The notes under the pieces are model-generated. The model ran no database searches, had not been told where the DNA came from, and was given only the letters and a program-made list of their open reading frames with translations. A stretch of DNA of 64,000 bases from positions 124,001 through 188,000 of the forward strand of contig NZ_FNTJ01000003.1 in assembly GCF_900105185.1 (NCBI RefSeq), written 5' to 3'. Numbering within the stretch: the first letter of the stretch is position 1; each line of letters starts with the position of its first letter. The position numbers and the translations under genes are program-made. Shown here piece after piece: positions 1-64,000 of the stretch. The DNA is from Pseudomonas saponiphila (GTDB lineage Bacteria; Pseudomonadota; Gammaproteobacteria; Pseudomonadales; Pseudomonadaceae).

Positions 1-1310
1 AGGCGCTGCTGCTTGGCGAACACGCTCTTGGCCCAAGTCAGCGCCGCGAGCCATGGGTTATCGGGGGCCGTGCCGGCGAAGTCGAGCGCGACGTACAGCG
101 GCCGTAGATGGCGTCGAATGCGTTCGGCCAGGCCGTCCACCGCCTGCCAGTGCAGCGCCAGTTTGTTCAGTGGCTTGACGCTCATGCGCTGCGCCGTGTT
201 TTGCAGCAATTCCCTGGACATGATTTTGTAGGCGCGTTGGCGCACCTCGCCGAACGGCGTCGGATCGGCCACGCTGTCGTCCACGTACAGCGACAGCAGG
301 CGGCCAACCTGCGGCGTTTCCTGATGGCGTCGCAGCTGTTCGGCGACAAAGGACTGTTTCGCACCCGTGCGGCTCTCGTCCTCAAGTTTTTTCATGTGGA
401 AGGCCATCGCGTCGACCAGGTTGTCGGTGAGCTGCCGGTAACGTACCCAGGCATAGCACAGCAGGTAGAGCCGGGTCTGCTCCGCCTTCAGGTGGCGCAG
501 GTCATGGACGGTATAGAAGTTCGCCAGGCTCGCGTAGTACAGCAGGTTCTGCTGCGAGATGCCGAGCTTGGGCAGCAGCGCCTTGGCGATCCCGTGCAAG
601 GACTTCAGCGTGGCGCGCTTCTCGCGCTCCCCTGCCATCTGACGCCAGCCGAAATCTTTAGCGTCCTGCTTGAGCGCTGCCAGTTGAGACAGGGTGTCGT
701 CACGCACCAGGAGCTGGCCCAGCGCAGCTTTGGCCGATTCGTCCAACACTTCTGCCAGCAAGCCGCCCAAGCGCCTGCGTTCGGTGGACAGGGCTTCACT
801 GACCAGCTCTTGTAAGGTGGTGTGGCCGGGCCGGATGATTTTGTGCTCGCTGAGCCAAACGATCAGTTCGGCGGCCACGAATCCTGGCATTACGTCGCGC
901 CGCACGATCTGTTCAGCCTGCTGTGCCAGTTGCGGCAGGAAGCTAGCCGCCCACGACCGGTAGCCGAACAGTTCGGCGATCTGACCCCTCTGGCTGTAGT
1001 GCTCATGCTTGGTGATCGCCTTGCGTTCGAACGCTTCGCCGTGGAAATAGCGACTCAGCACGAAGGCGCAATCGTCCTCGACCTCATGCCAATCGAAGCG
1101 GAAGAAAGCATGCTTGGCCTTGAAGTAGCCGATCTGCAAGACGCAATAGACTTGGGCCTGCAGGCTAGGCCGGCTGCTGGCGAACGCCAGTTCAGATTCG
1201 GCCAACGCCAGGTATTCCAGCCGCTGAGCATCGTCGAAGTCCGGTAGGCGGTACAAGGCTTCCTGCTCTGCGTCAGAAAAGACGGTGAGTAGCTTATTCT
1301 TGTTGCTCAT
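1..1310 (-). CDS. tnpA: Tn3-family transposase, N-terminal part (runs off the window start)
   Basis: The minus strand is open from an ATG at 1308-1310 to the first base, giving 436 codons with no stop. The protein begins MSNKNKLLTVFSDAEQEAL and continues with the N-terminal DUF4158-type DNA-binding region of Tn3-family transposases (for example the stretch YRLPDFDDAQRLEYL). The catalytic DDE part would lie to the left, outside the window. Its start overlaps the 3' end of the resolvase gene by 17 bp on the same strand, so the two are probably co-transcribed and translationally coupled, as in Tn21/Tn501-type elements. Family enzymes are near 1000 residues, so less than half is visible. The product would carry out replicative transposition between 38-bp terminal repeats. 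Confidence 0.9.
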   Translation of the reverse strand, partial: MSNKNKLLTVFSDAEQEALYRLPDFDDAQRLEYLALAESELAFASSRPSLQAQVYCVLQIGYFKAKHAFFRFDWHEVEDDCAFVLSRYFHGEAFERKAITKHEHYSQRGQIAELFGYRSWAASFLPQLAQQAEQIVRRDVMPGFVAAELIVWLSEHKIIRPGHTTLQELVSEALSTERRRLGGLLAEVLDESAKAALGQLLVRDDTLSQLAALKQDAKDFGWRQMAGEREKRATLKSLHGIAKALLPKLGISQQNLLYYASLANFYTVHDLRHLKAEQTRLYLLCYAWVRYRQLTDNLVDAMAFHMKKLEDESRTGAKQSFVAEQLRRHQETPQVGRLLSLYVDDSVADPTPFGEVRQRAYKIMSRELLQNTAQRMSVKPLNKLALHWQAVDGLAERIRRHLRPLYVALDFAGTAPDNPWLAALTWAKSVFAKQQR

Positions 1311-1896
1311 CGACCGTCCTTCCCGCACCACGCCAACCTGCTCGCGTCAATGTTTCGATCAACGTAGTGCGCTTGACATTGAAGTTGCGGCACACCGCCG
1401 CCTTAGACATGCCGCCATCGAGCGCGGCGACGATGGCGTCCAGCTTCTCACCAGTGATCGCCTGCGGCCGGCCGCCGATCCGGCCGCGTTTGCGTGCGGC
1501 GGCCAAGCCCGCGACGACGCGCTCCTGAATCAAGGCGCGCTCGTACTGCGCGAGCGCACCGAACACCTGGAACAGGAATTCGCCCGAGGGCGTCGTAGTG
1601 TCCAGGTTCTCTGTCAGCGAGCGGAACGCCACCCGCTTGTCCTTGAGCGAAGTCACAATGGCGAGCAGGTGCGACAGCGAGCGACCGAGCCGGTCGAGTT
1701 TCCACACCACCAGCACATCGCCGGCTCGAACGAACTCAAGCGCCCGCGCCAAGCCGGCACGGTCATCCTTCGCGCCAGAGGCACGATCCTCAAACAGGTG
1801 ACGCGGATCGACGCCGGCGGCGAGCAGCGCGTCGCGCTGCAAGTCCGTGCTCTGGCGGTCGGAGTCCGACGACACGCGCATGTAGCCAACCAACAT
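1294..1896 (-). CDS. tnpR: Serine site-specific resolvase TnpR
   Basis: This 200-residue protein resolves the cointegrates formed during Tn3-type transposition. It begins MLVGYMRVSS, the usual start of serine recombinases, with the nucleophilic serine in YxRVS at residue 9. Further family blocks are VVWKLDRLGRS and FQVFGALAQYERALIQER, followed by a GGRPQAI linker and a C-terminal helix-turn-helix (SKAAVCRNFNVKRTTL). The open frame extends upstream to 2019, but that extension runs through the res-like palindrome and lacks family similarity, so I place the start at 1896. No strong ribosome-binding site is seen there; 1929 is an alternative. It is followed directly by tnpA, with overlap. Confidence 0.88.
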   Translation of the reverse strand: MLVGYMRVSSDSDRQSTDLQRDALLAAGVDPRHLFEDRASGAKDDRAGLARALEFVRAGDVLVVWKLDRLGRSLSHLLAIVTSLKDKRVAFRSLTENLDTTTPSGEFLFQVFGALAQYERALIQERVVAGLAAARKRGRIGGRPQAITGEKLDAIVAALDGGMSKAAVCRNFNVKRTTLIETLTRAGWRGAGRTVDEQQE

Positions 1897-2006
1897 AGGC
1901 GGATAACCATCAAAAACAGGTTTCCGCATAATAGTGAATAGCGATAGAGTTTTCCGTACATTTTTGAGGGGGTGTTGCACAGGTAGCACAGCGGCGGCTG
2001 ACAGCC

Positions 2007-2032
2007 TGTCGCAAAACAAATGTTTTACGACA
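2007..2032. promoter_or_regulatory. res-site-like inverted repeat (resolvase binding/crossover candidate)
   Basis: A 26-bp imperfect palindrome has arms TGTCGCAAAAC and GTTTTACGACA around a 4-bp AAAT centre, with one mismatch between arms. It lies upstream of tnpR and before the toxin-antitoxin genes, where res site I of Tn3 elements is expected. Subsites II and III were not delimited. Confidence 0.6.
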
Positions 2033-2051
2033 CCTCCTTGAGGTTGCCGCG

Positions 2052-2082
2052 TTTACATCATTACCTGAACAGGTATAAAATT
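2052..2082 (+). promoter_or_regulatory. Promoter with palindromic operator for the toxin-antitoxin pair
   Basis: A -35 candidate TTTACA (2052-2057) and a -10 candidate TATAAA (2074-2079) are 16 bp apart. The spacer holds the palindrome TACCTGAACAGGTA (2062-2075), which touches the -10. This is the layout expected when an antitoxin represses its own promoter. The toxin ATG follows at 2088, so the leader is very short. Confidence 0.65.
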
Positions 2083-2087
2083 CCGTC

Positions 2088-2465
2088 ATGACAAACAAAG
2101 AAAAACCGCTCGAATGGATCGCGAGCAGCCACAAGGATTTGATGGCGTTGCCGTCCGACGTGCGTCGCCGTTTCGGTTACGCGCTCTCGTTGGCGCAGAT
2201 AGGCGATCAGGATGACGCAGCAAAGGTGCTCAAGGGGTTCGGTGGTGCCGGCGTGCTGGAGGTCGTCGAAGACGATGCCGGCGGCACCTATCGAGCGGTA
2301 TACACGGTCAAGTTTGCGGAAGCGGTGTTCGTCCTGCACTGCTTCCAGAAGAAGAGCAAGAGCGGAATCGCCACGCCAAAGGCCGACATGGACATCATCC
2401 GCGCTCGGCTGAAGGTGGCCGAGGTATTGGCACAGGAGCTACGAAATGCAAAAACGAATCATTGA
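2088..2465 (+). CDS. higB: HigB/Gp49-type (RelE superfamily) toxin
   Basis: The 125-residue protein belongs to the phage-derived Gp49-like/HigB group of RelE-fold toxins, which cleave mRNA, usually on the ribosome. Family blocks visible are the N-terminal WIASSHKDLMALPSDVRRRF, the central strand pair GVLEVVEDDAGGTYRAVY, and VFVLHCFQKKSKSGIATPKAD. The toxin is first in the operon and overlaps the antitoxin by 20 bp. Toxin-antitoxin pairs of this type next to the resolution site are known as an integral part of many Tn3 transposition modules, which fits the location beside the res-like palindrome. The function is inferred from family membership. Confidence 0.85.
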   Translation: MTNKEKPLEWIASSHKDLMALPSDVRRRFGYALSLAQIGDQDDAAKVLKGFGGAGVLEVVEDDAGGTYRAVYTVKFAEAVFVLHCFQKKSKSGIATPKADMDIIRARLKVAEVLAQELRNAKTNH

Positions 2466-2781
2466 AGGCGTCGAGGTTCAGCGCAGCTCGGGCAACGTCT
2501 TTGCCGACCTTGGACTGCCTGACGCTGAAAAGCTCAAGATCAAGACCGGCCTGGTGGTCGAGATCAGGAGGGCCATGCGCGCCCTTGGGCTGACTCAACA
2601 AGCGGCGGCCAAACGCATGGGCATCCCGCAACCGAAGGTGTCGGGCATGATGCGCGGCGACTTCACCAATCTATCCGAACGCAAGCTGATGGATTGTCTG
2701 AATCGCCTCGGCTACGACATCGAAATCAAGGTACGGCCAGCAGCCGAGCCGATCGGGCATCTAACGCTCGCAACCGCTTAA
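2446..2781 (+). CDS. higA: HigA-type XRE/HTH antitoxin
   Basis: The 111-residue protein has an N-terminal toxin-binding region (GNVFADLGLPDAEKLKIKTG) and a C-terminal XRE-type helix-turn-helix (LTQQAAAKRMGIPQPKVSGM). The following segment, ERKLMDCLNRLGYDIEIKV, is typical of antitoxins paired with Gp49-like toxins. The ATG at 2446 sits inside the toxin gene behind AGGAG, so it is translationally coupled. It should neutralise HigB and bind the palindrome at 2062-2075 to repress the operon. The order of toxin first, antitoxin second is the rule for HigBA. Confidence 0.87.
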   Translation: MQKRIIEGVEVQRSSGNVFADLGLPDAEKLKIKTGLVVEIRRAMRALGLTQQAAAKRMGIPQPKVSGMMRGDFTNLSERKLMDCLNRLGYDIEIKVRPAAEPIGHLTLATA

Positions 2782-2795
2782 TCGGAGCTCTCCTG

Positions 2796-3131
2796 ATGGC
2801 AGCCCGCATCACCGACGACGAATGGGACGAACTGACTCCCGAGAATTTCGATACCACGGCACTGCTGCGTGCAGTCGATGCCGTGGACGTGCTGCGCGGC
2901 GATTTGAATGACAGCGCAGACGGCGCACCTCCGCAACTGCGCACCGACCTGTTGAAGCTGCATCAACTGGCAATGGCCGCGTTCAACGAGGGATCACGCA
3001 GCCGAGTGGCTGAGCTATTTGATCTCGCCGTGGATCTTCAGGATCAGGTTGATCATCTGATGACCTCGCTGGAACAAGTGCAAGAAACCCTGTCCCGGTT
3101 GACGGCGCTCTACCCAGAAAGCCTGTCCTGA
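2796..3131 (+). CDS. Hypothetical Tn3 passenger protein, 111 aa
   Basis: The likely start is the ATG at 2796, 14 bp after the antitoxin stop and preceded by GGAGCTCTCCTG. The open frame reaches further upstream only through higA in another frame. The protein is acidic and looks all-helical, with a probable short coiled coil near its C-terminus (LQDQVDHLMTSLEQVQETL). I recognise no domain. It is read in the same direction as higBA and the next two genes, so it probably belongs to the same transposon operon. Confidence 0.7.
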   Translation: MAARITDDEWDELTPENFDTTALLRAVDAVDVLRGDLNDSADGAPPQLRTDLLKLHQLAMAAFNEGSRSRVAELFDLAVDLQDQVDHLMTSLEQVQETLSRLTALYPESLS

Positions 3132-3154
3132 ATGTTCTTGGAGACAACCACATC

Positions 3155-3481
3155 ATGAGCCGCAGCCGCCGCAAAACGCCCATCGTTGGGCACACGACCT
3201 GCCGTAGCGAGCGCGAGGACAAGAAACTCTGGCATCAGCGCTGGCGAACCCACGAGCGCACCGCGCTGGCCAGCGCGTCGCCGGAAGCTCTATGCGCCCA
3301 TCTGCCTCTACTGGAAAACCAGGTCAGCAACGTCTGGTCGATGGGTAAGGATGGCCGCTCCTACTGGCCCATCAAGCGCCAGGCCGCCACGGCGGATCGC
3401 ATTGCCAACCACAAGGGACGCAATCCGCAAGAGCGCGCCTCCCTGAAAAAGCGTCTGCTGCGCAAGTGGATGAGCAAATGA
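3155..3481 (+). CDS. Hypothetical basic protein, 108 aa
   Basis: The ATG at 3155 lies 23 bp after the previous stop, with a weak GGAG upstream. The product is very basic (SRSRRKTPIVGHTTC at the start, RASLKKRLLRKWMSK at the end), suggesting nucleic-acid binding. I do not recognise a family. Its stop overlaps the start of the next gene in an ATGA arrangement, which supports real translation and an operon from 2088 to 3858. Confidence 0.68.
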   Translation: MSRSRRKTPIVGHTTCRSEREDKKLWHQRWRTHERTALASASPEALCAHLPLLENQVSNVWSMGKDGRSYWPIKRQAATADRIANHKGRNPQERASLKKRLLRKWMSK

Positions 3482-3858
3482 ACCTGTCCACCATCGAGGC
3501 GCTGGCTATCGCTTGGGCGCGAATCGCTGAAGAAGCAGAACTCCCAGCCGGCTACGAGGGCACGGCGACGCCAGAGGCGCATCGGGCCTGCGAGGTGATC
3601 CAGGAGCGGATTCGAGAGCACGTCGTCGCCACCAATGACATGCGGCTGTTCGGCCTGCTGCACCTGCTTGGGCAGGCGTCGCTGCGCATGGAGCAAGCGC
3701 TGTGGCCGGAAGAATATGCGCGGATGACCCGCGAGGTCGAGGAAGCTCTCCGAGAGGCCGACGACCCCAACGCCAAGTCGTACACCCACGAAGAAGTCAT
3801 GCAGGCGATGCAGGAACGCATCGACCGAGCGCGAGACAAAGCCATGTTGATCGGCTGA
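3478..3858 (+). CDS. Hypothetical helical protein, 126 aa
   Basis: I place the start at the ATG of 3478-3480, which overlaps the previous TGA by four bases; a start at 3466 would add four residues. The protein is acidic and helical (STIEALAIAWARIAEEAEL, followed by HLLGQASLRMEQALWPEEY). No catalytic motif is visible and I do not recognise the family. It is the last gene before a 26-bp repeat at 3856 that recurs near the transposon end, so it closes the toxin-antitoxin-led operon. Confidence 0.65.
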   Translation: MNLSTIEALAIAWARIAEEAELPAGYEGTATPEAHRACEVIQERIREHVVATNDMRLFGLLHLLGQASLRMEQALWPEEYARMTREVEEALREADDPNAKSYTHEEVMQAMQERIDRARDKAMLIG

Positions 3859-3881
3859 CGGAAATTTCGGCGGTTCCGGCT
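3856..3881. repeat. Direct repeat copy 1 flanking the HD-GYP gene
   Basis: This 26-bp sequence starting TGACGGAAATTTC and ending GGTTCCGGCT recurs at 5367-5392 with two mismatches. The second copy lies inside the terminal inverted repeat of the transposon. The HD-GYP gene lies exactly between the two copies. Confidence 0.75.
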
Positions 3882-3975
3882 GATCCAAGAATCTTGGCGT
3901 GACCTTACCTCCGCTCTACCGCTGGGTGCCAGCCTCGGCGCACGCCTAACCACCCAACTCAGAAAGGAAAATAAG

Positions 3976-4281
3976 TTGGTAAAACGCATTCCCGTATCCG
4001 AGCTTCGTCTCGGCATGTACATCCACAAGCTCGCCGGCTCTTGGGTTCGACACCCATTCTGGCGCGGCAGCTTCCTGCTGACCGAGCCTCAGGATCTCTC
4101 TGCCATTCGAGAATGTGGCGTCGGGGAGGTCTGGGTCGACTTGGCCAAAAGCCAAGTCGACCCAGAGAGCCCAGAGAGCCCAGAGAGCCCAGAGAGCCCA
4201 GAGAGCCCAGAGAGCCCAGAGCCCAGAGCCCAGAGCCCAGAGAATTGTCGGAGGAGCAATCTCTGCCGTCTAGTCCACTAA
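3976..4281 (+). CDS. N-terminal (DUF3391-like) half of a frameshifted HD-GYP phosphodiesterase
   Basis: Translation can start at a TTG (3976) behind a good site, AGAAAGGAAA at 3961-3970. The first 55 residues (KRIPVSELRLGMYIHKLAGSW, then FLLTEPQDL and GVGEVWVDL) match the DUF3391 domain that precedes HD-GYP domains. The frame then enters the tandem repeat at 4161, encodes about seven PES/PE repeats, leaves the 7-bp units out of frame with the HD-GYP domain, and stops at 4281. In this state the cell would make only a 101-residue protein without catalytic domain. Adding one 7-bp unit, or losing one AG pair or two 7-bp units, would fuse it to the downstream frame. Confidence 0.75.
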   Translation: MVKRIPVSELRLGMYIHKLAGSWVRHPFWRGSFLLTEPQDLSAIRECGVGEVWVDLAKSQVDPESPESPESPESPESPESPEPRAQSPENCRRSNLCRLVH

Positions 4282-5234
4282 GCAAGAAAAGTGACGGCGC
4301 AACCTCAATGGAGAGCGAAATGTGTTATGCACGGAAACTCTGTCTTGCGGCCAAGTCCCAAGTCATGGACATGTTCCAGGAAGCCCGGCTTGGCAAGGCC
4401 GTCGACCCAAGCACGACGTTGCCGCTGGTCGGAGAAATCGCTGCCTCGGTGCTGCGCCAACCTCATGCCCTCATCAGCGTCGCACGCATCAAAACGCACG
4501 ACGATTACACCTACCTGCACTCGGTTGCCGTCTGCGCCCTGATGCTATCGCTGGCCCGGCATCTCGATCTAGACGAGGAGCAAACGCGCCTGGCTGGCAT
4601 CGGCGGACTGATGCACGACCTAGGCAAGGCCGCGATGCCGCTGGAAGTGCTTAACAAACCAGGCAAGCTCACCGATGCCGAGTTCGCCATCATGAAGCGC
4701 CACCCTGTGGAGGGCGCAAAGATGCTGCGCGCAGGCGGGGCCGAGCCCGGGGTGGTGGACATTGCCCTGCACCATCACGAGAAGATCGACGGAACCGGCT
4801 ACCCGGATCGCTTGGCCGGTGACGCCATTTCACTCCTGGCCCGCATGGGCGCAATCTGCGACGTCTATGATGCCGTGACGTCGGAGCGAGCCTACAAAAA
4901 GCCGTGGGACCCGTCCGCGGCGATGCGGCAGATGGCCAAGTGGGAGGGCCATTTCGACAAACGCATCTTCCACGCCTTCGTCAAGGCCGTGGGCATCTAC
5001 CCCGTCGGCTCCTTGGTTCGCCTGTCCTCTCAGCGTCTGGCCGTTGTCGTTGAGCCGGGAATGGAATCACTGCTGACTCCCAAGGTTCGCGTGTTCTTCT
5101 CGCTACGCTCGAGAGAGCCGATCCCGATGCAGACCATCGACCTGGCGGCCACGAGTTGCAAGGACAGTATCACTGGCCCCGAAGACCCGACGCTCTGGAA
5201 CTTCAAGAACCTCGACGACTTGTGGATGGAATAG
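4041..5234 (+). CDS. HD-GYP c-di-GMP phosphodiesterase, catalytic part, out of frame with its N-terminal domain
   Basis: The frame open from 4041 carries the HD-GYP domain: the HD motif in GGLMHDLGKAAMP and the GYP motif in HHHEKIDGTGYPDRL. Upstream of the repeat this frame is an out-of-frame reading of the DUF3391 region, so the honest catalytic part begins in the repeat (about 4161). An internal ATG at 4308 is the best independent start, but it has no strong ribosome-binding site. The family hydrolyses cyclic di-GMP. If fused with the upstream half the protein would be near 420 residues, the usual length for DUF3391-HD-GYP proteins. It is the last gene before the transposon end. Confidence 0.8.
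   Translation: MGSTPILARQLPADRASGSLCHSRMWRRGGLGRLGQKPSRPREPREPREPREPREPREPRAQSPEPRELSEEQSLPSSPLSKKSDGATSMESEMCYARKLCLAAKSQVMDMFQEARLGKAVDPSTTLPLVGEIAASVLRQPHALISVARIKTHDDYTYLHSVAVCALMLSLARHLDLDEEQTRLAGIGGLMHDLGKAAMPLEVLNKPGKLTDAEFAIMKRHPVEGAKMLRAGGAEPGVVDIALHHHEKIDGTGYPDRLAGDAISLLARMGAICDVYDAVTSERAYKKPWDPSAAMRQMAKWEGHFDKRIFHAFVKAVGIYPVGSLVRLSSQRLAVVVEPGMESLLTPKVRVFFSLRSREPIPMQTIDLAATSCKDSITGPEDPTLWNFKNLDDLWME
4161..4243 (+). repeat. Slippery tandem repeat: six 9-bp then four 7-bp units
   Basis: Six perfect CCCAGAGAG units (4161-4214) are followed by CCCAGAG units starting at 4215, 4222, 4229 and 4236. The 9-bp units keep the frame and the 7-bp units change it. The tract lies exactly at the linker between the DUF3391 and HD-GYP parts. 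Slipped-strand mispairing here would switch the full-length enzyme on or off. Confidence 0.9.
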
Positions 5235-5364
5235 CCCCCACAAAACGACGGCCCCGTGAGGGAGCCGTTGAACATCGTCGAGCGATGCCCGTCCAGGGAG
5301 GGATGGCCGAGCTCGATTCTCCAGAAGGTAGCTGGTGACACGAGTGTTGAGCCCACCCAACTAG

Positions 5365-5402
5365 GGTGACGGAAATTTCTGGGGTTCCGGCTTACATCCC
5401 CC
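5365..5402 (-). repeat. Terminal inverted repeat of the Tn3-family transposon
   Basis: Read on the minus strand from 5402, the sequence begins GGGGGATGTAAGCCGG and continues to GAAATTTCCGTCA. It is about 38 bp, with the GGGG start typical of Tn3-family ends. It separates the HD-GYP cargo from DNA of a different kind, where a coding fragment starts abruptly at 5403. The partner repeat and the target duplication lie outside the window, so the boundary is inferred. Confidence 0.6.
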
Positions 5403-5494
5403 ACCTGCGGCTGGTCTACTACGCAGCCAAGGAAGGCATGCCGCAGAGCCGCGACTTCGAGCAGTGGTTGCAGCAGGAACCGGCGTTGGTATAA
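5403..5494 (+). pseudogene. C-terminal remnant, probably a LysR-type regulator, cut by the transposon
   Basis: Immediately after the terminal repeat a frame reads LRLVYYAAKEGMPQSRDFEQ, then ends WLQQEPALV with TAA at 5492. This resembles the last strand and helix of LysR-type effector domains. It runs convergent with the relaxase gene, 17 bp away. Tn4371-family elements carry a regulator gene near the relaxase, which is a plausible identity. The fragment is only 30 codons, so the family call is tentative. Confidence 0.45.
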
Positions 5495-5511
5495 GCCCCG
5501 GCGCCTGTTGC

Positions 5512-7461
5512 TCAACCAATCGACGGCCCGCGCTGGCGACCCAGTTGCCAGGACGCGCTGTTGCCTTGGATCACTGCCGACACGCTCTGCCCAAGCCTCT
5601 GCTCGACCACCGGCTTCCACGGCACCAGGCTGAAGCCGATGCCATCGTCGAGCAGGGCATAACGGCCGCTGGCCAACTGCACGCTGCGCCGGTAGATCCC
5701 ACTGACGCGCTGGCCCTCGACTACCGGGCGATACTGCATGCCCGTCTGCGCCGAGATCTCGCGCGCCGTTGCGGCCAGCTCCCGTCCTCGCAGGGTGGCC
5801 AGCAGGTTGCGTGAGAGCGCCACGCGTTGGCCTTGGCGTTCGGCCAGCCCCAGTTCCACCAGGAAGTCGGCACGCTGTCGCAACGCTTCACGCACTTCCT
5901 TGCCGAAGCCCTTGTCGACCAGCTCGCGGTTGCCGCCGATCAGCTGTTGGTCCAGCCAGGTCGCGCCGACGGCGCGTACCTGCTGCTCGAGGGGCAGCGG
6001 TGTGCGCAGCTCGACGGCGACATCGCCCAGGCGGCGAGCATCATGCTGCCGGCCTTGCTCGGGCAGGTCGGCCGGCACCCGCCAGACACCCTCGGCCAAC
6101 CGCTCGACGATACCGGCCCGGCGCAGGGCTTCGAGGCGGCGCACATGACGCTCGATCAGTGCATCAGGATCATGTCCGTCGCTCGACTGCGAGCGTGCCA
6201 GGGCCAGGTGATGATCGGTTCGATAAAGGCCGTCCGCAGCCAGCGAAGCAATCGAGCGATCCACCGCGCGCGGCTTGCTCAGACTGCGTGTTTCCACCAG
6301 GCCGCCGATGGGGTAGTCGGCCAGCTCCGCACGGGTAGGCAGGGCCAGGTAATGCGCCTTGCCGTCGAGGCCGTCGACCACTAGATAGCCGCGGTCGTTT
6401 AGCTCGTCGGCCAGGCCCTTGGATACGATCCTACCGACCACAACAGAACCATCCTTGCCCGGCTCGAAGACCGCCAGCTCGCGCTGCAGGCTACCCATGG
6501 CCCGTTGCATCGTACGCACGATATCGCCGCGCTCGCCCATGGCGCGCAGGGTCGCCTCGACGTCGTCATGCAGGAGCCAATGCCCAGGTCGAACTTCATG
6601 GGCCAGTTCAAGCTTCTGCAGATGCTGCAAGCGGCCGATCAGCAGTTGCCGACGTGGATGGTTTGCAAGTGTTTTCAGGCTCAGGCCGCCGGCCAGGCGT
6701 TCGCGCAGCAGGTTGCGATCCAGGCTGGTGAAACGCTCCTGCTGCACCTCGCGCTGTAGGCTCTGCTGGATCTCCAGCTCGGTGCGCGGCCCCAGCCATT
6801 CGGTGGCCAGCTCAGAAGCACGGTTGCGCATGCCCTCGGCGATGTAGTCGCGGGCGATCACCAGGTCCTTGCCGGTGTCGTCCTTGCCGCGCAGGACGAT
6901 ATGGGTGTGCGGGTTGTCGGTGTTCCAGTGGTCGACCGCCACCCAGTCGAGGCGGGTGCCGAGGTCGGCCTCCATCCGGCTCATCAGGTGGCGGGTGTAG
7001 GTGCGTAGGTCGTCGAGTTGCTCAGCGTCCTCGGGCGAGACGATAAAGCGAAACTGGTGGCGGTCATCCCAGCAACGTTCCTCGAACGCATTGAGGTCGG
7101 CCTGGTCGGTCAATGATCCATAGGCCTGACCCGGATCGCCCTCGCGACTGACTCCGTCGCGCTCAATGTAGCGAAGGTGGCTGAGCGTCGAGCGCTTGCC
7201 AGCCTGGCGCAGGTTTACCAAGCGTGTCTTGATGGTGACGCGACGGGCGTTGGACGGCAGTTGCTGCGCGCTGAAACGAGCGGCGACATGCCCGCGGCCG
7301 AGGCGGGCGCCGGGCTGGTGGCCCGCCTTGCGCGGATTTCCGGTGCCGGCCTTGTTGGCCTGGCGCAGCACCTGATTGACGAAGGGTTGACCGCGTTGCT
7401 GCGGCTTGCCCGGCTGCGGGCGAAAACGCAATTCGTCGTCCTGACGACTCCCTTTGCTCAT
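5512..7461 (-). CDS. VirD2-type relaxase with DUF3363 (RlxS-like)
   Basis: This 649-residue protein should nick oriT and lead the transferred strand during conjugation. The N-terminal relaxase domain shows a candidate tyrosine in LSHLRYIERDGVS (about residue 100) and the HUH metal site in NPHTHIVLRG (about residue 190). The long C-terminal half matches the DUF3363 region of relaxases from Tn4371-family and related elements. The N-terminal 70 residues are basic and low in complexity. TraF, ParA and RepA genes lie upstream in the same direction, as in Tn4371. The ATG at 7461 follows TTGGAGG. The gene is intact, but downstream transfer genes are missing because the transposon cuts the region. 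Confidence 0.88.
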   Translation of the reverse strand: MSKGSRQDDELRFRPQPGKPQQRGQPFVNQVLRQANKAGTGNPRKAGHQPGARLGRGHVAARFSAQQLPSNARRVTIKTRLVNLRQAGKRSTLSHLRYIERDGVSREGDPGQAYGSLTDQADLNAFEERCWDDRHQFRFIVSPEDAEQLDDLRTYTRHLMSRMEADLGTRLDWVAVDHWNTDNPHTHIVLRGKDDTGKDLVIARDYIAEGMRNRASELATEWLGPRTELEIQQSLQREVQQERFTSLDRNLLRERLAGGLSLKTLANHPRRQLLIGRLQHLQKLELAHEVRPGHWLLHDDVEATLRAMGERGDIVRTMQRAMGSLQRELAVFEPGKDGSVVVGRIVSKGLADELNDRGYLVVDGLDGKAHYLALPTRAELADYPIGGLVETRSLSKPRAVDRSIASLAADGLYRTDHHLALARSQSSDGHDPDALIERHVRRLEALRRAGIVERLAEGVWRVPADLPEQGRQHDARRLGDVAVELRTPLPLEQQVRAVGATWLDQQLIGGNRELVDKGFGKEVREALRQRADFLVELGLAERQGQRVALSRNLLATLRGRELAATAREISAQTGMQYRPVVEGQRVSGIYRRSVQLASGRYALLDDGIGFSLVPWKPVVEQRLGQSVSAVIQGNSASWQLGRQRGPSIG

Positions 7462-7551
7462 GTTTGGACTCCTCCAAGTTGATCGCAGTACGGCGTGTCA
7501 GGCACGCTTCCCGGCCAGTGAAACTGTAGGGCGAGCACTATTTCGGCACCT

Positions 7552-7574
7552 GGCGACACCGGCGCTGTGTCGCC
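7552..7574. promoter_or_regulatory. Inverted repeat upstream of the relaxase gene, oriT candidate
   Basis: Perfect 8-bp arms GGCGACAC and GTGTCGCC surround a 7-bp loop. The repeat lies in the 349-bp gap between traF and the relaxase gene. Nothing else coding is convincing in this gap. Assignment as oriT rests on position alone. Confidence 0.35.
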
Positions 7575-7810
7575 GCCAACCCCCGTGCAGACTGCTTTCC
7601 AGGCCAACGAAGTGCCGCCCCCTTTTATCTTGCCCTCCGCTTTTTCCGTGCCTTTGCGCTGCTGAGCTGGGTAATCAGGGGAGGCAGAATGGCGACTTCC
7701 AAAGCCCCTGGTCGGCAGGCGAGGGCCGAAGTATCTGCAGCCTGGCGGCCCGCGACTGTGCGCACCGAGCGCGTGCGTTCCGCAGGCGGATCGACACGGA
7801 GAAGGCCTGT

Positions 7811-8338
7811 TCATCGACGCGACTCCAGCCACAAGGGCCGCGCCCGCCCGATCACCGCGTCGACAGAGATTGGGCCGAAGTAGCGGCTGTCGAACGACGC
7901 CGGGTTGCTGCTGCTGAGCAGGAACAGCTCATTGCCAACCAGACGCCGACACGCCTGCCAGCTTGGCAGCGCGCGACCCTGTCGATCCCATCTCGAGCGC
8001 TTGGCCACAAGGACGCCATCGATGCGCACCTGGCGGCCTTGCACGCATACCTGCTGCGGCGCCATCGCCGCCACGGTCTTCAGTAACGGCACGTTCGCCG
8101 GCAGGTAGCCGCGCCGCGCCGCCAGCGACCTCACCTCCGGCGGCAGGCGAACCAGCACCAGGTCGCCAGGCGCCAACGAGTTGGCCGGCGAAATGCGGTA
8201 CCAACCGACGGGCACGCTGTCGGACGCGTTGTAGACCAGCCGCGGTGGCGACGTCGCAATCGTTGCCCAACCCAGGGCAAATAAGCCGACGGCGAGTAGC
8301 GCCAGTGGCCACCGCGCGCCGCGAGTACCCGGCGTCAT
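7811..8338 (-). CDS. traF: TraF-like conjugal transfer peptidase (S26 family)
   Basis: The 175-residue protein has an N-terminal membrane segment (PLALLAVGLFALGWATIA) and then the S26 signal-peptidase motif NASDSVPVGWYRI, whose serine is the likely nucleophile, with a lysine-bearing block (NVPLLKTVAAM) further on. RP4 TraF uses this fold to cyclise the pilin. It overlaps the upstream ribbon-helix-helix gene by 4 bp and stands before the relaxase gene, which matches Tn4371-family order. The active site is expected on the periplasmic face of the inner membrane. Confidence 0.85.
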   Translation of the reverse strand: MTPGTRGARWPLALLAVGLFALGWATIATSPPRLVYNASDSVPVGWYRISPANSLAPGDLVLVRLPPEVRSLAARRGYLPANVPLLKTVAAMAPQQVCVQGRQVRIDGVLVAKRSRWDRQGRALPSWQACRRLVGNELFLLSSSNPASFDSRYFGPISVDAVIGRARPLWLESRR

Positions 8339-8577
8339 GCAGTGGCCTCCGGAAACTGCCGCTCCAGCACCTCGCGCAGCATCTCCGTCATGGTCACGCC
8401 GCGGTTGAAGGCCGCCAGCTTGATGCGCGTGCGCAGTGCCGGCGTCACGTCCAGCGTCAGCCGGGCGCTGTAGCGCTCGGCCTTGCCGCTGTCGACGGCG
8501 GCGCCCTGGCGTATCCAGGCTTCGGCGTTCGGATCGGTCAGCGGGCGTGCGCCGATACCGATGCGCTTGCTGCTCAT
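8335..8577 (-). CDS. Ribbon-helix-helix partition/regulatory protein
   Basis: The 80-residue protein ends in a ribbon-helix-helix DNA-binding domain (YSARLTLDVTPALRTRIKLA followed by NRGVTMTEMLREVLERQF). I choose the ATG at 8577, which has GAGGTGG upstream; a GTG at 8586 would add three residues. It overlaps the parA stop and the traF start, so the three are translationally coupled. Small proteins of this type next to a short ParA usually act as the centromere-binding partner and as operon repressor. That role is inferred. Confidence 0.75.
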   Translation of the reverse strand: MSSKRIGIGARPLTDPNAEAWIRQGAAVDSGKAERYSARLTLDVTPALRTRIKLAAFNRGVTMTEMLREVLERQFPEATA

Positions 8578-9212
8578 GGCGACCACCTCAGTAGCTCGTC
8601 GACCAGACTGCTGACCTCGCGCGCGGCGGCGCTGTCCGGCGCCAGTTCGCGTGCCAAGCGACCTGCTGCCACGCTCTCGGCGAAGACGATGCGCTGGCGT
8701 ACCTCGGCCTGCAGTGCCGGTAGCGGTTGGTCGGCCAAGGCGCCGCGCGCTTCACGGCCGATCACCGTGGTGCTGACGCGGCGGTTGATGGCGAACGCTG
8801 CGCGCAGTGTGGGCCTGAACACCTGCGCTTCGCGGATCAGGTTGACCATCTCCGCGCTGGCCCACAGGTCGTAGGGGCTGGGCTGCACCGGGATCAACAC
8901 GCGATCGGCCGCCAGCAACGCCGAGCGGGCGAGGGCGGCGATGCGCGGCGGCCCGTCGATGATGATGTGATCGGCACGACGAGCCAGCTCCGGGGCTTCC
9001 TGGTGCAGTGTCTCGCGCGCCAGGCCGACAGCACTGAACAATCTCGGCAAACCTTGCTGGCTGCGCCGTTGTGTCCAATCCAACGCCGAGCCTTGCGGAT
9101 CGGCATCGAGCAGGATGACGTTCTTTCCACGCAGGGCCAGTTCACCGGCGATATGGGTGGCGAGGGTGGTTTTGCCCACCCCGCCTTTCTGGTTGAGCAG
9201 GGCGACGATCAT
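8574..9212 (-). CDS. parA: ParA-family partition ATPase
   Basis: This is a 212-residue Walker-type ATPase of the short (type Ib) class. The deviant Walker A box is QKGGVGKTTLATHIAGELAL near residue 8, followed by VILLDADPQGSALDW and the Walker B-like HIIIDGPP. There is no N-terminal DNA-binding domain, so the adjacent ribbon-helix-helix protein should provide centromere binding. The family positions plasmids or excised conjugative elements on the nucleoid. Three direct repeats at 9355-9417, just upstream, are candidate binding sites. Confidence 0.9.
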   Translation of the reverse strand: MIVALLNQKGGVGKTTLATHIAGELALRGKNVILLDADPQGSALDWTQRRSQQGLPRLFSAVGLARETLHQEAPELARRADHIIIDGPPRIAALARSALLAADRVLIPVQPSPYDLWASAEMVNLIREAQVFRPTLRAAFAINRRVSTTVIGREARGALADQPLPALQAEVRQRIVFAESVAAGRLARELAPDSAAAREVSSLVDELLRWSP

Positions 9213-9354
9213 GGCCGGATCTCCCCGGCCAAACTGCCCCGATCAGCACCTGTCCACAATCCGGCGCTGCCCCAATAACAAGTTAGAGCTTTTAAGTTAG
9301 TTAAGTTAAGGGAGGCTGTCGGCCCCGCCAGCCTTGGCCTGCAGAGGCGTTCGT

Positions 9355-9417
9355 GCGCCTGAAAGCACGTGCGCCGTGCTCCTGATAGCACGGGCCGGCA
9401 TGCGCCTGAAAGCACGT
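9355..9417. repeat. Three iteron-like direct repeats between repA and parA
   Basis: GCGCCTGAAAGCACGT occurs at 9355-9370 and 9402-9417, and the variant GCTCCTGATAGCACGG at 9378-9393. The spacing is 23 and 24 bp, about two helical turns. The repeats lie just downstream of repA and upstream of parA. They could be RepA iterons or the partition centromere. Confidence 0.65.
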
Positions 9418-9456
9418 CTGGATTCACAGCTTTTCCAGAAGATATCCCCGTGCCGT

Positions 9457-10299
9457 CTACGGCACGTGCCGGAAGGCCAGCAGCTCGGTCGAACGCGACA
9501 GACGCACCACTTCCAGGCGATACCCAGGCAGCGATTGGCGAGCCGCCAGCGCACGCAGATCGAGGGCGAAGTCTGAATAGCGCGCCGAGCTGCCCGACTT
9601 GCGATACAGATGGCGAAAGTCGAACTGCCAGCCGTCCTTCTGCTTGCCGCCGTGCTTGCGCACCAGGCGATACAGCCAGCGCTCGATGCCGCCGGTGAGA
9701 CGAAAGTAGGCCGGGTCGATGGTCAGCACTAGAGCCTGATCCAGCACCCCGCTGTAAAACCAGTCCGGCAGGATCAGCTCGATACCCAGTGGCCGGCCAT
9801 CCGCCGCGGCTAACTCCTTCCACTCGTTGATCCAGGAGAAACGATGTAGACGCCGGCCGGTGGTCTCGCGGATCGACGTGGCCACGCTGGTCGATTGCAG
9901 CCGATCCAGGGCGGCCTTCAGGCGCTGGTAGTCGCGCAGCGAGGTGCCCCGGCCGATGAAGCGCAGGATCTGGTAGGGCGTTGCACGCATCAGCCGCGAA
10001 GTGGGGATATCCGCATCGCGCGCCTCTACAAGTTGGCTGGCCGCCCAGATCAGGATGTCGGCATCCCAGATCGTGGCGATGCCGTGTTCCAGCGTGCCCT
10101 CCACGCGCACCGTCACCTCGCCCGAGCGAAAGTCGATCGGCACGGTGCGCCGCGACTTGGCCAGCGAGAAGAACGGATGCGCCATCAGATCCTGGGCGTC
10201 GCGTGGCGCCAAATCCCCCGGCAGGGCACGAAACAGATCCAGTTGCTCGTTCTGCGAAGTCAAATCGAGATGCTGACGATTCATGAGCGAAGGTTTCAC
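9457..10299 (-). CDS. repA: Replication initiator RepA (Tn4371-type)
   Basis: This 280-residue protein matches the RPA family of initiators (stretches SRRTVPIDFRSGEVTVRVEG and ATIWDADILIWAASQLVEA, then TPYQILRFIGRGTSLRDYQR) found in Tn4371-like conjugative elements and some broad-host-range plasmids. Two winged-helix domains are expected. The GTG start at 10299 overlaps the stop of the AlpA-like gene; an ATG at 10284 is an alternative. Such proteins let the excised element replicate. Iteron-like repeats lie on both sides of the gene cluster (9355-9417 and 10869-11018). Confidence 0.85.
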   Translation of the reverse strand: MKPSLMNRQHLDLTSQNEQLDLFRALPGDLAPRDAQDLMAHPFFSLAKSRRTVPIDFRSGEVTVRVEGTLEHGIATIWDADILIWAASQLVEARDADIPTSRLMRATPYQILRFIGRGTSLRDYQRLKAALDRLQSTSVATSIRETTGRRLHRFSWINEWKELAAADGRPLGIELILPDWFYSGVLDQALVLTIDPAYFRLTGGIERWLYRLVRKHGGKQKDGWQFDFRHLYRKSGSSARYSDFALDLRALAARQSLPGYRLEVVRLSRSTELLAFRHVP

Positions 10300-10667
10300 T
10301 GATCATCACGCTGCACTCCCGGGTGGCGGTCGATGTACTCGGGATCGAAGGTGGTCTCGAAGCTGCGCTCACCGGCCCAGGCTTCGAGGTCGGTAACCGC
10401 GTACATCACCCGCCGGCCAAACTTGTGGAAGCGCGGTCCGCCGCCGATTACCCGCTGCTTCTCCAGCGTGCGCGGCGACAGCCGCAGGAAGGCCGCGGCT
10501 TCGCTGTTGGTGAGGTAACGAGGGGTAGGGCAGGCCTGTGATGTTTGCGCCTCGCCAGCGCTTTCCACGGGCTGCATGGCATGCGTCATCGGCCCGGCCT
10601 TGCGGTGCAGCGGGGCATCGAGATCGATGCGACGCGAGTGATGGGAAAGATTGGTTGAGTGCGACAT
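10296..10667 (-). CDS. AlpA/excisionase-type helix-turn-helix protein
   Basis: The 123-residue protein has a C-terminal MerR-like winged helix of the HTH_17 type (RYLTNSEAAAFLRLSPRTLE, then GGGPRFHKFGRRVMYAVTDLEAW). The ATG at 10667 follows GGAGAACACACC. Family members act as excision factors or transcriptional regulators on mobile elements. It overlaps the repA start by 4 bp, so it is coupled to replication gene expression. The N-terminal 45 residues are unstructured and variable. Confidence 0.85.
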   Translation of the reverse strand: MSHSTNLSHHSRRIDLDAPLHRKAGPMTHAMQPVESAGEAQTSQACPTPRYLTNSEAAAFLRLSPRTLEKQRVIGGGPRFHKFGRRVMYAVTDLEAWAGERSFETTFDPEYIDRHPGVQRDDQ

Positions 10668-10868
10668 GGTGTGTTCTCCGTTGACGTGGGAGGTGCACCG
10701 TGCGGCAGCCGTCGCGCTCGATCATGCCGGGTTGGGTCTGGGCGAATGCGCAGGCAGGAGTGGCGAGGATTGATACCGAGAAGGTCTGGACGCTGACCGG
10801 GTACGCCTATCTACGCGTGTCACCGGCCATGGTTCCCAAGCACGCCAAGCTCCGTGCGTGCAGCCTAA

Positions 10869-11018
10869 GGATTTACGGGTCTACGGCTTTCCACAAAACC
10901 GGAAAACCGCATCGGCGGATTTCCGTAAATCCGTAAAAACGTAAATCCGCTTCTCCACAAACCCGTAAATCCGTGGATACGGATCGACGGATTTGGGCAA
11001 AACCGTAAGACCGTAACG
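10869..11018. repeat. Cluster of CGTAAATCCG repeats, origin or operator candidate
   Basis: The core CGTAAATCCG occurs at about 10924, 10940 and 10964, in reverse (GGATTTACGG) at 10869, and in degenerate form at 10915-10925, 10988-10996 and 11003-11018. The sequence is repetitive and non-coding, in the 507-bp gap upstream of the AlpA-repA operon. It may be the RepA-dependent origin or the operator of the operon. Confidence 0.55.
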
Positions 11019-11140
11019 GTCTCAATCAGCGGACGACCCAACGAGGTTGCTCCAGGCTGATCGCTGGGTGCAGACGCCTGTGCATCAGCCGTCCGGGTGG
11101 GGCGCGCGGGTGGCCGGCAGGACAGGGGCGCAAAAAAAAC

Positions 11141-11166
11141 AAGGCACCGGGTCTTCCCGGTGCCTT
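11141..11166 (-). terminator. Intrinsic terminator of ardA
   Basis: On the minus strand an 11-bp stem AAGGCACCGGG / CCCGGTGCCTT with a 4-base loop is followed by GTTTTTTTT. It lies just after the ardA stop. Confidence 0.9.
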
Positions 11167-11174
11167 CCGCTGGG

Positions 11175-11687
11175 TTAGCGATTCCAGAACACATGCACCT
11201 GCTCGAAGCCGGTCTCCAAAGTAAACACGTCGCCGCTGTATTCCATGTCGCGGGCCATGGCACCGTAGTCAATGTACATAGCCAGGTGCGGCGGAATGCT
11301 GGTGGTTTCCTCGGTCAGCTCCTGGGCGTAGTCGGCCAGCGAGCTGTAGCAGCCGCAATAATCTTCCTCAGCCGCCTTGCGCGCCTGCTCCAGGTCGTTG
11401 AAGTGAGCGAGCAGGGCGCCGCCGAACGCGGGGTACTCCTCGATGAAGCACGCAATCTCATGGGCGTTTTCGAGGCCCTCGTACTCACCGAGGCGGTAGC
11501 CGTCGAAGCCCTCGAAGTCGTGGATGGCATACTCCTCCGCACCCTCGACAGGGGAGGCCGCCAGCATGGCACTGACCTGCGCCTGGAGGTCGTCCAGCTC
11601 CAGGGTGGCGTCGATCCAGACGCCATGCAGGTGACCGGCGTTGTACGCGGCCAGGTCGGCAACGTAGATCCTGATTTCTTCGCTCAT
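11175..11687 (-). CDS. ardA: Antirestriction protein ArdA
   Basis: The 170-residue, very acidic protein is a DNA mimic that blocks type I restriction enzymes. It begins MSEEIRIYVADLAAYNAGHL and contains the family stretches GVWIDATLELDDLQAQ and EYAIHDFEGF. The ATG at 11687 has GGAGCGAAAGCC upstream; the longer open frame to 11984 has no family similarity. Mobile elements carry ardA for survival after transfer. A clear terminator follows at 11141-11166, so the gene is probably transcribed alone. Confidence 0.93.
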   Translation of the reverse strand: MSEEIRIYVADLAAYNAGHLHGVWIDATLELDDLQAQVSAMLAASPVEGAEEYAIHDFEGFDGYRLGEYEGLENAHEIACFIEEYPAFGGALLAHFNDLEQARKAAEEDYCGCYSSLADYAQELTEETTSIPPHLAMYIDYGAMARDMEYSGDVFTLETGFEQVHVFWNR

Positions 11688-12013
11688 GGCTTTCGCTCCT
11701 TCGTCTTCAGGGTTCTGCGCTTGCGCTGCGCATGAACCCCTGCCGACTAGGGCGACTAAGGCGGTCGTGAAAAAATCAGGAAAAATCGCGGAGGCTCCAC
11801 CCAGCGCAGCGTCCGGGTGGAAACCGTCTATTTTTCTTGATTTTGAGGGGGCAAGAACCCCTGCTTTGGAAAGAGGGAGAGCGTCACCATGGGTGGTGAC
11901 GGCATGCCTGATTCGCCAGTGGGTAACTGACCGGAGTCGGCTCCGGGCTGTGCCGAAAGACTGCATGAGATAACCTTGCGCCACGAATCAACCATGAAGC
12001 TGCGAACTGAACG
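11688..12013. other. Intergenic region between divergent ardA and proQ-like genes
   Basis: This 326-bp gap should contain both promoters. The run GTGAAAAAATCAGGAAAAATC near 11766 and the T-rich stretch near 11830 are the only notable compositional features. I see no convincing gene. Confidence 0.4.
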
Positions 12014-12511
12014 ATGGGTTTTGAACAACTAGCTGAGCTACGCGACCGCCTGCGAGCCGAAAAAGTGCAGGTAAAGACGGATAGTCCGAAGCAGCGTGTG
12101 CGGAAGCCTTCTCCGCAGACGAAGCCTCGCGAGCAAGATCCTGCGGTGGAAGCGATCTGGCGACTGCAGAAGCATTTTCCATTGGCCTTTCCGGTTAACC
12201 CGGCCCCCAAGGTTCCCCTAAAGGAGGGCATTCTCAAGGATGCCGAGCAACATCTGGAGTTGCTCGGAATATCCAGCGAACAGCTCAAGCAGGGTATCGC
12301 TACCTGGTGTCGAGGAAGTCGATACTGGGCAAGCATGACGGAGAATGCGCCGCGCCTGGACTTGAGCGGTCGGGCAGTTGGCATGGTGACGGCGGCTCAG
12401 GCTCTGCATGCGAAGCAGCAGGCCAAGCGGCAGCGCGGACAAGCACGACGTAATCAGTCGAAGCCGAAAGAGCGTATACAGGGCTCCGCCGCAGAGACAG
12501 CTGTCGAGTAG
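12014..12511 (+). CDS. ProQ/FinO-family RNA chaperone
   Basis: The 165-residue protein carries a central ProQ/FinO domain (EAIWRLQKHFPLAFP, then KVPLKEGILKDAEQHL and YWASM) between a basic N-terminal tail and a basic C-terminal tail (AKRQRGQARRNQSKPKER). The family binds structured RNAs; on plasmids FinO controls conjugation by protecting an antisense RNA. The ATG at 12014 has no strong ribosome-binding site. It lies divergent from ardA in the conjugative-element part, so a role in tuning replication or transfer RNAs is plausible but not shown. Confidence 0.88.
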   Translation: MGFEQLAELRDRLRAEKVQVKTDSPKQRVRKPSPQTKPREQDPAVEAIWRLQKHFPLAFPVNPAPKVPLKEGILKDAEQHLELLGISSEQLKQGIATWCRGSRYWASMTENAPRLDLSGRAVGMVTAAQALHAKQQAKRQRGQARRNQSKPKERIQGSAAETAVE

Positions 12512-12747
12512 TTTGTGGATTCACACTACTCGCGCTCGGCACCGAGTTGCCCAATCATTGGCAAGGTGCGCGAGGCTGTTCGAAGAGCTGCAAATGGCCG
12601 GCACCGCTTACCAGAAGTGCTCGCTATCGGCCATGAGCGGTGCATCCGCACATCTAGCTAGCGGGCATTCACATCAGGCAGAAACCGGCCAGAAGGAGAC
12701 GTTCAGATACGCCTACCTCCTGAAACACCCTAGAGTGCTTTGTAGCA

Positions 12748-14574
12748 TCACTTGGGTGGGTGCTCGTGATCGCAAGCGGTCAACTGGTCGACCAGCGCTT
12801 TCAGTTCGCCGAGGTGGTTCTCATAGAGGCCGCGCGGCGATGATTTGTGCTGGTTGCACAGGAACGCAGCAGCACCGGTAGCAATGCCGTGCTGCGATCC
12901 GTTGCCCATGGTTTTGGTTGATGAGCCAGCGACGTGGGTGACGCTGATGTGCTTACCAGCCATCAGCAGGTTGTCGATGTTGGCGGAGTACAGGCAGCGG
13001 TATGGGATCCCATAGGCCTGTTTGTCGCGCATGTCCCAGATCCAATCCTTTAGGCGGAAGTCGTACTTACCTTCGCCTGGCTCCCACGCACAGTGGATGC
13101 AGAAGGCCCCATCGTTGGGCACCAACGCATCGGGGAAACTGGTGTGGTTGCGGATGTCATTTTCCGACAGCACATAGTCGCCGCGATAGCGCCGGAACTC
13201 GCCCTGCGCCGCGACAAAGGCCATCCATTCGAACTCCAGGTTGGCATAGTTTTCCGGTTCGAGTTTTTTGACGTTCGAGAACGTGCCGTAGAGCGCACGC
13301 ATCAGGTAGTCGCGAATCAACTCACCATTGGTGTATGGGTCGAGCCATTGGCCGTATTCCCAGAAGTGAGTGGCAGGAAACACGTCGGCTTTGCTGCCGA
13401 ATCTGAACTCAGGTGTGCTCGGATTGGCCCCTGCCTGTGGCCCAGGAGCATTTTCGACGCCGGCCTCCAGTAATTGACCGCTCAGGTTGGCGTAGTCCTT
13501 GGATACTTCGGTTGCCCATGGCACCTCGGGAAATGAAACCGGGTGTTCTGCCATGCGAGTGCGGAAGAACAGCGTATTGCCGTGGTGCATGTCATCGCCC
13601 ACTTCCGGCGCATAAGGCTCGTTGAACTCAGCGCGAGCCTCCCGCCCGAACAACGTTTCGGCACCGGCAAGCACGCCAATAATGGCCGTGCCACTGGCGT
13701 CGATGAACACCGAGCCGGTAATGCGGCGCTCGTGGCCGCCACGTGCCTGAATCGCCTGAACCGCAGTGATTTTAGAGTCCTGCTTTTCGACGCTGATGAT
13801 GCGGTGTCCGAGAAAAACCTTGGCGGTTGGTTCAGCCTCCAGCAGTGATAGTGCAGCCAGATCACCGTTCGCTGAACGCTGGGCCAGCTCGTTGAGCAGA
13901 GCGCCCTGTGAGCCTCTCGGCATCAGACCGATTTCATTGCTGGCATTGCCACCAAGCACCGGACGGTCATGGATCAAAGCGACGCTCTGCCCCAAACGAG
14001 CAGCGGTCAACGCAGCAGCGCATCCCGAGATACCTCCGCCGACCACAACCACATCGTAATGGCCGGCATCGAGCGGCTTATCTGGCAGGCCGCGTAGTGC
14101 TTTACGCCAGGCTTGGCTGGTGGCATTCACCTCATTGGGTGGGGCTACGTCATCGGTTGACAGGTAGATTGCATCGCAGCGGCCATCGAAGCCGGTCAGA
14201 TCATGAAGCACCACGGTAGTGGCGCCTGGTTCCAGCGAAATCTTGCCCGCTGGCTGCCACGACCAATCCTCGCTATTCGCACCAAATACCGTGTCGAGAA
14301 CCACTCCATTAATCGATACGGTGAAGCGCCCAGGATGATGCGATGGCACCCAGTCCTTCGCTCGCACCCAGACGTGGTACGCACCTTGGCGCTCAAGATT
14401 AATCGTTGTAGAGGCATCGCTAACAGGGCGCCCCAGGCCGTGGGCAAGCAGATAGGGCGACCCCATGACGGTCTCGAATTGGGAGTCGAGAACCCAGCCC
14501 CCATAGCTATCAAAATCCTCGGCCTCGATCAGGATGTTTGCTGGAGACTCGCTCATGTTGGCTGGGTTGATCAC
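12748..14574 (-). CDS. FAD-dependent oxidoreductase with N-terminal carbohydrate-binding-like domain
   Basis: The 608-residue protein has two parts. Residues 10 to 135 form a beta-sandwich of the golvesin or carbohydrate-binding type (ILIEAEDFDSYGGWVLDSQF). From residue 170 an FAD-binding Rossmann domain follows with GGGISGCAAALTAARLG and the family signature GGNASNEIGLMPRG, placing it in the FAD_oxidored (PF12831) family. The C-terminal YSANIDNLLMAGKHISVTH is also typical. There is no signal peptide, so it should be cytoplasmic. The substrate is unknown. It stands downstream of an SDR and a hydrolase gene in the same direction, suggesting a catabolic cargo. A start at MSESPANI, six residues in, is possible. 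Confidence 0.82.
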   Translation of the reverse strand: MINPANMSESPANILIEAEDFDSYGGWVLDSQFETVMGSPYLLAHGLGRPVSDASTTINLERQGAYHVWVRAKDWVPSHHPGRFTVSINGVVLDTVFGANSEDWSWQPAGKISLEPGATTVVLHDLTGFDGRCDAIYLSTDDVAPPNEVNATSQAWRKALRGLPDKPLDAGHYDVVVVGGGISGCAAALTAARLGQSVALIHDRPVLGGNASNEIGLMPRGSQGALLNELAQRSANGDLAALSLLEAEPTAKVFLGHRIISVEKQDSKITAVQAIQARGGHERRITGSVFIDASGTAIIGVLAGAETLFGREARAEFNEPYAPEVGDDMHHGNTLFFRTRMAEHPVSFPEVPWATEVSKDYANLSGQLLEAGVENAPGPQAGANPSTPEFRFGSKADVFPATHFWEYGQWLDPYTNGELIRDYLMRALYGTFSNVKKLEPENYANLEFEWMAFVAAQGEFRRYRGDYVLSENDIRNHTSFPDALVPNDGAFCIHCAWEPGEGKYDFRLKDWIWDMRDKQAYGIPYRCLYSANIDNLLMAGKHISVTHVAGSSTKTMGNGSQHGIATGAAAFLCNQHKSSPRGLYENHLGELKALVDQLTACDHEHPPK

Positions 14575-14624
14575 TTCTCTTACTCCATTACTTGTACAGA
14601 ATCACCGCTGTGGCTTGGTTCGAC

Positions 14625-14831
14625 TCAACGCACGCCCGCTAGGCGTAATGCCGCTGGGGTGTAATCGCTTTCCGAGGCGGTGTAACTGAAGTCGTAGGCC
14701 TGCTTCTCTTCGTTCTTCATCCCCATCGCCAGATACCGGCCAGCTTGCAGGTCAGCAATGGTTTCCAGGGTGTACCAGGGCACTTGCGTGTTGTAGTAGA
14801 ACTGGGAGTGGGCCTCCGCTAAGGAAATGCT
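14625..14831 (-). pseudogene. DUF1329 C-terminal remnant
   Basis: On the minus strand a frame without start reads AEAHSQFYYNTQVPWYTLET, then DLQAGRYLAMGMKNEEK, and ends YTPAALRLAGVR with TGA at 14625-14627. This is the characteristic C-terminus of DUF1329 (LolA-like) outer-membrane proteins. It begins directly after the SDR stop codon, so about 85 percent of the gene was deleted with the junction exactly at the neighbouring gene. DUF1329 genes often accompany catabolic operons for cyclic or steroid-like compounds. Confidence 0.72.
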
Positions 14832-15668
14832 CTATTTGGCTGGAGCGGGCTTGGCGGCCTCGACCATTGCTGCGACTTCACTGTCCTTGAACTCAACCGC
14901 TTCAAGGATCTTGCGGAACAGACGTGGCAGGTGTGCGACGAAGGAGTTTTCCTTGGGCACGAACATCATGTCGGAGCGGTTCTCGATGCCCTTCACGATG
15001 CTCTTCACCACATCTTCCAGGGCCACCATTTTGAAGAGTCCTGAATTGTTTCCTTTCCAGATCTTGCTGCCCGCAGCGCTCTTGAAGGTCTGATCCATTA
15101 GCGGTGTATGGAAGAACGTGGGATGCACGCTACCGACGCCGACACCCGTGTGGCGAAGCTCCAGGCGAATGCTGTTGCACATGGCCCATACGCCGGCCTT
15201 GCTTGAGGTATACGAGGCCTGCAACGGTGAATGGCTGAAAGCAGCCAATGACGAGATCGCCATCAGGTAGCCCTGACGCTTCTGCACATGACCTACGGCG
15301 GCACGGAAGGTGCGCCATACCCCGAGTAGGTTCACGTCGATCACCCGCTCGAAGACCTTGGGATCACCCGTCACCAGGGGCTCGAATGCAGTAATGCCGG
15401 CATTCGCAATCACCACATCGATGCCGCCAAAGTGCGCTGCTGCTTCTTCCATTGCAGTGTCGATGCTTTCCATCGAGCAGACATTCACCTGCCAGGCGCG
15501 GGTGTTGGCGCCGAGGGCTGTTGCTTGAGCCTCAACCGCCGCACCATCCATGTCGAATAATGCGAGCTTGGCACCTTTGTCGAGCAGTGCCTGGCAAACG
15601 GCTGAGCCCAGCCCACCTGTCGAACCGGTGATCGCAATAACGCGCCCATCAAGATTGTAAAAAGCCAT
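14832..15668 (-). CDS. Short-chain dehydrogenase/reductase
   Basis: The 278-residue protein is a classical SDR. It shows the cofactor motif TGSTGGLG at residues 14-21, NAG at 89-91, and the catalytic Ser139, Tyr153 and Lys157 (YTSSK). Aspartate residues after the second strand (LALFDMDG) favour NAD over NADP. An alanine-rich tail ends the protein. The start lies 10 bp after the upstream hydrolase gene, so the two form an operon, with the FAD oxidoreductase further on. The substrate is probably an alcohol or ketone of the lost pathway, but nothing in the sequence fixes it. Confidence 0.87.
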   Translation of the reverse strand: MAFYNLDGRVIAITGSTGGLGSAVCQALLDKGAKLALFDMDGAAVEAQATALGANTRAWQVNVCSMESIDTAMEEAAAHFGGIDVVIANAGITAFEPLVTGDPKVFERVIDVNLLGVWRTFRAAVGHVQKRQGYLMAISSLAAFSHSPLQASYTSSKAGVWAMCNSIRLELRHTGVGVGSVHPTFFHTPLMDQTFKSAAGSKIWKGNNSGLFKMVALEDVVKSIVKGIENRSDMMFVPKENSFVAHLPRLFRKILEAVEFKDSEVAAMVEAAKPAPAK

Positions 15669-15678
15669 TATTGGATCC

Positions 15679-16578
15679 TCAGTTCAGGGGAACGGTGCGT
15701 TGGAGAAAGTCGATTTGGTCGCCGATGGTTCTCTCGAAGGAGTCGCCGAGATAGATATCGAAATGCCCCTCCTTGTAGATCTTGATCTGGCCACGGGGAG
15801 CACGACGGGCATGGCGAAGGGTGGCTTTTGCTGGAGCTACCGTGTCGGTTTCACAGACGCAGAAAAGCGTCGGGCAATTCAGCTGCGGTGTTTTCCGACC
15901 AGGGAAGTAGGTAAGGATTTGCAGTGCGATGCGGGCAGCGACGTAGTTGGGGAACTGCTTGGCTGCGGCATCAGGAACCAGCTGGAGATAGCCCTGTTCG
16001 CAGTCTGCCGCCGACATCATTGCGGTTGAGCCAGGCTTGCCCGCCAGGGCAATCGTTACTGGCGCAGCACCAAACCAGGAACCCAGTTTGTCTGTCAGGG
16101 CGCGGATGGTGACCTTGATCGAGGTCAGGGGCGGGACAGCCATGCTGGAGGCCATGCCGTCGGTGAAGGGGCACTGGGAGATCACCGCAGCGACTCTCTG
16201 ATCATCGGCGGCAGTCGCGATGACATGACCTCCACTGAAGGATGTGCCCCAGAGGACGACTTTGTCTGTATCCACATCAGTGCGCGTCCGTGCGAAGGCG
16301 ATGGCAGCCTTCCAATCCTGCAACTGCTTGTTCACATCCAGCAGCTGACGCGGTTCACCCTCGCTATCACCAAAATGCCGGTAATCAAAAACCAGACAGG
16401 CATAGCCGAGGTCTCTAAAGCGCTCGGCATAGGCACCGAGTCGCATCACACGCGTGCTCCCCAGGCCATGAGCCATGACGATGACTGGAGCAGGTTTCTT
16501 GGTTTTCGGCAGATAGAGCCAAGCCTTACAGCGGCTGCCCTCAGCCAGGAACTCAACATCGAGACGGTTCATGGTCAT
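15679..16578 (-). CDS. Alpha/beta hydrolase
   Basis: The 299-residue protein has the alpha/beta-hydrolase core: the oxyanion region VIVMAHGLGSTR, a nucleophile elbow GTSFSGGH with Ser113, an acid candidate in CETDTVAP and the histidine in EGHFDIY near residue 270. It most resembles the family of cytoplasmic hydrolases that include acyl-thioesterase-like and dienelactone-type enzymes. It is the first gene of a minus-strand operon with the SDR and FAD oxidoreductase and is divergent from the TetR regulator. Two AACGTTGGA repeats in the shared promoter region suggest repression by that regulator. Confidence 0.85.
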   Translation of the reverse strand: MTMNRLDVEFLAEGSRCKAWLYLPKTKKPAPVIVMAHGLGSTRVMRLGAYAERFRDLGYACLVFDYRHFGDSEGEPRQLLDVNKQLQDWKAAIAFARTRTDVDTDKVVLWGTSFSGGHVIATAADDQRVAAVISQCPFTDGMASSMAVPPLTSIKVTIRALTDKLGSWFGAAPVTIALAGKPGSTAMMSAADCEQGYLQLVPDAAAKQFPNYVAARIALQILTYFPGRKTPQLNCPTLFCVCETDTVAPAKATLRHARRAPRGQIKIYKEGHFDIYLGDSFERTIGDQIDFLQRTVPLN

Positions 16579-16613
16579 GATCCTGGAGTCGTGTATTGAA
16601 ATTTTTTTAACTC

Positions 16614-16645
16614 AAACGTTGGAGTCTATTACAACGTTGGATATG
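16614..16645. promoter_or_regulatory. Candidate TetR operator: two AACGTTGGA direct repeats
   Basis: AACGTTGGA occurs at 16615-16623 and 16633-16641, 18 bp apart, and both contain the palindromic core AACGTT. They lie in the 101-bp space between the divergent hydrolase and TetR genes. Confidence 0.55.
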
Positions 16646-16679
16646 ACTCTATCCATTGAGTGTGATACCGTCAACCGCC

Positions 16680-17303
16680 ATGACGACCGTGAATTTGACC
16701 CGCACCCAACGCCGCGCAGCTGACATGCGCCAGAACCTGGTAGAGATCGCCGAGACCTTGCTGATTGAGGGGGGGATGGCGGCTGTATCAGCCGATGAGG
16801 TTGCACGTCGGGCCGACGTGTCCCTGCAAACGGTCTACAACCGGGTGGGTGGGAAGCCCGCGCTGCTCATCGCTATTGCCGAGCGCTCGATGGAGGAAAA
16901 CCGTGCCTACGTCGATAAGGCGTATGACGGTAAGGGGACACCTGAAGAGCGGGGTCTGCGAATCTTCAATGCGTACGTCAGCTTCGCAATGGAACGGCCC
17001 CATCAGTTCCGCATCCTGGCCAACCCCCCAGAAGATCCTGAGGCTATTTCTCGCATTGGCGCGATGGCGCGGGAGCAGATCGCGCACATGGCGGCGATCA
17101 TTCGCGATGGGATTGCAGAGGAATGGATCGATCCAGAAATTGATCCTGACAGCACAGCAAACGCAGTCTGGTCGATGATGAATGGCGTGCTGACGTTGGC
17201 GTTGCGGGATGACGCCTTGCGGTCGGAGTCAGTCAGTCGCGAGGCTCTTGTGCAGTCAGCACTGACAATCATCCAGTCTGGCTTGAGAAGTCGCCGCCTT
17301 TAG
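16680..17303 (+). CDS. TetR-family transcriptional regulator
   Basis: The 207-residue protein has the TetR N-terminal DNA-binding domain (LVEIAETLLIEGGMAAVSAD, then RADVSLQTVYNRVGGKPALL) followed by a helical ligand domain that matches the WHG/TetR_C-type set (PHQFRILANPPEDPE). I choose the ATG at 16680; a TTG at 16656 is possible upstream, and neither has a strong ribosome-binding site. It is divergent from the alpha/beta-hydrolase operon and probably represses it through the paired repeats at 16615 and 16633. The inducer is unknown. Confidence 0.88.
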   Translation: MTTVNLTRTQRRAADMRQNLVEIAETLLIEGGMAAVSADEVARRADVSLQTVYNRVGGKPALLIAIAERSMEENRAYVDKAYDGKGTPEERGLRIFNAYVSFAMERPHQFRILANPPEDPEAISRIGAMAREQIAHMAAIIRDGIAEEWIDPEIDPDSTANAVWSMMNGVLTLALRDDALRSESVSREALVQSALTIIQSGLRSRRL

Positions 17304-17729
17304 CAATTTCTGCTGCTGAATGTGCAATAGAGCGCGGCGAGCTGCCTCTCTCAACGAATCCACGCCAATTCCTCAAGCTGGCTTCATCCCCCTTGTTCTT
17401 TCGTGGGGTTCTAATAGGGGAGCCATTCTCGAAGGCCGAGATCATTGATGTTGCCCGTCGCACCATTCTAGCGTTCAAGCATCCATGAGCAGGAACGGCT
17501 GCTTCTGGCCGGTTGTTGCCCGTCGCGACTGGCAGCTTCAGGTCGATTCTGTTGAAAAAGTCGGCCTTTGAGAGTGCTGCTTATGGCCATTCTGGTCTGC
17601 TCGACATGATCAGAACCTACGACCTGCTGCACCTGATCCAAGAGAACGGTGGGCATTGGACGGTGGGGCTGGCAGCGAAGGAAGAGGAATCGGCTGAACA
17701 CGCTGCGCATGCCTGAAAGGGCCAGCAAA
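17304..17729. other. Non-coding or decayed region between tetR and radC
   Basis: No convincing gene is seen in this stretch. A plus-strand open frame of 67 codons (17513-17716) has no recognised similarity. The sequence around 17545-17565 (CTGTTGAAAAAGTCGG) resembles the outer end common to several Pseudomonas insertion sequences, so a decayed insertion is possible. Confidence 0.3.
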
Positions 17730-17749
17730 AAGGGGGCTCAGCCCCCTTG
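17730..17749 (-). terminator. Intrinsic terminator of radC
   Basis: On the minus strand the stem AGGGGGC / GCCCCCT with a 3-base loop is followed by TTTTTG. It lies 2 bp after the radC stop codon. Confidence 0.8.
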
Positions 17750-17751
17750 GT

Positions 17752-17884
17752 TCATAGCAACCCAAGCTCAGCGAAAGATACGGTGCGTTGGCCTGCCACG
17801 ATGATGTGATCCAGCGAGCGGACATCTACTAGCGCCAAGGCTTCTTTCAAACGTTGTGTGAGCACCTTGTCAGCTTGGCTTGGC
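17752..17884 (-). pseudogene. radC: radC, 3' fragment (split by IS21-family copy 1)
   Basis: The fragment encodes [20 protein letters not shown], then [21 protein letters not shown] and stop. This is the C-terminal part of the RadC/JAB-domain family, including the aspartate of the JAMM metal site. Removing the IS and one copy of the 7-bp duplication GCTTGGC (17878-17884 and 20526-20532) joins it in frame to the N-terminal part, giving [14 protein letters not shown] across the junction. So the gene was intact before one simple insertion. Confidence 0.92.
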
Positions 17885-17977
17885 TGCGGATTTCGGTGAA
17901 CGTGACCGAGCGTTTCGCTAATACGTGACCGGTGCTTCCACCCCGGTTGCGCGGGTTCTGGATTGTAATCGCATCGG

Positions 17978-18727
17978 TCACGATGCGGCTTGTTCCTCGG
18001 CTTTTTTTCGGCGCAGCGACTCGCCTTTCATCGTCAGTCGGTAGGCGTTGTGCACCAGGCGGTCGAGGATGGCATCGGCCAGGGTCGGGTCGTTGATCCA
18101 GCCGTGCCAGTGCTCGATGGGCAGTTGGCTCGTCAGGATGGTGGAGCGGCTGCCAGCGCGGTCGTCGATCACCTCCAGCAGGTCATGCCGGGCTCCTTCC
18201 TCCAGCGGGGCTAGCGCCCAGTCGTCCAGCACCAGGACGTCGACCTTTGCCAGCTGTTGCAGGGTACGGCCGAAGCTGCCGTCGCCATGAGCGATGCGCA
18301 GTTGTTCCAGCAGGCGCGGGGTGCGCAGGTACAGGGTGCTATAGCCCTGGCGGCAGGCCTGGTTGCCCAGGGCGCAGGCCAGCCAGGTTTTGCCGGCACC
18401 GGTCGGGCCGGTCAGCAGCAGGTTGTGCTGCTGGCGGATCCAGTCGCCACTGGCCAGGGTGGCGATCAGACGCTCGTCCAGGGCGCGTCCGGTGCGGCGG
18501 TCGAGATCTTCCAGGCAGGCGTTGGCGTACTTGAGCTTGGCCTTCTTGCGCAGCCGTACCAGGCGCTGGTTGTCACGCCAGGCCAGTTCGCGGTCGAGCA
18601 GTAGGCCGAGGCGTTCATCGAAGCTCAGGCTGTGGCTGGCCGGCAGCGTCCATTGCTCTTCCAGGGCGCGGGCCATGCCGTCCAGGCGTAGCTGGTGCAG
18701 TTGATTCAGGGTGTGTTGCGGCATCAT
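17978..18727 (-). CDS. istB: IS21-family IstB helper ATPase, copy 1
   Basis: The 249-residue AAA+ protein assists the IstA transposase and selects targets. Walker A is [19 protein letters not shown] and Walker B is [11 protein letters not shown]. The ATG at 18727 follows CAGGAGCTGTTCG. A longer open frame to 18928 only overlaps istA in another frame. IstB overlaps the istA end by 113 bp, which suggests coupled translation. One base differs from copy 2 near 18031 (cagTcgg against cagCcgg). Confidence 0.93.
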
Positions 18728-20300
18728 CGAACAGCTCCTGTTGCGGGGGTTGGTAGTAGTCGGCGCCACGGACGTTCTCGTGGTCGCCGGGTAAGGTCGT
18801 TTCGGCGGCACGCTGGGGCAGCGGCTGTTGATCCAGGCCTTGCTGGAGCAGGTTGCGCACGCTGCGCCCGGTGAAGGCGCGCAGGTGTACGGCACGTTCG
18901 GCAGCGGCTTCCAGGCGTGCATTGCCATAGCGCCGGGCCAGCGAGAGCAGGCCGAGGCAGGCGCGGTAGCCCATCTCCGGGTGCGGCTTGTGGGTCAGTT
19001 GGTGATCGATCAGTTGGCGCGTGTAGGGGCCGATCCGCGCGCCCCAGTCGAGCAGGCGTTGTGGCGTCCATTCGCGATGCGCCTGGTGCGCCGCGGGCAT
19101 GTGCTCGCGCTGGGTACTGTAAGCGCCGCGTCGCCCCAGCAGCAGGTGGCTGGCCACCCGCCGGTTGCCATGCAGCACTTCCAGGGTGTGTGCCGTCAGT
19201 CGCACGTCCACGTTCTGCCGGGCCAGGGCGGAGGGCACGCTGTAGAAGCTGCCATTGACCTCGATGTGGTAGTCGATGCTGACCTTGCAGCGCTTGAAGG
19301 TGGCGACCTCGTAGGGATGCACCGGCAGCGCTCGCAAGGCCGGGCGATCCAGGCGCTCGAACCAGTCGCGCCGGCAGCCATCGAGCCGCTTGAACGGGCG
19401 CCGATTCAGATCCTCCAGCAGCTCGGCGATGGCCTGGTTAAGCGCATGCAGGCTGAAGAACTGCCGATGGCGCAGCCGCGCCATGATCCAGCGCTCGACC
19501 ACCTGCACCGCCACCTCGGCCTTGGCCTTGTCCTGAGGCTTGCGTGGCCGTGCCGGCAGGATCACCGTCTGGTAATGACGCGCGCACTCCAGCGTGGCCC
19601 GGTTCAGGCCCGGCTCGTAGCGATCCGGCTGGGCGACCAGGGCGCGCGGATTGTCCGGCACAACCATTTCCGGCACGCCGCCAAAGTAGGTCAGAGCCTG
19701 GCCCAGCGAGGTCAGCCAGTCCACCTGGGTTTCGCCTGGCGTCGCGCAGGCATAGGTGTAATTCGAGGCGCCCAGGGCGGCGACGAAGATGTGCGCCCGG
19801 CGCACTTCGCCGGTGGCCGGGTCGACCACCGGCAGCGTCGGCCCGGCATAGTCGATGAATAGCTTCTCGCCCGCACGGTGCAGCTGACGCATCGAACGTT
19901 TGAGCGTCTGGGCGTAGCGCCGGTAGTGCTCGACGAACTGGGTGTAGCGGTAGGTCGGCTGGCCCGCATGCGCGGCGAGATATTCCTCCCACAGCAGCTG
20001 CAAGGTCACGCCCTTGCGTCGCAACTCGCGGTGGATGCTCAGCACATCGGGCAGCACTCGCTCACCGCGCGGCTTGTTCGTCGACGTCGGTGCAAACAAG
20101 GCGGCCGCCAGCGCGGCCTCGTCCATGGCCACCAGCGCCGGCCAGTCCAGCCCGGCCACCCGCGCCGCCGCGATGTACTTGCTAACCACGCCCTTGGACA
20201 GCTGCAAGGCACGGGCAATCTTCTCGTGGGACAAGCCGGCCTCAAACTTGAGGCGCAGACATTCTTTGATGTTTCGCATGGCTACTCGCGGCGCCGCCAT
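18615..20300 (-). CDS. istA: IS21-family transposase IstA, copy 1
   Basis: The 561-residue transposase has an N-terminal helix-turn-helix ([20 protein letters not shown]) and a DDE integrase core with aspartates in [13 protein letters not shown] and [10 protein letters not shown] and a glutamate in [12 protein letters not shown]-terminal beta-barrel region ([11 protein letters not shown]) follows. It is slightly longer than usual because the last 35 to 40 residues overlap istB in another frame. Protein-level identity with copy 2 appears complete. It cuts and joins the element ends together with IstB. Confidence 0.94.
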
Positions 20301-20525
20301 CTTCCTCTCCCGAAATCGGTCGAGGATGGCGGCGCATCAGGTCATGCGCAACGAAGGGGAAGGCTTTCGCTAAGTCGTGACCGGCGATTTCGGTAAGCCG
20401 TGACCACCTGTTTCGGAACAGGCGGAAAATCGGTCACGTTGCTACCGAAATGAGCGGTCACGCGTTAGCGAAATGACCGGTCACGATCAACCGAAACGGC
20501 CGGTCACGGTGCTCCGAAATCCGCA

Positions 20526-20912
20526 GCTTGGCTCTGGAATTCCGCTTGGATGGTTGTGCGCGAATATCACAGCAGCTGCATTCAGGCGCAGCGCTTCCTT
20601 GACTATCTCGCGCGGGTACACAGACGCACTGTCGATGGTGCCGCGGAACATCTCGACGTACTGGATCAGGCGATGCTTGGCATCCAGAAACAGCGCTGCG
20701 AAAACCTCGTGCTCAAAGCCACCCAGCTTCGCGATCAGGTAGTCCTTGACCAGCTCCGAAGACGTGAAGGCTGCACCTCGCTGAACCTTCTGATCGATCA
20801 CCCTGCGAGCAGCGTTCAGGATCTGCTCCGCAGTAGCAGGCAAATAACGACCTTGCTCGTCGCGAATCATCAGGGAAGCGTCAAAGGCGAGAGAAAGCTG
20901 CGACATGATCAT
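20526..20912 (-). pseudogene. radC: radC, 5' fragment (split by IS21-family copy 1)
   Basis: The fragment begins [20 protein letters not shown] and runs to the JAMM metal-site motif [12 protein letters not shown], then enters the IS. RadC-family proteins on mobile elements are common in Tn4371-like elements, although their biochemical role is unresolved. The fragment lacks the second metal ligand and should be inactive. Together with 17752-17884 it would encode about 170 residues, the usual length. Confidence 0.92.
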
Positions 20913-21302
20913 GCTCCAGTTGCTCGGGCGGAATTGCCCGGAACCGGCTCAGCACGGCGCAGCGCAGCAGTCAGGGGGCGATAGCCGGCCCCGCCGCAAG
21001 CGCGCGAAGCGCGTGCAGCCCTTGACGGCGAGAACGCCGTGATAGGGTGAGAGGAAACAGCAAGACCGCCATTCCACCGATCTCACAGGCGCCGTCAGCA
21101 AGCGCAGCGCGCAGGCTCTATCGGTACGGACTAAAACGCCCTGAGGCGTTGTTGGCGAGCAGTAGAACTGCAGATGTGGCCTGCACCAACAACGAGAAAG
21201 GAACGACGCTGGTCGCCACTTGTAGCCTGTGCCCTATCAAAACGATTGGCAGACGGCCGCTACCGAAATATTCGCGCTATAGAGTCCTAGAAGGCCGAGC
21301 AC
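20913..21302. other. Gap between radC and the AraC fragment
   Basis: No gene is recognised here. The region has a short GC-rich palindrome (20927-20943) and irregular codon patterns in all frames. It probably marks the junction between conjugative-element DNA and inserted cargo. Confidence 0.35.
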
Positions 21303-21989
21303 CTATAAGCTCTTGCTTTCGATTCGCCTATGCAGTGCGTTCAAGCGGGAGGCGCGCAGCAGGCGGGGCTGCCGATTGGAACAATGTTGCTTTTGCCATT
21401 CCAATGGTGTGATTTGAAACCAGCGACTGAACGCCCGACAGAACCCGCTCTGATTGGAGTAACCCAGCAGCCCCGATATTTGCATCATGCTAATGAACGG
21501 GTCTGCGAGGTAACGGCTGGCCAGGTCCTGGCGCGTTTCATCGAGCAGCCGTTGGAAGGATGTGCCTTCCTGACTCAGGCGACGCTGCAGGGTACGGCTG
21601 TTGAGTGCCATGCTGTCGGCGACCTTCTCAACGGTGGCGCGGCCGCTGGGTAGAAGGTGGCGGAGCAGTTGCCGGACGTAGCCAGGCAGGTCGTCGGCAG
21701 ATAGGCGCTCCATCTTCTGCATGTGTTCAACGATCAACTGGTGCAGTCCGTTATCGGCGGTACTCAGCGGCTTTGAAAGCGCGGAGGTCGCCAGTTCGAT
21801 GCCGCAGCAATGGGCCGAGAAGCGGGGTTGGGAGCCGAGTACCCTCCGATAGCTTGCCTCATCACCAAGCGCACGGTGCCGCAGTAGGACGGCCGAAGGG
21901 CGCCAGGTATCGCCTAGAAGGGCACGCAGTAATTGCACCCCCACGGAGCAGACCAATTCCTCGACTTGCGCCAGGCCCGGCAGGTCTAG
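21303..21989 (-). pseudogene. AraC-family regulator, truncated at its 5' end by IS21 copy 2
   Basis: The frame is open from the IS edge (LDLPGLAQVEELVCSVGVQL) to a stop at 21303. The C-terminal AraC domain is complete: KVADSMALNSRTLQRRLSQE for the first helix-turn-helix and QISGLLGYSNQSGFCRAFSR for the second. About 100 N-terminal residues of the ligand domain, plus the start codon, are missing. They are not found on the other side of the IS, so this is not a simple insertion. Confidence 0.88.
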
Positions 21990-22082
21990 TGCGGATTTCG
22001 GTGAACGTGACCGAGCGTTTCGCTAATACGTGACCGGTGCTTCCACCCCGGTTGCGCGGGTTCTGGATTGTAATCGCATCGG

Positions 22083-22832
22083 TCACGATGCGGCTTGTTC
22101 CTCGGCTTTTTTTCGGCGCAGCGACTCGCCTTTCATCGTCAGCCGGTAGGCGTTGTGCACCAGGCGGTCGAGGATGGCATCGGCCAGGGTCGGGTCGTTG
22201 ATCCAGCCGTGCCAGTGCTCGATGGGCAGTTGGCTCGTCAGGATGGTGGAGCGGCTGCCAGCGCGGTCGTCGATCACCTCCAGCAGGTCATGCCGGGCTC
22301 CTTCCTCCAGCGGGGCTAGCGCCCAGTCGTCCAGCACCAGGACGTCGACCTTTGCCAGCTGTTGCAGGGTACGGCCGAAGCTGCCGTCGCCATGAGCGAT
22401 GCGCAGTTGTTCCAGCAGGCGCGGGGTGCGCAGGTACAGGGTGCTATAGCCCTGGCGGCAGGCCTGGTTGCCCAGGGCGCAGGCCAGCCAGGTTTTGCCG
22501 GCACCGGTCGGGCCGGTCAGCAGCAGGTTGTGCTGCTGGCGGATCCAGTCGCCACTGGCCAGGGTGGCGATCAGACGCTCGTCCAGGGCGCGTCCGGTGC
22601 GGCGGTCGAGATCTTCCAGGCAGGCGTTGGCGTACTTGAGCTTGGCCTTCTTGCGCAGCCGTACCAGGCGCTGGTTGTCACGCCAGGCCAGTTCGCGGTC
22701 GAGCAGTAGGCCGAGGCGTTCATCGAAGCTCAGGCTGTGGCTGGCCGGCAGCGTCCATTGCTCTTCCAGGGCGCGGGCCATGCCGTCCAGGCGTAGCTGG
22801 TGCAGTTGATTCAGGGTGTGTTGCGGCATCAT
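22083..22832 (-). CDS. istB: IS21-family IstB helper ATPase, copy 2
   Basis: This 249-residue AAA+ protein is the second copy of IstB, with the same Walker motifs ([10 protein letters not shown] and VLVLDDW). The start is the ATG at 22832. The single base difference from copy 1, near 22136, appears silent. It should be functional and can act on the ends of either copy. Confidence 0.93.
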
Positions 22833-24405
22833 CGAACAGCTCCTGTTGCGGGGGTTGGTAGTAGTCGGCGCCACGGACGTTCTCGTGGTCGCCGGGTAAG
22901 GTCGTTTCGGCGGCACGCTGGGGCAGCGGCTGTTGATCCAGGCCTTGCTGGAGCAGGTTGCGCACGCTGCGCCCGGTGAAGGCGCGCAGGTGTACGGCAC
23001 GTTCGGCAGCGGCTTCCAGGCGTGCATTGCCATAGCGCCGGGCCAGCGAGAGCAGGCCGAGGCAGGCGCGGTAGCCCATCTCCGGGTGCGGCTTGTGGGT
23101 CAGTTGGTGATCGATCAGTTGGCGCGTGTAGGGGCCGATCCGCGCGCCCCAGTCGAGCAGGCGTTGTGGCGTCCATTCGCGATGCGCCTGGTGCGCCGCG
23201 GGCATGTGCTCGCGCTGGGTACTGTAAGCGCCGCGTCGCCCCAGCAGCAGGTGGCTGGCCACCCGCCGGTTGCCATGCAGCACTTCCAGGGTGTGTGCCG
23301 TCAGTCGCACGTCCACGTTCTGCCGGGCCAGGGCGGAGGGCACGCTGTAGAAGCTGCCATTGACCTCGATGTGGTAGTCGATGCTGACCTTGCAGCGCTT
23401 GAAGGTGGCGACCTCGTAGGGATGCACCGGCAGCGCTCGCAAGGCCGGGCGATCCAGGCGCTCGAACCAGTCGCGCCGGCAGCCATCGAGCCGCTTGAAC
23501 GGGCGCCGATTCAGATCCTCCAGCAGCTCGGCGATGGCCTGGTTAAGCGCATGCAGGCTGAAGAACTGCCGATGGCGCAGCCGCGCCATGATCCAGCGCT
23601 CGACCACCTGCACCGCCACCTCGGCCTTGGCCTTGTCCTGAGGCTTGCGTGGCCGTGCCGGCAGGATCACCGTCTGGTAATGACGCGCGCACTCCAGCGT
23701 GGCCCGGTTCAGGCCCGGCTCGTAGCGATCCGGCTGGGCGACCAGGGCGCGCGGATTGTCCGGCACAACCATTTCCGGCACGCCGCCAAAGTAGGTCAGA
23801 GCCTGGCCCAGCGAGGTCAGCCAGTCCACCTGGGTTTCGCCTGGCGTCGCGCAGGCATAGGTGTAATTCGAGGCGCCCAGGGCGGCGACGAAGATGTGCG
23901 CCCGGCGCACTTCGCCGGTGGCCGGGTCGACCACCGGCAGCGTCGGCCCGGCATAGTCGATGAATAGCTTCTCGCCCGCACGGTGCAGCTGACGCATCGA
24001 ACGTTTGAGCGTCTGGGCGTAGCGCCGGTAGTGCTCGACGAACTGGGTGTAGCGGTAGGTCGGCTGGCCCGCATGCGCGGCGAGATATTCCTCCCACAGC
24101 AGCTGCAAGGTCACGCCCTTGCGTCGCAACTCGCGGTGGATGCTCAGCACATCGGGCAGCACTCGCTCACCGCGCGGCTTGTTCGTCGACGTCGGTGCAA
24201 ACAAGGCGGCCGCCAGCGCGGCCTCGTCCATGGCCACCAGCGCCGGCCAGTCCAGCCCGGCCACCCGCGCCGCCGCGATGTACTTGCTAACCACGCCCTT
24301 GGACAGCTGCAAGGCACGGGCAATCTTCTCGTGGGACAAGCCGGCCTCAAACTTGAGGCGCAGACATTCTTTGATGTTTCGCATGGCTACTCGCGGCGCC
24401 GCCAT
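22720..24405 (-). CDS. istA: IS21-family transposase IstA, copy 2
   Basis: This 561-residue DDE transposase appears identical to copy 1, with the same helix-turn-helix and DDE residues. Two intact transposases 4.1 kb apart in direct orientation make the segment between them (20526-21989) both mobile as a composite and prone to deletion by homologous recombination. The 23-bp shorter terminal array of this copy could change the efficiency of that end. Confidence 0.94.
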
Positions 24406-24607
24406 CTTCCTCTCCCGAAATCGGTCGAGGATGGCGGCGCATCAGGTCATGCGCAACGAAGGGGAAGGCTTTCGCTAAGTCGTGACCGGCGATTTCGGTA
24501 AGCCGTGACCACCTGTTTCGGAACAGGCGGAGAATCGGTCACGTTGCTACCGAAATGAGCGGTCACGATCAACCGAAACGGCCGGTCACGGTGCTCCGAA
24601 ATCCGCA

Positions 24608-24812
24608 CCAGGCCTTCATGGTGAAGGATGTGATTGTTCGCAGAAGCCAGTATTCCTTCTTCCTCAACGCGCAGCAGCGCCTCGTAGGCAAAGGGCTCAG
24701 ATTCACCCTCTGGCCCAACCTTGAAGATCGGCTGATACACCAACCGGAACTCTGGAATACGACCGACACCAAGCGCATAGGTGCGCGTGGACGGCATTGC
24801 CGGCGAATTCAT
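24608..24812 (-). pseudogene. EAL-domain protein, N-terminal fragment cut by IS21 copy 2
   Basis: The ATG at 24812 follows TGAGGTGG. The frame reads FRLVYQPIFKVGPEGES and FAYEALLRVEEEGI, the opening of an EAL c-di-GMP phosphodiesterase domain, before running into the IS after 68 codons. The catalytic EAL glutamate lies in YEALLR, but the rest of the barrel is gone, so the fragment cannot be active. Its promoter-like element at 24848-24875 matches those of other backbone genes, showing that the plasmid backbone begins here. Confidence 0.78.
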
Positions 24813-24847
24813 AACCACCTCATTGATCAATACAGCATGGCATTTCC

Positions 24848-24875
24848 CTAATAACGCCCGGCTGGCGTCCATTTT
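24848..24875 (-). promoter_or_regulatory. Recurrent backbone promoter-like element (copy for EAL fragment)
   Basis: On the minus strand ATGGACGCCAGCC is followed by GGGCGTTATTAGGG, 37 to 60 bases before the EAL start. It shares spacing and the CGTTA core with the copies at 27394, 27476, 30231, 39103, 44784 and 44811. Confidence 0.5.
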
Positions 24876-25032
24876 GGGGTGACATTTGAAATATGCCGAT
24901 GACCGGTAGGTTCTTGTATAGGCCCGCGCTAGAGCCTCGGGGCGGCCATCAGGCCGGGGTGTTTCAAGAGGCTGAGTTCGGAGTGAAGACAGCGGCGTCG
25001 CTGTTAAAATGCGGGGGCACAAGGAGGAACCA

Positions 25033-25926
25033 ATGAATCCATATCTCAAGCTTGCACTTGCCGGAAGTATTGCCCTGACAGTTCAGGGGTGCGCCATGAT
25101 TCCGCCTATCCCGATTCCGAGCGAAGTAGGGGTCGATCACAAAGGCCTCTACTACTCCTATTACGAGCCACTCGGCGGTACCGTCAAGTTTGCCAATACC
25201 CAACCGCTGGATCTGAGCGGGCTCAAAACTGACACTGAGAAAGCGAGAGCCGTACTGGGCTTTCCCAGCATGGAAGACTGGCCCCCGATGACGTTTACCG
25301 CTGCCATGCCCAGAAACGCAGGAAAGGCCGAGGCAGAACGCATCCGGAATAGCAAATACGGGCACCCAAGTAATGGTCAGAGTGAGGGCGTAGCCGATGG
25401 CGCGATCACAGCGGGCCTGGCTGATGCAGCCCCCGGCGCTGCTGTAGGCGCGGTTGCTGTGCTGAACACCGATACCTCTGGCTTTCACGACGCACGCGTA
25501 TCGATATCTCACATCCTTTGCTTCAAGCCTGCTGAGCAACTCTCGAAGGAAGATGCTCTGAAGGCGTGCTGGGATGACTACGACAAGAACGTAACGACGG
25601 CTTTTGAGCTGATCGAGCCCCGTAGCGACAGCTTCTGGAGGCACTCATACCGGATCAAGGTGCCCGTAGATGGAAGGACGGCGCTGATCACTGATCGGTA
25701 TCGCGCCCAGTACGCACCTGGTTATGCGCCAGTCGAGATGGGGGGATTCAAGGCCCACACGTTCAGGATTGAAATGATCATCTGGCCTGACCCGAAAAGC
25801 TCGTACAAGGTTGATGACCTGGCCCTGCTGCTGGGCAAGACCAAGCCCGACTCTCTGGTCTACCTGCTGTCTGCGAAGGGTGATCCCCGAGAGCGTGAAG
25901 GCCTGGAGCCTATCGGCGTGTTCTAA
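25033..25926 (+). CDS. Lipoprotein of unknown function, 297 aa
   Basis: The ATG at 25033 has an excellent AAGGAGG at 25021. The N-terminus is a lipoprotein signal (LALAGSIALTVQGC, with Cys20 as the lipid site). A glycine/alanine-rich hydrophobic stretch (GAITAGLADAAPGAAVGAVAV) lies near residue 125, and the rest is soluble with several aromatic strands. I do not recognise a family. A strong terminator follows at 25931, and the gene appears to be transcribed alone. Confidence 0.8.
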   Translation: MNPYLKLALAGSIALTVQGCAMIPPIPIPSEVGVDHKGLYYSYYEPLGGTVKFANTQPLDLSGLKTDTEKARAVLGFPSMEDWPPMTFTAAMPRNAGKAEAERIRNSKYGHPSNGQSEGVADGAITAGLADAAPGAAVGAVAVLNTDTSGFHDARVSISHILCFKPAEQLSKEDALKACWDDYDKNVTTAFELIEPRSDSFWRHSYRIKVPVDGRTALITDRYRAQYAPGYAPVEMGGFKAHTFRIEMIIWPDPKSSYKVDDLALLLGKTKPDSLVYLLSAKGDPREREGLEPIGVF

Positions 25927-25930
25927 ACAC

Positions 25931-25960
25931 GAAAGCCCCGCAATCCGGGGCTTTCTTTTG
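25931..25960 (+). terminator. Intrinsic terminator
   Basis: A perfect 10-bp stem GAAAGCCCCG / CGGGGCTTTC with a 5-base loop is followed by TTTTG, 5 bp after the lipoprotein stop. Confidence 0.92.
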
Positions 25961-25991
25961 TCGGCTGGTTTGCATCAGGTCGCACTCGTGG

Positions 25992-26264
25992 TCAGCACGG
26001 TTCCCAGGTGCTGGCGAACGAACCGAAAGAGCGATGCTCCGGCATGGAGTCAAACACAACCGGCTCCACTGGTATTGCGGGCATTTCCTCCAAGGGAGTT
26101 GCAGTTTCCTGAGACATGGCCGGCTGCGTGCTGGCGGCTCTCACAGATCTGCATCGGCCTCTCGGTAGTTTGTCATCAGGGCCTAGTTTCGCGGCCCATT
26201 CTCGGAATGCAACGTCCTGCCCCTTGCGGCTGCGGCCGTGACTCTGGGTAGTGTTCTTGTGCAT
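25992..26264 (-). CDS. Hypothetical protein, 90 aa
   Basis: This minus-strand frame lies downstream of the secreted nuclease gene, 33 bp away. The product starts MHKNTTQSHGRSRKGQDVAF with a basic head and a proline-rich, acidic middle (ATPLEEMPAIPVEPVVF). No domain is recognised. The upstream region has only a weak GAGAG ribosome-binding site. It may be real, since nothing else occupies the space, but support is thin. Confidence 0.4.
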   Translation of the reverse strand: MHKNTTQSHGRSRKGQDVAFREWAAKLGPDDKLPRGRCRSVRAASTQPAMSQETATPLEEMPAIPVEPVVFDSMPEHRSFGSFASTWEPC

Positions 26265-26297
26265 GGAGTCTCTCGGTAACTGGGTTTCACAACAGAT

Positions 26298-27371
26298 TCA
26301 GCGGCAATTGCCCGCAAGGCGATATCCAGCGGCAGTTGCTTCTGAGGCCGAGCTGAATTCGACAATGTTCTTGGCGCTGATACGTCCGTAAGAAGGGCAG
26401 TCTGGGCGATGGTAGATCTTGGAGTTGCTGTTCCCTCGAACCCCACCTGTGCCAGCGACGGCTTCTTGTTGCTGCGGGGCGGCCTTGGCCAGCGATGGGG
26501 CCGAAGACATTGCCGGGAGCATGGCGGTTGGCTGAGGGGTGCTGATGTTCGCCGCAGACTTGCCCATAGCCAGGTACACGGGGGCATGGTCAGAGACATG
26601 CTTGCGACTTTTTTCATGGTTCCAGCCGATCATCTTCGGGTAGTTCACGATGCCGGCCTTGTTGCGAGCATAGGCACTGCTGTTGGAAACCCAGATGTTG
26701 TCGTAAAGGTTGGCGAAACGCCCGTCCTTACCCGATAGCGTGCTGGCTCCGCTGGTAATCAGCGGTCGCGCATACTGCTTGAGCGGCCCCCATGCAGGAT
26801 GGTTTGGGGCCAGGTTGAAGTCACCGACCATGATCAACTCGGTACCGGGGTAGATTTCCCCAAGCCACGTCCAGTAGTCGGCCAGGGCTTTGATCTCCGG
26901 AGTTCGGTCTTCAACGCCTTTGCCATAAAGAATGTGGACGGTGGCCAAGGCAAAGATCGAGTTGTCACTCAGCGCCCGGAAGCGTGCCGAGTAGGGCTCA
27001 CGGATGAACTTGTCTCCCCGGTCCATGTAGACCACTGCGCCATCCTCGTAGGCAACCTTCGATTCGCGGTAGAGGAAGGCATACATCTCTTTGTACGAGC
27101 GGGAGCCGATCAGATGACTCTCCAGCCGGCCCCACGCTTCGCCGGTGCGCGTTTCGAGGGCTGTTTCGAACCGATCCAGGCCGTCTTCGTTCATCACCTC
27201 CTGGAGGGCGATGATGTCGAACTTCCCGGCAACGGCGGACAGCGCCTCATAGGAGTGCTGCTTACCAAGCCGTTTCACATTCCAGGAGCCGAGAGTGATA
27301 TCGGCGGCGAGAGCCGATCCAGATAGAAGCAGAGTGAGTGCAGTTACAAAAGCAGTGATTCCGTGGCGCAT
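26298..27371 (-). CDS. Secreted endonuclease/exonuclease/phosphatase-family nuclease with Ada-type zinc-binding tail
   Basis: The 357-residue protein has a signal peptide (FVTALTLLLSGSALA, cut after residue 22), then a DNase-I-like EEP domain with LGSWNVKRLG, the catalytic IIALQEV, IMVGDFNLAP and SDHAPVYLAM. After a proline/alanine-rich linker the C-terminus carries an Ada metal-binding-like module (GNSNSKIYHRPDCPSYGRIS, ending LAGNCR). Such fusions occur in secreted DNases. The ATG at 27371 follows AAAGGAGG. It is divergent from the AddB-like gene, and both share a promoter region with two copies of the recurrent element. Confidence 0.85.
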   Translation of the reverse strand: MRHGITAFVTALTLLLSGSALAADITLGSWNVKRLGKQHSYEALSAVAGKFDIIALQEVMNEDGLDRFETALETRTGEAWGRLESHLIGSRSYKEMYAFLYRESKVAYEDGAVVYMDRGDKFIREPYSARFRALSDNSIFALATVHILYGKGVEDRTPEIKALADYWTWLGEIYPGTELIMVGDFNLAPNHPAWGPLKQYARPLITSGASTLSGKDGRFANLYDNIWVSNSSAYARNKAGIVNYPKMIGWNHEKSRKHVSDHAPVYLAMGKSAANISTPQPTAMLPAMSSAPSLAKAAPQQQEAVAGTGGVRGNSNSKIYHRPDCPSYGRISAKNIVEFSSASEATAAGYRLAGNCR

Positions 27372-27393
27372 AAAACCTCCTTTGACATGACCA

Positions 27394-27420
27394 CATGATA
27401 ACGGAGTGATGCCTGTGCCA
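27394..27420 (-). promoter_or_regulatory. Recurrent backbone promoter-like element (secreted nuclease gene)
   Basis: On the minus strand TGGCACAGGCATCACTCC is followed by GTTATCATG, 23 to 49 bases upstream of the start. TATCAT could serve as -10. Confidence 0.55.
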
Positions 27421-27475
27421 AGGCCAAAGAGAGGTCGTGAAGTTGCGGGTGTGAAATCAAGTCAGGGCGGCCTGG

Positions 27476-27501
27476 TGGCACGCATGTCGGTCGTTACGAT
27501 G
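27476..27501 (+). promoter_or_regulatory. Recurrent backbone promoter-like element (AddB-like gene)
   Basis: TGGCACGCATGTCGGTC is followed by GTTACGATG, ending 25 bases before the start at 27527. TACGAT could serve as -10. Confidence 0.55.
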
Positions 27502-27526
27502 AGCCCATACATCGAGAGGACTCATC

Positions 27527-30211
27527 ATGGATTTCAACCGTCAAATCACCAGCCTGGAAGAGGGGACTGTCGTTCTCACTTCGACCGAGCGCGTCGCTCG
27601 CTTTCTGCGCATGCAGCTGGCCGCAGCTGAAGCTGGCAGCGGCAAGAAGGCTTGGTTCAGCAAGGCTGTCATCAAGACTGTCACTTCGTGGATTGAGCAG
27701 ACCTGGCTTGATCTGATGCCTGATGAGCAACTGCTGTTCCCGGTGCAGGAGCTGGCGGTGACCAAGGCCGTCACTGATAGCTCGGGCTTGCTGCCCGAAA
27801 CCATGATTTCCTCCACGAGCACGGCGCGGAAGGCCAATCAGGCGTTTGCTCTGGCCAAGAAGTACGGCATCACCATGGATCGCGAGCTATTCCTCTTCAA
27901 GAGTGAGTACGAGGCGTTCTTCCAGTGGCAGGAGATGATCGAGGCGCGCTGCAAAGAGCGTGGCTGGGTCTACCGCGCCCACCTTCCTGAACTCCTTCTG
28001 GAGGCGATTCAGCGCGGCGAGGTAACCCTGCCGAAGCGGGTTCTGATCGTCGGCCTTCTTCAGGTGAACCCTGCTGAGCAAGCCATCCTCGATGCTATGG
28101 AGTCGATGGGCTGTGTGGTTGAGCACGCCGACCATGCATTCGAGCCTGCTGTGCCGGCGCTTGTCCGGGCGCACAGTCAGGATGATGAATATGCGGCGGT
28201 GGCCAATTGGGTCGCCGAGACCCTTGCAACCTATGCAGATGAACCGCTGGCGGCCCCGACCATGGCCATCCTCGTGCCTGACGTACGCAAGTACGGCCCG
28301 CCTCTGATGGATGCGCTGGGCCTGATTGCATGTCCTACTGCGTTCCTGCCTACCGCCGACCATCAAGAGGTCAAAACTCTGTGGGACATTTCGAGCGGTG
28401 CTTCGCTCGGCTCTCGGCCGGTTGTTCGTTGTGCTCTGGACCTTCTCTCGATCACCCCGAATGAGGCTGACATCGAGGTGTTCTCCCGAGTCCTGCGCAG
28501 CCGCTGGATTTATGCGCCCGATGCTGAGGCTGCCGACCGTGCAGTGATGGACGTATGGCTGCGCGAAAATCTGGGCTTGTCGATGGGTGGCACTGACTTC
28601 CTGCGGGCACTCGGTGCGTGCCAGAAAGCTTCCGTCCCGTCGTTCCGCGAGCGCTTCGGTGAACTGATGGCTCGCCGCGTCAGCGACGACTCCAAGCTGC
28701 CGTCTGCCTGGGCGGAGGAATTCGCAGAATCCCTCACGCTCATGGGCTGGCCGGGCATGGGCGACCTGGACAGCGCCAACTTCCAGACCATGAAGGCTTG
28801 GGATGAGGTGCTGGTGCTGTATCGCACCCTCGACGCCCAGCTGGGCAAGATCACCTATCAGCGTGCGTACATGTGGCTTCGCGAGGTCGTTGATACCCGC
28901 CAATTCCAGCCGCGCATCTCGCACGTAGCTCCTGTGTCGATCATGTCTTACGAAGAGGCGATTGGCCTTCACTGGGAGAAAGTGTGGGTGCTTGGCGCAT
29001 CCAATGCTGTGCTCCCTGTGCCGGCAAGCCCGACCCCCTTCATTCCGACGCCGCTCCAGATTGCTGCCGGCATTCCGGAGGCAAGCGGGGAACTGGCCCT
29101 TGAGCGGGGCCGCCTTGTGGTCGACGCAGTGCTCCGAGTCGGGGACGAGATTGTGGTTTCGTGCCCGATGGTGGGAGACAAAGGCGTGACTGTCGGCCAT
29201 TGCGACCTCTTTGGTTGCTGGCCGGAGGCGGGCGACAAAGTGGAAGGACGCGGCGCTCTCATCGAGAGCCTGGCTGGCACCTTGGATCGAAGCGTGGTCG
29301 TGCCTGAAGTCGTCCCGCCAGTTAGCGACGAAGAGAAAACGATGCTCAAAGGCGGCGTGGGGATCTTCAAGGACTATGCCGAAGCGCCTTTCTACAGCTT
29401 CGCCAAGCATCGCCTGGGCGTCACCGAATTTCCGCTGCCTGTGGTCGGCCTTGACCCGCGCATTCAGGGCACGATGGTTCACCTCATTCTGGAGCTGTTC
29501 TGGACTGACGTTCGAACCTCTGAAGCCCTGAAGGCAATGACAGAAGATGAGCTGTTCGAGAAGGTGGTTCAGGTCATTGAACTGGCCTCTGAGCGACTGC
29601 TCAACAAGCTGATCTGGCGCTATGGCAAGCGAATCATCCGCCTGGAGCAGAACCGCCTCACCACGCTGACCATCGATTGGCTGGAGCTGGAGAAGACCCG
29701 TGAGTACGAGTTCGAAGTCCTCGGCTTCGAGGAAAAGCACGAAATCGTAGTGGGGGAAGTACCGGTCACCGTGAAGATCGACCGCCGCGACCGTGTGTTC
29801 TTCGATAAGGACAAAACCAAGTTCGCTGATGTGGTGCTCGACTACAAAACCGGGTCGGTCATCCGCTTCAAAGGCCTGAATGCTCAAAGCCTCACTGAGC
29901 CTCAGCTTCCGATCTATGCAACCCAGATCGACTTCAAAGTAGTCGCTGGCATTGAAATCAGCGGGGTAGCTCTGGCTCAGGTGAATTCCGCTGCACTGGG
30001 CTTCCATGTCCGCTCGGACTTCGCCTCTCAACTGTGCCCATCCAAGGGGCAAAAGTCAGGGGTCGACAATCCGGTTGCATGGGCGCAGCAAACCGAGGCT
30101 TGGGATACGGCTCTTCAGGAGATGGCTGCTGGCTTCATGGCGGGGAATGCCGTCATCGAATCAGGTAAGCATCCGATGGGCTACGAGTTCATTGCCCCTC
30201 TCACTCGATGA
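27527..30211 (+). CDS. AddB-like inactivated helicase with RecB-type nuclease domain
   Basis: The 894-residue protein resembles the AddB/TIGR03623 family: an N-terminal helicase-like part without a good Walker A box, a middle with helicase-like remnants (VSIMSYEEAIGLHWEKVWVLG), and a C-terminal PD-(D/E)XK nuclease with FADVVLDYKTG near residue 768 and the following LTEPQLPIYATQ. The C-terminus lacks the clear four-cysteine iron-sulfur pattern of true AddB, as far as I can see. It precedes an AddA-like helicase gene by 68 bp on the same strand, and each has its own promoter-like element. Together they should process double-stranded DNA ends. Confidence 0.82.
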   Translation: MDFNRQITSLEEGTVVLTSTERVARFLRMQLAAAEAGSGKKAWFSKAVIKTVTSWIEQTWLDLMPDEQLLFPVQELAVTKAVTDSSGLLPETMISSTSTARKANQAFALAKKYGITMDRELFLFKSEYEAFFQWQEMIEARCKERGWVYRAHLPELLLEAIQRGEVTLPKRVLIVGLLQVNPAEQAILDAMESMGCVVEHADHAFEPAVPALVRAHSQDDEYAAVANWVAETLATYADEPLAAPTMAILVPDVRKYGPPLMDALGLIACPTAFLPTADHQEVKTLWDISSGASLGSRPVVRCALDLLSITPNEADIEVFSRVLRSRWIYAPDAEAADRAVMDVWLRENLGLSMGGTDFLRALGACQKASVPSFRERFGELMARRVSDDSKLPSAWAEEFAESLTLMGWPGMGDLDSANFQTMKAWDEVLVLYRTLDAQLGKITYQRAYMWLREVVDTRQFQPRISHVAPVSIMSYEEAIGLHWEKVWVLGASNAVLPVPASPTPFIPTPLQIAAGIPEASGELALERGRLVVDAVLRVGDEIVVSCPMVGDKGVTVGHCDLFGCWPEAGDKVEGRGALIESLAGTLDRSVVVPEVVPPVSDEEKTMLKGGVGIFKDYAEAPFYSFAKHRLGVTEFPLPVVGLDPRIQGTMVHLILELFWTDVRTSEALKAMTEDELFEKVVQVIELASERLLNKLIWRYGKRIIRLEQNRLTTLTIDWLELEKTREYEFEVLGFEEKHEIVVGEVPVTVKIDRRDRVFFDKDKTKFADVVLDYKTGSVIRFKGLNAQSLTEPQLPIYATQIDFKVVAGIEISGVALAQVNSAALGFHVRSDFASQLCPSKGQKSGVDNPVAWAQQTEAWDTALQEMAAGFMAGNAVIESGKHPMGYEFIAPLTR

Positions 30212-30230
30212 CCCTTGCCGGCGCACCTAC

Positions 30231-30256
30231 TGGCACGCCGGCCCGTCGTTAGACTG
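30231..30256 (+). promoter_or_regulatory. Recurrent backbone promoter-like element (AddA-like gene)
   Basis: TGGCACGCCGGCCCGTC is followed by GTTAGACTG, ending 23 bases before the start at 30280. It is the closest relative of the copy at 27476, so the two partner genes share this signal. Confidence 0.55.
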
Positions 30257-30279
30257 GGTACATCAACTGGAGAACACCC

Positions 30280-33200
30280 ATGAACGCATTTGCAGGCCAC
30301 CTCAGTCTTGAACCAATCCTGGCCGCCGTAGCTGCCAGCAATCCGCACGATGGCCAGGCTCGCGCCGACGCAATGGACCCGCGCCGCTCGGTGGTGTGTC
30401 TGGCTCCTGCTGGCTCTGGCAAGACGACTGAGCTGATCTACCGCATGCTGGCATGCCTTTCCGTAGCTATGCGCCCGGAAGAGGTGCTGGCAATCACCTT
30501 CACCACGTTGGCTGCCGGCGAAATCAAAGAGCGCATCATTGACGCCCTGTCGCTGGCTGCTGGCGGCGTTGAACCGCAGAGCGTTCATGAGAAGCCTCTC
30601 TATGCGCTCGGCCAGATTGTGCTCAAGCGTGACGCTGAGCTTGGCTGGAACCTGCTGGTGAACCCAGGCCGCCTGCGGATCATGACCTTCGATAGCTTCT
30701 CGGCATACCTCGCCGGTAAGACCCCGATCATGTCAGGGCTCGGCGGCGGACAGACCACGGACGACCCGCACCTGCTCTATCGCCAGGCCATTCTCGAAAC
30801 TCTGGGCTCGGTCAACGATGACTCGGCTCCAGAAGAGCTGCGCGCAGCCCTTGAGGCCGTACTGGGCTTCGCAAAGAACCAGTTCGAGAAGCTTGTCCCG
30901 ATGTTCAGCACCCTGCTGGCCAAGCGTGATCAGTGGGCACACGAGATCATTGGCCTGGACGTAGCCGAAATGCAGATGGCGCTAGCCCATTCCGTGGCAT
31001 TCGAGCTGCAAAAGTCGCTCGGTGACCTCTCTAACGGGCACATCGATGCTCTGATCAACGTCGTAGCAGATGCTGCCAGCGAGCTGCCGGGTTTTGAGTG
31101 GGCGGCGAATGTGCCTGCCGATCGAACCTCGGAAGCCTACTGCAACTTCATCCGTGACTTCTCCAGCTTCATCCTCACCAGCGATGGGAAACTGCGTGCC
31201 ACTGTGAATGCCAAGAATGGCTTCCCGGCAGGGCACTCCCTGACCAAGCGCATGAACGAGGTGCTGAAGGAGCTGAAGGGCACTGAAGAATCGACCCGCT
31301 ATGCAGAGGCGCTGAACGCCATTCAATGCCTGCCTGAGGTTGAGTTCGCCGAGTTCTCGGCAGAGATGTGTGGGCACTTCACCGTGATCCTGCGCTACCT
31401 CCTGGCCAACCTGACTCTGGCCTTCGAGGACAATGCCGCTCTCGACTTCCCGGAGGTAGCTGCCCGAGCTATTCAGGCCCTGGGTGTGGGCGCAGAAATT
31501 GGCGATGCTCTTCTTGAGGAAGATCGAATCAACCACATCCTGGTCGATGAGGTTCAGGACAGTTCGCCAAACCAGTATTACCTGCTGTCCAAACTGACCG
31601 CTGACTGGTCGCATGGCGATGGCCGTTCGATCTTCTTCTGCGGGGACAAGAGCCAGTCGATCTACCTGTTTCGCAACGCGACCCCGGAGACCTTCAACGA
31701 GATCATCCGCAGCAAGCGCTTCGGCAATCTGGAGCTTGAGCTGATCAACTTGGTGGTCAACTTCCGCTCGATGCCAGCGGTCGTTGAGTGGAACAACCAG
31801 TGCTACTCGAAGGTGTTTGCCGATAGCGACATCCCATTCATCCCGTCCGTGCCTGCACGTTCTGGTGCTGGCGCTGTAACGGTTAAGCCGATCAGCACAG
31901 GCGCGCTGGGTGAGGCGGAGGCGGTAGCAGACCAGATCGACGGCCTGATCAAGGCTGACGCAGAAGCCAGCATTGCGATCCTGGTCCGCGCCCGTTCGCA
32001 TATCAAACACATCCTGCCGGCCCTGAAGGCGCGCGGAATCACCGCCAGTGGCCAGAATATCGACCCTCTGAGTGAGTCGTCGCCGGTATCTGAAGTGGTC
32101 GCCCTTGTGCGCTCCCTCTGGCACCTTGCTGACCGCTCTTCGTGGTTCTGCCTCCTGCGCGCGGCATTCGTTGGGCTTTCCTGGGAGGATTGCGTAACCG
32201 TCGCACGGGGCGACCGCATTGTTCTTCACTCGCTGAAGAACCCGGCTGTTCAGGCGAAGCTCTCGCCGGAAGGTGCCATTCGAGTTGCCGCCTTCCTCAA
32301 GGCCTATGACGCCGTTACCGGCTCCAGTCGTGGTGACGACCTGTCTTGGGCAGCGAAAGCCCTCTGGGTTGGCCTGGGCGGGGCTGCATCCGTGGATAGC
32401 ACCGAGCTGGATGACGTGCTGACCGTTTTCGCTCTGCTGCTGAAGCACACAGTGAACGGCTGCCTGGAGAAGCCACAAGCTTTCTTCCGTGCTATCGACA
32501 GCCTGTATGCGACCCCTAAGCCGGGCCGCGTGGTGATCATGACCATCCACAACTCGAAGGGCCTGGAGTTCGATCACGTCATCATCCCTGCGCTCAACAG
32601 CCGTGGCGCTTCCGATGATGCGCCCCTGTTTTACTGGAAGCGGATCAATGACATCTTCGTTCTGGCTCCGAATCCCGGCTCTCAATGCGCGGATAACGCG
32701 CCCGAGAAACGACTCTTCAACTACCTGGGGCGCAAGGTCAAAGCCGAGATCAATGACGAGATTGCGCGCCTCGCGTATGTGATGACCACGCGGGCCAAGG
32801 TGACCTGCACGCTCTATGCGACCTACGAGAAGCTCGACGAGAAGACCGAGGCCTCCTATGCCAAGGGTTCAGTTCTGGAAAGCCTCTGGCCTGCAATCGA
32901 GGCCGATATTCGCAATGTTCAACCGGGCATCCCGCTACAGGAAGACGTTGATGTTGGCGTCCCATCTAAGGCCCGTTTGAGCCCAGGATTCAGCTTCCAA
33001 TTGCCGGCTGGCGTGTTCATCCCGGCATCGGGCAATGAGCATGCGCCGAGCGAGAACGACCTGAATGACGAGGGCCGCGATGAGCAGGGCAATGATCTGT
33101 GCGCGCGACTTGAAGGTATCGTCTATCACAAAGTCGTCGAGATCATTGGCCGCGATGGTGTGGATCTGTGGAGTGTTGAAAAGGTCAGTGGCAAGCAGGC

Positions 33201-33618
33201 CGCCATTGCCGCCATGATGCGCCGTGAGGGCTACCCGTCCGAGTCGCTCAACGCCGGCGTACAGCGTGTAATTGCGCTGGTGGTGAATACCCTTCAGAGT
33301 GCTCACGGTCAGTGGATTCTCAAGAAGCGGGACAATGGCGGTCAGGAAGTGCAAGTCAGTGCGTATCGCGGTGGCCGCTGGGTTCACCGGATTATCGACA
33401 AGTCCTTCGTTGAAGATGGTTATTTCTGGATCGTCGACTGGAAGTCGCCGGCTCCGAAGGAAGGCGTTAGCATCGAGGCCTTCGTTGAGGCAGAAGTGAG
33501 CCGGTACAGAGCGAAGATGGAGGAATACCGTCAGGGTGTGATTGACGCTGGCGTTGACCTCCCGGTTCGCCTGGCCCTTTATTTCCCGGCAGTAGATTGC
33601 CTCCGGGAGATCGGCTAA
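30280..33618 (+). CDS. AddA-like UvrD/Rep-family helicase-nuclease
   Basis: The 1112-residue protein is a superfamily 1 helicase. Motif I is APAGSGKTT at residues 42-50, motif Ia AITFTTLAAGEIKER, motif II ILVDEVQDSSPNQ near residue 421, motif III GDKSQSIYLFRNA, motif V or VI HNSKGLEFDHVII and RLAYVMTTRAK. The C-terminus carries a RecB-like nuclease with WIVDWKSP near residue 1047. This is the AddA arrangement. A plasmid-borne AddAB-like pair is unusual and may protect or recombine incoming DNA, replace chromosomal RecBCD or act as anti-phage defence. It ends at a clear terminator (33636-33670). Confidence 0.87.
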   Translation: MNAFAGHLSLEPILAAVAASNPHDGQARADAMDPRRSVVCLAPAGSGKTTELIYRMLACLSVAMRPEEVLAITFTTLAAGEIKERIIDALSLAAGGVEPQSVHEKPLYALGQIVLKRDAELGWNLLVNPGRLRIMTFDSFSAYLAGKTPIMSGLGGGQTTDDPHLLYRQAILETLGSVNDDSAPEELRAALEAVLGFAKNQFEKLVPMFSTLLAKRDQWAHEIIGLDVAEMQMALAHSVAFELQKSLGDLSNGHIDALINVVADAASELPGFEWAANVPADRTSEAYCNFIRDFSSFILTSDGKLRATVNAKNGFPAGHSLTKRMNEVLKELKGTEESTRYAEALNAIQCLPEVEFAEFSAEMCGHFTVILRYLLANLTLAFEDNAALDFPEVAARAIQALGVGAEIGDALLEEDRINHILVDEVQDSSPNQYYLLSKLTADWSHGDGRSIFFCGDKSQSIYLFRNATPETFNEIIRSKRFGNLELELINLVVNFRSMPAVVEWNNQCYSKVFADSDIPFIPSVPARSGAGAVTVKPISTGALGEAEAVADQIDGLIKADAEASIAILVRARSHIKHILPALKARGITASGQNIDPLSESSPVSEVVALVRSLWHLADRSSWFCLLRAAFVGLSWEDCVTVARGDRIVLHSLKNPAVQAKLSPEGAIRVAAFLKAYDAVTGSSRGDDLSWAAKALWVGLGGAASVDSTELDDVLTVFALLLKHTVNGCLEKPQAFFRAIDSLYATPKPGRVVIMTIHNSKGLEFDHVIIPALNSRGASDDAPLFYWKRINDIFVLAPNPGSQCADNAPEKRLFNYLGRKVKAEINDEIARLAYVMTTRAKVTCTLYATYEKLDEKTEASYAKGSVLESLWPAIEADIRNVQPGIPLQEDVDVGVPSKARLSPGFSFQLPAGVFIPASGNEHAPSENDLNDEGRDEQGNDLCARLEGIVYHKVVEIIGRDGVDLWSVEKVSGKQAAIAAMMRREGYPSESLNAGVQRVIALVVNTLQSAHGQWILKKRDNGGQEVQVSAYRGGRWVHRIIDKSFVEDGYFWIVDWKSPAPKEGVSIEAFVEAEVSRYRAKMEEYRQGVIDAGVDLPVRLALYFPAVDCLREIG

Positions 33619-33635
33619 TCGAATCCCAGCATACG

Positions 33636-33670
33636 CCTGGCTATTCAGCCGAACGCCAGGCCCTTTTTTC
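33636..33670 (+). terminator. Intrinsic terminator after the AddA-like gene
   Basis: GCCTGGC (33636-33642) pairs with GCCAGGC (33656-33662) and is followed by CCTTTTTT. It ends the helicase-nuclease transcription unit. Confidence 0.82.
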
Positions 33671-33717
33671 GTTTGCGCGCCGCCTCAGCGTTGGCCGCGA
33701 CCAGGTATAGGAAACCT

Positions 33718-34026
33718 ATGGCAGTCCCTATTGAGTCAATTCAAGTTGGGCGCGTATTCGAGTTCAAGAACGGCCCCCGCCGGGTGGTGAAACTCTCAGA
33801 GCCACTTGGAAGTGGTTTCCAGGTCACCTGGGAGTATGCCGATGGCGTAAAGCGGAATGGTAAGCTCGGCGGTAGCCAGTGGGTGCATTACTTCAGAAGT
33901 GATGCGCGCCGGGAGTTGGATGGTAAAAGCTCTGACTCTCTGCTTGCCGAGTTCAAGGCCAGCGGCCAGGCCAGCTATGTCGAATGGCTGGAGGCTCAGC
34001 TGCGTGCCGCACGAGCTGCTAAATGA
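33718..34026 (+). CDS. Hypothetical protein, 102 aa
   Basis: The ATG at 33718 follows ATAGGAAACCT. The protein reads like a small SH3- or SPT-type beta-barrel (IQVGRVFEFKNGPRRVVKLS, then FQVTWEYADG) followed by a helix. I do not recognise a named family. Its stop overlaps an upstream ATG of the next gene (34023), and five small genes follow in series, so it leads a small operon. Confidence 0.72.
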   Translation: MAVPIESIQVGRVFEFKNGPRRVVKLSEPLGSGFQVTWEYADGVKRNGKLGGSQWVHYFRSDARRELDGKSSDSLLAEFKASGQASYVEWLEAQLRAARAAK

Positions 34027-34040
34027 TCAAGGAAATACCC

Positions 34041-34286
34041 ATGTCGCAGCATCTTGATGAAGCCCTACTGGAAAGTGCACTGACGGCAGCCGTAGACCGG
34101 TGCATCCACATCGACTCTACCCAAGAACGTAACATTGCGATCCGAAGAGCGGCGGTTGAAGAAGGCTACCGCCTTGGGCTGGAAGAAGCTGACAAGCTCC
34201 GCGCTTTGCTCGAACGACTCCACCCTCACGTGCGCGGTTGCGATTCCGCCCTCTGGGACGAGTTCCGCGCTGCACTCAAGAGTTAG
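34041..34286 (+). CDS. Hypothetical helical protein, 81 aa
   Basis: I choose the ATG at 34041, which has AAGGAAATA upstream; an ATG at 34023 would overlap the previous stop. The protein is all-helical and acidic (RRAAVEEGYRLGLEEADKLR). No domain is recognised. It lies within the small-gene operon after the helicase-nuclease pair. Confidence 0.68.
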   Translation: MSQHLDEALLESALTAAVDRCIHIDSTQERNIAIRRAAVEEGYRLGLEEADKLRALLERLHPHVRGCDSALWDEFRAALKS

Positions 34287-34298
34287 GTTGAATCACTC

Positions 34299-34679
34299 AT
34301 GCCCCGCACCATCGAGAGCATCGTTGAAAACCACCGGGTAGCAGCAGCACGTCGCGCAGCTGGTAAGCCTGTATGGGATCGTAAAATCGACATTAAAGCG
34401 GTCTTGTATGAGGATCAGGCGAACACCTCGAACGAGCACTCGGCTCAGGTGGCTAATCGCATTGGTGCCTTATTGCGTAGCCAGGTGCCGGCCGAATGGC
34501 TGGATTGGAACTCCACCGACCAGGACGAAGAATTGACTCAAATCGTTGAGGGTATGGAAGCACTGAAGCCGGATAGTTACGAAGGCGAAGACGATTTCAC
34601 TCCGCTGGACGACCTCAATAGCATGCTGGCCCAGCTCTACGACTGGGCTGACAGTAAGCGTGTTTGGCTGGGACTCTGA
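34299..34679 (+). CDS. Hypothetical acidic protein, 126 aa
   Basis: The ATG at 34299 lies 12 bp after the previous stop. The product begins with a basic helix (TIESIVENHRVAAARRAAGK) and becomes strongly acidic (DQDEELTQIVEGMEALKPDS). No family is recognised. Position and orientation tie it to its neighbours at 34041 and 34696. Confidence 0.68.
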   Translation: MPRTIESIVENHRVAAARRAAGKPVWDRKIDIKAVLYEDQANTSNEHSAQVANRIGALLRSQVPAEWLDWNSTDQDEELTQIVEGMEALKPDSYEGEDDFTPLDDLNSMLAQLYDWADSKRVWLGL

Positions 34680-34695
34680 TTAAGGGAAAAACACC

Positions 34696-34902
34696 ATGCC
34701 CATGCTTGAACCCTGGAGTAATCACGATCAACCGGACGGCAGCATCGAGGTGCGGCGCGAAGGCGTATTGCAGTACACCCTTGTTTGGGCTCAGGCCTTC
34801 GGTCAGTGGGAGTTGCGCCGGGCTGGCGAGGCTGAAGTGATTGAGCGAGACCAGTACCGGAACGACCTGTTTTCCGCCATCCAATCTGGGCGAATCAAGT
34901 GA
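34696..34902 (+). CDS. Hypothetical protein, 68 aa
   Basis: The ATG at 34696 follows AAGGGAAAAACACC. The short product looks like a beta-rich single domain (SIEVRREGVLQYTLVWAQAF) ending in a helix. No family is recognised. Its TGA overlaps the GTG of a possible longer start of the next gene. Confidence 0.65.
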   Translation: MPMLEPWSNHDQPDGSIEVRREGVLQYTLVWAQAFGQWELRRAGEAEVIERDQYRNDLFSAIQSGRIK

Positions 34903-34916
34903 TAGGTAATCGGATT

Positions 34917-35168
34917 ATGGGTATCAGATTTTCCGAAGGTAACGAGCGCATTGAACTATTACGAGCGCGCTGGGCTGCTGGTGAAGCAACACCTGAAGAA
35001 ATTCGCGAGGTGCGCGATTTTCTAACTTGCAGTGAGAATTCCCCTAAGAGATCGAGCAGGTTTTTTAACTCGCTTGAATTCTGGGCCCTAGTGGCGATTG
35101 GGCTCACTATCTATTTATTGATCACCGAGATCATGCCGACGTTCCGTGAATGGGCAGGACTTGCCTAG
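34917..35168 (+). CDS. Small tail-anchored membrane protein, 83 aa
   Basis: The protein has a soluble helical head (RIELLRARWAAGEATPEEIR) and one C-terminal membrane segment (FWALVAIGLTIYLLITEI). I use the ATG at 34917; a GTG at 34899 that overlaps the previous stop would add six residues. No family is recognised. It is the last gene of the operon and is followed by a strong bidirectional terminator. Confidence 0.65.
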   Translation: MGIRFSEGNERIELLRARWAAGEATPEEIREVRDFLTCSENSPKRSSRFFNSLEFWALVAIGLTIYLLITEIMPTFREWAGLA

Positions 35169-35210
35169 GACACGATCAATATTGGGTGCTGATGGTTGAG
35201 GGAAGGGCGA

Positions 35211-35242
35211 CGAAAAAGGCAGCCAGATGGCTGCCTTTTTCG
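35211..35242. terminator. Bidirectional intrinsic terminator
   Basis: A perfect stem with arms starting CGAAAAAGGCAGCC and ending GGCTGCCTTTTTCG surrounds a 4-base loop. A- and T-runs on both sides allow termination in both directions, between convergent genes. Confidence 0.92.
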
Positions 35243-35260
35243 TTGGTTCAGGGGGGGAGG

Positions 35261-35785
35261 TTAGTCCTCCCGAGCGCGGATGCCCTCGATGGACAGGTAC
35301 GCAGCGGAGTCCACCCCGCCGCAGTTGTTGATCAGGGCCAGCTCTTCGCATGACGAAACCAGCTCGGCGAAATCAATGTTCGGCTCTTCTGCTACCGGGT
35401 CATAGCCGACGTTGTTCAGATACCAGTTGCTCAGATAGCCCTGATCCTGACCGACGAACTCGGCACCAGAGACTACTTGCAGCCAACCATACCCGGTAAG
35501 GGAGACGATGGGGGCAGTGCTCTTCGCCACGGTCACCTGGCAGTCGAACCAGTCCTCAGCCGGGTCCGCTGCATTGGCAGACTCCACCGAAATGACGAAC
35601 TCCCCAAGCACACGCTCATAGACCGGCTTGCCTGCCTTCATGGCCTGATGGAATCCATTGGCCGATGGGCTGATGGGCGTCCCGTCAACAGTCAGGCACG
35701 GGTGGATGAAGTCGCGCGTGAGGGACTTCAGGTTGAAACCTGCCTCGCGCAGGAGATTGGCGGCTTTGATCAGGTCAGCGTTCAC
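35261..35785 (-). CDS. Hypothetical acidic protein, 174 aa
   Basis: I choose the GTG at 35783-35785, which follows AGAGGAACCATC; the longer frame to 35911 crosses a promoter-like element. The product is a soluble acidic protein (ESANAADPAEDWFDCQVTVA, then EPNIDFAELVSSCEELALIN). No domain is recognised. It is transcribed from the element at 35844-35869 and ends at the bidirectional terminator. Confidence 0.7.
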   Translation of the reverse strand: MNADLIKAANLLREAGFNLKSLTRDFIHPCLTVDGTPISPSANGFHQAMKAGKPVYERVLGEFVISVESANAADPAEDWFDCQVTVAKSTAPIVSLTGYGWLQVVSGAEFVGQDQGYLSNWYLNNVGYDPVAEEPNIDFAELVSSCEELALINNCGGVDSAAYLSIEGIRARED

Positions 35786-35843
35786 GATGGTTCCTCTTGC
35801 TGCTGTGCGCCCTGTTGCAGGGAGTTGCTCATAGGGTGAACCA

Positions 35844-35869
35844 AGTATCATGGCCCGGCTGGCGTGCCA
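35844..35869 (-). promoter_or_regulatory. Recurrent backbone promoter-like element
   Basis: On the minus strand TGGCACGCCAGCCGGGCC is followed by ATGATACT, about 60 to 85 bases before the GTG start at 35785. The CGTTA core is altered here to CCATGA, so this is a weaker match. Confidence 0.45.
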
Positions 35870-35962
35870 GCAGGCCCGTGAGGCAGGCTGAAAATGGCCG
35901 TTAGGATGCAACAGGTGCTCTCAGGTAAGAGCTGTTCACCATAACCAACCGAAGGAAGATGC

Positions 35963-36229
35963 ATGAAGCTGAAAATGTTCACCCTCCTGGCAGTAGCTGC
36001 TGTTCTCGCCGGCTGCGATAAGCACGAGACTGACCTGACTGGTAAGGCATGTTTGGGGGCCAACAACGACACCGTGGTAGAATCCCATCGCGACAAGTGC
36101 TCGGCCGGTGATGTGGTAGCCACCAAGCATCCCGCCTACTTCTGCGACTTCACCTATGCGGTGACGTACAACGCAATGAATTCCGCCTTCTGCGTGTATA
36201 GAGGCGAGCGAGAAGAACGAATCCAGTGA
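35963..36229 (+). CDS. Small lipoprotein, 88 aa
   Basis: The ATG at 35963 follows GAAGGAAG. The signal is a lipobox (LLAVAAVLAGC, with Cys18 modified). The mature part has four more cysteines (ACLG, KCSAG, FCDF, FCVY), which could form two disulfides in the periplasm. No family is recognised. A partial copy of the recurrent promoter element (GGCCGTTAGGATG) ends at 35908, so it may belong to the same regulon. Confidence 0.75.
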   Translation: MKLKMFTLLAVAAVLAGCDKHETDLTGKACLGANNDTVVESHRDKCSAGDVVATKHPAYFCDFTYAVTYNAMNSAFCVYRGEREERIQ

Positions 36230-36259
36230 CTCCCGCACAGCCATGCCTTGGCGGCCTGG

Positions 36260-36286
36260 GATCAGGGGTAGAGCCTACCCCTGATC
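36260..36286. terminator. Strong hairpin between convergent small genes
   Basis: GATCAGGGGTA pairs perfectly with TACCCCTGATC around a 5-base loop. There is no clear T-run, so it may be a terminator of weak type or a structural element. It lies between the lipoprotein gene and a minus-strand small gene. Confidence 0.6.
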
Positions 36287-36304
36287 AAGTAGCCAAGCTG
36301 GCTT

Positions 36305-36472
36305 CTAGCCCGATGTAACCGCGGCCTGAATGAGGCGAGCTGCTTCTTCTACGGCCTCTTCGCGGGATTCGTGGTAGCCGGTGACCAAATAGCCGCACCT
36401 GCCATCAACCCAATGGCCGACGCTGGACGACTTCACGGCATAACCCTTCCGCTGGAGGGTTCTGATGTGCAT
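36305..36472 (-). CDS. Small protein, 55 aa
   Basis: The ATG at 36470-36472 follows TCGGAGGCGAA, a strong ribosome-binding site. The product is MHIRTLQRKGYAVKSSSVGH continuing to WVDGRCGYLVTGYHESREEA and ending QAAVTSG. It reads like a small DUF-type fold with two strands and a helix. No family is recognised. It is transcribed in the same direction as the genes at 36506 and 36982, so a minus-strand operon of small genes is likely. Confidence 0.65.
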   Translation of the reverse strand: MHIRTLQRKGYAVKSSSVGHWVDGRCGYLVTGYHESREEAVEEAARLIQAAVTSG

Positions 36473-36505
36473 TTCGCCTCCGAGTTCTGGCGATCAATTC
36501 CGCGG

Positions 36506-36892
36506 CTACAGCTCTTCGGCACCCGCAACAGTGAAGCCCTCTGCCGCAAGTTCCTCAATCAAGAATGCTTCAGTTGTGGGGAGATTTGCCTTGATCAGGT
36601 TGAGGCGGCGCTGGATTCGCTTTATAGCCCGGTAGTGCTCTTCGCCCTTAAACTCCCATCCGATCAGTCGCGCCAAGGCGTGTATCACCTGCTGCTCAAG
36701 CGCTTTGCGCTCTGAGCGGAAGCGTCCTATGGACGTTGGGGTGACGGGTGCAAGAGGGCCAATAAGCCGCCAGCCGCCCGTGCCAACTTGCCGGGCAGAA
36801 ACGCCGGCGACGACGGCAGTAATGACCGCATCGAATTCGGCCCGATCGATTACCTTCTCCGGCTGATCGATTTTGCTTTCCGCTGATGACAT
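36506..36892 (-). CDS. Hypothetical protein, 128 aa
   Basis: I use the ATG at 36892, which has GGAGACCTGTGAG upstream; starts at 36907 or 36922 are possible. The protein is basic in the middle and helical (RRLNLIKANLPTTEAFLIEE), with a GTGGWRLIGPLAPVTPTSIG loop region. No domain is recognised. It lies between two very small genes read in the same direction. Confidence 0.66.
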   Translation of the reverse strand: MSSAESKIDQPEKVIDRAEFDAVITAVVAGVSARQVGTGGWRLIGPLAPVTPTSIGRFRSERKALEQQVIHALARLIGWEFKGEEHYRAIKRIQRRLNLIKANLPTTEAFLIEELAAEGFTVAGAEEL

Positions 36893-36981
36893 CTCACAGG
36901 TCTCCATGGTCGGTAGATTCAATGTGCAGGGGAGCAGCTGCGATGGAGTGTGCGGACTTTATCGCAGCGAGCCCCCCGTGT

Positions 36982-37161
36982 TCACGCTTCGTGATCGAGC
37001 GCTTCTTCGAGCGACTCAACAACATCGTTGATGCTGTCTGGATCACGATGGAAATCGTTCAATAAGTCCAGGGCACCGCACTCAGTGGCTTCGGTGAAGG
37101 CCTGGCGCAATCGCATAAGGGCGGCCCGGTGTTCGGGCGACAGTTCCCGTGAATTTCCCAT
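36982..37161 (-). CDS. Small protein, 59 aa
   Basis: The ATG at 37159-37161 follows GAGAGGAAACAG. The product begins MGNSRELSPEHRAALMRLRQ and ends DVVESLEEALDHEA; it is acidic and all-helical. No family is recognised. It heads the minus-strand series of small genes (36982, 36506, 36305). Confidence 0.65.
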   Translation of the reverse strand: MGNSRELSPEHRAALMRLRQAFTEATECGALDLLNDFHRDPDSINDVVESLEEALDHEA

Positions 37162-37249
37162 CTCTGTTTCCTCTCGGCTGTTTTGAGCCCGCCTGAGCGA
37201 AGCGCCAGGCGAGTTGGCAAGGTAAACGTGAGGGGAGCGTGCCGGCAGG

Positions 37250-37762
37250 CTATCGGACGGGGATCTTGATCGGGATGCGCTTATGGAGCGGGGTGGGGTT
37301 TGCAGCCTTCTTGGCCCGAATTGAGCGCACAGCTTCGGGCTTCAAATCTACGAGGCCCTGAAATGCCCGCTGGTCGTGATAGATCCAGACCGTCTTGTCC
37401 CGGTAGGAGATGAGTCCGACAACCTCGTGCTGTGGCCAGCGCAGCTTTGCGATGCCGATGTACAGAATGACCTGGTAATACTCCCGCGGCCGTGGCCCTC
37501 GCTTCATCAGGCGAGCCTTGTACTCACCAACAATGATCCTGGGCTTCTTCCTGTCCTCAAAAATGGCATCCGGAACACCGCCGATCCCAGAGTGGGTCAA
37601 CATAATGGATTTGGACTCGCCGCCGAGGTCAGAGCCAATGAGCTTGTATCTGCCCGGCTCCAGCTTGAAGGTTCGGTGTACGCCCTTTTGAGCAGTGGTC
37701 CTGGTTGTGAGGTAGAGCGCTACCGCGATGAGGACGATAGCGATTGGAAGAAAGAGACTCAT
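37250..37762 (-). CDS. Membrane-anchored PD-(D/E)XK-type nuclease-like protein, 170 aa
   Basis: An N-terminal membrane segment (FLPIAIVLIAVALYLTT) is followed by a compact domain with GGVPDAIFED (Pro-Asp at 64-65) and IIVGEYKAR (Glu80-x-Lys82). This is the PD-(D/E)XK signature of Dna2/Cas4-like nucleases. The short insert between the two motifs and a conserved Tyr/Gln stretch (YYQVILYIGIAKLRWP) fit that fold. It overlaps the upstream gene by 4 bp and is the last gene of a four-gene operon with the uS10-like and Crp-like genes. Activity at the membrane is inferred. Confidence 0.72.
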   Translation of the reverse strand: MSLFLPIAIVLIAVALYLTTRTTAQKGVHRTFKLEPGRYKLIGSDLGGESKSIMLTHSGIGGVPDAIFEDRKKPRIIVGEYKARLMKRGPRPREYYQVILYIGIAKLRWPQHEVVGLISYRDKTVWIYHDQRAFQGLVDLKPEAVRSIRAKKAANPTPLHKRIPIKIPVR

Positions 37763-37965
37763 GAGAGGTACAGGTAGAGAGCAATGGCGGCCACGGTGAG
37801 GATCACATAGAGAGCTTTGCTCGGCAGCCTGCCAACACGGCTGTGATCGCGCGCCCCGATCCGTGCAGCCTTGGCGTTGTAAGGCTTGCCACCGGCCTTA
37901 CAGAAGGCATCCGGATTTTCGGCGTAGAAAGACAGGTTTGTGACGCTGATACGGTCGTGCTTCAT
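37759..37965 (-). CDS. Tail-anchored small membrane protein, 68 aa
   Basis: The ATG at 37965 overlaps the stop of the Crp-like gene by 4 bp. The product begins MKHDRISVTNLSFYAENPDA, has a basic middle (YNAKAARIGARDHSRVGRLP) and ends in one membrane segment (ALYVILTVAAIALYLYLS). It also overlaps the next gene by 4 bp. No family is recognised. It may tether the neighbouring nuclease-like protein. Confidence 0.7.
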   Translation of the reverse strand: MKHDRISVTNLSFYAENPDAFCKAGGKPYNAKAARIGARDHSRVGRLPSKALYVILTVAAIALYLYLS

Positions 37966-38669
37966 ACAGGGACTTCCCCGCAATAGAGGAACTTCTTGTA
38001 CCCGTCGAAGACGATGGTGCCGGCTTGCTCAAGCTCTCTGAAAGCCCTGGCACCAATGCGGCGGTTGAACACCCCCGCGTAATTCAGCAGCTGCTCCTTC
38101 GTGCAGGAAACAATGGTGCCGTTGCGACCTCTCGGGACATCTGGGTGAAGGGCCAGGGTGGTTGCCACTCGCAGCAGCCGGCTTGTCTCATTGAGCAGCA
38201 GTGAGTGTGCGGCCACCCCGTGCAGCGCGAGCAGGGTCAGCTCAGTTGCCATGATCCCAGCCTCGCTGTTCTTCACGGCATCCCTGAACTCTTTGTAGTG
38301 CTTCCCTCCCACATGCAGGAGGTGAACTTCGTTTCTCGCGGTGAAGGAAAAATCCACAGACGAATACTGGGGCTTGGTGATGATGTCCCCACGCTTCATG
38401 GCCGTCACAAACAACGGTTTCGACGAGTGTGACGCATCGATGCCGGTGACAACGACACAGCCACCCAGGACGATGAACAGATCGTCTGCGCCTGGCCGCA
38501 GCACCGTCCCAGACTTGATGGAGCATGTCTGGCCATAACTTGATGCGGTGACCAGCCAGCTGGCCCAGCTGCCCTCCAGAAGGGGGGTCTTGTTGAAGTA
38601 TTCAGGTTCTGGCGTATCGAGCACCGACACATGGGCCGCAGCTGGGTCGAATTGAAGTGCACCTTTCAT
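37962..38669 (-). CDS. Crp/Fnr-like regulator, 235 aa
   Basis: The N-terminal half is a cupin-like ligand domain (GADDLFIVLGGCVVVTGI, then MKRGDIITKPQYSSVDFSFT). The C-terminal part is a winged-helix domain (CTKEQLLNYAGVFNRRIGAR, then ELEQAGTIVFDGYKKFLY), the Crp/Fnr arrangement. Phosphate-binding RSA-type residues of cAMP sites are not visible, so the ligand is probably different. It overlaps its neighbours by 4 bp on both sides. It is the best local candidate to control the recurrent promoter-like element. Confidence 0.72.
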   Translation of the reverse strand: MKGALQFDPAAAHVSVLDTPEPEYFNKTPLLEGSWASWLVTASSYGQTCSIKSGTVLRPGADDLFIVLGGCVVVTGIDASHSSKPLFVTAMKRGDIITKPQYSSVDFSFTARNEVHLLHVGGKHYKEFRDAVKNSEAGIMATELTLLALHGVAAHSLLLNETSRLLRVATTLALHPDVPRGRNGTIVSCTKEQLLNYAGVFNRRIGARAFRELEQAGTIVFDGYKKFLYCGEVPV

Positions 38670-39079
38670 TTCGGCTCCTTAAGTTCGTACTGCGACTCGT
38701 ATGGCTCGATCTTGACGTTGACGCTGTTCGGTAGAGTGAGAGAGATCATTGCCGCTACACCAATTGCGCTTGGCCGAATGATCAGCAGTACGTTGCGGAT
38801 ACGCTTCGGCCCCGGAATAAACATTCCTCGTTTCCCCTCGGAAGGCACCTCCCGAAGGATCATGTATCTGCGCCTCTCAGTCGGCATGCACAGAGGCCCG
38901 CGGACCATTGAGCCATCAGACTTCTCAAACGATTCCTTGATCAGCGCTGCGGCCGACCGAACAGCCTCGATGCGGACACCATCGATCACGACGTAGAAGC
39001 TCTTGCTCACGAAATTGCTTCGCAAGGTCTTCGTATCGGATAGGTCCCATGGGACTGTGACTTTGGCTTCGGTAAACAT
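38666..39079 (-). CDS. Ribosomal protein uS10 (NusE)-like protein, 137 aa
   Basis: Residues 28-125 align with the entire uS10 fold. The block VRGPLCMPTERRRYMIL (59-75) matches VRGPIPLPTRKERFTVL of bacterial S10 in position and character, and LTLPNSVNVKI (114-124) matches LDLAAGVDVQI. A 27-residue extension precedes the fold and a 13-residue tail follows. The ATG at 39079 lies inside a longer frame that begins in the promoter. S10 also acts as NusE in transcription antitermination with NusB. A uS10-like gene outside the ribosomal operon, coupled by 4-bp overlap to a Crp-like gene, is unusual. Similarity is by eye and must be tested. Confidence 0.65.
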   Translation of the reverse strand: MFTEAKVTVPWDLSDTKTLRSNFVSKSFYVVIDGVRIEAVRSAAALIKESFEKSDGSMVRGPLCMPTERRRYMILREVPSEGKRGMFIPGPKRIRNVLLIIRPSAIGVAAMISLTLPNSVNVKIEPYESQYELKEPK

Positions 39080-39102
39080 GCTGGCGCGCTGTGGTATTTC
39101 CC

Positions 39103-39126
39103 GTAATAACGGAGCGCCGGTGTCCA
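39103..39126 (-). promoter_or_regulatory. Recurrent backbone promoter-like element (uS10-like operon)
   Basis: On the minus strand TGGACACCGGCGCTCC is followed by GTTATTACGG, 24 to 47 bases before the start at 39079. It is nearly identical to the element before the EAL fragment (24848), including the following GGGAAAT. Confidence 0.55.
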
Positions 39127-39220
39127 TTTTTGGTCGATGTCACAGCAAAAGCGTTATTGGTGTGTGAGGCGGGGGCTGGGGTCATGTTGGCCCCAGCCGG
39201 GTGATTCGCAGGAAACAGCG

Positions 39221-40243
39221 TCAGGCGGGGATGGCTGGGCTGGTAGGAAGGGACTTGCGGAAGAGCGAACCGTATTTCATGCGGTAGACCCGCGCCTGAT
39301 GAAAGAGCACCAGGTGCATCCCTCCAAAGAACCACACCAGGCCGAAAGGCGTAGCGAAAGTCAGAAGAGATGTGCTGATTATTTTGTGCAGGGTGATCGG
39401 GAATTCAGTGTCAACTACCATCCGGTTTTCTGACCCTTCATGGTAAAGGGCCACCAGAACCTTTGCGTTGGCATCAACGCCGCGGAATATCTCGCCGCTA
39501 GGCTTTGCCACCTCTAGCCAAGAGGTCACATAGAGTGGGCTGTCCTTGCTCTTGTTCAGGACATCCACTACGGAGGGAGCCACCTTGAGCACTTCTGCGT
39601 CAGGCTTGTCGCTGAACTCGAATCCCATCAGATGATCCTGCTGGCACAGGTAATCGAACCTGTCCGTATAAGTAGCGACGACCTCCTGGAGGTACTTCTG
39701 TCGCTGTTCAATCACTGCGCCTTGCAGGTTGTAGGCAAAGACAAAGTGAATCATCAGCTGGAAGGAGACGAAGGCAAACAGGAAGAAGGTGATGTGGAGG
39801 CGCATGAATGACTTGAAGCGTCGATCGAGGACGAGCCTGACCAGCAGGGTGACTGCGATCAGCGCAAGCATGAACACATCGCCACGCTGCCGCTCTCTGG
39901 ATGTCATCTCATAACCGAAGGTATCGCCTAAGGCGAACAGGAGCTTGTTCCAGACATTGATCTCTTCCTGGACAAGCGCTGCGGCAAAGAGCGCAAGAAG
40001 CCAGAAGATGTTTATGTCGCGGCGGAAGTGGGCGTATATCCCGGCCCAAAGGGCTGTGAACAGAAGGAATACGCCGAAGTCTTCAAGTGCCTGGTTGACC
40101 GTAAAGCCGCTGGGGAAGGTCTCGCTGGGTATTGAGCAGAACGTGCCAACTGCCACGAAGATGCAGAGGAACAGTGGAATCTGGATCTGCCAGGGAAGTG
40201 CATGCCCTGCATATTGGATGGCGCGTTGGATGGAGTGAGTCAT
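39221..40243 (-). CDS. Polytopic membrane protein with large periplasmic domain, 340 aa
   Basis: I use the ATG at 40243 (MTHSIQRAIQYAGHALPWQI). Five to six membrane segments are visible: IPLFLCIFVAVGTF, FGVFLLFTALWAG, IFWLLALFAAALV, FMLALIAVTLLV and ITFFLFAFVSFQLM. A soluble domain of about 120 residues follows (YLQEVVATYTDRFDYLCQQD) and a final segment (LLTFATPFGLVWFFGG). No family is recognised. The gene runs toward the uS10-like operon but is separated from it by about 140 bp including that operon's promoter-like element. Confidence 0.75.
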   Translation of the reverse strand: MTHSIQRAIQYAGHALPWQIQIPLFLCIFVAVGTFCSIPSETFPSGFTVNQALEDFGVFLLFTALWAGIYAHFRRDINIFWLLALFAAALVQEEINVWNKLLFALGDTFGYEMTSRERQRGDVFMLALIAVTLLVRLVLDRRFKSFMRLHITFFLFAFVSFQLMIHFVFAYNLQGAVIEQRQKYLQEVVATYTDRFDYLCQQDHLMGFEFSDKPDAEVLKVAPSVVDVLNKSKDSPLYVTSWLEVAKPSGEIFRGVDANAKVLVALYHEGSENRMVVDTEFPITLHKIISTSLLTFATPFGLVWFFGGMHLVLFHQARVYRMKYGSLFRKSLPTSPAIPA

Positions 40244-40375
40244 AGTTCTCTGATGGGCCGTGACTAGAACGCGCGAGTCTATTCGTGGTTTTTTTTGCGA
40301 GCGAGCCAAGTGGGCACCGCAAAATGTTCACTCCGATGCAGTTATTAGGAAAAACAACTGCCAAGGTAAAACCGC

Positions 40376-40744
40376 ATGGGTCACTCTGACCGCAGACACA
40401 CTCGGTACGCACTCCCCGACATCCTGTTTGTCAGTCAGGAGATCAAGCGTCTAGGAATCATCGGTTCTGTGTTGGGGTGGGGGCCTTGCCACATCAAGGA
40501 CATCTCCTACGCAGGCATGCTCCTGACCACGACTAAGCGGATGACGATCGGCGACAAGATTACTGTGAAGCTGAACTTCAAGACCGGCGTTGAGCTGTTG
40601 TTCACCTGCAACGTCGTCAACGCCTCTACCGATCACGGTAGCGGTGATCTGAAGGTCGGTGTCAGTATTGTTGAGCCAGGCGGCGATACTCCTGAGGGAG
40701 CATTCCTCAGCGGCCTTGGCGATAAGTTCAAAGCGCTACCCTGA
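40376..40744 (+). CDS. PilZ-domain c-di-GMP effector
   Basis: The 122-residue single-domain protein has the PilZ signature: RRHTR (RxxxR) at residues 6-10 and DISYAG (D/NxSxxG) near residue 43, both needed for c-di-GMP binding. The first residue is the ATG at 40376. It is divergent from the membrane protein at 39221 and ends at a strong terminator (40751). With the HD-GYP and EAL genes in this window it points to repeated c-di-GMP cargo, though its target is unknown. Confidence 0.85.
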   Translation: MGHSDRRHTRYALPDILFVSQEIKRLGIIGSVLGWGPCHIKDISYAGMLLTTTKRMTIGDKITVKLNFKTGVELLFTCNVVNASTDHGSGDLKVGVSIVEPGGDTPEGAFLSGLGDKFKALP

Positions 40745-40750
40745 AAACAA

Positions 40751-40779
40751 AGAACCCGCCAAGAGGCGGGTTCTTTTTG
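40751..40779 (+). terminator. Intrinsic terminator after the PilZ gene
   Basis: AGAACCCGCC pairs with GGCGGGTTCT around AAGA and is followed by TTTTG. It ends the PilZ unit. Confidence 0.93.
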
Positions 40780-40846
40780 TAAAGTCGGGCAAATGGAGCG
40801 GCACCACAGCAGGAGATAAGAGGGGGGGGTGTCTTATAGGAAAGTC

Positions 40847-42106
40847 CTACCCATCTGCCCGAATCGGTTTGTGACTGCGGTACAACAGGCCAAAGGCCAA
40901 CAGCGCGATCAACATTCCGAACATAGTAATGACAATTTTTGGATAAGTCACTACTACCAAATAGGGGCTCCAACCCCGCGAAACAGCTGGCCTCGACTGA
41001 AATCCAACCATCCCTGAATCGTTCCGTTCAGCGGAACTCGCGATGTGTACGGCATTCTCTGCCATTTCTCGATTGCTCAGGAAGCTCGTGTCGATGGGCT
41101 TGGTCACTGCATCTGTAAAAGCCTGAACCGCGAAACTGGTCGCATTTTTTGACACTTTGGCCTGTATTGTCACTGGCAATTCACTGGTCAAACTCACCCA
41201 GCCAGCTCGATTTGACTGGTGGACGACGGCCTTGACGCTGTATGCCAGAGGTTCCTTTCTCAGTTCTGCCTGGAGCGCAAGGCGTGCCATCTCAGCAGCC
41301 TCTCGCGCCTTCGGAGCGGGCAGATCCATGCGGCCCGGTATCGCAATCAGGACTTCGAAAAGCCCAGTCTCACCCGATGCCTGCATGCCGTTCTCTTCTG
41401 GCTCAAGCGGAACAACTCCAGCCGAAAGTTTGCGCTCCGGTGGGCTGACCTCTGGTCTGGATTGGCTGATGCGGTTGAGTAGTGCAGCGCCATCGATCTC
41501 GCCCGCTGGCCCGATTGCCGACAGCGTGTAGTTTTCGACCCCGTAGAAGCTATCGAAGGCAGCCTGAATCTCCGTAGCACCAATATCCGCAACAGGCCGC
41601 GTTTCGGTACCGCAGGCCACTTGCGTGCCGGCGATATGGTCCGCTGACCACGACTCGAAGGGGTGCGGAATGCTGGTAAAGCCTTTAGCTGCTCCCAGCT
41701 CAAGCCGGATGGCCTCAACCTCTCGGGCAGCCGATGCTGCCGGCAGAGTCTTCCGGCCCAGGGTTTCCAGGATGGCCTCTTCGATCAGATCGCCCGTGCC
41801 TGGCCGCCCCTCGAACGTGAACTCGGTGAAGTCCTGGCGAGTGATCGCAGTCGCCCGCACGCCTTGAGCGGCAAGGGTGGCAATGAAGTCTGCCGGCGTT
41901 TCCCCGAACTTGGTTTCGGAAAGCACCACATGCTCAATCAGGTGAGGCAGCTCTCGTGAGCCGCAGCTATCGAGCAGGCCGTAGTCGACCTCGACGCGCA
42001 CGGCTATAGGCCCAGGCCGATCAACCTCAATGAAGGAGCCGGCCACGGCCTGGCCAGCCAGTACGGCAAGAGCAGCTGCAAGCGCTGATCGACGGAACAG
42101 ATTCAT
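40847..42106 (-). CDS. Secreted, membrane-anchored M16-family metalloprotease-like protein
   Basis: The 419-residue protein has a signal peptide (ALAAALAVLAGQAVA, cut near residue 22), an inverted zinc motif H55-L-I-E58-H59 (HXXEH, the M16 signature) and candidate third ligands Glu131 or Glu136. A C-terminal membrane segment (IVITMFGMLIALLAFGLLY) anchors it. The length fits one M16 lobe pair of the small type, so a partner or dimer is expected. The start overlaps the upstream gene by 4 bp. It closes an operon that begins with the Tus-like gene. M16 proteases in the periplasm process peptides; the substrate is unknown. Confidence 0.8.
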   Translation of the reverse strand: MNLFRRSALAAALAVLAGQAVAGSFIEVDRPGPIAVRVEVDYGLLDSCGSRELPHLIEHVVLSETKFGETPADFIATLAAQGVRATAITRQDFTEFTFEGRPGTGDLIEEAILETLGRKTLPAASAAREVEAIRLELGAAKGFTSIPHPFESWSADHIAGTQVACGTETRPVADIGATEIQAAFDSFYGVENYTLSAIGPAGEIDGAALLNRISQSRPEVSPPERKLSAGVVPLEPEENGMQASGETGLFEVLIAIPGRMDLPAPKAREAAEMARLALQAELRKEPLAYSVKAVVHQSNRAGWVSLTSELPVTIQAKVSKNATSFAVQAFTDAVTKPIDTSFLSNREMAENAVHIASSAERNDSGMVGFQSRPAVSRGWSPYLVVVTYPKIVITMFGMLIALLAFGLLYRSHKPIRADG

Positions 42107-43230
42107 CCCAGGCGTGCCCCGAAAACTCGGCGCACAACATTGGTCGCGATTGTGTCCGGGGTGAGATCCATCGCCGTGTAGCGAGTGCCGCCCGCCGTGG
42201 TGTGGTAGACGAACAGCAGCTTCTGCCCCTGCTGGCCAACGTAGGTGGCAGCCTGAGTCAGCACCAGATTCAGCTCGGCCGATTCAGTGATTGTCAGGTC
42301 AATGTCGAAGCCGAACACCAGTCGCGTTTCGGCCATTCCCCACAGCTCAGCGCTGGGTTCCGCTTCGATGATCACGATATTGATGTCGCGCTGCTGGGCG
42401 AGCGTGAACCCGGCGCGCAGGCTTTCACTGTCTTTGCGCAGGCGCATGCCGTCGATGATCAGCGAGCGCCCACTGGGCGACTTATCAATCAGGGCGGAGA
42501 AGTGAGCGGCAACCAACTGCTCCAGCGTGTATTCCCGGTCAGGGAGGATGCTGATAGCCAGGGTGCTGCCCTTGGCGCGGGAGCCCAGTAGCAGGGAGCC
42601 CTGATTCTCACGCAATGCCCCGGTCAACACGGTGTGCTCGCGGGAGTAGTTGTTGATTCGGCGATCCGCGTCAGGCCGCGTCCGCACCAGAACGACCTGC
42701 AAGCCCTCACGGTTGGTGAGACAGAGTTCCTGATCGAGGTAGTGCGAGAAGGCCTCGGCATCCTGGCGGACCACGTAGGTGTGCCCGTGGTACTTCCGGC
42801 CGCACAGAATCTGGCCGCTGGCCTTGATGCCGTGGCGCTGCTCAAACTTCGAGAGCATGGCCATGTCACCGGAGTGAGGGTCAATCTGCTCGGAGCGGGC
42901 GTAGCCAACCAGGGCGTCGAAATTGGTGAAGTTGAACATGCAGGCCACCAGATCGCGCGGGGCCAGTCCTTTTGTCACGACTGGCAGGCCTGGCAGGCTC
43001 AAGTTCGTGGCCATTCGCACGAACTCGATCATCTGGTGGGCTGGATCTTTGGCCAGAATCTCAGCCGGGGTGTGGATGATGTGCAGCCCAGGCACCGGCT
43101 CACCCATCACCCCGCTGATGCTGTCGAATGAGGAATAGCCGTACGCCCGCGCAAGAATGGCATTGCCCTCTTCAGGGGTCAGCTTGAAAGCCTTGTTGGC
43201 CGTGAGTCTTGCGCGTTGCGTGTTGTACAT
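42103..43230 (-). CDS. Hypothetical protein with repeated helical GYxxFD motifs, 375 aa
   Basis: I start at the ATG of 43230 (MYNTQRARLTANKAFKLTPE). Two short helical units end in similar motifs: AILARAYGYSSFDSISGV near residue 35 and LVACMFNFTNFDALVGYARS near residue 110. These resemble the small helical domains fused to some glyoxalase-superfamily proteins. The second half is an alpha/beta region (LQVVLVRTRPDADRRINN, then DINIVIIEAEPSAELW) without a visible P-loop. It is soluble, and it lies between the Sel1 and M16 genes. No function can be named. Confidence 0.68.
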   Translation of the reverse strand: MYNTQRARLTANKAFKLTPEEGNAILARAYGYSSFDSISGVMGEPVPGLHIIHTPAEILAKDPAHQMIEFVRMATNLSLPGLPVVTKGLAPRDLVACMFNFTNFDALVGYARSEQIDPHSGDMAMLSKFEQRHGIKASGQILCGRKYHGHTYVVRQDAEAFSHYLDQELCLTNREGLQVVLVRTRPDADRRINNYSREHTVLTGALRENQGSLLLGSRAKGSTLAISILPDREYTLEQLVAAHFSALIDKSPSGRSLIIDGMRLRKDSESLRAGFTLAQQRDINIVIIEAEPSAELWGMAETRLVFGFDIDLTITESAELNLVLTQAATYVGQQGQKLLFVYHTTAGGTRYTAMDLTPDTIATNVVRRVFGARLG

Positions 43231-43231
43231 G

Positions 43232-43771
43232 TCAGGAATCCAGCAAGTTGGTAATAGGCGCGTGACGTTGTACGAAGTCCATATAGGCATCGATCACGCT
43301 CTGGTCCGCGCGCTCACCGCATGCATTGGCGAGTACCCGGTACGCTTTGAGCACGGAAGGGGCAAACATTGCACCGCCGCTCTCAAACAGCTTTGACAGT
43401 TTAACGACCGCAATCGGAAGTCCGGCCGCAGCTGCCCGCTCAATCATTTCGAGGCCTTGCTCGGGATTCGACTCAGGACGCTGCATCAGGTAGTGCTGCA
43501 TCCCGAGCACCAGTAGTGCATGGAGAGATGCTGGATTCGTTGCGCAGGCTCTACGGAGCCAGTAGTCGCCGCGATCTTCATTCGTCGCGACGCCAAGGCC
43601 TTGCCGGAGGCAGCGGGCTACTTGGTACATGGCTTCAGCATTTCCCTGCTCTGCCAAGTCGAGGATTTGTTGGTAGGCCTTGCTCTGTACCTTTTGGTCG
43701 CCGGTGGCCAGATCGGCAGTCAAGGTTGCAAGGGCAGCGGTGCCCTCGCGGCGCTGGTGCGGAGTGTGCAA
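43232..43771 (-). CDS. Sel1-like repeat protein, 179 aa
   Basis: The best start is a TTG at 43771 behind AGAGAGAAAC, 10 bp after the Tus-like stop; the longer frame overlaps the Tus-like gene. Sel1/TPR units are visible at LAEQGNAEAMYQVARCLRQG, the following CATNPASLHALLVLGMQHYL and IERAAAAGLPIAVVKLSKLF. Such repeats mediate protein contacts. There is no signal peptide. It sits between the Tus-like gene and the unknown at 42103 in one operon, 1 bp apart from the latter. Confidence 0.75.
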   Translation of the reverse strand: MHTPHQRREGTAALATLTADLATGDQKVQSKAYQQILDLAEQGNAEAMYQVARCLRQGLGVATNEDRGDYWLRRACATNPASLHALLVLGMQHYLMQRPESNPEQGLEMIERAAAAGLPIAVVKLSKLFESGGAMFAPSVLKAYRVLANACGERADQSVIDAYMDFVQRHAPITNLLDS

Positions 43772-43781
43772 GTTTCTCTCT

Positions 43782-44744
43782 CTAAACTGGGCGCTTCCTG
43801 GTGTTTCGGGTGCTCTCCCTGACAACGGGGCCTTTCGACGCTGACTGGTCCAGGTAGCGGAACACATTCATGGCGTCGATATACGGCTCTGTCATCAGTT
43901 TGGCCCTTGTCGATCGTTTCTTGGGCGTAACCGGCGCTTCAGGGTCATAGTCCGTTAATGGCTTCACTGAAGGCGGCAGGCATGACAACTCGTACACAAA
44001 TGGGACGGAAGCATTGGTGATGTAGGGTTTCCCCCCATCCTGAACTCTCGCTCTCACATGTGGCGGCAAGATCCGACGTACTGCTACGTGCTCATTTGAA
44101 GGCAACATCGAGAGACGTTCAATCGAAAGTGCCAGTCTGAAGTTCAGGGTGTCTGGTTCGCACTGCCGGCTTGAGCAGACATCACCTTGCAGATCGATCA
44201 GCTTCTGGCTCCATAGCTCCACCAGCTCGCCTGCCGTGTAGCGGGTGATGGAGTCGCCAATATCCCAGTAAAAGCGGATGCGCAGCGGGTCGCTCAGGGT
44301 CGGAATCATCCTGAGTGTCTGGTAGCTGGAGATGTTGTGGTGCGCTCGCCACATTACCCGCCGATCTTCGGTGCTCACCGGTGCCAGCAGGTTGATCATC
44401 TCCATACGGATCTGATTACAGGCGTTGACCTGATCCATCGCCGCCCGGCTGATCGCGCAGGCACCGGGAATGCGGAGGGATTCCTTCGGATGCTGTCCCG
44501 GCCGCAGCCACATCGCAGTGAGCGCATCGATCGCCTCTTTTCGGAGTTCGTTGTCGCTCATGGTCATTACCGAGATGCGCTCACGCTTCGGGACGGAGGG
44601 CGCTTTTCTGAGGGGAAGGGGGAAGAGGGCATCCACACGGATACAGCCTGGCTGCTCAAGCAAGAGCCTCAGCTTGTCCAATCCCTCTCGAAGCTGTTCG
44701 ACCAGCTCCTTGTGTCCCTGGGCGGGGCTTAGGTAAATGGACAT
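43782..44744 (-). CDS. Tus-like DNA replication terminus site-binding protein
   Basis: The 320-residue protein aligns along its length with the Tus family, which binds Ter sites and blocks replication forks from one side. Matching blocks are RIPGACAISRAAMDQVNACN (Tus: LPGVLCYQVDNLSQAAL), TLSDPLRIRFYW (Tus: VLHDPATLRFGW), MLPSNEHVAVRRILPPHVRA (Tus: [20 protein letters not shown]), and LTDYDPEAP near the end. The ATG at 44744 follows CAGGAGATATCG. It is first in an operon with Sel1, unknown and M16 genes, from the recurrent element at 44784. Plasmid Tus homologues are known. No E. coli-type Ter sequence was seen here. Confidence 0.78.
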   Translation of the reverse strand: MSIYLSPAQGHKELVEQLREGLDKLRLLLEQPGCIRVDALFPLPLRKAPSVPKRERISVMTMSDNELRKEAIDALTAMWLRPGQHPKESLRIPGACAISRAAMDQVNACNQIRMEMINLLAPVSTEDRRVMWRAHHNISSYQTLRMIPTLSDPLRIRFYWDIGDSITRYTAGELVELWSQKLIDLQGDVCSSRQCEPDTLNFRLALSIERLSMLPSNEHVAVRRILPPHVRARVQDGGKPYITNASVPFVYELSCLPPSVKPLTDYDPEAPVTPKKRSTRAKLMTEPYIDAMNVFRYLDQSASKGPVVRESTRNTRKRPV

Positions 44745-44783
44745 CGATATCTCCTGGCGTGCATCCACTGTACGGGTTCAATA

Positions 44784-44810
44784 CATGATAACGGCCCGGA
44801 CTCGAAGGCA
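44784..44810 (-). promoter_or_regulatory. Recurrent backbone promoter-like element (Tus-like operon)
   Basis: On the minus strand TGCCTTCGAGTCCGGGCC is followed by GTTATCATG, the same -10-like ending as the element at 27394. It lies 40 to 66 bases before the Tus-like start. Confidence 0.55.
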
Positions 44811-44836
44811 TGGCTTCAATGGTGGCCGTTACCATG
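44811..44836 (+). promoter_or_regulatory. Recurrent backbone promoter-like element (TPR gene)
   Basis: TGGCTTCAATGGTGGCC is followed by GTTACCATG. It aligns over its full 26 bases with the copy at 27476 and abuts the divergent copy at 44784. Confidence 0.55.
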
Positions 44837-44875
44837 ACGATTGCCGGTGATTCGGTTTGAGAACAGGCTCTTCGC

Positions 44876-46555
44876 TTGACCGATCAGGGGCATTTGGAAA
44901 ACTACGTTCTTTTGCACAGGAGCAGTCCATTGAGTCTCGCGTCGTCGTTCGAGAAATCTGACCACCTTGGTGTCCTTGCGAAGGCCTGGTGGACTGCACT
45001 CCAAGAGCGCATGAGTAAAGCCGGCGTTTCGAGCACGGTGAAGACCTCTTCCCAGGAAGCGGCCTCTCTCATCGCGCCTGCTGCGCTGGCAGCTCATGTG
45101 GTTCGACAAGCATATCCAGCTCAGAAAGAGCTGCGGGTGCTGGTGCTGGGGCGCGACCCGCTGTTCCGTTTGGACGGAGGCCGCTGGCTCAGCTACGCAA
45201 ACGACTTCCTCGGTGTTTCTGGGCAAATCGAGTTCCTAACCCTCATTGATGAAGAAGCGCCGACATCTTTCGGGAGTGTGGCTTCCGAGCTGGCGCTGTC
45301 GAGGGCAAAGCCGGTTACCCCGGATCAAGCTGTGTCCGGGGAAGGTTCCCGTGCCGATCTGGTGATATGGGTTCACCCGGTCAATGAAGTGGAATCCCCG
45401 GAGAGTGAGCAGCAGGCTGCGCTGGCTATCCGCCTGGCTGAGTCCGGCGTTCCCGTCTATTCATGCCACTTCAGTGAGTTGGATCACCTCTCACAGGACA
45501 TCATCGTCAACCCCTGCGGTTGGAGCTTCCAACTTCTGGACGAAACCCCGGTGAATCGCTTCGGTATCTCACTCAATGGCACTGGCATCAGGGGAGGATG
45601 GGGCGCGGTTCTATCACGCCTCGCTCGCGCATCAGGCAACATGCCAACGGCTAGTATCAGTGCCGTTCGACACGCCTTTGCGGTCTTGAGGGAAGAGGGC
45701 GGCGGCAGTTCAACCTGGAATCTCGGCGACCAAATCAGAGGTCCGGCCGGTGAAGGTGGCAAGTTGGTTGGTCTGCTCGGCGGAATGGCGGTGGATACCG
45801 CCAACGGTCGCGTTTATCACGTTAGCCCGGATGCAAAGTCGCTCGATATGATCGGTCAGATGCCGGGGCGCTTCCTGCGAGAGATGCCCCAAGACCTCAA
45901 AGAGCTGACCGTATGGGCTTCGCGGGCGTACCTCAACTTCCTCACCGAGCTGCCCCCGGACGAGAAGCAGAGGAAGGTTGTCGTCGGCATCCTGCAAAAC
46001 GCTATTGATGCCGGGATCGATGAAGCGTGCGTCGGCCTTGCCCGGTGCTATGAGGCAACCAATCGCCAGCCATATCTGAACGAAGCTGATCGCCTGTATC
46101 GCTCTTGCGCAGCCCGATCACCCATGGCGGCCTACTACGTGGCACACCAGTGCATGACATCAGACCCGGCCAAGGGCCATGAACTGCTCCATTTCGCGGC
46201 AGAGCATGCTTACCCATTTGCGCTTTGCGATCTTGGAATCAGCCTTTACCAGAGCGCGGACACAAGACAGAAGGGGCTTGATCTGCTCAAGCAGGCATCC
46301 GCCGCCGGCGACGTGACGGCCTCATATCACTTGGCTGTGCTGGCGGTTCAGGTAGGGCAGTACGAGGAAGCTAAGTCCTACCTCAAGGGCCCGGTGGAGT
46401 GTGGCGACGGGGAGTGTGCTGAGTTTTACCTGAAGATCGTCGAGGCCCAGATTAAGTCAGGGGCAGGCGACCGGAAGGCGTACAAGAATCAGCAGTCTTG
46501 GGTTCGCACCCGGATGAAGAAGATGAAGGGAAGGGCGAGGGCGGAAAGTGCGTAG
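44876..46555 (+). CDS. Protein with C-terminal TPR/Sel1 repeats, 559 aa
   Basis: A TTG at 44876 with AACAGG upstream is the first possible start; another TTG at 44894 has AGGGG only three bases away. The N-terminal 330 residues form an unrecognised alpha/beta domain (ELRVLVLGRDPLFRLDGGRW, then VPVYSCHFSELDHLSQDII). The C-terminal third holds Sel1/TPR units (EACVGLARCYEATNRQPYLN, then AYYVAHQCMTSDPAKGHELL and TASYHLAVLAVQVGQYEEAK). There is no signal peptide or membrane segment. It is divergent from the Tus-like operon and overlaps the next gene by 8 bp. Confidence 0.75.
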   Translation: MTDQGHLENYVLLHRSSPLSLASSFEKSDHLGVLAKAWWTALQERMSKAGVSSTVKTSSQEAASLIAPAALAAHVVRQAYPAQKELRVLVLGRDPLFRLDGGRWLSYANDFLGVSGQIEFLTLIDEEAPTSFGSVASELALSRAKPVTPDQAVSGEGSRADLVIWVHPVNEVESPESEQQAALAIRLAESGVPVYSCHFSELDHLSQDIIVNPCGWSFQLLDETPVNRFGISLNGTGIRGGWGAVLSRLARASGNMPTASISAVRHAFAVLREEGGGSSTWNLGDQIRGPAGEGGKLVGLLGGMAVDTANGRVYHVSPDAKSLDMIGQMPGRFLREMPQDLKELTVWASRAYLNFLTELPPDEKQRKVVVGILQNAIDAGIDEACVGLARCYEATNRQPYLNEADRLYRSCAARSPMAAYYVAHQCMTSDPAKGHELLHFAAEHAYPFALCDLGISLYQSADTRQKGLDLLKQASAAGDVTASYHLAVLAVQVGQYEEAKSYLKGPVECGDGECAEFYLKIVEAQIKSGAGDRKAYKNQQSWVRTRMKKMKGRARAESA

Positions 46556-47162
46556 CAAGAGGCCTTGGCTTCCTCTCGTGCTCATGCTTCTTGCCAGTCA
46601 TCAGGCAAAGGCCAAGCCGGTTACCGACTTCGAGCTTCAACACTACGAGGTGACCGGCAGCACGATTGCCGAGATCAAGCGGTCGATGGCCAAGAAGTCA
46701 CCCATTCGCACCGGCAACAAGGGGTTTGGCGGTGTCACGGTGTGGTCGCTCGATACCACCTATACGACGGTGGAAACCCCGGACGGTGGGTGCGAGGTTC
46801 GCGATCCGAAGGTGTTCCTGAAGGTCAAGATCGTGCTGCCGAAGCTCAGGCCAGGGCCGCGGCTGTCCCGACAAGCACGGGCTGAGTGGGAGCGGTTCCT
46901 CGGGGCCTTGCGCGCACACGAGATGCTGCATGCTAAAAACGGCCTCTATACCGCTGAGACCATCGAGAAGCGGATGACGAATCTCCGGACGAAGGTGAGC
47001 TGCCACCGGACGAAAGAGGTTCTCAATCAGGGCAGTCAGGCGCTCATCTCAAATATCACCCAGCGGGACCGGGACATGGATCGCGATACGAGGCATGGTG
47101 AGACGCAGGGTGCTTACCTGGACGATCGTGTGGATTTACATCAGCAGGCGGTCAGGCGCTGA
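46548..47162 (+). CDS. DUF922-family secreted metalloprotease-like protein
   Basis: The GTG at 46548 overlaps the previous gene by 8 bp. A signal peptide (PWLPLVLMLLASHQAKA) leads a 180-residue domain with the zinc motif HEMLHAKNG (HExxH) near residue 128 and the family strands YEVTGSTIAEIKRSM and VWSLDTTYTT. This is the DUF922 family of predicted periplasmic zinc proteases. Two cysteines (GGCEV, KVSCHR) may form a disulfide. Coupling to the TPR gene suggests joint action at the envelope. Confidence 0.8.
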   Translation: MRSKRPWLPLVLMLLASHQAKAKPVTDFELQHYEVTGSTIAEIKRSMAKKSPIRTGNKGFGGVTVWSLDTTYTTVETPDGGCEVRDPKVFLKVKIVLPKLRPGPRLSRQARAEWERFLGALRAHEMLHAKNGLYTAETIEKRMTNLRTKVSCHRTKEVLNQGSQALISNITQRDRDMDRDTRHGETQGAYLDDRVDLHQQAVRR

Positions 47163-47293
47163 CAGGGGGCAGGTCTGAGTCAACTGCCGATCTCCCCAAA
47201 GAATCAATGGTCAGGGACTGCATGTGGCGTCATCGCCGTCGGTACTCTGGCGTTACTCTCTTCACTGCCAACATAGATAAAACGGAGTTTCAA

Positions 47294-47782
47294 ATGGTCT
47301 ACGCAGGTTTCTGGCTACGTCTTGCTGCATTCATTATCGATGCAGTGATCTTATCCGTACTCATCTTCGCCATAGTGTTCTGTCTGATTTTCATCCTGGC
47401 GCTCACTGGTACAGTCGATGAGAACCAAATTTCGGCTGTCGTACAGTTGATCAATTTGGTGGTGGCGCTGGCCTACTACGTCGGCTTCGAGACCTCTCGC
47501 TTCCAAGGCACGCCGGGGAAAATTGCCCTCAAGATCAAGGTGTCCGACGAGCATGGTCAGCGCGTGACTCATCTGAGAGCGGTTGGCCGGTACTTTGCTC
47601 GTGTCCTGTGCATCCTGACTCTGGGTATCGGGTACCTGATGGCAGGCCTCACAAGGCGCAAGCAAGGTCTGCATGACCTTGTGGCTGGATGCCTGGTTCT
47701 TTCGGCCAATGCCCCAGCTACTGACCTCCCGAAGACTGAGCCGGTGTCAGCCGGTCAGCCGCTGAGCCTCGACAAGGCCTGA
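47294..47782 (+). CDS. RDD-family membrane protein
   Basis: I use the ATG at 47294, behind AACGGAGTTTCAA. The 162-residue protein starts FWLRLAAFIIDAVILSVLIF, containing the Arg and Asp that name the RDD family, and has two more membrane segments (VVQLINLVVALAYYVGF and ARVLCILTLGIGYLMAGL) plus GTPGKIALKIKV. RDD proteins are small membrane proteins linked to ion or envelope functions. It stands alone between the DUF922 gene and the gene at 47947. Confidence 0.85.
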   Translation: MVYAGFWLRLAAFIIDAVILSVLIFAIVFCLIFILALTGTVDENQISAVVQLINLVVALAYYVGFETSRFQGTPGKIALKIKVSDEHGQRVTHLRAVGRYFARVLCILTLGIGYLMAGLTRRKQGLHDLVAGCLVLSANAPATDLPKTEPVSAGQPLSLDKA

Positions 47783-47946
47783 GCTACTCCCCGCCTGCAA
47801 AGAGTTCTTGCGCCCCATCGCTGATGGGGCTCACCTCAAGCATCAAGTCTGGCTATGCCACTTGGCGTGCCCTGGTCGTCGGTGCGTGCTAATAAAGCGA
47901 CTTCTTGAACCTGTCACGGCTAATTCAAAAGGGCATCCCGTGACGC

Positions 47947-48279
47947 ATGAAGTCTGGTGATACGCAAATGACCGTTCCAAACAAGAGAAGTCGTCGGTCT
48001 CCGAAGATTCAGGAGCAGGGCAACGTCTTGGTTCTGCGCTGTGCTTCCGCGGAAGAGCATCAACAAATGACCGCGCTTATTGAGCAGCTGAAGCGGAAGT
48101 CCGTCCGCCTGCTCAATGCCGATGGCGATCGGGTAACTCTGCATATCCTCCAAAAGTATGCTGAGACGCCTGATGGAAGTGAGCTCACCTTCACGCCAGG
48201 CATTCTTGAGGCGTTCAGCGGGCAAGATGCCGTCGCCCCGATGGAGCTTCTTCGCAAAATGGCGAGCATGGCGTTCTAG
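47947..48279 (+). CDS. Hypothetical protein, 110 aa
   Basis: The frame starts at 47947, with a second ATG at 47968 that is equally likely; neither has a strong ribosome-binding site. The product has a basic head (VPNKRSRRSPKIQEQGN) and a helical body (SAEEHQQMTALIEQLKRKSV), then SELTFTPGILEAFSG. No family is recognised. It lies upstream of the envelope-stress module but is separated by the inverted repeat at 48365. Confidence 0.6.
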   Translation: MKSGDTQMTVPNKRSRRSPKIQEQGNVLVLRCASAEEHQQMTALIEQLKRKSVRLLNADGDRVTLHILQKYAETPDGSELTFTPGILEAFSGQDAVAPMELLRKMASMAF

Positions 48280-48364
48280 CCCCGCATCAGGCCCGGCTTG
48301 ATGTCGGGCTGTGGGTGCTCAGCCCCAATCGTTCCGAAGCGTGACATTTCTCACTGTTAGACAC

Positions 48365-48396
48365 TCACTGTGAGTTGCAAAAGCCGCTCACAGTGA
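48365..48396. promoter_or_regulatory. Perfect 10-bp inverted repeat upstream of the YjfI-PspA module
   Basis: TCACTGTGAG (48365-48374) and CTCACAGTGA (48387-48396) are separated by 12 bp. A third half site, TCACTGT, lies at 48351. The repeat is 46 bases before the first gene of the module and is a likely operator for a dimeric regulator. Confidence 0.6.
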
Positions 48397-48441
48397 TAGC
48401 TTATTCCTCAGACCAATAGCGGAAGTCGGCGAGAGAGCCAA

Positions 48442-49056
48442 ATGAGGAAAACATCGACCGATTACATGCGGGAGAAGCGAGCAAAGCTGAGAGTCCTGGG
48501 CTTTGTCCCCAAGGAAGTCTGGGTTTTACCGGAGAACACGGGGCTTCTTGGAATGCTCGAACTAAAGCTTCGTCACCCTGTTGAGGCTGACGGGATCAAA
48601 ATGGAGAAAGTGATGCACGCGGAAAACTGGAACATCGCAAAACTGGCTGAAGCCCTGTCCACACACGAGCTGGTCAGCGGCGGCAAGGCCGGCCTGACCG
48701 TCGTCGAGGGTGCCGATCAAACCATCCAGCTCTCGATGAACGAGCTGGGCGGCCTGCCGATCTTCATCGCAGTCACCGGCGAGCAGATCATCGTCGACAC
48801 CATCCTGGTTGAAGCCGGTGAGGTTACTGACCTGGCTGCTTTCAATGCCGCAGTGCTGCGCTCTCGTGACCTGCTGCCGCTCTCTTCGATCGGCCTGGAA
48901 ACGCTCCCGAGCGGCGAGGACGTTTATTCGATCTTCGGTGCCCTGAGCTCTGGTTCGAGCTTGGCAAACGTGATCACCGAGATCGAGACGCTGGTTGAGA
49001 ACATCCAGCGTGCCACTGAAATCTTCCAAGACATGTTTGTGCAGGAGAGCAATTAA
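48442..49056 (+). CDS. yjfI: DUF2170 (YjfI-like) protein
   Basis: The 204-residue protein has an N-terminal segment (DYMREKRAKLRVLGFVPKEV) and then the DUF2170 domain (AENWNIAKLAEALSTHELVS, then GGLPIFIAVTGEQIIVDTIL and DLLPLSSIGLETLPSGEDVY). In E. coli YjfI heads the yjfIJKLMC operon. Its function is not known, but it always accompanies the PspA-like protein, so a partner or adaptor role is likely. It is soluble and acidic. The stop is directly followed by the PspA-like start. Confidence 0.85.
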   Translation: MRKTSTDYMREKRAKLRVLGFVPKEVWVLPENTGLLGMLELKLRHPVEADGIKMEKVMHAENWNIAKLAEALSTHELVSGGKAGLTVVEGADQTIQLSMNELGGLPIFIAVTGEQIIVDTILVEAGEVTDLAAFNAAVLRSRDLLPLSSIGLETLPSGEDVYSIFGALSSGSSLANVITEIETLVENIQRATEIFQDMFVQESN

Positions 49057-49761
49057 ATGAGCGCCACTCAACCCTCCCTGATTAAGCGCCTCTTCACCGC
49101 CCTGCGCGGCGGTGCAAACGAGATCGGTGAAGCCCTGGAGCAGACTCAGCAGCTTCGCATTCTCGATCAAGAGATCCGTGATGCGGGCAATGCCCTGAGC
49201 ACTGCCGAGCAAGAGCTGACCAAGATCATGGCCAAGGAAAAGCTGGCTGCGAATCGAGTCACTGAGCTCAGCGCCAAGATCCAGGAAATGGAAGGCTATG
49301 CGGTTGCCTGCCTCGACGCTGGCAATGAAGGCCTGGCCCTTGAGGCCGCTGAACGCATTGCACAGCTGACTAACCAGCGCGACGAAGAGCAGAGCCAGGC
49401 CACCGACTTCGGTAAGCAGGTTGCCACGATGAACGAACAGATCGCGAAAGCCCGCGCAAACGTCCAGGCGCTGCGTCGTCAGGTTGACCGGGTTCGTGCT
49501 CGTGAAAGCGTTCTGAAGGCTCAGGTGGCAGTGGGCCGCGCCGGCGGAGCTGCAAACGGCAAGGTGGCTACTGCCGCCTCTACTTTGGCCCGCATCAATG
49601 CCCGCCAAGAGGAAACTGCCGCTCAACTGGAAGCAGAAGAGCAAATGGCGGCAATTGCCACCGGTGATGATCTGGAGAAGAAGCTGCGCGAAGCGAACAT
49701 CATTCAGGCCGGCGCTAGTGGTAAGTCGGTGCTGGAAGGTCTGCGTAACCGCTCGAAGTGA
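49057..49761 (+). CDS. pspA: PspA/IM30-family membrane-stress protein (YjfJ-like)
   Basis: The 234-residue protein is nearly all coiled coil, as expected for ESCRT-III-like PspA/Vipp1. Typical stretches are EIGEALEQTQQLRILDQEIR, TELSAKIQEMEGYAVACLDA and GDDLEKKLREANIIQAGASG. It should bind and remodel the inner membrane under stress. The gene is adjacent to yjfI without a gap. The amphipathic N-terminal helix (PSLIKRLFTALRGG) is present. Confidence 0.9.
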   Translation: MSATQPSLIKRLFTALRGGANEIGEALEQTQQLRILDQEIRDAGNALSTAEQELTKIMAKEKLAANRVTELSAKIQEMEGYAVACLDAGNEGLALEAAERIAQLTNQRDEEQSQATDFGKQVATMNEQIAKARANVQALRRQVDRVRARESVLKAQVAVGRAGGAANGKVATAASTLARINARQEETAAQLEAEEQMAAIATGDDLEKKLREANIIQAGASGKSVLEGLRNRSK

Positions 49762-49811
49762 TGGAATCGAGCGGGGCTCTGCCCCGCTCGATTGGAAAGG
49801 GAGGCAATCTG

Positions 49812-50360
49812 GTGAGGAACGCCATACGGCTTGTCATAGCCATTGCTGCGGCAATGGTGTTCATCCACATCGTGAACGCTATTACAGGGCATCAGCTCTC
49901 GCAGTTCGGCCTGATTCCGCGAAGCAAGGACGGGCTGTTCGGGATAGTGCTCTCTCCCTTTCTCCACCAATCATTCGGGCATCTTGGGTCCAACATTGCG
50001 GCATTTGCCGTCTTGGGGGCGCTCGTTGCTGCATCGTCAATGAGCCGGTTCGTCAATGCCAGCCTGCTGATAATCCTGTTGGGTGGTTCCCTGGTCTGGT
50101 TGTTTGGCAGTACCGGCATTCACATCGGTGCAAGCGGCTGGGTATTTGGCCTCTGGGGCTACCTGCTGAGCAGGGCTTATTTCGAGCGTAACTGGAAAAG
50201 CATTGGTGTTGCCGCAGTGGTTTTCATCATCTACGGCGGCATGGTCTTTGGCCTCCTGCCGGCGTCTCGGGTCTCCTTTGAGTCGCATATTGCCGGCGCA
50301 TTGGCTGGCATCTTGGCGGCCTATCTCCACGCGCCCCGCCGCAATACCCAATCGGCTTGA
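49812..50360 (+). CDS. Rhomboid-family intramembrane serine protease
   Basis: I use the GTG at 49812, behind GGGAGG at 49799-49804. The 182-residue protein has six hydrophobic segments with the rhomboid active site: Ser109 in GASGWVFGLWGYL, His160 in SFESHIAGALAG and the HxxxN-like region FLHQSFGHLGSN. It is expected to cut single-span membrane proteins. It is an extra gene compared with the E. coli yjf operon and lies between the PspA and K+ channel genes, suggesting membrane quality control. Confidence 0.87.
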   Translation: MRNAIRLVIAIAAAMVFIHIVNAITGHQLSQFGLIPRSKDGLFGIVLSPFLHQSFGHLGSNIAAFAVLGALVAASSMSRFVNASLLIILLGGSLVWLFGSTGIHIGASGWVFGLWGYLLSRAYFERNWKSIGVAAVVFIIYGGMVFGLLPASRVSFESHIAGALAGILAAYLHAPRRNTQSA

Positions 50361-50420
50361 AGACAGCAACTCAGCCGTTAATGTCCATCAGGAAATCCAA
50401 GGCTTAGAACAGGAGCCGAT

Positions 50421-51449
50421 ATGGCGGTGTTTTTACTTCTCCGAGAAATCTTCGCAAACGTCTGGCGAAAACTAACTTGGTTTGCGCTCGGGCTGGTTAT
50501 TGCCGCCCATGCATCGATTGCTTACCTGGGCCTTTATTTGGCTGGCGAGAAGCATCTGCTGGAGCCGGCGACATTCATTTATTTCTACATCACCACCACC
50601 GCTACGGTCGGATACGGTGACCTCGCCCCGCAGAGTGCAGGCGGGCGCGTGTTTGATGCGGTCTGGCTAATGCTTGGCGGGATCGCCCTGATCACTGCTG
50701 TGATCGCGAAAGTGACGAATTTGGTGATCGAACTATGGAGACGAAATATGAAGGGGCGCGGTGATTTCTCTGCTCGTACTGGCCACACCGTTGTTGTTGG
50801 TTGGGTTGGCGGCGAAAGCGACAAGATTATTGAGCTGCTTCAGCAGGATGATGCGTCGAGTGATGACCGGGTTGTTCTCGTAGATGCTGCTGCTGAAGAG
50901 AACCCAATGGATGGCGTTGTCGACTTCGTGCGAGGCGAGTCCCTTAGCTCCGAATCCTTGCTGATCCGCGCTGGAGTGCGCGGGGCAGAACGCATCCTCG
51001 TGCACACCTCTTCGGACGAGCAAACCCTTGCCACGGTTTTGACCATCAATGCGCTGAACCCGGTCGGGCATGTCGTTGCTCACTTCGAGTCGAGCGCTTC
51101 GGCTCAACTGGCGCGGAAGTACGCACCCAAGCTGGAATGCACGTCCAGCATGGCGACGGAAATGCTCGTACGTGCCGCCCAAGACCCAGGCTCATCCAAG
51201 GTCTTCTCCGAACTGCTTTGCGTGGGGGAGGGAGCTACTCAGTTCTCCTACAAGCTCCCGCAACTGTTCGCTTCGACGGTCGGTGATCTCTACCTCAGCC
51301 TGAAGAATGACTTCAATGCCGTGCTGATCGGGTACCAGGCCGCTGATGCTGAGGCTCCGGCGATCAACCCGGCGAACTCTACCCCGGTGAAGGGTGGCGT
51401 CATCTTCTACATCGCTGACCAGCGTATCGAAGAAGGGCATTTCGCATGA
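50421..51449 (+). CDS. Potassium channel with RCK/TrkA-N domain
   Basis: The 342-residue protein has two membrane segments around a pore loop with the selectivity filter TVGYGD at residues 62-67, then a cytoplasmic RCK domain (GHTVVVGWVGGESDKIIELL, then VLVDAAAEE and ERILVHTSSDEQTLATVLTI). This is the MthK/Kch arrangement. Its start lies 60 bp after the rhomboid gene, and its stop overlaps the DUF2491 gene by 4 bp. Ion-channel genes are a regular part of the wider PspA-YjfK-L-M-C neighbourhoods. Confidence 0.9.
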   Translation: MAVFLLLREIFANVWRKLTWFALGLVIAAHASIAYLGLYLAGEKHLLEPATFIYFYITTTATVGYGDLAPQSAGGRVFDAVWLMLGGIALITAVIAKVTNLVIELWRRNMKGRGDFSARTGHTVVVGWVGGESDKIIELLQQDDASSDDRVVLVDAAAEENPMDGVVDFVRGESLSSESLLIRAGVRGAERILVHTSSDEQTLATVLTINALNPVGHVVAHFESSASAQLARKYAPKLECTSSMATEMLVRAAQDPGSSKVFSELLCVGEGATQFSYKLPQLFASTVGDLYLSLKNDFNAVLIGYQAADAEAPAINPANSTPVKGGVIFYIADQRIEEGHFA

Positions 51450-52105
51450 GCTGGCTTCGTCGTGTGATGGGGTTCGAAGCCCCGCCTAAGGCAGCAACCC
51501 CCGATCTGGAGACCCGAGCGCTGGGCCTCGCCAATGGCAAGCGCGTATCCATCGATCCTGATCTGGATAAAACCGTCTCGCCGCATCTCTGCCAGCCCGC
51601 GTTCTCCGGCGTCCAGTGCGTCTGGTCGTCTGGCGAGATCGAGCTGGGCCATGGGCACTTCCTGCATCGCTTCTACCTCGATGACGACGAGACCTGGATT
51701 CAGGTCCACACCTCCGGTGGCCTTGATGGATCGGTCGAGGAAGTGACCCTTTTCAGCTACGTGAGCGCTGATGTGGTCAATTCACAGTCCGAGCTCGCGC
51801 GCCTGGCTGGACCGGATAGCCCCATTGGGCTGCCGCAGTATTCCTACTGCGATCGCCAGTTCGAACGGGTATGGGGCACCGAGGAAGGCCAGACCGAGCT
51901 GGTCGCCTACCAAGAGAAAGTCACCAGTCCTGACCAGCGCTACGGGATCAAGCATCACGCGATGCTCTATGCGCGGGACACCGAACTTCATTCACGCAGA
52001 GAGTTCTTGCTGTTCTCTGCTGAAGAAGACGAAGAGGGCACCGTTACGCTGACCACATCGGTTGGCGTCAGCCTCTTCCAATCCGACCTCACGGTCTCTT
52101 ACTGA
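51446..52105 (+). CDS. yjfK: DUF2491 (YjfK-like) protein
   Basis: The 219-residue soluble protein matches YjfK: SWLRRVMGFEAPPKAATPDL at the N-terminus and a beta-rich body (ETWIQVHTSGGLDGSVEEVT, then LFSYVSADVVNSQSELARLA). Function is unknown, and the gene is always found beside yjfI, yjfJ and yjfL. The ATG overlaps the channel stop (ATGA), so translation is coupled. It has no signal peptide. Confidence 0.87.
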   Translation: MSWLRRVMGFEAPPKAATPDLETRALGLANGKRVSIDPDLDKTVSPHLCQPAFSGVQCVWSSGEIELGHGHFLHRFYLDDDETWIQVHTSGGLDGSVEEVTLFSYVSADVVNSQSELARLAGPDSPIGLPQYSYCDRQFERVWGTEEGQTELVAYQEKVTSPDQRYGIKHHAMLYARDTELHSRREFLLFSAEEDEEGTVTLTTSVGVSLFQSDLTVSY

Positions 52106-52116
52106 AAGGAACTCCT

Positions 52117-52545
52117 ATGCTTGAAGCTCTTCAACTGTCCCTGGCCCCTTCGGCTTTGGTTGGCTTCCTGGTCTACATGATCGGAGCGATCGCCCTCCTG
52201 GCCGCGTTCAAGGTGGTCTACACCCGCATTACTCCGCACCGTGAGTATGAGCTGATCCGATCTGGGAATGTGGCTGCGGCAATCGCGTTGAGCGGCGCAA
52301 TCATCGGTTTCGCCCTGCCCACCAGCAACATCATCGCCAACTCGGTCAGCCTGCTCGATTTCGTTGTATGGTCGTTCATCGCTGGTGCGGTGCAGCTTGC
52401 CGCCTTCTACGTGGTGAGCCGTGTAATCAAAGACCTGCCGGAACGTATCAAGAACAACGATTTGGCGGCGGCGATTTACGTGGCTGCGGTGTCGATCTCC
52501 ATCGGGATGCTCAACGCTGCCTGCATGACCCCATCGGCCGCGTAA
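52117..52545 (+). CDS. yjfL: DUF350 (YjfL-like) membrane protein
   Basis: The 142-residue protein has four membrane segments (LVGFLVYMIGAIALLAAFKV, then NVAAAIALSGAIIGFALPT and WSFIAGAVQLAAFYVV and IYVAAVSISIGMLNAACM). The pattern and the sequence match DUF350, a family repeated in pairs in longer relatives. It starts 11 bp after the DUF2491 gene. In E. coli the counterpart is yjfL. Likely an inner-membrane component of the stress module. Confidence 0.9.
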   Translation: MLEALQLSLAPSALVGFLVYMIGAIALLAAFKVVYTRITPHREYELIRSGNVAAAIALSGAIIGFALPTSNIIANSVSLLDFVVWSFIAGAVQLAAFYVVSRVIKDLPERIKNNDLAAAIYVAAVSISIGMLNAACMTPSAA

Positions 52546-52566
52546 CTGACAGGGAAGGTGAGCCTT

Positions 52567-53352
52567 ATGAAACGAAGTTCACAGTTGAAGCTGGGCATGG
52601 TCACGGCCATCCCGCTGGTGCTGTCTGCATGCTCTCAGCCCAATGAGCCGGCCGAGAAGATGATCAGCGGCAGTGTGAAAAACTCCTACGACAGCGTTCA
52701 GCAGTGCGTCGACGACAAGTTGCCCGTCGATGTCTGCTCCGATGCGTACATGGCCGCACTGGCACAGCACAAGAAGATCGCGCCGGCCTACAAGGACGAA
52801 GAGTCCTGCGAAGCTGACTTTGTGCCGGACTACTGCGCTGTTACCTCCGAGGGGCTCTTCATGCCAAAGCTCGGCGGCTTCGAGATCGCTGCTCAATACA
52901 GCCTCCCCGAAAGCCAGGTAGCGGCAATGAATGGCGGCTCACTGGCAGGCGTTGCTGCTCCAGTGTCAGCAGCGGCGGCCGGCGTCGCGTCGAGTAACGA
53001 CGGCCTCCTGACCGGCCTCCTGCTCGGTCAGATGCTCGGCAATGGCTCAGCACGCTATTACAGCGAGCCGATCTACGTGCACCGTGACTCGCGCGGGGCA
53101 TTCAGCCGCTCAACGCTTTCCCGCCAGATCAGCGCCGGCAAATCGTTCGAGCGTTCTGTTCAGGTGACCTCTGGCCAACGCTACACGACCGCTTCGAAGC
53201 CAAGCATCACGAGCGCCCTGAAGCGTCCGACCGCAATCAGCAGCAAGCCCGTTACTGTGGCAAGCACAAGTAGCCGCGGCGGATTTGGTAGCCAAAGTGC
53301 CGCGCGCAGTGGATGGGGCATGAGCAGTGGCCGGTCGTCGTTCGGCGGCTAA
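52567..53352 (+). CDS. yjfM: DUF1190 (YjfM/YgiB-like) lipoprotein
   Basis: I use the ATG at 52567, with GGAAGGTGA upstream; a GTG at 52558 is an alternative. The 261-residue protein has a lipoprotein signal ending in LVLSACS (Cys22) and the DUF1190 core (YDSVQQCVDDKLPVDVCSDA, then CEADFVPDYCAVTSEGLFMP), with paired cysteines. The C-terminus is serine/glycine-rich and low in complexity (SQSAARSGWGMSSGRSSFGG). It should sit in the periplasm on a membrane. It is 10 bp ahead of the ATP-grasp gene, the same order as yjfM-yjfC and ygiB-ygiC. Confidence 0.87.
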   Translation: MKRSSQLKLGMVTAIPLVLSACSQPNEPAEKMISGSVKNSYDSVQQCVDDKLPVDVCSDAYMAALAQHKKIAPAYKDEESCEADFVPDYCAVTSEGLFMPKLGGFEIAAQYSLPESQVAAMNGGSLAGVAAPVSAAAAGVASSNDGLLTGLLLGQMLGNGSARYYSEPIYVHRDSRGAFSRSTLSRQISAGKSFERSVQVTSGQRYTTASKPSITSALKRPTAISSKPVTVASTSSRGGFGSQSAARSGWGMSSGRSSFGG

Positions 53353-53362
53353 GGGGAGCTAG

Positions 53363-54520
53363 ATGAAGCGGATTCAGTTTCAAGAGCGTCAAGGGTGGCA
53401 GGCAAAAGCAGAAGCAATGGGCTTCCGCTTCCACACGATCGGCGGTGAGCGCTACTGGGATGAGCGGAACTACTACCAGTTCACTCTCAACCAGGTCGAG
53501 AAAGACCTCGAAGAGCCCACCAAAGAGATCCATGAGATGTGCATGGATCTGGTCGGTCGCGTTGTCGAAAGCGAGAGCATGCTGAGTTTGCTGGCCATCC
53601 CACAGGCGTACTGGGATCTGGTCCGAACTTCGTGGAAAGAAGGGCACCCGCACCTGTATGGCCGGATGGATCTGGCCTATACGGGGGCAGGGCCTGCCAA
53701 ACTGCTCGAACTCAATTACGACACCCCGACCAGCCTGTACGAGGGCGGGGCGTTTCAGTGGCTCTGGCTGGAGGACTGCATCGCTCAAGGGCTCCTGCCT
53801 CAGAGCGCAGACCAGTTCAACTCGATCCACGAAAAGCTTGTCCAAGCCATGCAGGAGCTTGGGGTGACCTCTCCGTTCTACTTTGCTTCGGTCAAGGGAA
53901 GCGAAGAGGACAAAGGCACCACAGACTACCTGCGCGACATCGCCAGCCAGGTCGGCATTGAAACTCGACACATCGACATCGAGGACATCGGGCTATCAGC
54001 GGCGGGCCGCTTCACAGACCTGGAAAACCGTTGGATTCCACACCTGTTCAAGCTCTACCCGTGGGAGTTCATGTTCCAGGAAGAGTTTGGGCCGGCAATC
54101 CCGACATCAGAAACTCAGTTCATTGAGCCTGCCTGGAAAGCGATTCTGTCGAACAAGGCTGTGCTGCCGTTGCTGTGGGAGTTCAACAAGGGGCATCCGA
54201 ACCTTCTCCCCACCTTCTTCGACCGGGAGCCGGGACGGAGTGTGCCGGCGGGATGGGTGCGCAAACCCTTCTTCTCTCGGGAAGGCTCTAACATCGAGCT
54301 GCGTACCCAGAGTGGCGATCATGTCAAAGAGGACGGTCCATACACTGATTCGCCCTACATCATGCAGGAGTTCAGTCCGCTTCCGCAGTTCGGTGATTCG
54401 TACACCCTCATCGGGTCGTGGGTCGTCGGCGATCAGCCGGCCGGCATAGGCATCCGTGAGGATGACAGCCTGATCACCAAGGATTCATCCAGGTTCGTCC
54501 CTCACATCATCCTGGACTGA
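53363..54520 (+). CDS. yjfC: Glutathionylspermidine-synthase-like ATP-grasp protein (YjfC/YgiC-like)
   Basis: The 385-residue protein closely matches YgiC and YjfC along its length. Blocks include ERQGWQAKAEAMGFRFHTIG, LELNYDTPTSLYEGGAFQWL, HLFKLYPWEFMFQEEF and SREGSNIELRT, ending PAGIGIREDDSLITKDSSRF. It has the ATP-grasp fold of glutathionylspermidine synthase without the amidase half. It may join a polyamine or peptide to a carboxylate. A polyamine-binding protein gene lies 2.4 kb downstream. The start lies 10 bp after yjfM. Confidence 0.9.
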   Translation: MKRIQFQERQGWQAKAEAMGFRFHTIGGERYWDERNYYQFTLNQVEKDLEEPTKEIHEMCMDLVGRVVESESMLSLLAIPQAYWDLVRTSWKEGHPHLYGRMDLAYTGAGPAKLLELNYDTPTSLYEGGAFQWLWLEDCIAQGLLPQSADQFNSIHEKLVQAMQELGVTSPFYFASVKGSEEDKGTTDYLRDIASQVGIETRHIDIEDIGLSAAGRFTDLENRWIPHLFKLYPWEFMFQEEFGPAIPTSETQFIEPAWKAILSNKAVLPLLWEFNKGHPNLLPTFFDREPGRSVPAGWVRKPFFSREGSNIELRTQSGDHVKEDGPYTDSPYIMQEFSPLPQFGDSYTLIGSWVVGDQPAGIGIREDDSLITKDSSRFVPHIILD

Positions 54521-54533
54521 CCCCGCTGTCCAT

Positions 54534-54568
54534 GGCTGCGCTGCAAGGAATGTTGCAATCGCGCAGCC
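54534..54568 (+). terminator. Long hairpin after the ATP-grasp gene
   Basis: GGCTGCGC pairs with GCGCAGCC, with the inner arms TGCAA and TTGCA extending the stem. It has no T-run, but its position directly after the last gene of the module suggests a terminator or a 3' RNA-stabilising structure. Confidence 0.5.
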
Positions 54569-54615
54569 AACATAGGGCATGATTGCCCAATGTGAAATGG
54601 ACTTCCGAGGGTCTA

Positions 54616-55692
54616 ATGATTCGACGCATAGCTTCTCGGCTGGCGCTGGCCGCCAGCCTCATAGGCGCTTCGCACGGCGCATCTGCGCTGGATTTCTCCA
54701 TCCCGCAGCACGACACCACCGAGCAATTCCATTGGGTGACGCATGACCTTGGGCTGCCCAGGATCTATGCGTCTGGGCTGATCGAGGCGGGCGATGCCGA
54801 GCGCCTCGCGGCCTTCCTCAAGGATACCGGTACCGACTCAGGCATTGTCCTCTTTAGCTCACCAGGCGGCTCCCTCCAAGAGGGCGTTTTGCTCGGGGAG
54901 ACCATCAGAAAGCATGGCCTTTCAACGGGCATAGCTCAGTTCGACAACGGGGCAATGAGAAAGGCCGGGCAATGTGCAAGCGCTTGTGCCTATGCCTTTG
55001 TCGGAGGGATTCACCGGTATTACGAGGCCGGGGATCAGCAACTTGGTGTGCACCAGTTCTATGCATCCGGCCCAGATGCCATCTCCAGCAGTGAGACGCA
55101 GAAGATAAGTGGCCTCCTGGTCGCCTACTTGAAAGGCATGGGGGTAGATCCTCTGGCCTTCACCGTTTCGGCTAGTGCTGGTCCTGATGGGATGTTCTGG
55201 CTAACCACCGAACAAGCCATCGAGCTCCAGATCGCCACGAATGGGCTGAGTAGCGCTGTCGCAGAACTCAAGCAGGCTCAAGGAGCGACGTATCTCTCGG
55301 TCGAACAAGACAATGGCGGTCCACTCGGCCGTTTCCTGTTCTTCTGCGGATCGCAGCAGCAGGTAATGCTTGTCGGGGGCTTCGTCAGTACGCCTGAAGA
55401 CACAGCCAATAAGCATGAATGGGCAACCTGGTCGGCGCTGAAGGTCGGCACCAAGACTATCTACCCCGTTCGCAAAGCCGATGATCCCCAAAGCATCAAT
55501 CAAGCGGGATCTATGGTGTCCGCGGGCAGGACGCTGAGTCGTAGCGACATCATCACTCTGCTGAAAGAGCGTTCAGTTGGGTTTGTCTTTGGCGCAGATG
55601 GGATGCTTGCTTACGGGACAACTGCTGACCTGTCCCCAGTAATCTCAAAGGTTGAGGCCTTCGTGACTAACTGCACGGCTCCGGCCAGGTAG
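54616..55692 (+). CDS. Periplasmic ClpP/crotonase-fold protein, 358 aa
   Basis: I use the ATG at 54616, behind GAGGGTCTA. A signal peptide (IASRLALAASLIGASHGASA) precedes a domain with GIVLFSSPGGSLQEGVLLGE and GQCASACAYAFVGG. These are the oxyanion and nucleophile regions of the SDH/ClpP-like fold (COG3904), with the serine in ASAC as the likely nucleophile. A second, less defined domain follows (QGATYLSVEQDNGGPLGRFL). It is 95 bp after the ATP-grasp gene. Secreted members are thought to be peptidases. Confidence 0.78.
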   Translation: MIRRIASRLALAASLIGASHGASALDFSIPQHDTTEQFHWVTHDLGLPRIYASGLIEAGDAERLAAFLKDTGTDSGIVLFSSPGGSLQEGVLLGETIRKHGLSTGIAQFDNGAMRKAGQCASACAYAFVGGIHRYYEAGDQQLGVHQFYASGPDAISSSETQKISGLLVAYLKGMGVDPLAFTVSASAGPDGMFWLTTEQAIELQIATNGLSSAVAELKQAQGATYLSVEQDNGGPLGRFLFFCGSQQQVMLVGGFVSTPEDTANKHEWATWSALKVGTKTIYPVRKADDPQSINQAGSMVSAGRTLSRSDIITLLKERSVGFVFGADGMLAYGTTADLSPVISKVEAFVTNCTAPAR

Positions 55693-55736
55693 GAGCCGTG
55701 CATTGGATGACGGCCCGGAGCATCATCCAATAGGGT

Positions 55737-56381
55737 CTATGCCTTAATGGGGGCGGCGCTGATCCTGATTAGGCGTGCGAGGTCTTTGCATTCAGGGTCG
55801 TCTTCGGCCGAGATGCACGCATGCCGCATGGCCATGTCAGAAACGCCACCCCAGCACAGCTTGAAACCAGCTCGCTCAGCGAGCATCTTCAAGAACTCTC
55901 GCTGGGTACGACCATTACCCTCGCGGAAGGCGTGGATGATGTTGATCTGCCCCAGGACACGCCCGGCCTCTGAAGCAAATGCATGCAGGTCGCCGGCGAG
56001 ATCAGCAAAGCACGAAGTCTTCAGGATCTGTTCCTGCACTGAACGAAAGGCATCAGGGATTCTGGAGTGTGGAAGGAAGCGGGTCTGATTCTTGCCGATA
56101 TCCACTACTCGGATTTTTCCGGCCCACGGGTACACGTCCTGGAAAATCCATTGGTGGATAGCGCAGAGGTGATCGAGGTCGAAACTTCCGGGGATCGGCG
56201 CTTCTTGCAGCTCTAACATGCGAGCCATGGCAAGGTCAGCCTCGAAAGCTGACAGCGATTGGGTGTCGGTGAAACCACCAAGATTGGTCAGGACGCCATT
56301 GTCTTGAACGTATGGATCGTCTTCTGCGGAGTAGCCGGCGAGGTAGTAGTGGAGGTCGCTAGGGGCGGGAAGGGTGGTCAT
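55737..56381 (-). CDS. Fic-family AMP-transferase toxin
   Basis: The 214-residue protein carries the Fic motif HAFREGNGRTQR at residues 150-161 (consensus HxFx(D/E)GNGRxxR; the usual proline after the histidine is alanine here). The flap region DIGKNQTRFLPH and the N-terminal FDLDHLCAIHQWIFQDVYPW are typical of VbhT-like Fic proteins. It would transfer AMP to a target such as a topoisomerase. The ATG at 56381 overlaps the stop of the small antitoxin gene by 4 bp. Confidence 0.9.
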   Translation of the reverse strand: MTTLPAPSDLHYYLAGYSAEDDPYVQDNGVLTNLGGFTDTQSLSAFEADLAMARMLELQEAPIPGSFDLDHLCAIHQWIFQDVYPWAGKIRVVDIGKNQTRFLPHSRIPDAFRSVQEQILKTSCFADLAGDLHAFASEAGRVLGQINIIHAFREGNGRTQREFLKMLAERAGFKLCWGGVSDMAMRHACISAEDDPECKDLARLIRISAAPIKA

Positions 56382-56569
56382 TTACATCCGTAGAAGGAAC
56401 GGGCCATCGCTACCAGTTGAGCCGGCGTGATCTTGCCATCCCGGTAGTCGGACAGTTTCCCAGCCAAAAATGGGCTAGGGCGGGCGTTTTCCAGGTTGCT
56501 CGTTGCGAGAACATGGTCGACGTTCGCTTGTCGGACTGTTTGATGCGGGGTGCAAGCAATCATCATCAC
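56378..56569 (-). CDS. VbhA-type Fic antitoxin
   Basis: This 63-residue protein lies just upstream of the fic gene and overlaps it. It contains the inhibitory motif (S/T)xxxE(G/N) as T-S-N-L-E-N at residues 23-28, within a helix, and then the VbhA-family stretch FLAGKLSDYRDGKITPAQLV. Such proteins block ATP binding by Fic. Three consecutive ATG codons make the exact start uncertain. No strong ribosome-binding site is seen. Confidence 0.82.
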   Translation of the reverse strand: MMMIACTPHQTVRQANVDHVLATSNLENARPSPFLAGKLSDYRDGKITPAQLVAMARSFYGCK

Positions 56570-56881
56570 GAAACCTAGTTAGCGGTGGCTAAGGCCAATG
56601 TAGTCAGCGAGAGCCGGCATTTCAAGCTCTTACTGATAGCCGGCGCTAATCCACTGCGGCTACATCCCCACTGTAACGGCCCCGATTCGATTCGCTGCGG
56701 GCTGAAGCCGATCACCAGCTGATGGTTGCACAAGTCAGAACGGGGCGTCCTGGGAAATCGATGTTTCATGAGGGCACTTTGGCGTGCTGGCGCTGGGCGA
56801 GGGTGCTATCACAGGTCGTCGCTCGGATTAGGAAGTTCCGAGTCCTATAAGCCGGTGATCACGCATTTAGCGGAGTGACTG
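56570..56881. other. Divergent promoter region, 312 bp
   Basis: The gap between the antitoxin and the polyamine-binding gene should hold both promoters. On the minus strand GGGGCCGTTACAGTG (56669-56683) is a partial copy of the recurrent element. On the plus strand GCGGAGTGACTG forms the ribosome-binding site for 56882. No further gene is recognised. Confidence 0.45.
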
Positions 56882-58024
56882 ATGCAACTCACACGAATTT
56901 TCGGAATTGTGGCGGGGTGTTGTTTAGCGGTGGCCCAGGCCGCGCAGGCGGGTACACCGCCTTCGACTGGGGTTCCTGTTCTCAATGTCGCCAACTGGAA
57001 CGACTACATAGACAAGGACACCATTGCTGCGTTTGAGGCAAAGCATGGCGTTGCCGTTCATTACGAGACGTACGTAGAGCATGGTGAGCTCATGGATGCC
57101 ATCGACTCGAACCAGTTCGACGTTGTTGTCCCTGACTCGGTGACGCTTGGAAGCCTGATCTCGGCGGGCAAAGTGCAGCCGTTCGATACATCCAGCATGC
57201 AGGGATTCAAGGATGTACAGGCGATCCTGTCGGCCCGGATGCGTGCGAAGGATGCAAGCGGGCAGCACGCAGTCCCTTACATGTGGGGCCGTATTGGCGT
57301 TGCCGTTTACGCGCCCAAGGTGCGAGAAGCCCTTGGCGTTGAGGATATTCCCAACAGCCTCGATGTCGTCTTCTCACCGGAGAACATGCCCCGCCTGGCT
57401 CAGTGCGGAATCACGGTGATCGACAGTCACCTCGACGTTTTTGCGATGCTGATGCACTACAAGGGTCGCACCCTGGATCATGTCTCGGAGCGGAAGGTTC
57501 GTGAGTTTGGGACCTGGCTGAACGACCTCGCACCCTATGTCAGCAAGGTGGATGCATCGGACTACCTGGAGGACCTGCCGGCTGGCCGGAACTGCGTTTC
57601 GCTGGTATGGGAGGGTGACGGGCGAACCATGGCGAAGGAAAGTGCGAACATTGAGTTCTTCCTGCCCGCTGAAGGCACTGCGCTGTACATCGATTCCATG
57701 GTGATCACTGCCAGCAGCAAGAACAAGGAGCTGGCCGAGAAGTTCATCGACTTCATGGCTACGCCTGACATCGCGAAGCGGAACGCTGAATATACGTCCT
57801 ACAACAGTCCGAGCATCACCGCGGCGCAGCAGCTGGAGACTGATGGCGTGATTGAGCCGCTGAGCATGACCGAGGTCCCGGTATTCCTACCGCCGACCAT
57901 TAAGCCGGCGCTTGAGGAAAACCTGATTCATCTTTGGACGGAGTTCAGCGAGCGGGTTAATAACTCTGAACCAGAATCGAAGACTGCAAGTGCAGAGAAG
58001 CCTGGGGTCGGTGAATCGTCGTAA
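56882..58024 (+). CDS. PotF/SpuD-like polyamine-binding periplasmic protein
   Basis: The 380-residue protein has a signal peptide (GIVAGCCLAVAQAAQA) and a periplasmic-binding fold. The polyamine family marks are VLNVANWNDYIDKDTIAAFE, VHYETYVEHGELMDAIDSNQ and VVPDSVTLGSLISAGKVQP. Spermidine- or putrescine-binding aspartate and tryptophan residues appear conserved (NWNDYI, WEGDG). No ABC-transporter genes follow, so it must work with a chromosomal transporter or as a sensor. A terminator lies at 58055. The nearby ATP-grasp gene of the glutathionylspermidine-synthase family makes a polyamine link plausible. Confidence 0.88.
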   Translation: MQLTRIFGIVAGCCLAVAQAAQAGTPPSTGVPVLNVANWNDYIDKDTIAAFEAKHGVAVHYETYVEHGELMDAIDSNQFDVVVPDSVTLGSLISAGKVQPFDTSSMQGFKDVQAILSARMRAKDASGQHAVPYMWGRIGVAVYAPKVREALGVEDIPNSLDVVFSPENMPRLAQCGITVIDSHLDVFAMLMHYKGRTLDHVSERKVREFGTWLNDLAPYVSKVDASDYLEDLPAGRNCVSLVWEGDGRTMAKESANIEFFLPAEGTALYIDSMVITASSKNKELAEKFIDFMATPDIAKRNAEYTSYNSPSITAAQQLETDGVIEPLSMTEVPVFLPPTIKPALEENLIHLWTEFSERVNNSEPESKTASAEKPGVGESS

Positions 58025-58054
58025 CCAAACGGCATGCTTATGTTGGGCTAATAG

Positions 58055-58078
58055 AAAGGGGCGCAATTGCGCCCCTTT
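58055..58078. terminator. Palindromic terminator
   Basis: AAAGGGGCGC pairs with GCGCCCCTTT around AATT, then TTTATAG. It follows the polyamine-binding gene by 30 bp. Confidence 0.8.
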
Positions 58079-58330
58079 ATAGTCATGGTTGTGAATGTGC
58101 CGTTTATCAGGATTGCTTCATGCGACGACCACGAATTGATACTTTAAGGATCAAGCTTAAGTCCAAGCGTCAATCCCTAGTGAAAGAATTTCTACTTCCC
58201 AAAAATAAAAGTCACAAGTAGGGGGTGGGCAATATATGCCTATCACTTCCGATTACCCTACTAATCGGAAGTATTAGGGCGAGGGTTCGGTAGTGTCCTT
58301 TTTAAACAGAAGCCTCGACTTTGTTCCAAG
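58079..58330. other. AT-rich gap with a strong inverted repeat
   Basis: This 252-bp stretch is richer in A and T than its neighbours and has no recognisable gene. ACTTCCGATTA (58245-58255) pairs perfectly with TAATCGGAAGT (58262-58272) around CCCTAC. It may be a terminator-like or mobile-element relic next to the lipoprotein and RHS genes. Confidence 0.4.
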
Positions 58331-58702
58331 CTAGTCGATTGAAACTTCTTCGACGGTAATCTTCCTGTGCCCATGGGCAGCAACACACAGATCAGAATTA
58401 TAGACGCCAACAAGCAATACGTCCTGATCGTGTCGGGATTTCGACTTCAGGTCCCATCTGGCCTTAATGCGGTCGTGCATTTCCTTCACTTCAGCATGAC
58501 GGACCTCAATCCCGGCTTTCGCCACTACTCGATTTACCTCATCGGCAATCGGGTCAATGCTCGGCACCTGTCCTACGAGCTTGGATGCCATAGAGCACTC
58601 CAGCAAAGACTGAACTTGGTTCCTTGCACTATCGGCAGCGCTGTTATCTGAACACCCCGAGGTCATTGCGACCATCACGCCTGCCATCATTGCCATTCTC
58701 AT
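58331..58702 (-). CDS. Small lipoprotein, 123 aa
   Basis: I use the ATG at 58702, behind GGGAGTTCGTCG. Longer starts at 58744 and 58888 are open but lack a signal. The N-terminus MRMAMMAGVMVAMTSGC is a lipoprotein signal, with Cys17 modified. The mature part is helical (SARNQVQSLLECSMASKLVG, then ADEVNRVVAKAGIEVRHAEV). No family is recognised. It is divergent from the RHS gene. Confidence 0.68.
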   Translation of the reverse strand: MRMAMMAGVMVAMTSGCSDNSAADSARNQVQSLLECSMASKLVGQVPSIDPIADEVNRVVAKAGIEVRHAEVKEMHDRIKARWDLKSKSRHDQDVLLVGVYNSDLCVAAHGHRKITVEEVSID

Positions 58703-58874
58703 CGACGAACTCCCGATCGCTTTGGTCTTGTTGGTTTTCCTCATCCTAGCTCTTCCCCTGGTGTGCGAATAGCTCATGCCAATCCGGGGCTTAGCTTTCG
58801 CGTGGGCGTTTTGGCTTGATGGTGTTCTGCATCCCGGTAATCTCTCGCCGACTTTATTGATGCAGGAAGCACTC

Positions 58875-61800
58875 ATGCCTTTGAGCAAGCCGGCTCTACC
58901 CTCCCCTCAGGTTGAATCTCAGGCATCCGGTACAGCGTATGCCGCACACGGTAAGCCAAGCACTAGGTCCATGTGCTTGCAGCGCCCTGCCCTGAGCTTG
59001 ATTGGAGCAAGCTTGATTTCATGCGCCAGCCTTGCGCATGCAGATACTGACCTTCTCCCACAGATCACGCTGAAATACACAGGCATTTTCTCCGGAGAGG
59101 CTTCTGATGCTGGGCAGGCATGTCAGTTAGCGCTGCCGTATGCAAACGACAATGATTTTGTTCGCTTCAAGAAGTACACAGAAGCGACGGCATATGTTGA
59201 TCCAGAACTTGGGGCCGGATGTATGGCATCCGGTTTTTTATATAGCGGCTACAACCTTGAAGATTCAGAACCTTTCACGCAGTTTGAGAAGTGGATTTCT
59301 GAAGTAAAGGGGTGCCCTGCCGGATACGAGGTTGTTGAAACAGGCGATGAGCCAATGTGTCGCATCGGCGATCTGGCGGTTCAGAAAGGTGACCCTGGTT
59401 CAACATGCGAGGTTGAACCTGGCCTGAGCCCATTCCCAGGCAATCCTATAAATGTTGCAACTGGTAATAAGTTTCACAGCGAAGTTGATTTCACAACTGC
59501 TGGAATTCAACCTTTGACATTTGCACGCTTCTACAACAGTGGCGATGGTAGGTGGAGACATTCCTACTCCGCGAGGGTAATACAAGCCGAGCAAAGCGTC
59601 CTAGTTCAGCTTGAAGACGGTGTAGAGGAAAGGTTTGAAATAAATGGAACCATGATCTCAAGCCCTGGCGCACAACTTGGTGAGTTGGAAAAAGACGATG
59701 CAGGGTGGAAGTATCGGTCAAAAAGGAATGTGACCTACAGGTTTGGCAGTAATGGTTTGCTTGTCAGTAAGGCTTCAAAATATGGAACTGATGTAATTTC
59801 CAGATCTGGAAATGCGATTACAGTTCAGAATAACGGCGGTCGAGCACTTACCGTGACAGAGAAGGCTGACGGGTCTCCTATAAGCCTGAGCGCTGGCCCG
59901 ATCAATATCGCGTATGAGTACGACGATCAAGGTCGCCTTATCAAGGCTGTCGATACCACGTCGCAGAGCCCTAAGACCAAAGAGTACCACTACGAAGACT
60001 CAAACTTCCCGATGCATCTGACTGGCATAACGGATACGAGTGGTGCCAGGGTAATGTCATGGGCATACGATGGTAGCGGGCGTGTAGTTTCAAGCCAGGG
60101 GCCTGATGGGACTTCACTGTTCACCTCTAACTATGATGTTCAGCGGACGGTAGTGACTGGTCCGCTAGGAGCGATGGATACCTATAACTTTGTATCTGTT
60201 GCCGGAGTTAGACGAGTCGCCAGCATTGAAGGTGAAAGGTTTGGTCGATGCCCCAATGTAAATAGTTCGTTTGAGTACGATGAAAAAGGTCATCTCGTAT
60301 CTAAATCTGACAACCTTGGCGTGGTGACAAAATACGAAAGAGGTAGCGCGGGAGAGGAAGTTTCAAAGACATCCGCATACGGCCTTCCTGAGCAGTTCAA
60401 AGTAGAAACGACTTGGCACTCACCTGGAAGGCCCTCGGTGATCAAGACGCCAGCGACACGTTTCGAATTCGCCTATGACCAAAATGGCAATCTCATACGT
60501 CGCACAGCAGTGGACGCCCTCTCCGCTTCTGGTAGGCAGAGGACTACAACTTATGCGTATGACTCATCATCGCGCCTCATCTCGGTCGATGGGCCTCGCA
60601 CAGATGTCAATGACACCCTCTCGTACGCATATGATGAGGTTGGTAACCTCTCGACCATAACCAATGCGCTCGGGCAGAAGACATACTTTTCAGACCATAA
60701 CGTCCAGGGGAATCCAGGTCAGATCACAGACTCAAATGGGGTCGTAACGAGAGTGACATATTCACCTCAGGGCCTGGTTGAGCGATTGGAGTCCGATGGA
60801 TTCGACACAGGCTATGAGTACGATGCGGCTGGCCGGGTGACGAAGTTTGTTCAACCTGACGGCGCGTGGCTGAGTTACAGCTACAACCAAAATGGCTATC
60901 TAACAACGGTTGAAAGGTCTGATGGTGGTCGTATTGAGTATTCTGTAGATCCAGCAGGAAATCGGACAGAAACTAAGATTTACGACAACAGTAGCAACCT
61001 GCTTTATACACAGAGCAAGTTCCTGAGTGAACTAGGTGAGGTGCTTAGGAGCACAGGTGGGTCAGGCCAGACGCACCATTTCGAGTATGATGGGAGCGGC
61101 AACCTGACTTCGGTCCTTAATCCAAATCTGGCTGTCTCGCTGAATGCATTTGACGGTCTCAATAGACTGGTCAATACCACTGATCCCATGGGTGGCAATG
61201 TTGCCTACTCGTATAACGCAAACAATCAGATCAACAAGGTTACTGACGCACGCGGTGTAACCACTCAATACAACTACGACGGGCTTGGGAATCTGGTCAG
61301 CCTGATCAGCCCGGATAGTGGCACAACTACCTTTGAGCATGATGATGCAGGGAACGTCGTTCGGAAAACTGATGCTCGCGGAGTAGTATCACTTTTCACC
61401 TACGATGCTTTGAACCGACTTAAGTCAGTCTCCTACCCCGCCACCCCTACCCTGTCTGTTCAGATGTCCTATGACATGACTCATGACGGAAATCGTGGGG
61501 TTGGTCGCCTGACAGCAATTCAGGATTCTGGCGGCCTAATCGGCTATCAGTATGATCCGCGCGGGAACCTGACTGAGCAGATTCGTTCCGTTCCTGTCCT
61601 GGCGCGCACGATTGATGAGGCTGTCGGCTACGGCTACGACGGCTCGAACCAAATCACCAGAATCGATTACCCGGCAGGCTTTAGCGTGCACTACAGGCGC
61701 AATGCTGGTCGTGTCACAGGTGTTGACCTTTCCGTTGGTTCAGGAGCCCCTGTTCCGCTTGCTACAGACATTCAGTATCTCCCCTTTGGGCCGGTGAGAA

Positions 61801-63293
61801 GCTTGGCATGGGGTAATGGCCTACACCTAAGCCGGACGTATGACCAAGACTACCGGCTGACCTTTCAGCAGACAGGTGAGACCTTTACTACCTACGGCTA
61901 CGATCCGAATGGGAATTTGTCGTTCATCGGCAAGGGCCCCAGCGAGTCCTCAGAGTATCAGTACGACCCTCTGGACCGACTGATCGTGGAAGCGGATAGA
62001 GATGTTCGTAAGGCCTACAGCTACGACGGGAACGGTAACCGCCTGGCCAGGACGACCACATTCAGCATCGAACCACCTAGGGATGATGAGTTCCAGGCCC
62101 TGGAGATAGCATCGAACAGCAATCGGGTTTCAAAGTTGAATGGCGTGACGGTGGAAAGAGATGCCGCTGGCAACACTTTGAGGCAGCGGGATGGCATCCG
62201 TTACACCTACGACGCACAAGGGCGTCTGAAGCAGGTTTTTGATGGGTCCGAACTGATTGCAGATTACCGGTACAACTCACTTGGCCAGCGCACCGTGAAG
62301 CAGGCCTACGCCGGTGGCTCGGTTGTCACAACGTGGACCTATCTCTACGGGCAGGCAGGTGAGCTGCTCGGGTATTCCCAGTACGGGGCGGCCGGCAACA
62401 AGGTCAAATCCCAGTACATCGTGTGGCTGGGTCGGATGCCGCTGGCAGCCCTGGACATTGCGTACTCATCCGATGGTGTGTCGATTTCGAGCCTGAAGAA
62501 GCTCTACCTGCACAGCGATCACCTGAACACCCCACGCCTTGCTACGAATGACGCCCAGGTGCCTCAATGGCGCTGGGATAGCGATGCATTTGGTGTTGGG
62601 ATGCCCAACCAGGACGTAGATGGTGATGGGGTGGCGGTTGACATAGCACTTCGCTTCCCCGGCCAGCTTTACGATGAGCACAGCCGCCTCTACTACAACT
62701 ACTTCCGGGATTACGACCCCAACACCGGGCGGTACGTCGAAAGTGATCCGATTGGGCTCAACGGAGGGCTGAATACCTACGGCTATGTAGGCGGTAATCC
62801 GCTCAGTTTTTTTGATCCGTTTGGCCTAGATATAGCCGTGATAAATAACGGGCCTACACAAGATAATCCGATTGGTCATACGGCCATAGCTGTAACTGGA
62901 GCAGGAGTTTACAGTTTTGGTAATGGTACTGCGCTTGGCAGTAGTACTAGGTCTTATCTGTTAAGAGAGGCTCCGCGTCGCAACACAGTCGTTACTGTGA
63001 TAAAGACAACTGCTGCGCAGGATGCAGCAGCTATCGCACACTTAAAGCAATATAAAAGCAGCAGGCTGCCTGATGCGGCAAGTGGAATAATTGCAAGTGA
63101 AAACTGTGCAAGTCGCGTAAGCGAAACCTTAGTTGCGGCAGGTCTCTCTGACGAATCAACCATTAGCCCTTGGAACGTAATAGTGCTAGGTGCTGATGCT
63201 GCCAAAGCTCAGGGCGGAAAAAACTACATTATCCCGCTAAACTCAACAGATATACCGGCTGAGCTATCTCAATTCGAGGCAAGTAATAAATGA
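58875..63293 (+). CDS. RHS-repeat polymorphic toxin with papain-like tip
   Basis: The start at 58875 follows GCAGGAAG; an ATG at 58971 would give a classic signal peptide (ALSLIGASLISCASLAHA), so the true start may be there. A DUF6531-type segment (GNPINVATGNKFHSEVDF) is followed by more than ten YD repeats (for example YDPNGNLSFIGKG). The RHS core then ends with YLHSDHLNTPRLATND, RFPGQLYDEHSRLYYNYF and DPIGLNGGLNTYGYVGG before DPFGLD. The last 153 residues (from about 62833) are an AT-rich tip with NPIGHTAIAV and SENCASRVSET, an order (His before Cys) seen in permuted papain-like (NlpC/P60-type) folds. An immunity gene overlaps its stop. Confidence 0.85.
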   Translation: MPLSKPALPSPQVESQASGTAYAAHGKPSTRSMCLQRPALSLIGASLISCASLAHADTDLLPQITLKYTGIFSGEASDAGQACQLALPYANDNDFVRFKKYTEATAYVDPELGAGCMASGFLYSGYNLEDSEPFTQFEKWISEVKGCPAGYEVVETGDEPMCRIGDLAVQKGDPGSTCEVEPGLSPFPGNPINVATGNKFHSEVDFTTAGIQPLTFARFYNSGDGRWRHSYSARVIQAEQSVLVQLEDGVEERFEINGTMISSPGAQLGELEKDDAGWKYRSKRNVTYRFGSNGLLVSKASKYGTDVISRSGNAITVQNNGGRALTVTEKADGSPISLSAGPINIAYEYDDQGRLIKAVDTTSQSPKTKEYHYEDSNFPMHLTGITDTSGARVMSWAYDGSGRVVSSQGPDGTSLFTSNYDVQRTVVTGPLGAMDTYNFVSVAGVRRVASIEGERFGRCPNVNSSFEYDEKGHLVSKSDNLGVVTKYERGSAGEEVSKTSAYGLPEQFKVETTWHSPGRPSVIKTPATRFEFAYDQNGNLIRRTAVDALSASGRQRTTTYAYDSSSRLISVDGPRTDVNDTLSYAYDEVGNLSTITNALGQKTYFSDHNVQGNPGQITDSNGVVTRVTYSPQGLVERLESDGFDTGYEYDAAGRVTKFVQPDGAWLSYSYNQNGYLTTVERSDGGRIEYSVDPAGNRTETKIYDNSSNLLYTQSKFLSELGEVLRSTGGSGQTHHFEYDGSGNLTSVLNPNLAVSLNAFDGLNRLVNTTDPMGGNVAYSYNANNQINKVTDARGVTTQYNYDGLGNLVSLISPDSGTTTFEHDDAGNVVRKTDARGVVSLFTYDALNRLKSVSYPATPTLSVQMSYDMTHDGNRGVGRLTAIQDSGGLIGYQYDPRGNLTEQIRSVPVLARTIDEAVGYGYDGSNQITRIDYPAGFSVHYRRNAGRVTGVDLSVGSGAPVPLATDIQYLPFGPVRSLAWGNGLHLSRTYDQDYRLTFQQTGETFTTYGYDPNGNLSFIGKGPSESSEYQYDPLDRLIVEADRDVRKAYSYDGNGNRLARTTTFSIEPPRDDEFQALEIASNSNRVSKLNGVTVERDAAGNTLRQRDGIRYTYDAQGRLKQVFDGSELIADYRYNSLGQRTVKQAYAGGSVVTTWTYLYGQAGELLGYSQYGAAGNKVKSQYIVWLGRMPLAALDIAYSSDGVSISSLKKLYLHSDHLNTPRLATNDAQVPQWRWDSDAFGVGMPNQDVDGDGVAVDIALRFPGQLYDEHSRLYYNYFRDYDPNTGRYVESDPIGLNGGLNTYGYVGGNPLSFFDPFGLDIAVINNGPTQDNPIGHTAIAVTGAGVYSFGNGTALGSSTRSYLLREAPRRNTVVTVIKTTAAQDAAAIAHLKQYKSSRLPDAASGIIASENCASRVSETLVAAGLSDESTISPWNVIVLGADAAKAQGGKNYIIPLNSTDIPAELSQFEASNK

Positions 63294-63745
63294 AAATATT
63301 AACTATTTTACTCGCTGCCTGCATGATGGTCGGGTGTAATGGTGAACAGTCTTTAATGGATGATATATCGGCAAATAATGTTGCCAATGTTTCTGCTTGG
63401 CTGCATTCAAATAAGTCCCCTGATGAATATTTGGCTGATGGATGGACTCCGCTTACATATGCAAGCATGATGGGTAAAACAGAGATTGTTAAAATGCTAG
63501 TGAGTAATGGCGCTAGCATAAATAAGCCTGAGGGTGGTGGAAATACCCCTTTGTATTGGGCGGCCTTTAATAATAGTTACGATACGGTTTCTTACTTGGT
63601 GTCAGCTGGTGCTAACACATGTCCGGTGATGGAGGACAGAAAATCACCACGGGATATTGCTCAAGTAAAAGGTTATTCGTCATTGCTGAAAATAATACCT
63701 GAGTGTAAAAGCCAAAAAATTCATAGCGCTGATCAAGCTAGGTAG
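63290..63745 (+). CDS. Ankyrin-repeat lipoprotein, candidate immunity protein
   Basis: The ATG overlaps the RHS stop by 4 bp. The 151-residue product has a lipoprotein signal (LTILLAACMMVGC, with Cys16 modified) and three ankyrin repeats (DGWTPLTYASMMGKTEIVKM, then GNTPLYWAAFNNSYDTVSYL, then KSPRDIAQVKGYSSLLKII). The base composition matches the toxin tip, not the RHS core. A periplasmic anchored immunity protein would fit a toxin acting in the periplasm, for example on peptidoglycan. This pairing is inferred from overlap. Confidence 0.8.
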   Translation: MKILTILLAACMMVGCNGEQSLMDDISANNVANVSAWLHSNKSPDEYLADGWTPLTYASMMGKTEIVKMLVSNGASINKPEGGGNTPLYWAAFNNSYDTVSYLVSAGANTCPVMEDRKSPRDIAQVKGYSSLLKIIPECKSQKIHSADQAR

Positions 63746-63812
63746 CGCTGGCTGATAAAAGCCGTAGTAATTAAAATCGGGCCAATTATTTTGGCTCAAC
63801 CCAATATCTCCT

Positions 63813-63839
63813 AAGCCCAGCCACGCGCTGGGCTTTTTT
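63813..63839. terminator. Intrinsic terminator
   Basis: AAGCCCAGC pairs with GCTGGGCTT around CACGC and is followed by TTTTC. It lies between convergent genes and probably ends both. Confidence 0.9.
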
Positions 63840-63849
63840 CAGACACGAT

Positions 63850-64000
63850 TTAGCCGATTGCCTTGCACCTCGCAGCGCTCACTTTAGGGTTTCTACCTGT
63901 CAGTTTGTGCAGCAGGGTTTTCAGGCCTTTCCGGCACAGTGTGTCAGGTTGGGCCGGCAGGGTGTTCAAGTTGATGCAGTCCCTATACAAGGACAGGCCT
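63850..64000 (-). CDS. C-terminal part of a gene that runs off the window end
   Basis: A minus-strand frame is open from the last base to TAA at 63850-63852. The visible 50 codons read LYRDCINLNTLPAQPDTLCR, then KGLKTLLHKLTGRNPKVSAA and RCKAIG. The product is basic. No family can be named from so short a piece. Frame usage and the terminator directly downstream support a real gene. Confidence 0.45.
   Translation of the reverse strand, partial: GLSLYRDCINLNTLPAQPDTLCRKGLKTLLHKLTGRNPKVSAARCKAIG

Follow-up and report, generated by a model that had tools for sequence, protein, structure and literature searches.

The operon on the minus strand at positions 37250-39079 of the window, a 64,000-nucleotide stretch within a 397,710-bp contig of the 7.38-Mb, four-contig genome of Pseudomonas saponiphila, raises the question of what a plasmid does with its own paralog of the ribosomal protein and transcription factor uS10/NusE (here called S10L), encoded together with a Crp-like regulator and two small membrane proteins (Table 1). 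The coordinates confirm that the four genes overlap by 4 bp (ATGA) at every junction, as an earlier note on this DNA had claimed. S10L probably does not begin at the in-frame ATG at 39127, since this codon is not conserved and shares bases with the beginning of the promoter-like element (39104-39126).

Table 1. Features of the S10L operon and its surroundings (positions in the window).
Feature	Position	Strand	Remarks
S10L, uS10/NusE paralog, 137 aa	38666..39079	-	conserved N-terminal (EAK...WDL) and C-terminal (Y..Q..L) extensions
Crp/Fnr-like regulator, 235 aa	37962..38669	-	N part cupin-like, C part winged helix
Putative nuclease part A (TM protein), 68 aa	37759..37965	-	GxxxH, then a single hydrophobic C-terminal segment (TM by eye)
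Putative nuclease part B, 170 aa	37250..37762	-	hydrophobic N-terminal segment (TM by eye); PD-(D/E)XK core D65, E80-x-K82, plus Q97xxxY101
Promoter-like element TGGAC-N10-CGTTATTA	39104..39126	-	24 nt ahead of the S10L start codon
Second in-window copy of the element	24849..24871	-	precedes a 127-aa ORF starting at 24830, with an EAL-protein-like start by eye
UvrD-type helicase	30280..33618	+	PF00580, E=1.3e-31; convergent with the operon; neighbour kept in annotated relatives
PDDEXK_1 nuclease, 894 aa	27527..30211	+	PF12705, E=7.7e-12; adjoins the UvrD helicase in an AddAB-like arrangement
PilZ-domain protein	40376..40744	+	PF07238, E=7.6e-8; upstream neighbour in most annotated relatives
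Upstream membrane protein, 362 aa	39221..40309	-	by eye like the pQBR103 and pQBR57 proteins at the same place

S10L of the window is matched by PF00338 at residues 33-124 with an E-value of 0.0011 (19.6 bits, cut-off 21.2) and by NCBIfam rpsJ models with E-values down to 6.7e-6, at scores far under their equivalog cut-offs (26.3 of 85 bits for NF001861 and 21.1 of 72.75 bits for TIGR01049). PF00338 matches all 16 aligned S10L members, including that of the window (best E-value 3.3e-7), and a profile of the 16 sequences matches 59 distinct PDB chains at E<=0.01 (best 7.9e-9), all of which are named S10, uS10, NusE or S20. The structure model of S10L, which is of moderate confidence only, has the uS10 fold and not an unrelated one. 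PF00338, the profile search of structures and the predicted fold thus agree with the earlier proposal that the product matches uS10 over its whole fold, and they place S10L in the uS10/NusE superfamily as a true paralog of uS10.

To describe how S10L departs from uS10, 89 S10Ls (88 of 91 database matches plus the window protein, the partial matches P0170-P0172 being left out) were aligned with 14 canonical S10s, all from Pseudomonadota, which came from 14 of 31 loci; the other 17 loci were dropped because the gene was not located. Mean identity of the S10Ls to the canonical proteins is 24.9%, and that of the window protein is 27-31%. Of the 66 columns that are invariant among the canonical proteins, 13 fall in the ribosome loop (54-75), and none of these is kept in at least 80% of the S10Ls; mean retention in the loop is 3%, as against 60% in strand 2 (36-53), 34% in the C part (76-102) and 26% in the N part. 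The rRNA-binding loop motif of canonical uS10, SREQFE.RTHKR...D, is accordingly absent from the S10Ls as a conserved feature, and because of this loss the alignment indicates that S10L is not an ordinary ribosomal protein. The S10Ls have invariant positions of their own, including the WDL motif in the N-terminal extension, positions in the C-terminal extension and an arginine cluster (R69-R70-R71 and R93) found in 89 of 89 sequences, and their loop is similar in length to that of uS10.

These changes bear on the possibility that S10L is an alternative ribosomal protein, which would occupy a share of the 30S subunits and bias them toward the mRNAs of the plasmid, of which some appear to have no leader. 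The uS10 fold, the similar loop length and the new invariant arginine cluster speak for it, and excerpts of a study of bL31A and bL31B describe paralogs less than 40% identical that occupy one common ribosomal site (PMC10931766). We nevertheless consider it quite unlikely, given the lost rRNA-contact loop motif, the identity of only about 25%, the conserved N- and C-terminal extensions and the score far under the rpsJ cut-offs. As described in excerpts of another study, a loop-less NusE served for work on the NusB complex and binds RNA polymerase (RNAP), and the face of NusE for RNAP and NusG lies opposite to its NusB and ribosome faces (PMC4642336). Loss of the loop in S10L therefore fits, without proving, an extraribosomal role.

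Among the residues that we take to be the NusB contacts of NusE, His15 and Arg16 are replaced in S10L by Tyr and Ile/Val, respectively, and Asp19 is kept in 80 of 89 sequences. The positions that presumably face NusG are partly kept (V84 in 20 of 89; M88 in none, with Ile in 69; I100 in 80), and V96 (85 of 89) and L87 (75 of 89) are further hydrophobic positions on the NusG-CTD/RNAP-type surface. No plasmid-own NusB or NusG was found on the contig of the window, and the host rpsJ, nusB and nusG are all on a separate contig (C1); the NusB search also matched a 483-aa open frame on contig C2, which we take to be an RsmB-type protein. Octamers of the boxA-like pattern GCTCTTTA, which was not derived from the boxA of the host itself, occur 8 times on the contig of the window, compared with 6-10 times in five shuffles, which is the chance level. 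Of the roles suggested earlier for the operon, control of the mobile element's own transcription remains the best guess. The boxA counts lend no support to classical NusB/boxA antitermination, and no evidence was seen for subversion of phage antitermination.

The third and fourth genes look like the two halves of one membrane Cas4/RecB-like PD-(D/E)XK nuclease. The part B motifs D65, E80-x-K82 and Q97xxxY101 are invariant in 42 aligned sequences (36 of 81 database matches, five loci and the window), and A15, P18, G37, H41, G45 and P48 of part A are invariant in 14. One natural fusion is known (P0088), of which the N-terminal part is homologous to part A and the C-terminal part to part B. Taken over both parts, the GxxxH, D, ExK and QxxxY motifs and the predicted Cas4/RecB-like fold are all present. 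Foldseek returned three rows at E<=0.001 for the part A/B fold, all of them to entry 4ic1, with low TM-scores on the query (0.27-0.29) and large rmsd, and there is no nuclease model among the Pfam matches of part A and part B members (15 members for part B, E<=1). Since alignments A2, A3 and A7 hold no invariant or near-invariant cysteine to correspond to the four that bind the Cas4 Fe-S cluster, the protein is not Cas4 proper. With catalytic motifs invariant and a hydrophobic segment visible by eye, the membrane PD-(D/E)XK protein of the earlier note stands; its tail-anchored protein does have a hydrophobic C-terminal segment, but probably has no separate function and carries the GxxxH part of the nuclease. 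To split a membrane nuclease in this way would be an uncommon design for an otherwise familiar enzyme fold.

For the second gene, the only match of the window copy is NF008732 (E=0.065), with no Pfam match at E<=1. It aligns with relatives among which HTH_Crp_2 is found in 10 of 15 and cNMP_binding in 8 of 15 (best E-value 0.0067), and by this alignment the regulator has a Crp-type winged helix; the Crp-like, cupin-winged-helix assignment made earlier thus rests on the relatives and is weak in the window copy. The annotation of one locus (L109) gives a shorter Crp-like product, and the gene there appears broken.

A tblastn search of 72,556 plasmid records (E<=0.01) found S10L in 135 records from Pseudomonadaceae (133 Pseudomonas, 1 Stutzerimonas and 1 Halopseudomonas), with one extra match to a Collinsella rpsJ. 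The Crp-like protein was found in 135 plasmid records, and part B in 135 from Pseudomonadaceae and 26 from Vibrio, Photobacterium and Pseudoalteromonas; the equal counts of 135 are separate totals that were not paired record by record. The order S10L, Crp-like gene, part A, part B is the same in all 22 loci examined outside the window (L002-L008, L042-L048, pQBR103, pQBR57 and L105-L110), several of which are near-copies of each other; in L007 and L008 some of the operon genes are unannotated but present as open frames. As most of these loci were retrieved by a match to S10L or to the Crp-like protein, finding in them the gene that was used adds no independent support; pQBR103 and pQBR57, which were chosen beforehand, both carry S10L. 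A species-level genome scan gave 7 loci, all in Pseudomonas. A search of 398 genomes from the family of the host matched S10L in 123, with the plasmid type only in the window's own genome; the other 122 matches are weak (E-values of 1.8e-4 to 9.9e-4, about 33% identity) and are taken, from this identity, as chromosomal rpsJ, those in G378 and G382 spanning a stop codon. No S10L relative was found in the viral_contigs set.

In most annotated relatives the operon is followed by genes for a UvrD helicase and a PDDEXK nuclease and is preceded by those for PilZ, membrane, peptidase-like and Ter-type proteins. The upstream 362-aa membrane protein of the window has no significant family in Pfam and NCBIfam profile searches. 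The gene order and the 135 S10L records answer the earlier call for a conserved neighbourhood outside this element, and these comparisons indicate that the operon is part of a backbone common to IncP-2, pQBR103 and pQBR57-type megaplasmids, among which distant synteny has been described (PMC7070040, PMC13391042).

Upstream of S10L, 16 aligned leaders share GGGGC-N10-CACTATTA or a variant of it, with a spacing one shorter in L007; these are 16 of 23 leaders, window included, and those omitted (L042, L046, L048, L105, L108, L109 and L110) are mostly near-copies. The second box lies 32-39 nt upstream of the S10L start codon in the 15 leaders measured. Of 16 Pseudomonadaceae loci scanned for a second copy of the element, 10 have one, weak in two: this copy precedes an annotated EAL gene in L003, L005, L007 and L073, is inside the annotated EAL start in L004, and is at the position corresponding to the EAL gene in five unannotated contigs. 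The 127-aa ORF that follows the second copy in the window has no Pfam match, but its place is the one at which annotated relatives have an EAL gene bearing the element. In nine whole plasmids the pattern GGGGN{10,11}CAYTATYR has 41 matches (1 to 7 each), 13 of which are sites already known, compared with 1 match for the reversed pattern. Genes were looked up for 13 sites on pQBR103 and one IncP-2 plasmid, where the element is followed by the S10L operon (2), an EAL gene (2), a diguanylate cyclase (2), a radical-SAM/PEP operon (2), a hypothetical/T4SS DNA-binding-domain operon, a RecD2-like/TraM conjugation operon, a Tat-signal protein and two hypothetical proteins. At three of these sites, on the two plasmids, the ATG follows the end of the element by about 4 nt; if the element is a promoter, the mRNAs would be nearly leaderless, a point in favour of the alternative ribosomal protein discussed above.

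On the contig of the window the element has drifted to TGGAC-N10-CGTTATTA, which has 6 matches in the 7.38-Mb genome, all on that contig, compared with 4 genome-wide for the reversed pattern and with 0, 0, 0, 0, 0, 1, 0, 0, 0 and 0 in ten Markov controls of the contig. Four of the six sites precede homologs of genes that bear the element in the other plasmids (the conjugation operon, S10L, the Tat protein and a diguanylate cyclase), the fifth has, by eye, an EAL-like start at the EAL position, and the sixth precedes a response-regulator-like gene. As the pattern was drawn from its own sites, this enrichment is post hoc, and the matching gene positions are a stronger argument for the element than its match count. 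The Tat protein homolog on this contig appears interrupted.

Other identities were considered for the element. A sigma54 promoter, brought to mind by the GG-N10-GC spacing in some lineages, was dropped, as most sites have CC there by eye, and no consensus sigma70 promoter was found in 36900-40900 (shuffles, 1.7). A conserved RNA hairpin or autoregulatory site in the S10L leader was also rejected: the arms are complementary by eye in several plasmids, but a DNA promoter-like element fits better, because the EAL copies with flanks (L004 and L043) have no such arms. No Rfam match at the gathering threshold was found in 33000-44000. The same arms enter into the proposal that the nuclease module is controlled by a dedicated pair of regulators, the Crp-like protein and S10L, the latter repressing its own operon through binding to RNA or protein. 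Ribosomal proteins commonly autoregulate, the four genes are translationally linked, and complementary arms flank the element in several S10L leaders (14 bp in L003); yet their absence by eye from the EAL-gene copies shows that the hairpin is not general to the element, and in two pAQU1-type Vibrionaceae plasmids examined the nuclease pair has no adjacent S10L or Crp-like gene. We regard such a pair as unlikely, if less so than an alternative ribosomal protein. The operon apparently starts at a promoter-like element that also precedes genes for conjugation, radical-SAM proteins and c-di-GMP turnover, an arrangement suggesting that the plasmids run part of their own gene-expression machinery.

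A candidate for reading the element is a 'sigma factor-like' protein (for example PQBR_RS02590) encoded beside dnaN in these megaplasmids. Sigma70 region 4 is above the Pfam cut-off in three of three such proteins; region 2 falls short of it in two and gives no match at E<=0.01 in the third. All 9 S10L plasmids tested carry the factor and neither of 2 Vibrionaceae plasmids does; it also occurs in 133 plasmid records at a coverage of at least 80%, and on the contig of the window, outside the window, at 37-42% identity. From this co-occurrence, we infer that the plasmid sigma factor may read the promoter-like element.

The sharing of the element with conjugation and c-di-GMP genes also bears on the earlier suggestion of a defence system with the nuclease as effector. 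In a system of this kind the membrane nuclease would destroy incoming DNA, and S10L and the Crp-like protein would sense infection. A membrane-anchored nuclease-like protein with intact catalytic motifs and the nearby UvrD and PDDEXK pair are compatible with defence or exclusion. None of five proteins has a PADLOC match at E<=1, although such models would miss new systems, and the same gene block recurs in divergent megaplasmids as backbone does, unlike an accessory island. Together with the shared element, these results turn us away from defence, which we hold to be the least probable of the explanations considered.

Based on these results, we propose, with a probability of roughly 40%, that S10L is a NusE-type adaptor in the plasmid's own transcription programme and that its operon belongs to a plasmid-private regulon. 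The plasmid sigma factor would initiate at the promoter-like element, and S10L would bind host RNAP, NusG or NusB and work on the polymerase during transcription of plasmid operons. For this it would use the side of the uS10 fold that faces NusG and RNAP, together with its conserved extensions, in place of the ribosome loop. It could thereby make elongation on plasmid operons more processive or couple elongation to ribosomes, and the Crp-like protein could tune the operon or the regulon. The two-piece nuclease would be held by the inner membrane, its catalytic parts facing the cytoplasm, where it may trim or degrade DNA at the membrane, probably tied to DNA transfer; it would be co-expressed with S10L and not be its effector. 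Somewhat more tentatively, the whole may form a private apparatus that comprises a sigma70-like factor of its own, a promoter class that has drifted with lineage, a NusE paralog through which host RNA polymerase (or ribosomes) is adapted to plasmid transcripts, and a co-operonic, membrane-anchored two-piece nuclease for DNA transfer.

RefSeq annotates many S10L copies as 30S ribosomal protein S10, and among the matches listed in our literature searches there was no published description of a plasmid S10/NusE paralog or of the four-gene operon, so that S10L is catalogued and yet, as far as the searches show, unstudied. A word search of the main text of IncP-2/pQBR papers likewise gave no mention of a ribosomal protein among plasmid genes. 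Excerpts of this literature describe IncP-2-type megaplasmids as spreading multidrug resistance in Pseudomonas (PMC7070040) and pQBR plasmids as models of plasmid-host conflict (PMC8544851). If the proposal is true, expressing a NusE paralog from a plasmid-only class of promoters would offer a plasmid a new route for separating its expression from that of the host, and the S10L system would be a concrete source of such conflict.

Among known systems, the window has the same gene block and order as the pQBR103, pQBR57 and IncP-2 (pBT2436-like) backbones. Compared with nucleases of the Cas4, RecB, AdnA and lambda-exonuclease type, the putative operon nuclease is split in two genes with a hydrophobic segment on each, and it is without the conserved Fe-S-type cysteines of Cas4. 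With uS10/NusE (PF00338; PDB 2kvq, 3d3c and 3r2c), S10L shares the predicted fold over residues 25-127, the RGP and T44-equivalent motifs and the equivalents of P79, V96 and I100; it differs in its low identity, lost ribosome-loop motif, new arginine cluster, conserved extensions at both ends and location in a plasmid operon with Crp-like and nuclease genes. Plasmid paralogs of NusG/RfaH such as ActX are likewise mobile-element versions of a general elongation factor, from which S10L differs in being of the NusE/uS10 kind and apparently under a plasmid-private promoter-like element.

The promoter-like element upstream of the uS10/NusE paralog gene also lies very close to the start codon of other genes at some sites in the related plasmids: only about 4 nt separate the end of the element from the ATG near record positions 20114 and 42861 of pQBR103 and near record position 80920 of L115, another plasmid locus. 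Because of this short gap, the mRNAs from these three sites would be almost leaderless if transcription begins directly after the element. In several leaders of uS10/NusE paralog genes, the element is flanked by complementary arms, which form a 14-bp stem at 11944-11990 of plasmid locus L003; such arms are absent from the two element copies at EAL genes that were inspected with their flanks.

Other genes of the window and its contig are listed in the table. The identical lengths of the open frames in the two pairs suggest that one insertion element is present twice. The second pair lies near the end of the EAL-like 127-aa ORF (start 24830). The Tus-like protein, which is also annotated near the operon in relatives, is possibly a plasmid replication-fork barrier.

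Features in the window and on its contig
Feature	Position	Strand	Details
Open-frame pair, first	17978-20300	minus	316 and 561 aa
Open-frame pair, second	22083-24405	minus	316 and 561 aa
Endonuclease/exonuclease/phosphatase domain fused to Ada-type metal-binding domain	26298-27371	minus	domain match
Tus-like replication-terminus-binding protein	43782-44768	minus	PF05472, E=8.2e-11
Plasmid sigma70-like factor	contig 252306-253781	minus	beyond the window; adjoins dnaN-like gene

In plasmid pZXPA-20-602k, the annotated Crp-like product is shorter (L109, 3626-4120), and its gene looks broken. The split nuclease is likewise encoded by two genes with the identical 4-bp overlap in the MOBH/MPF_F plasmids pVb677-tet (L071, 7711-8405) and pAQU1, in the latter of which part B is shortened and lies next to an ISAs1 transposase gene.
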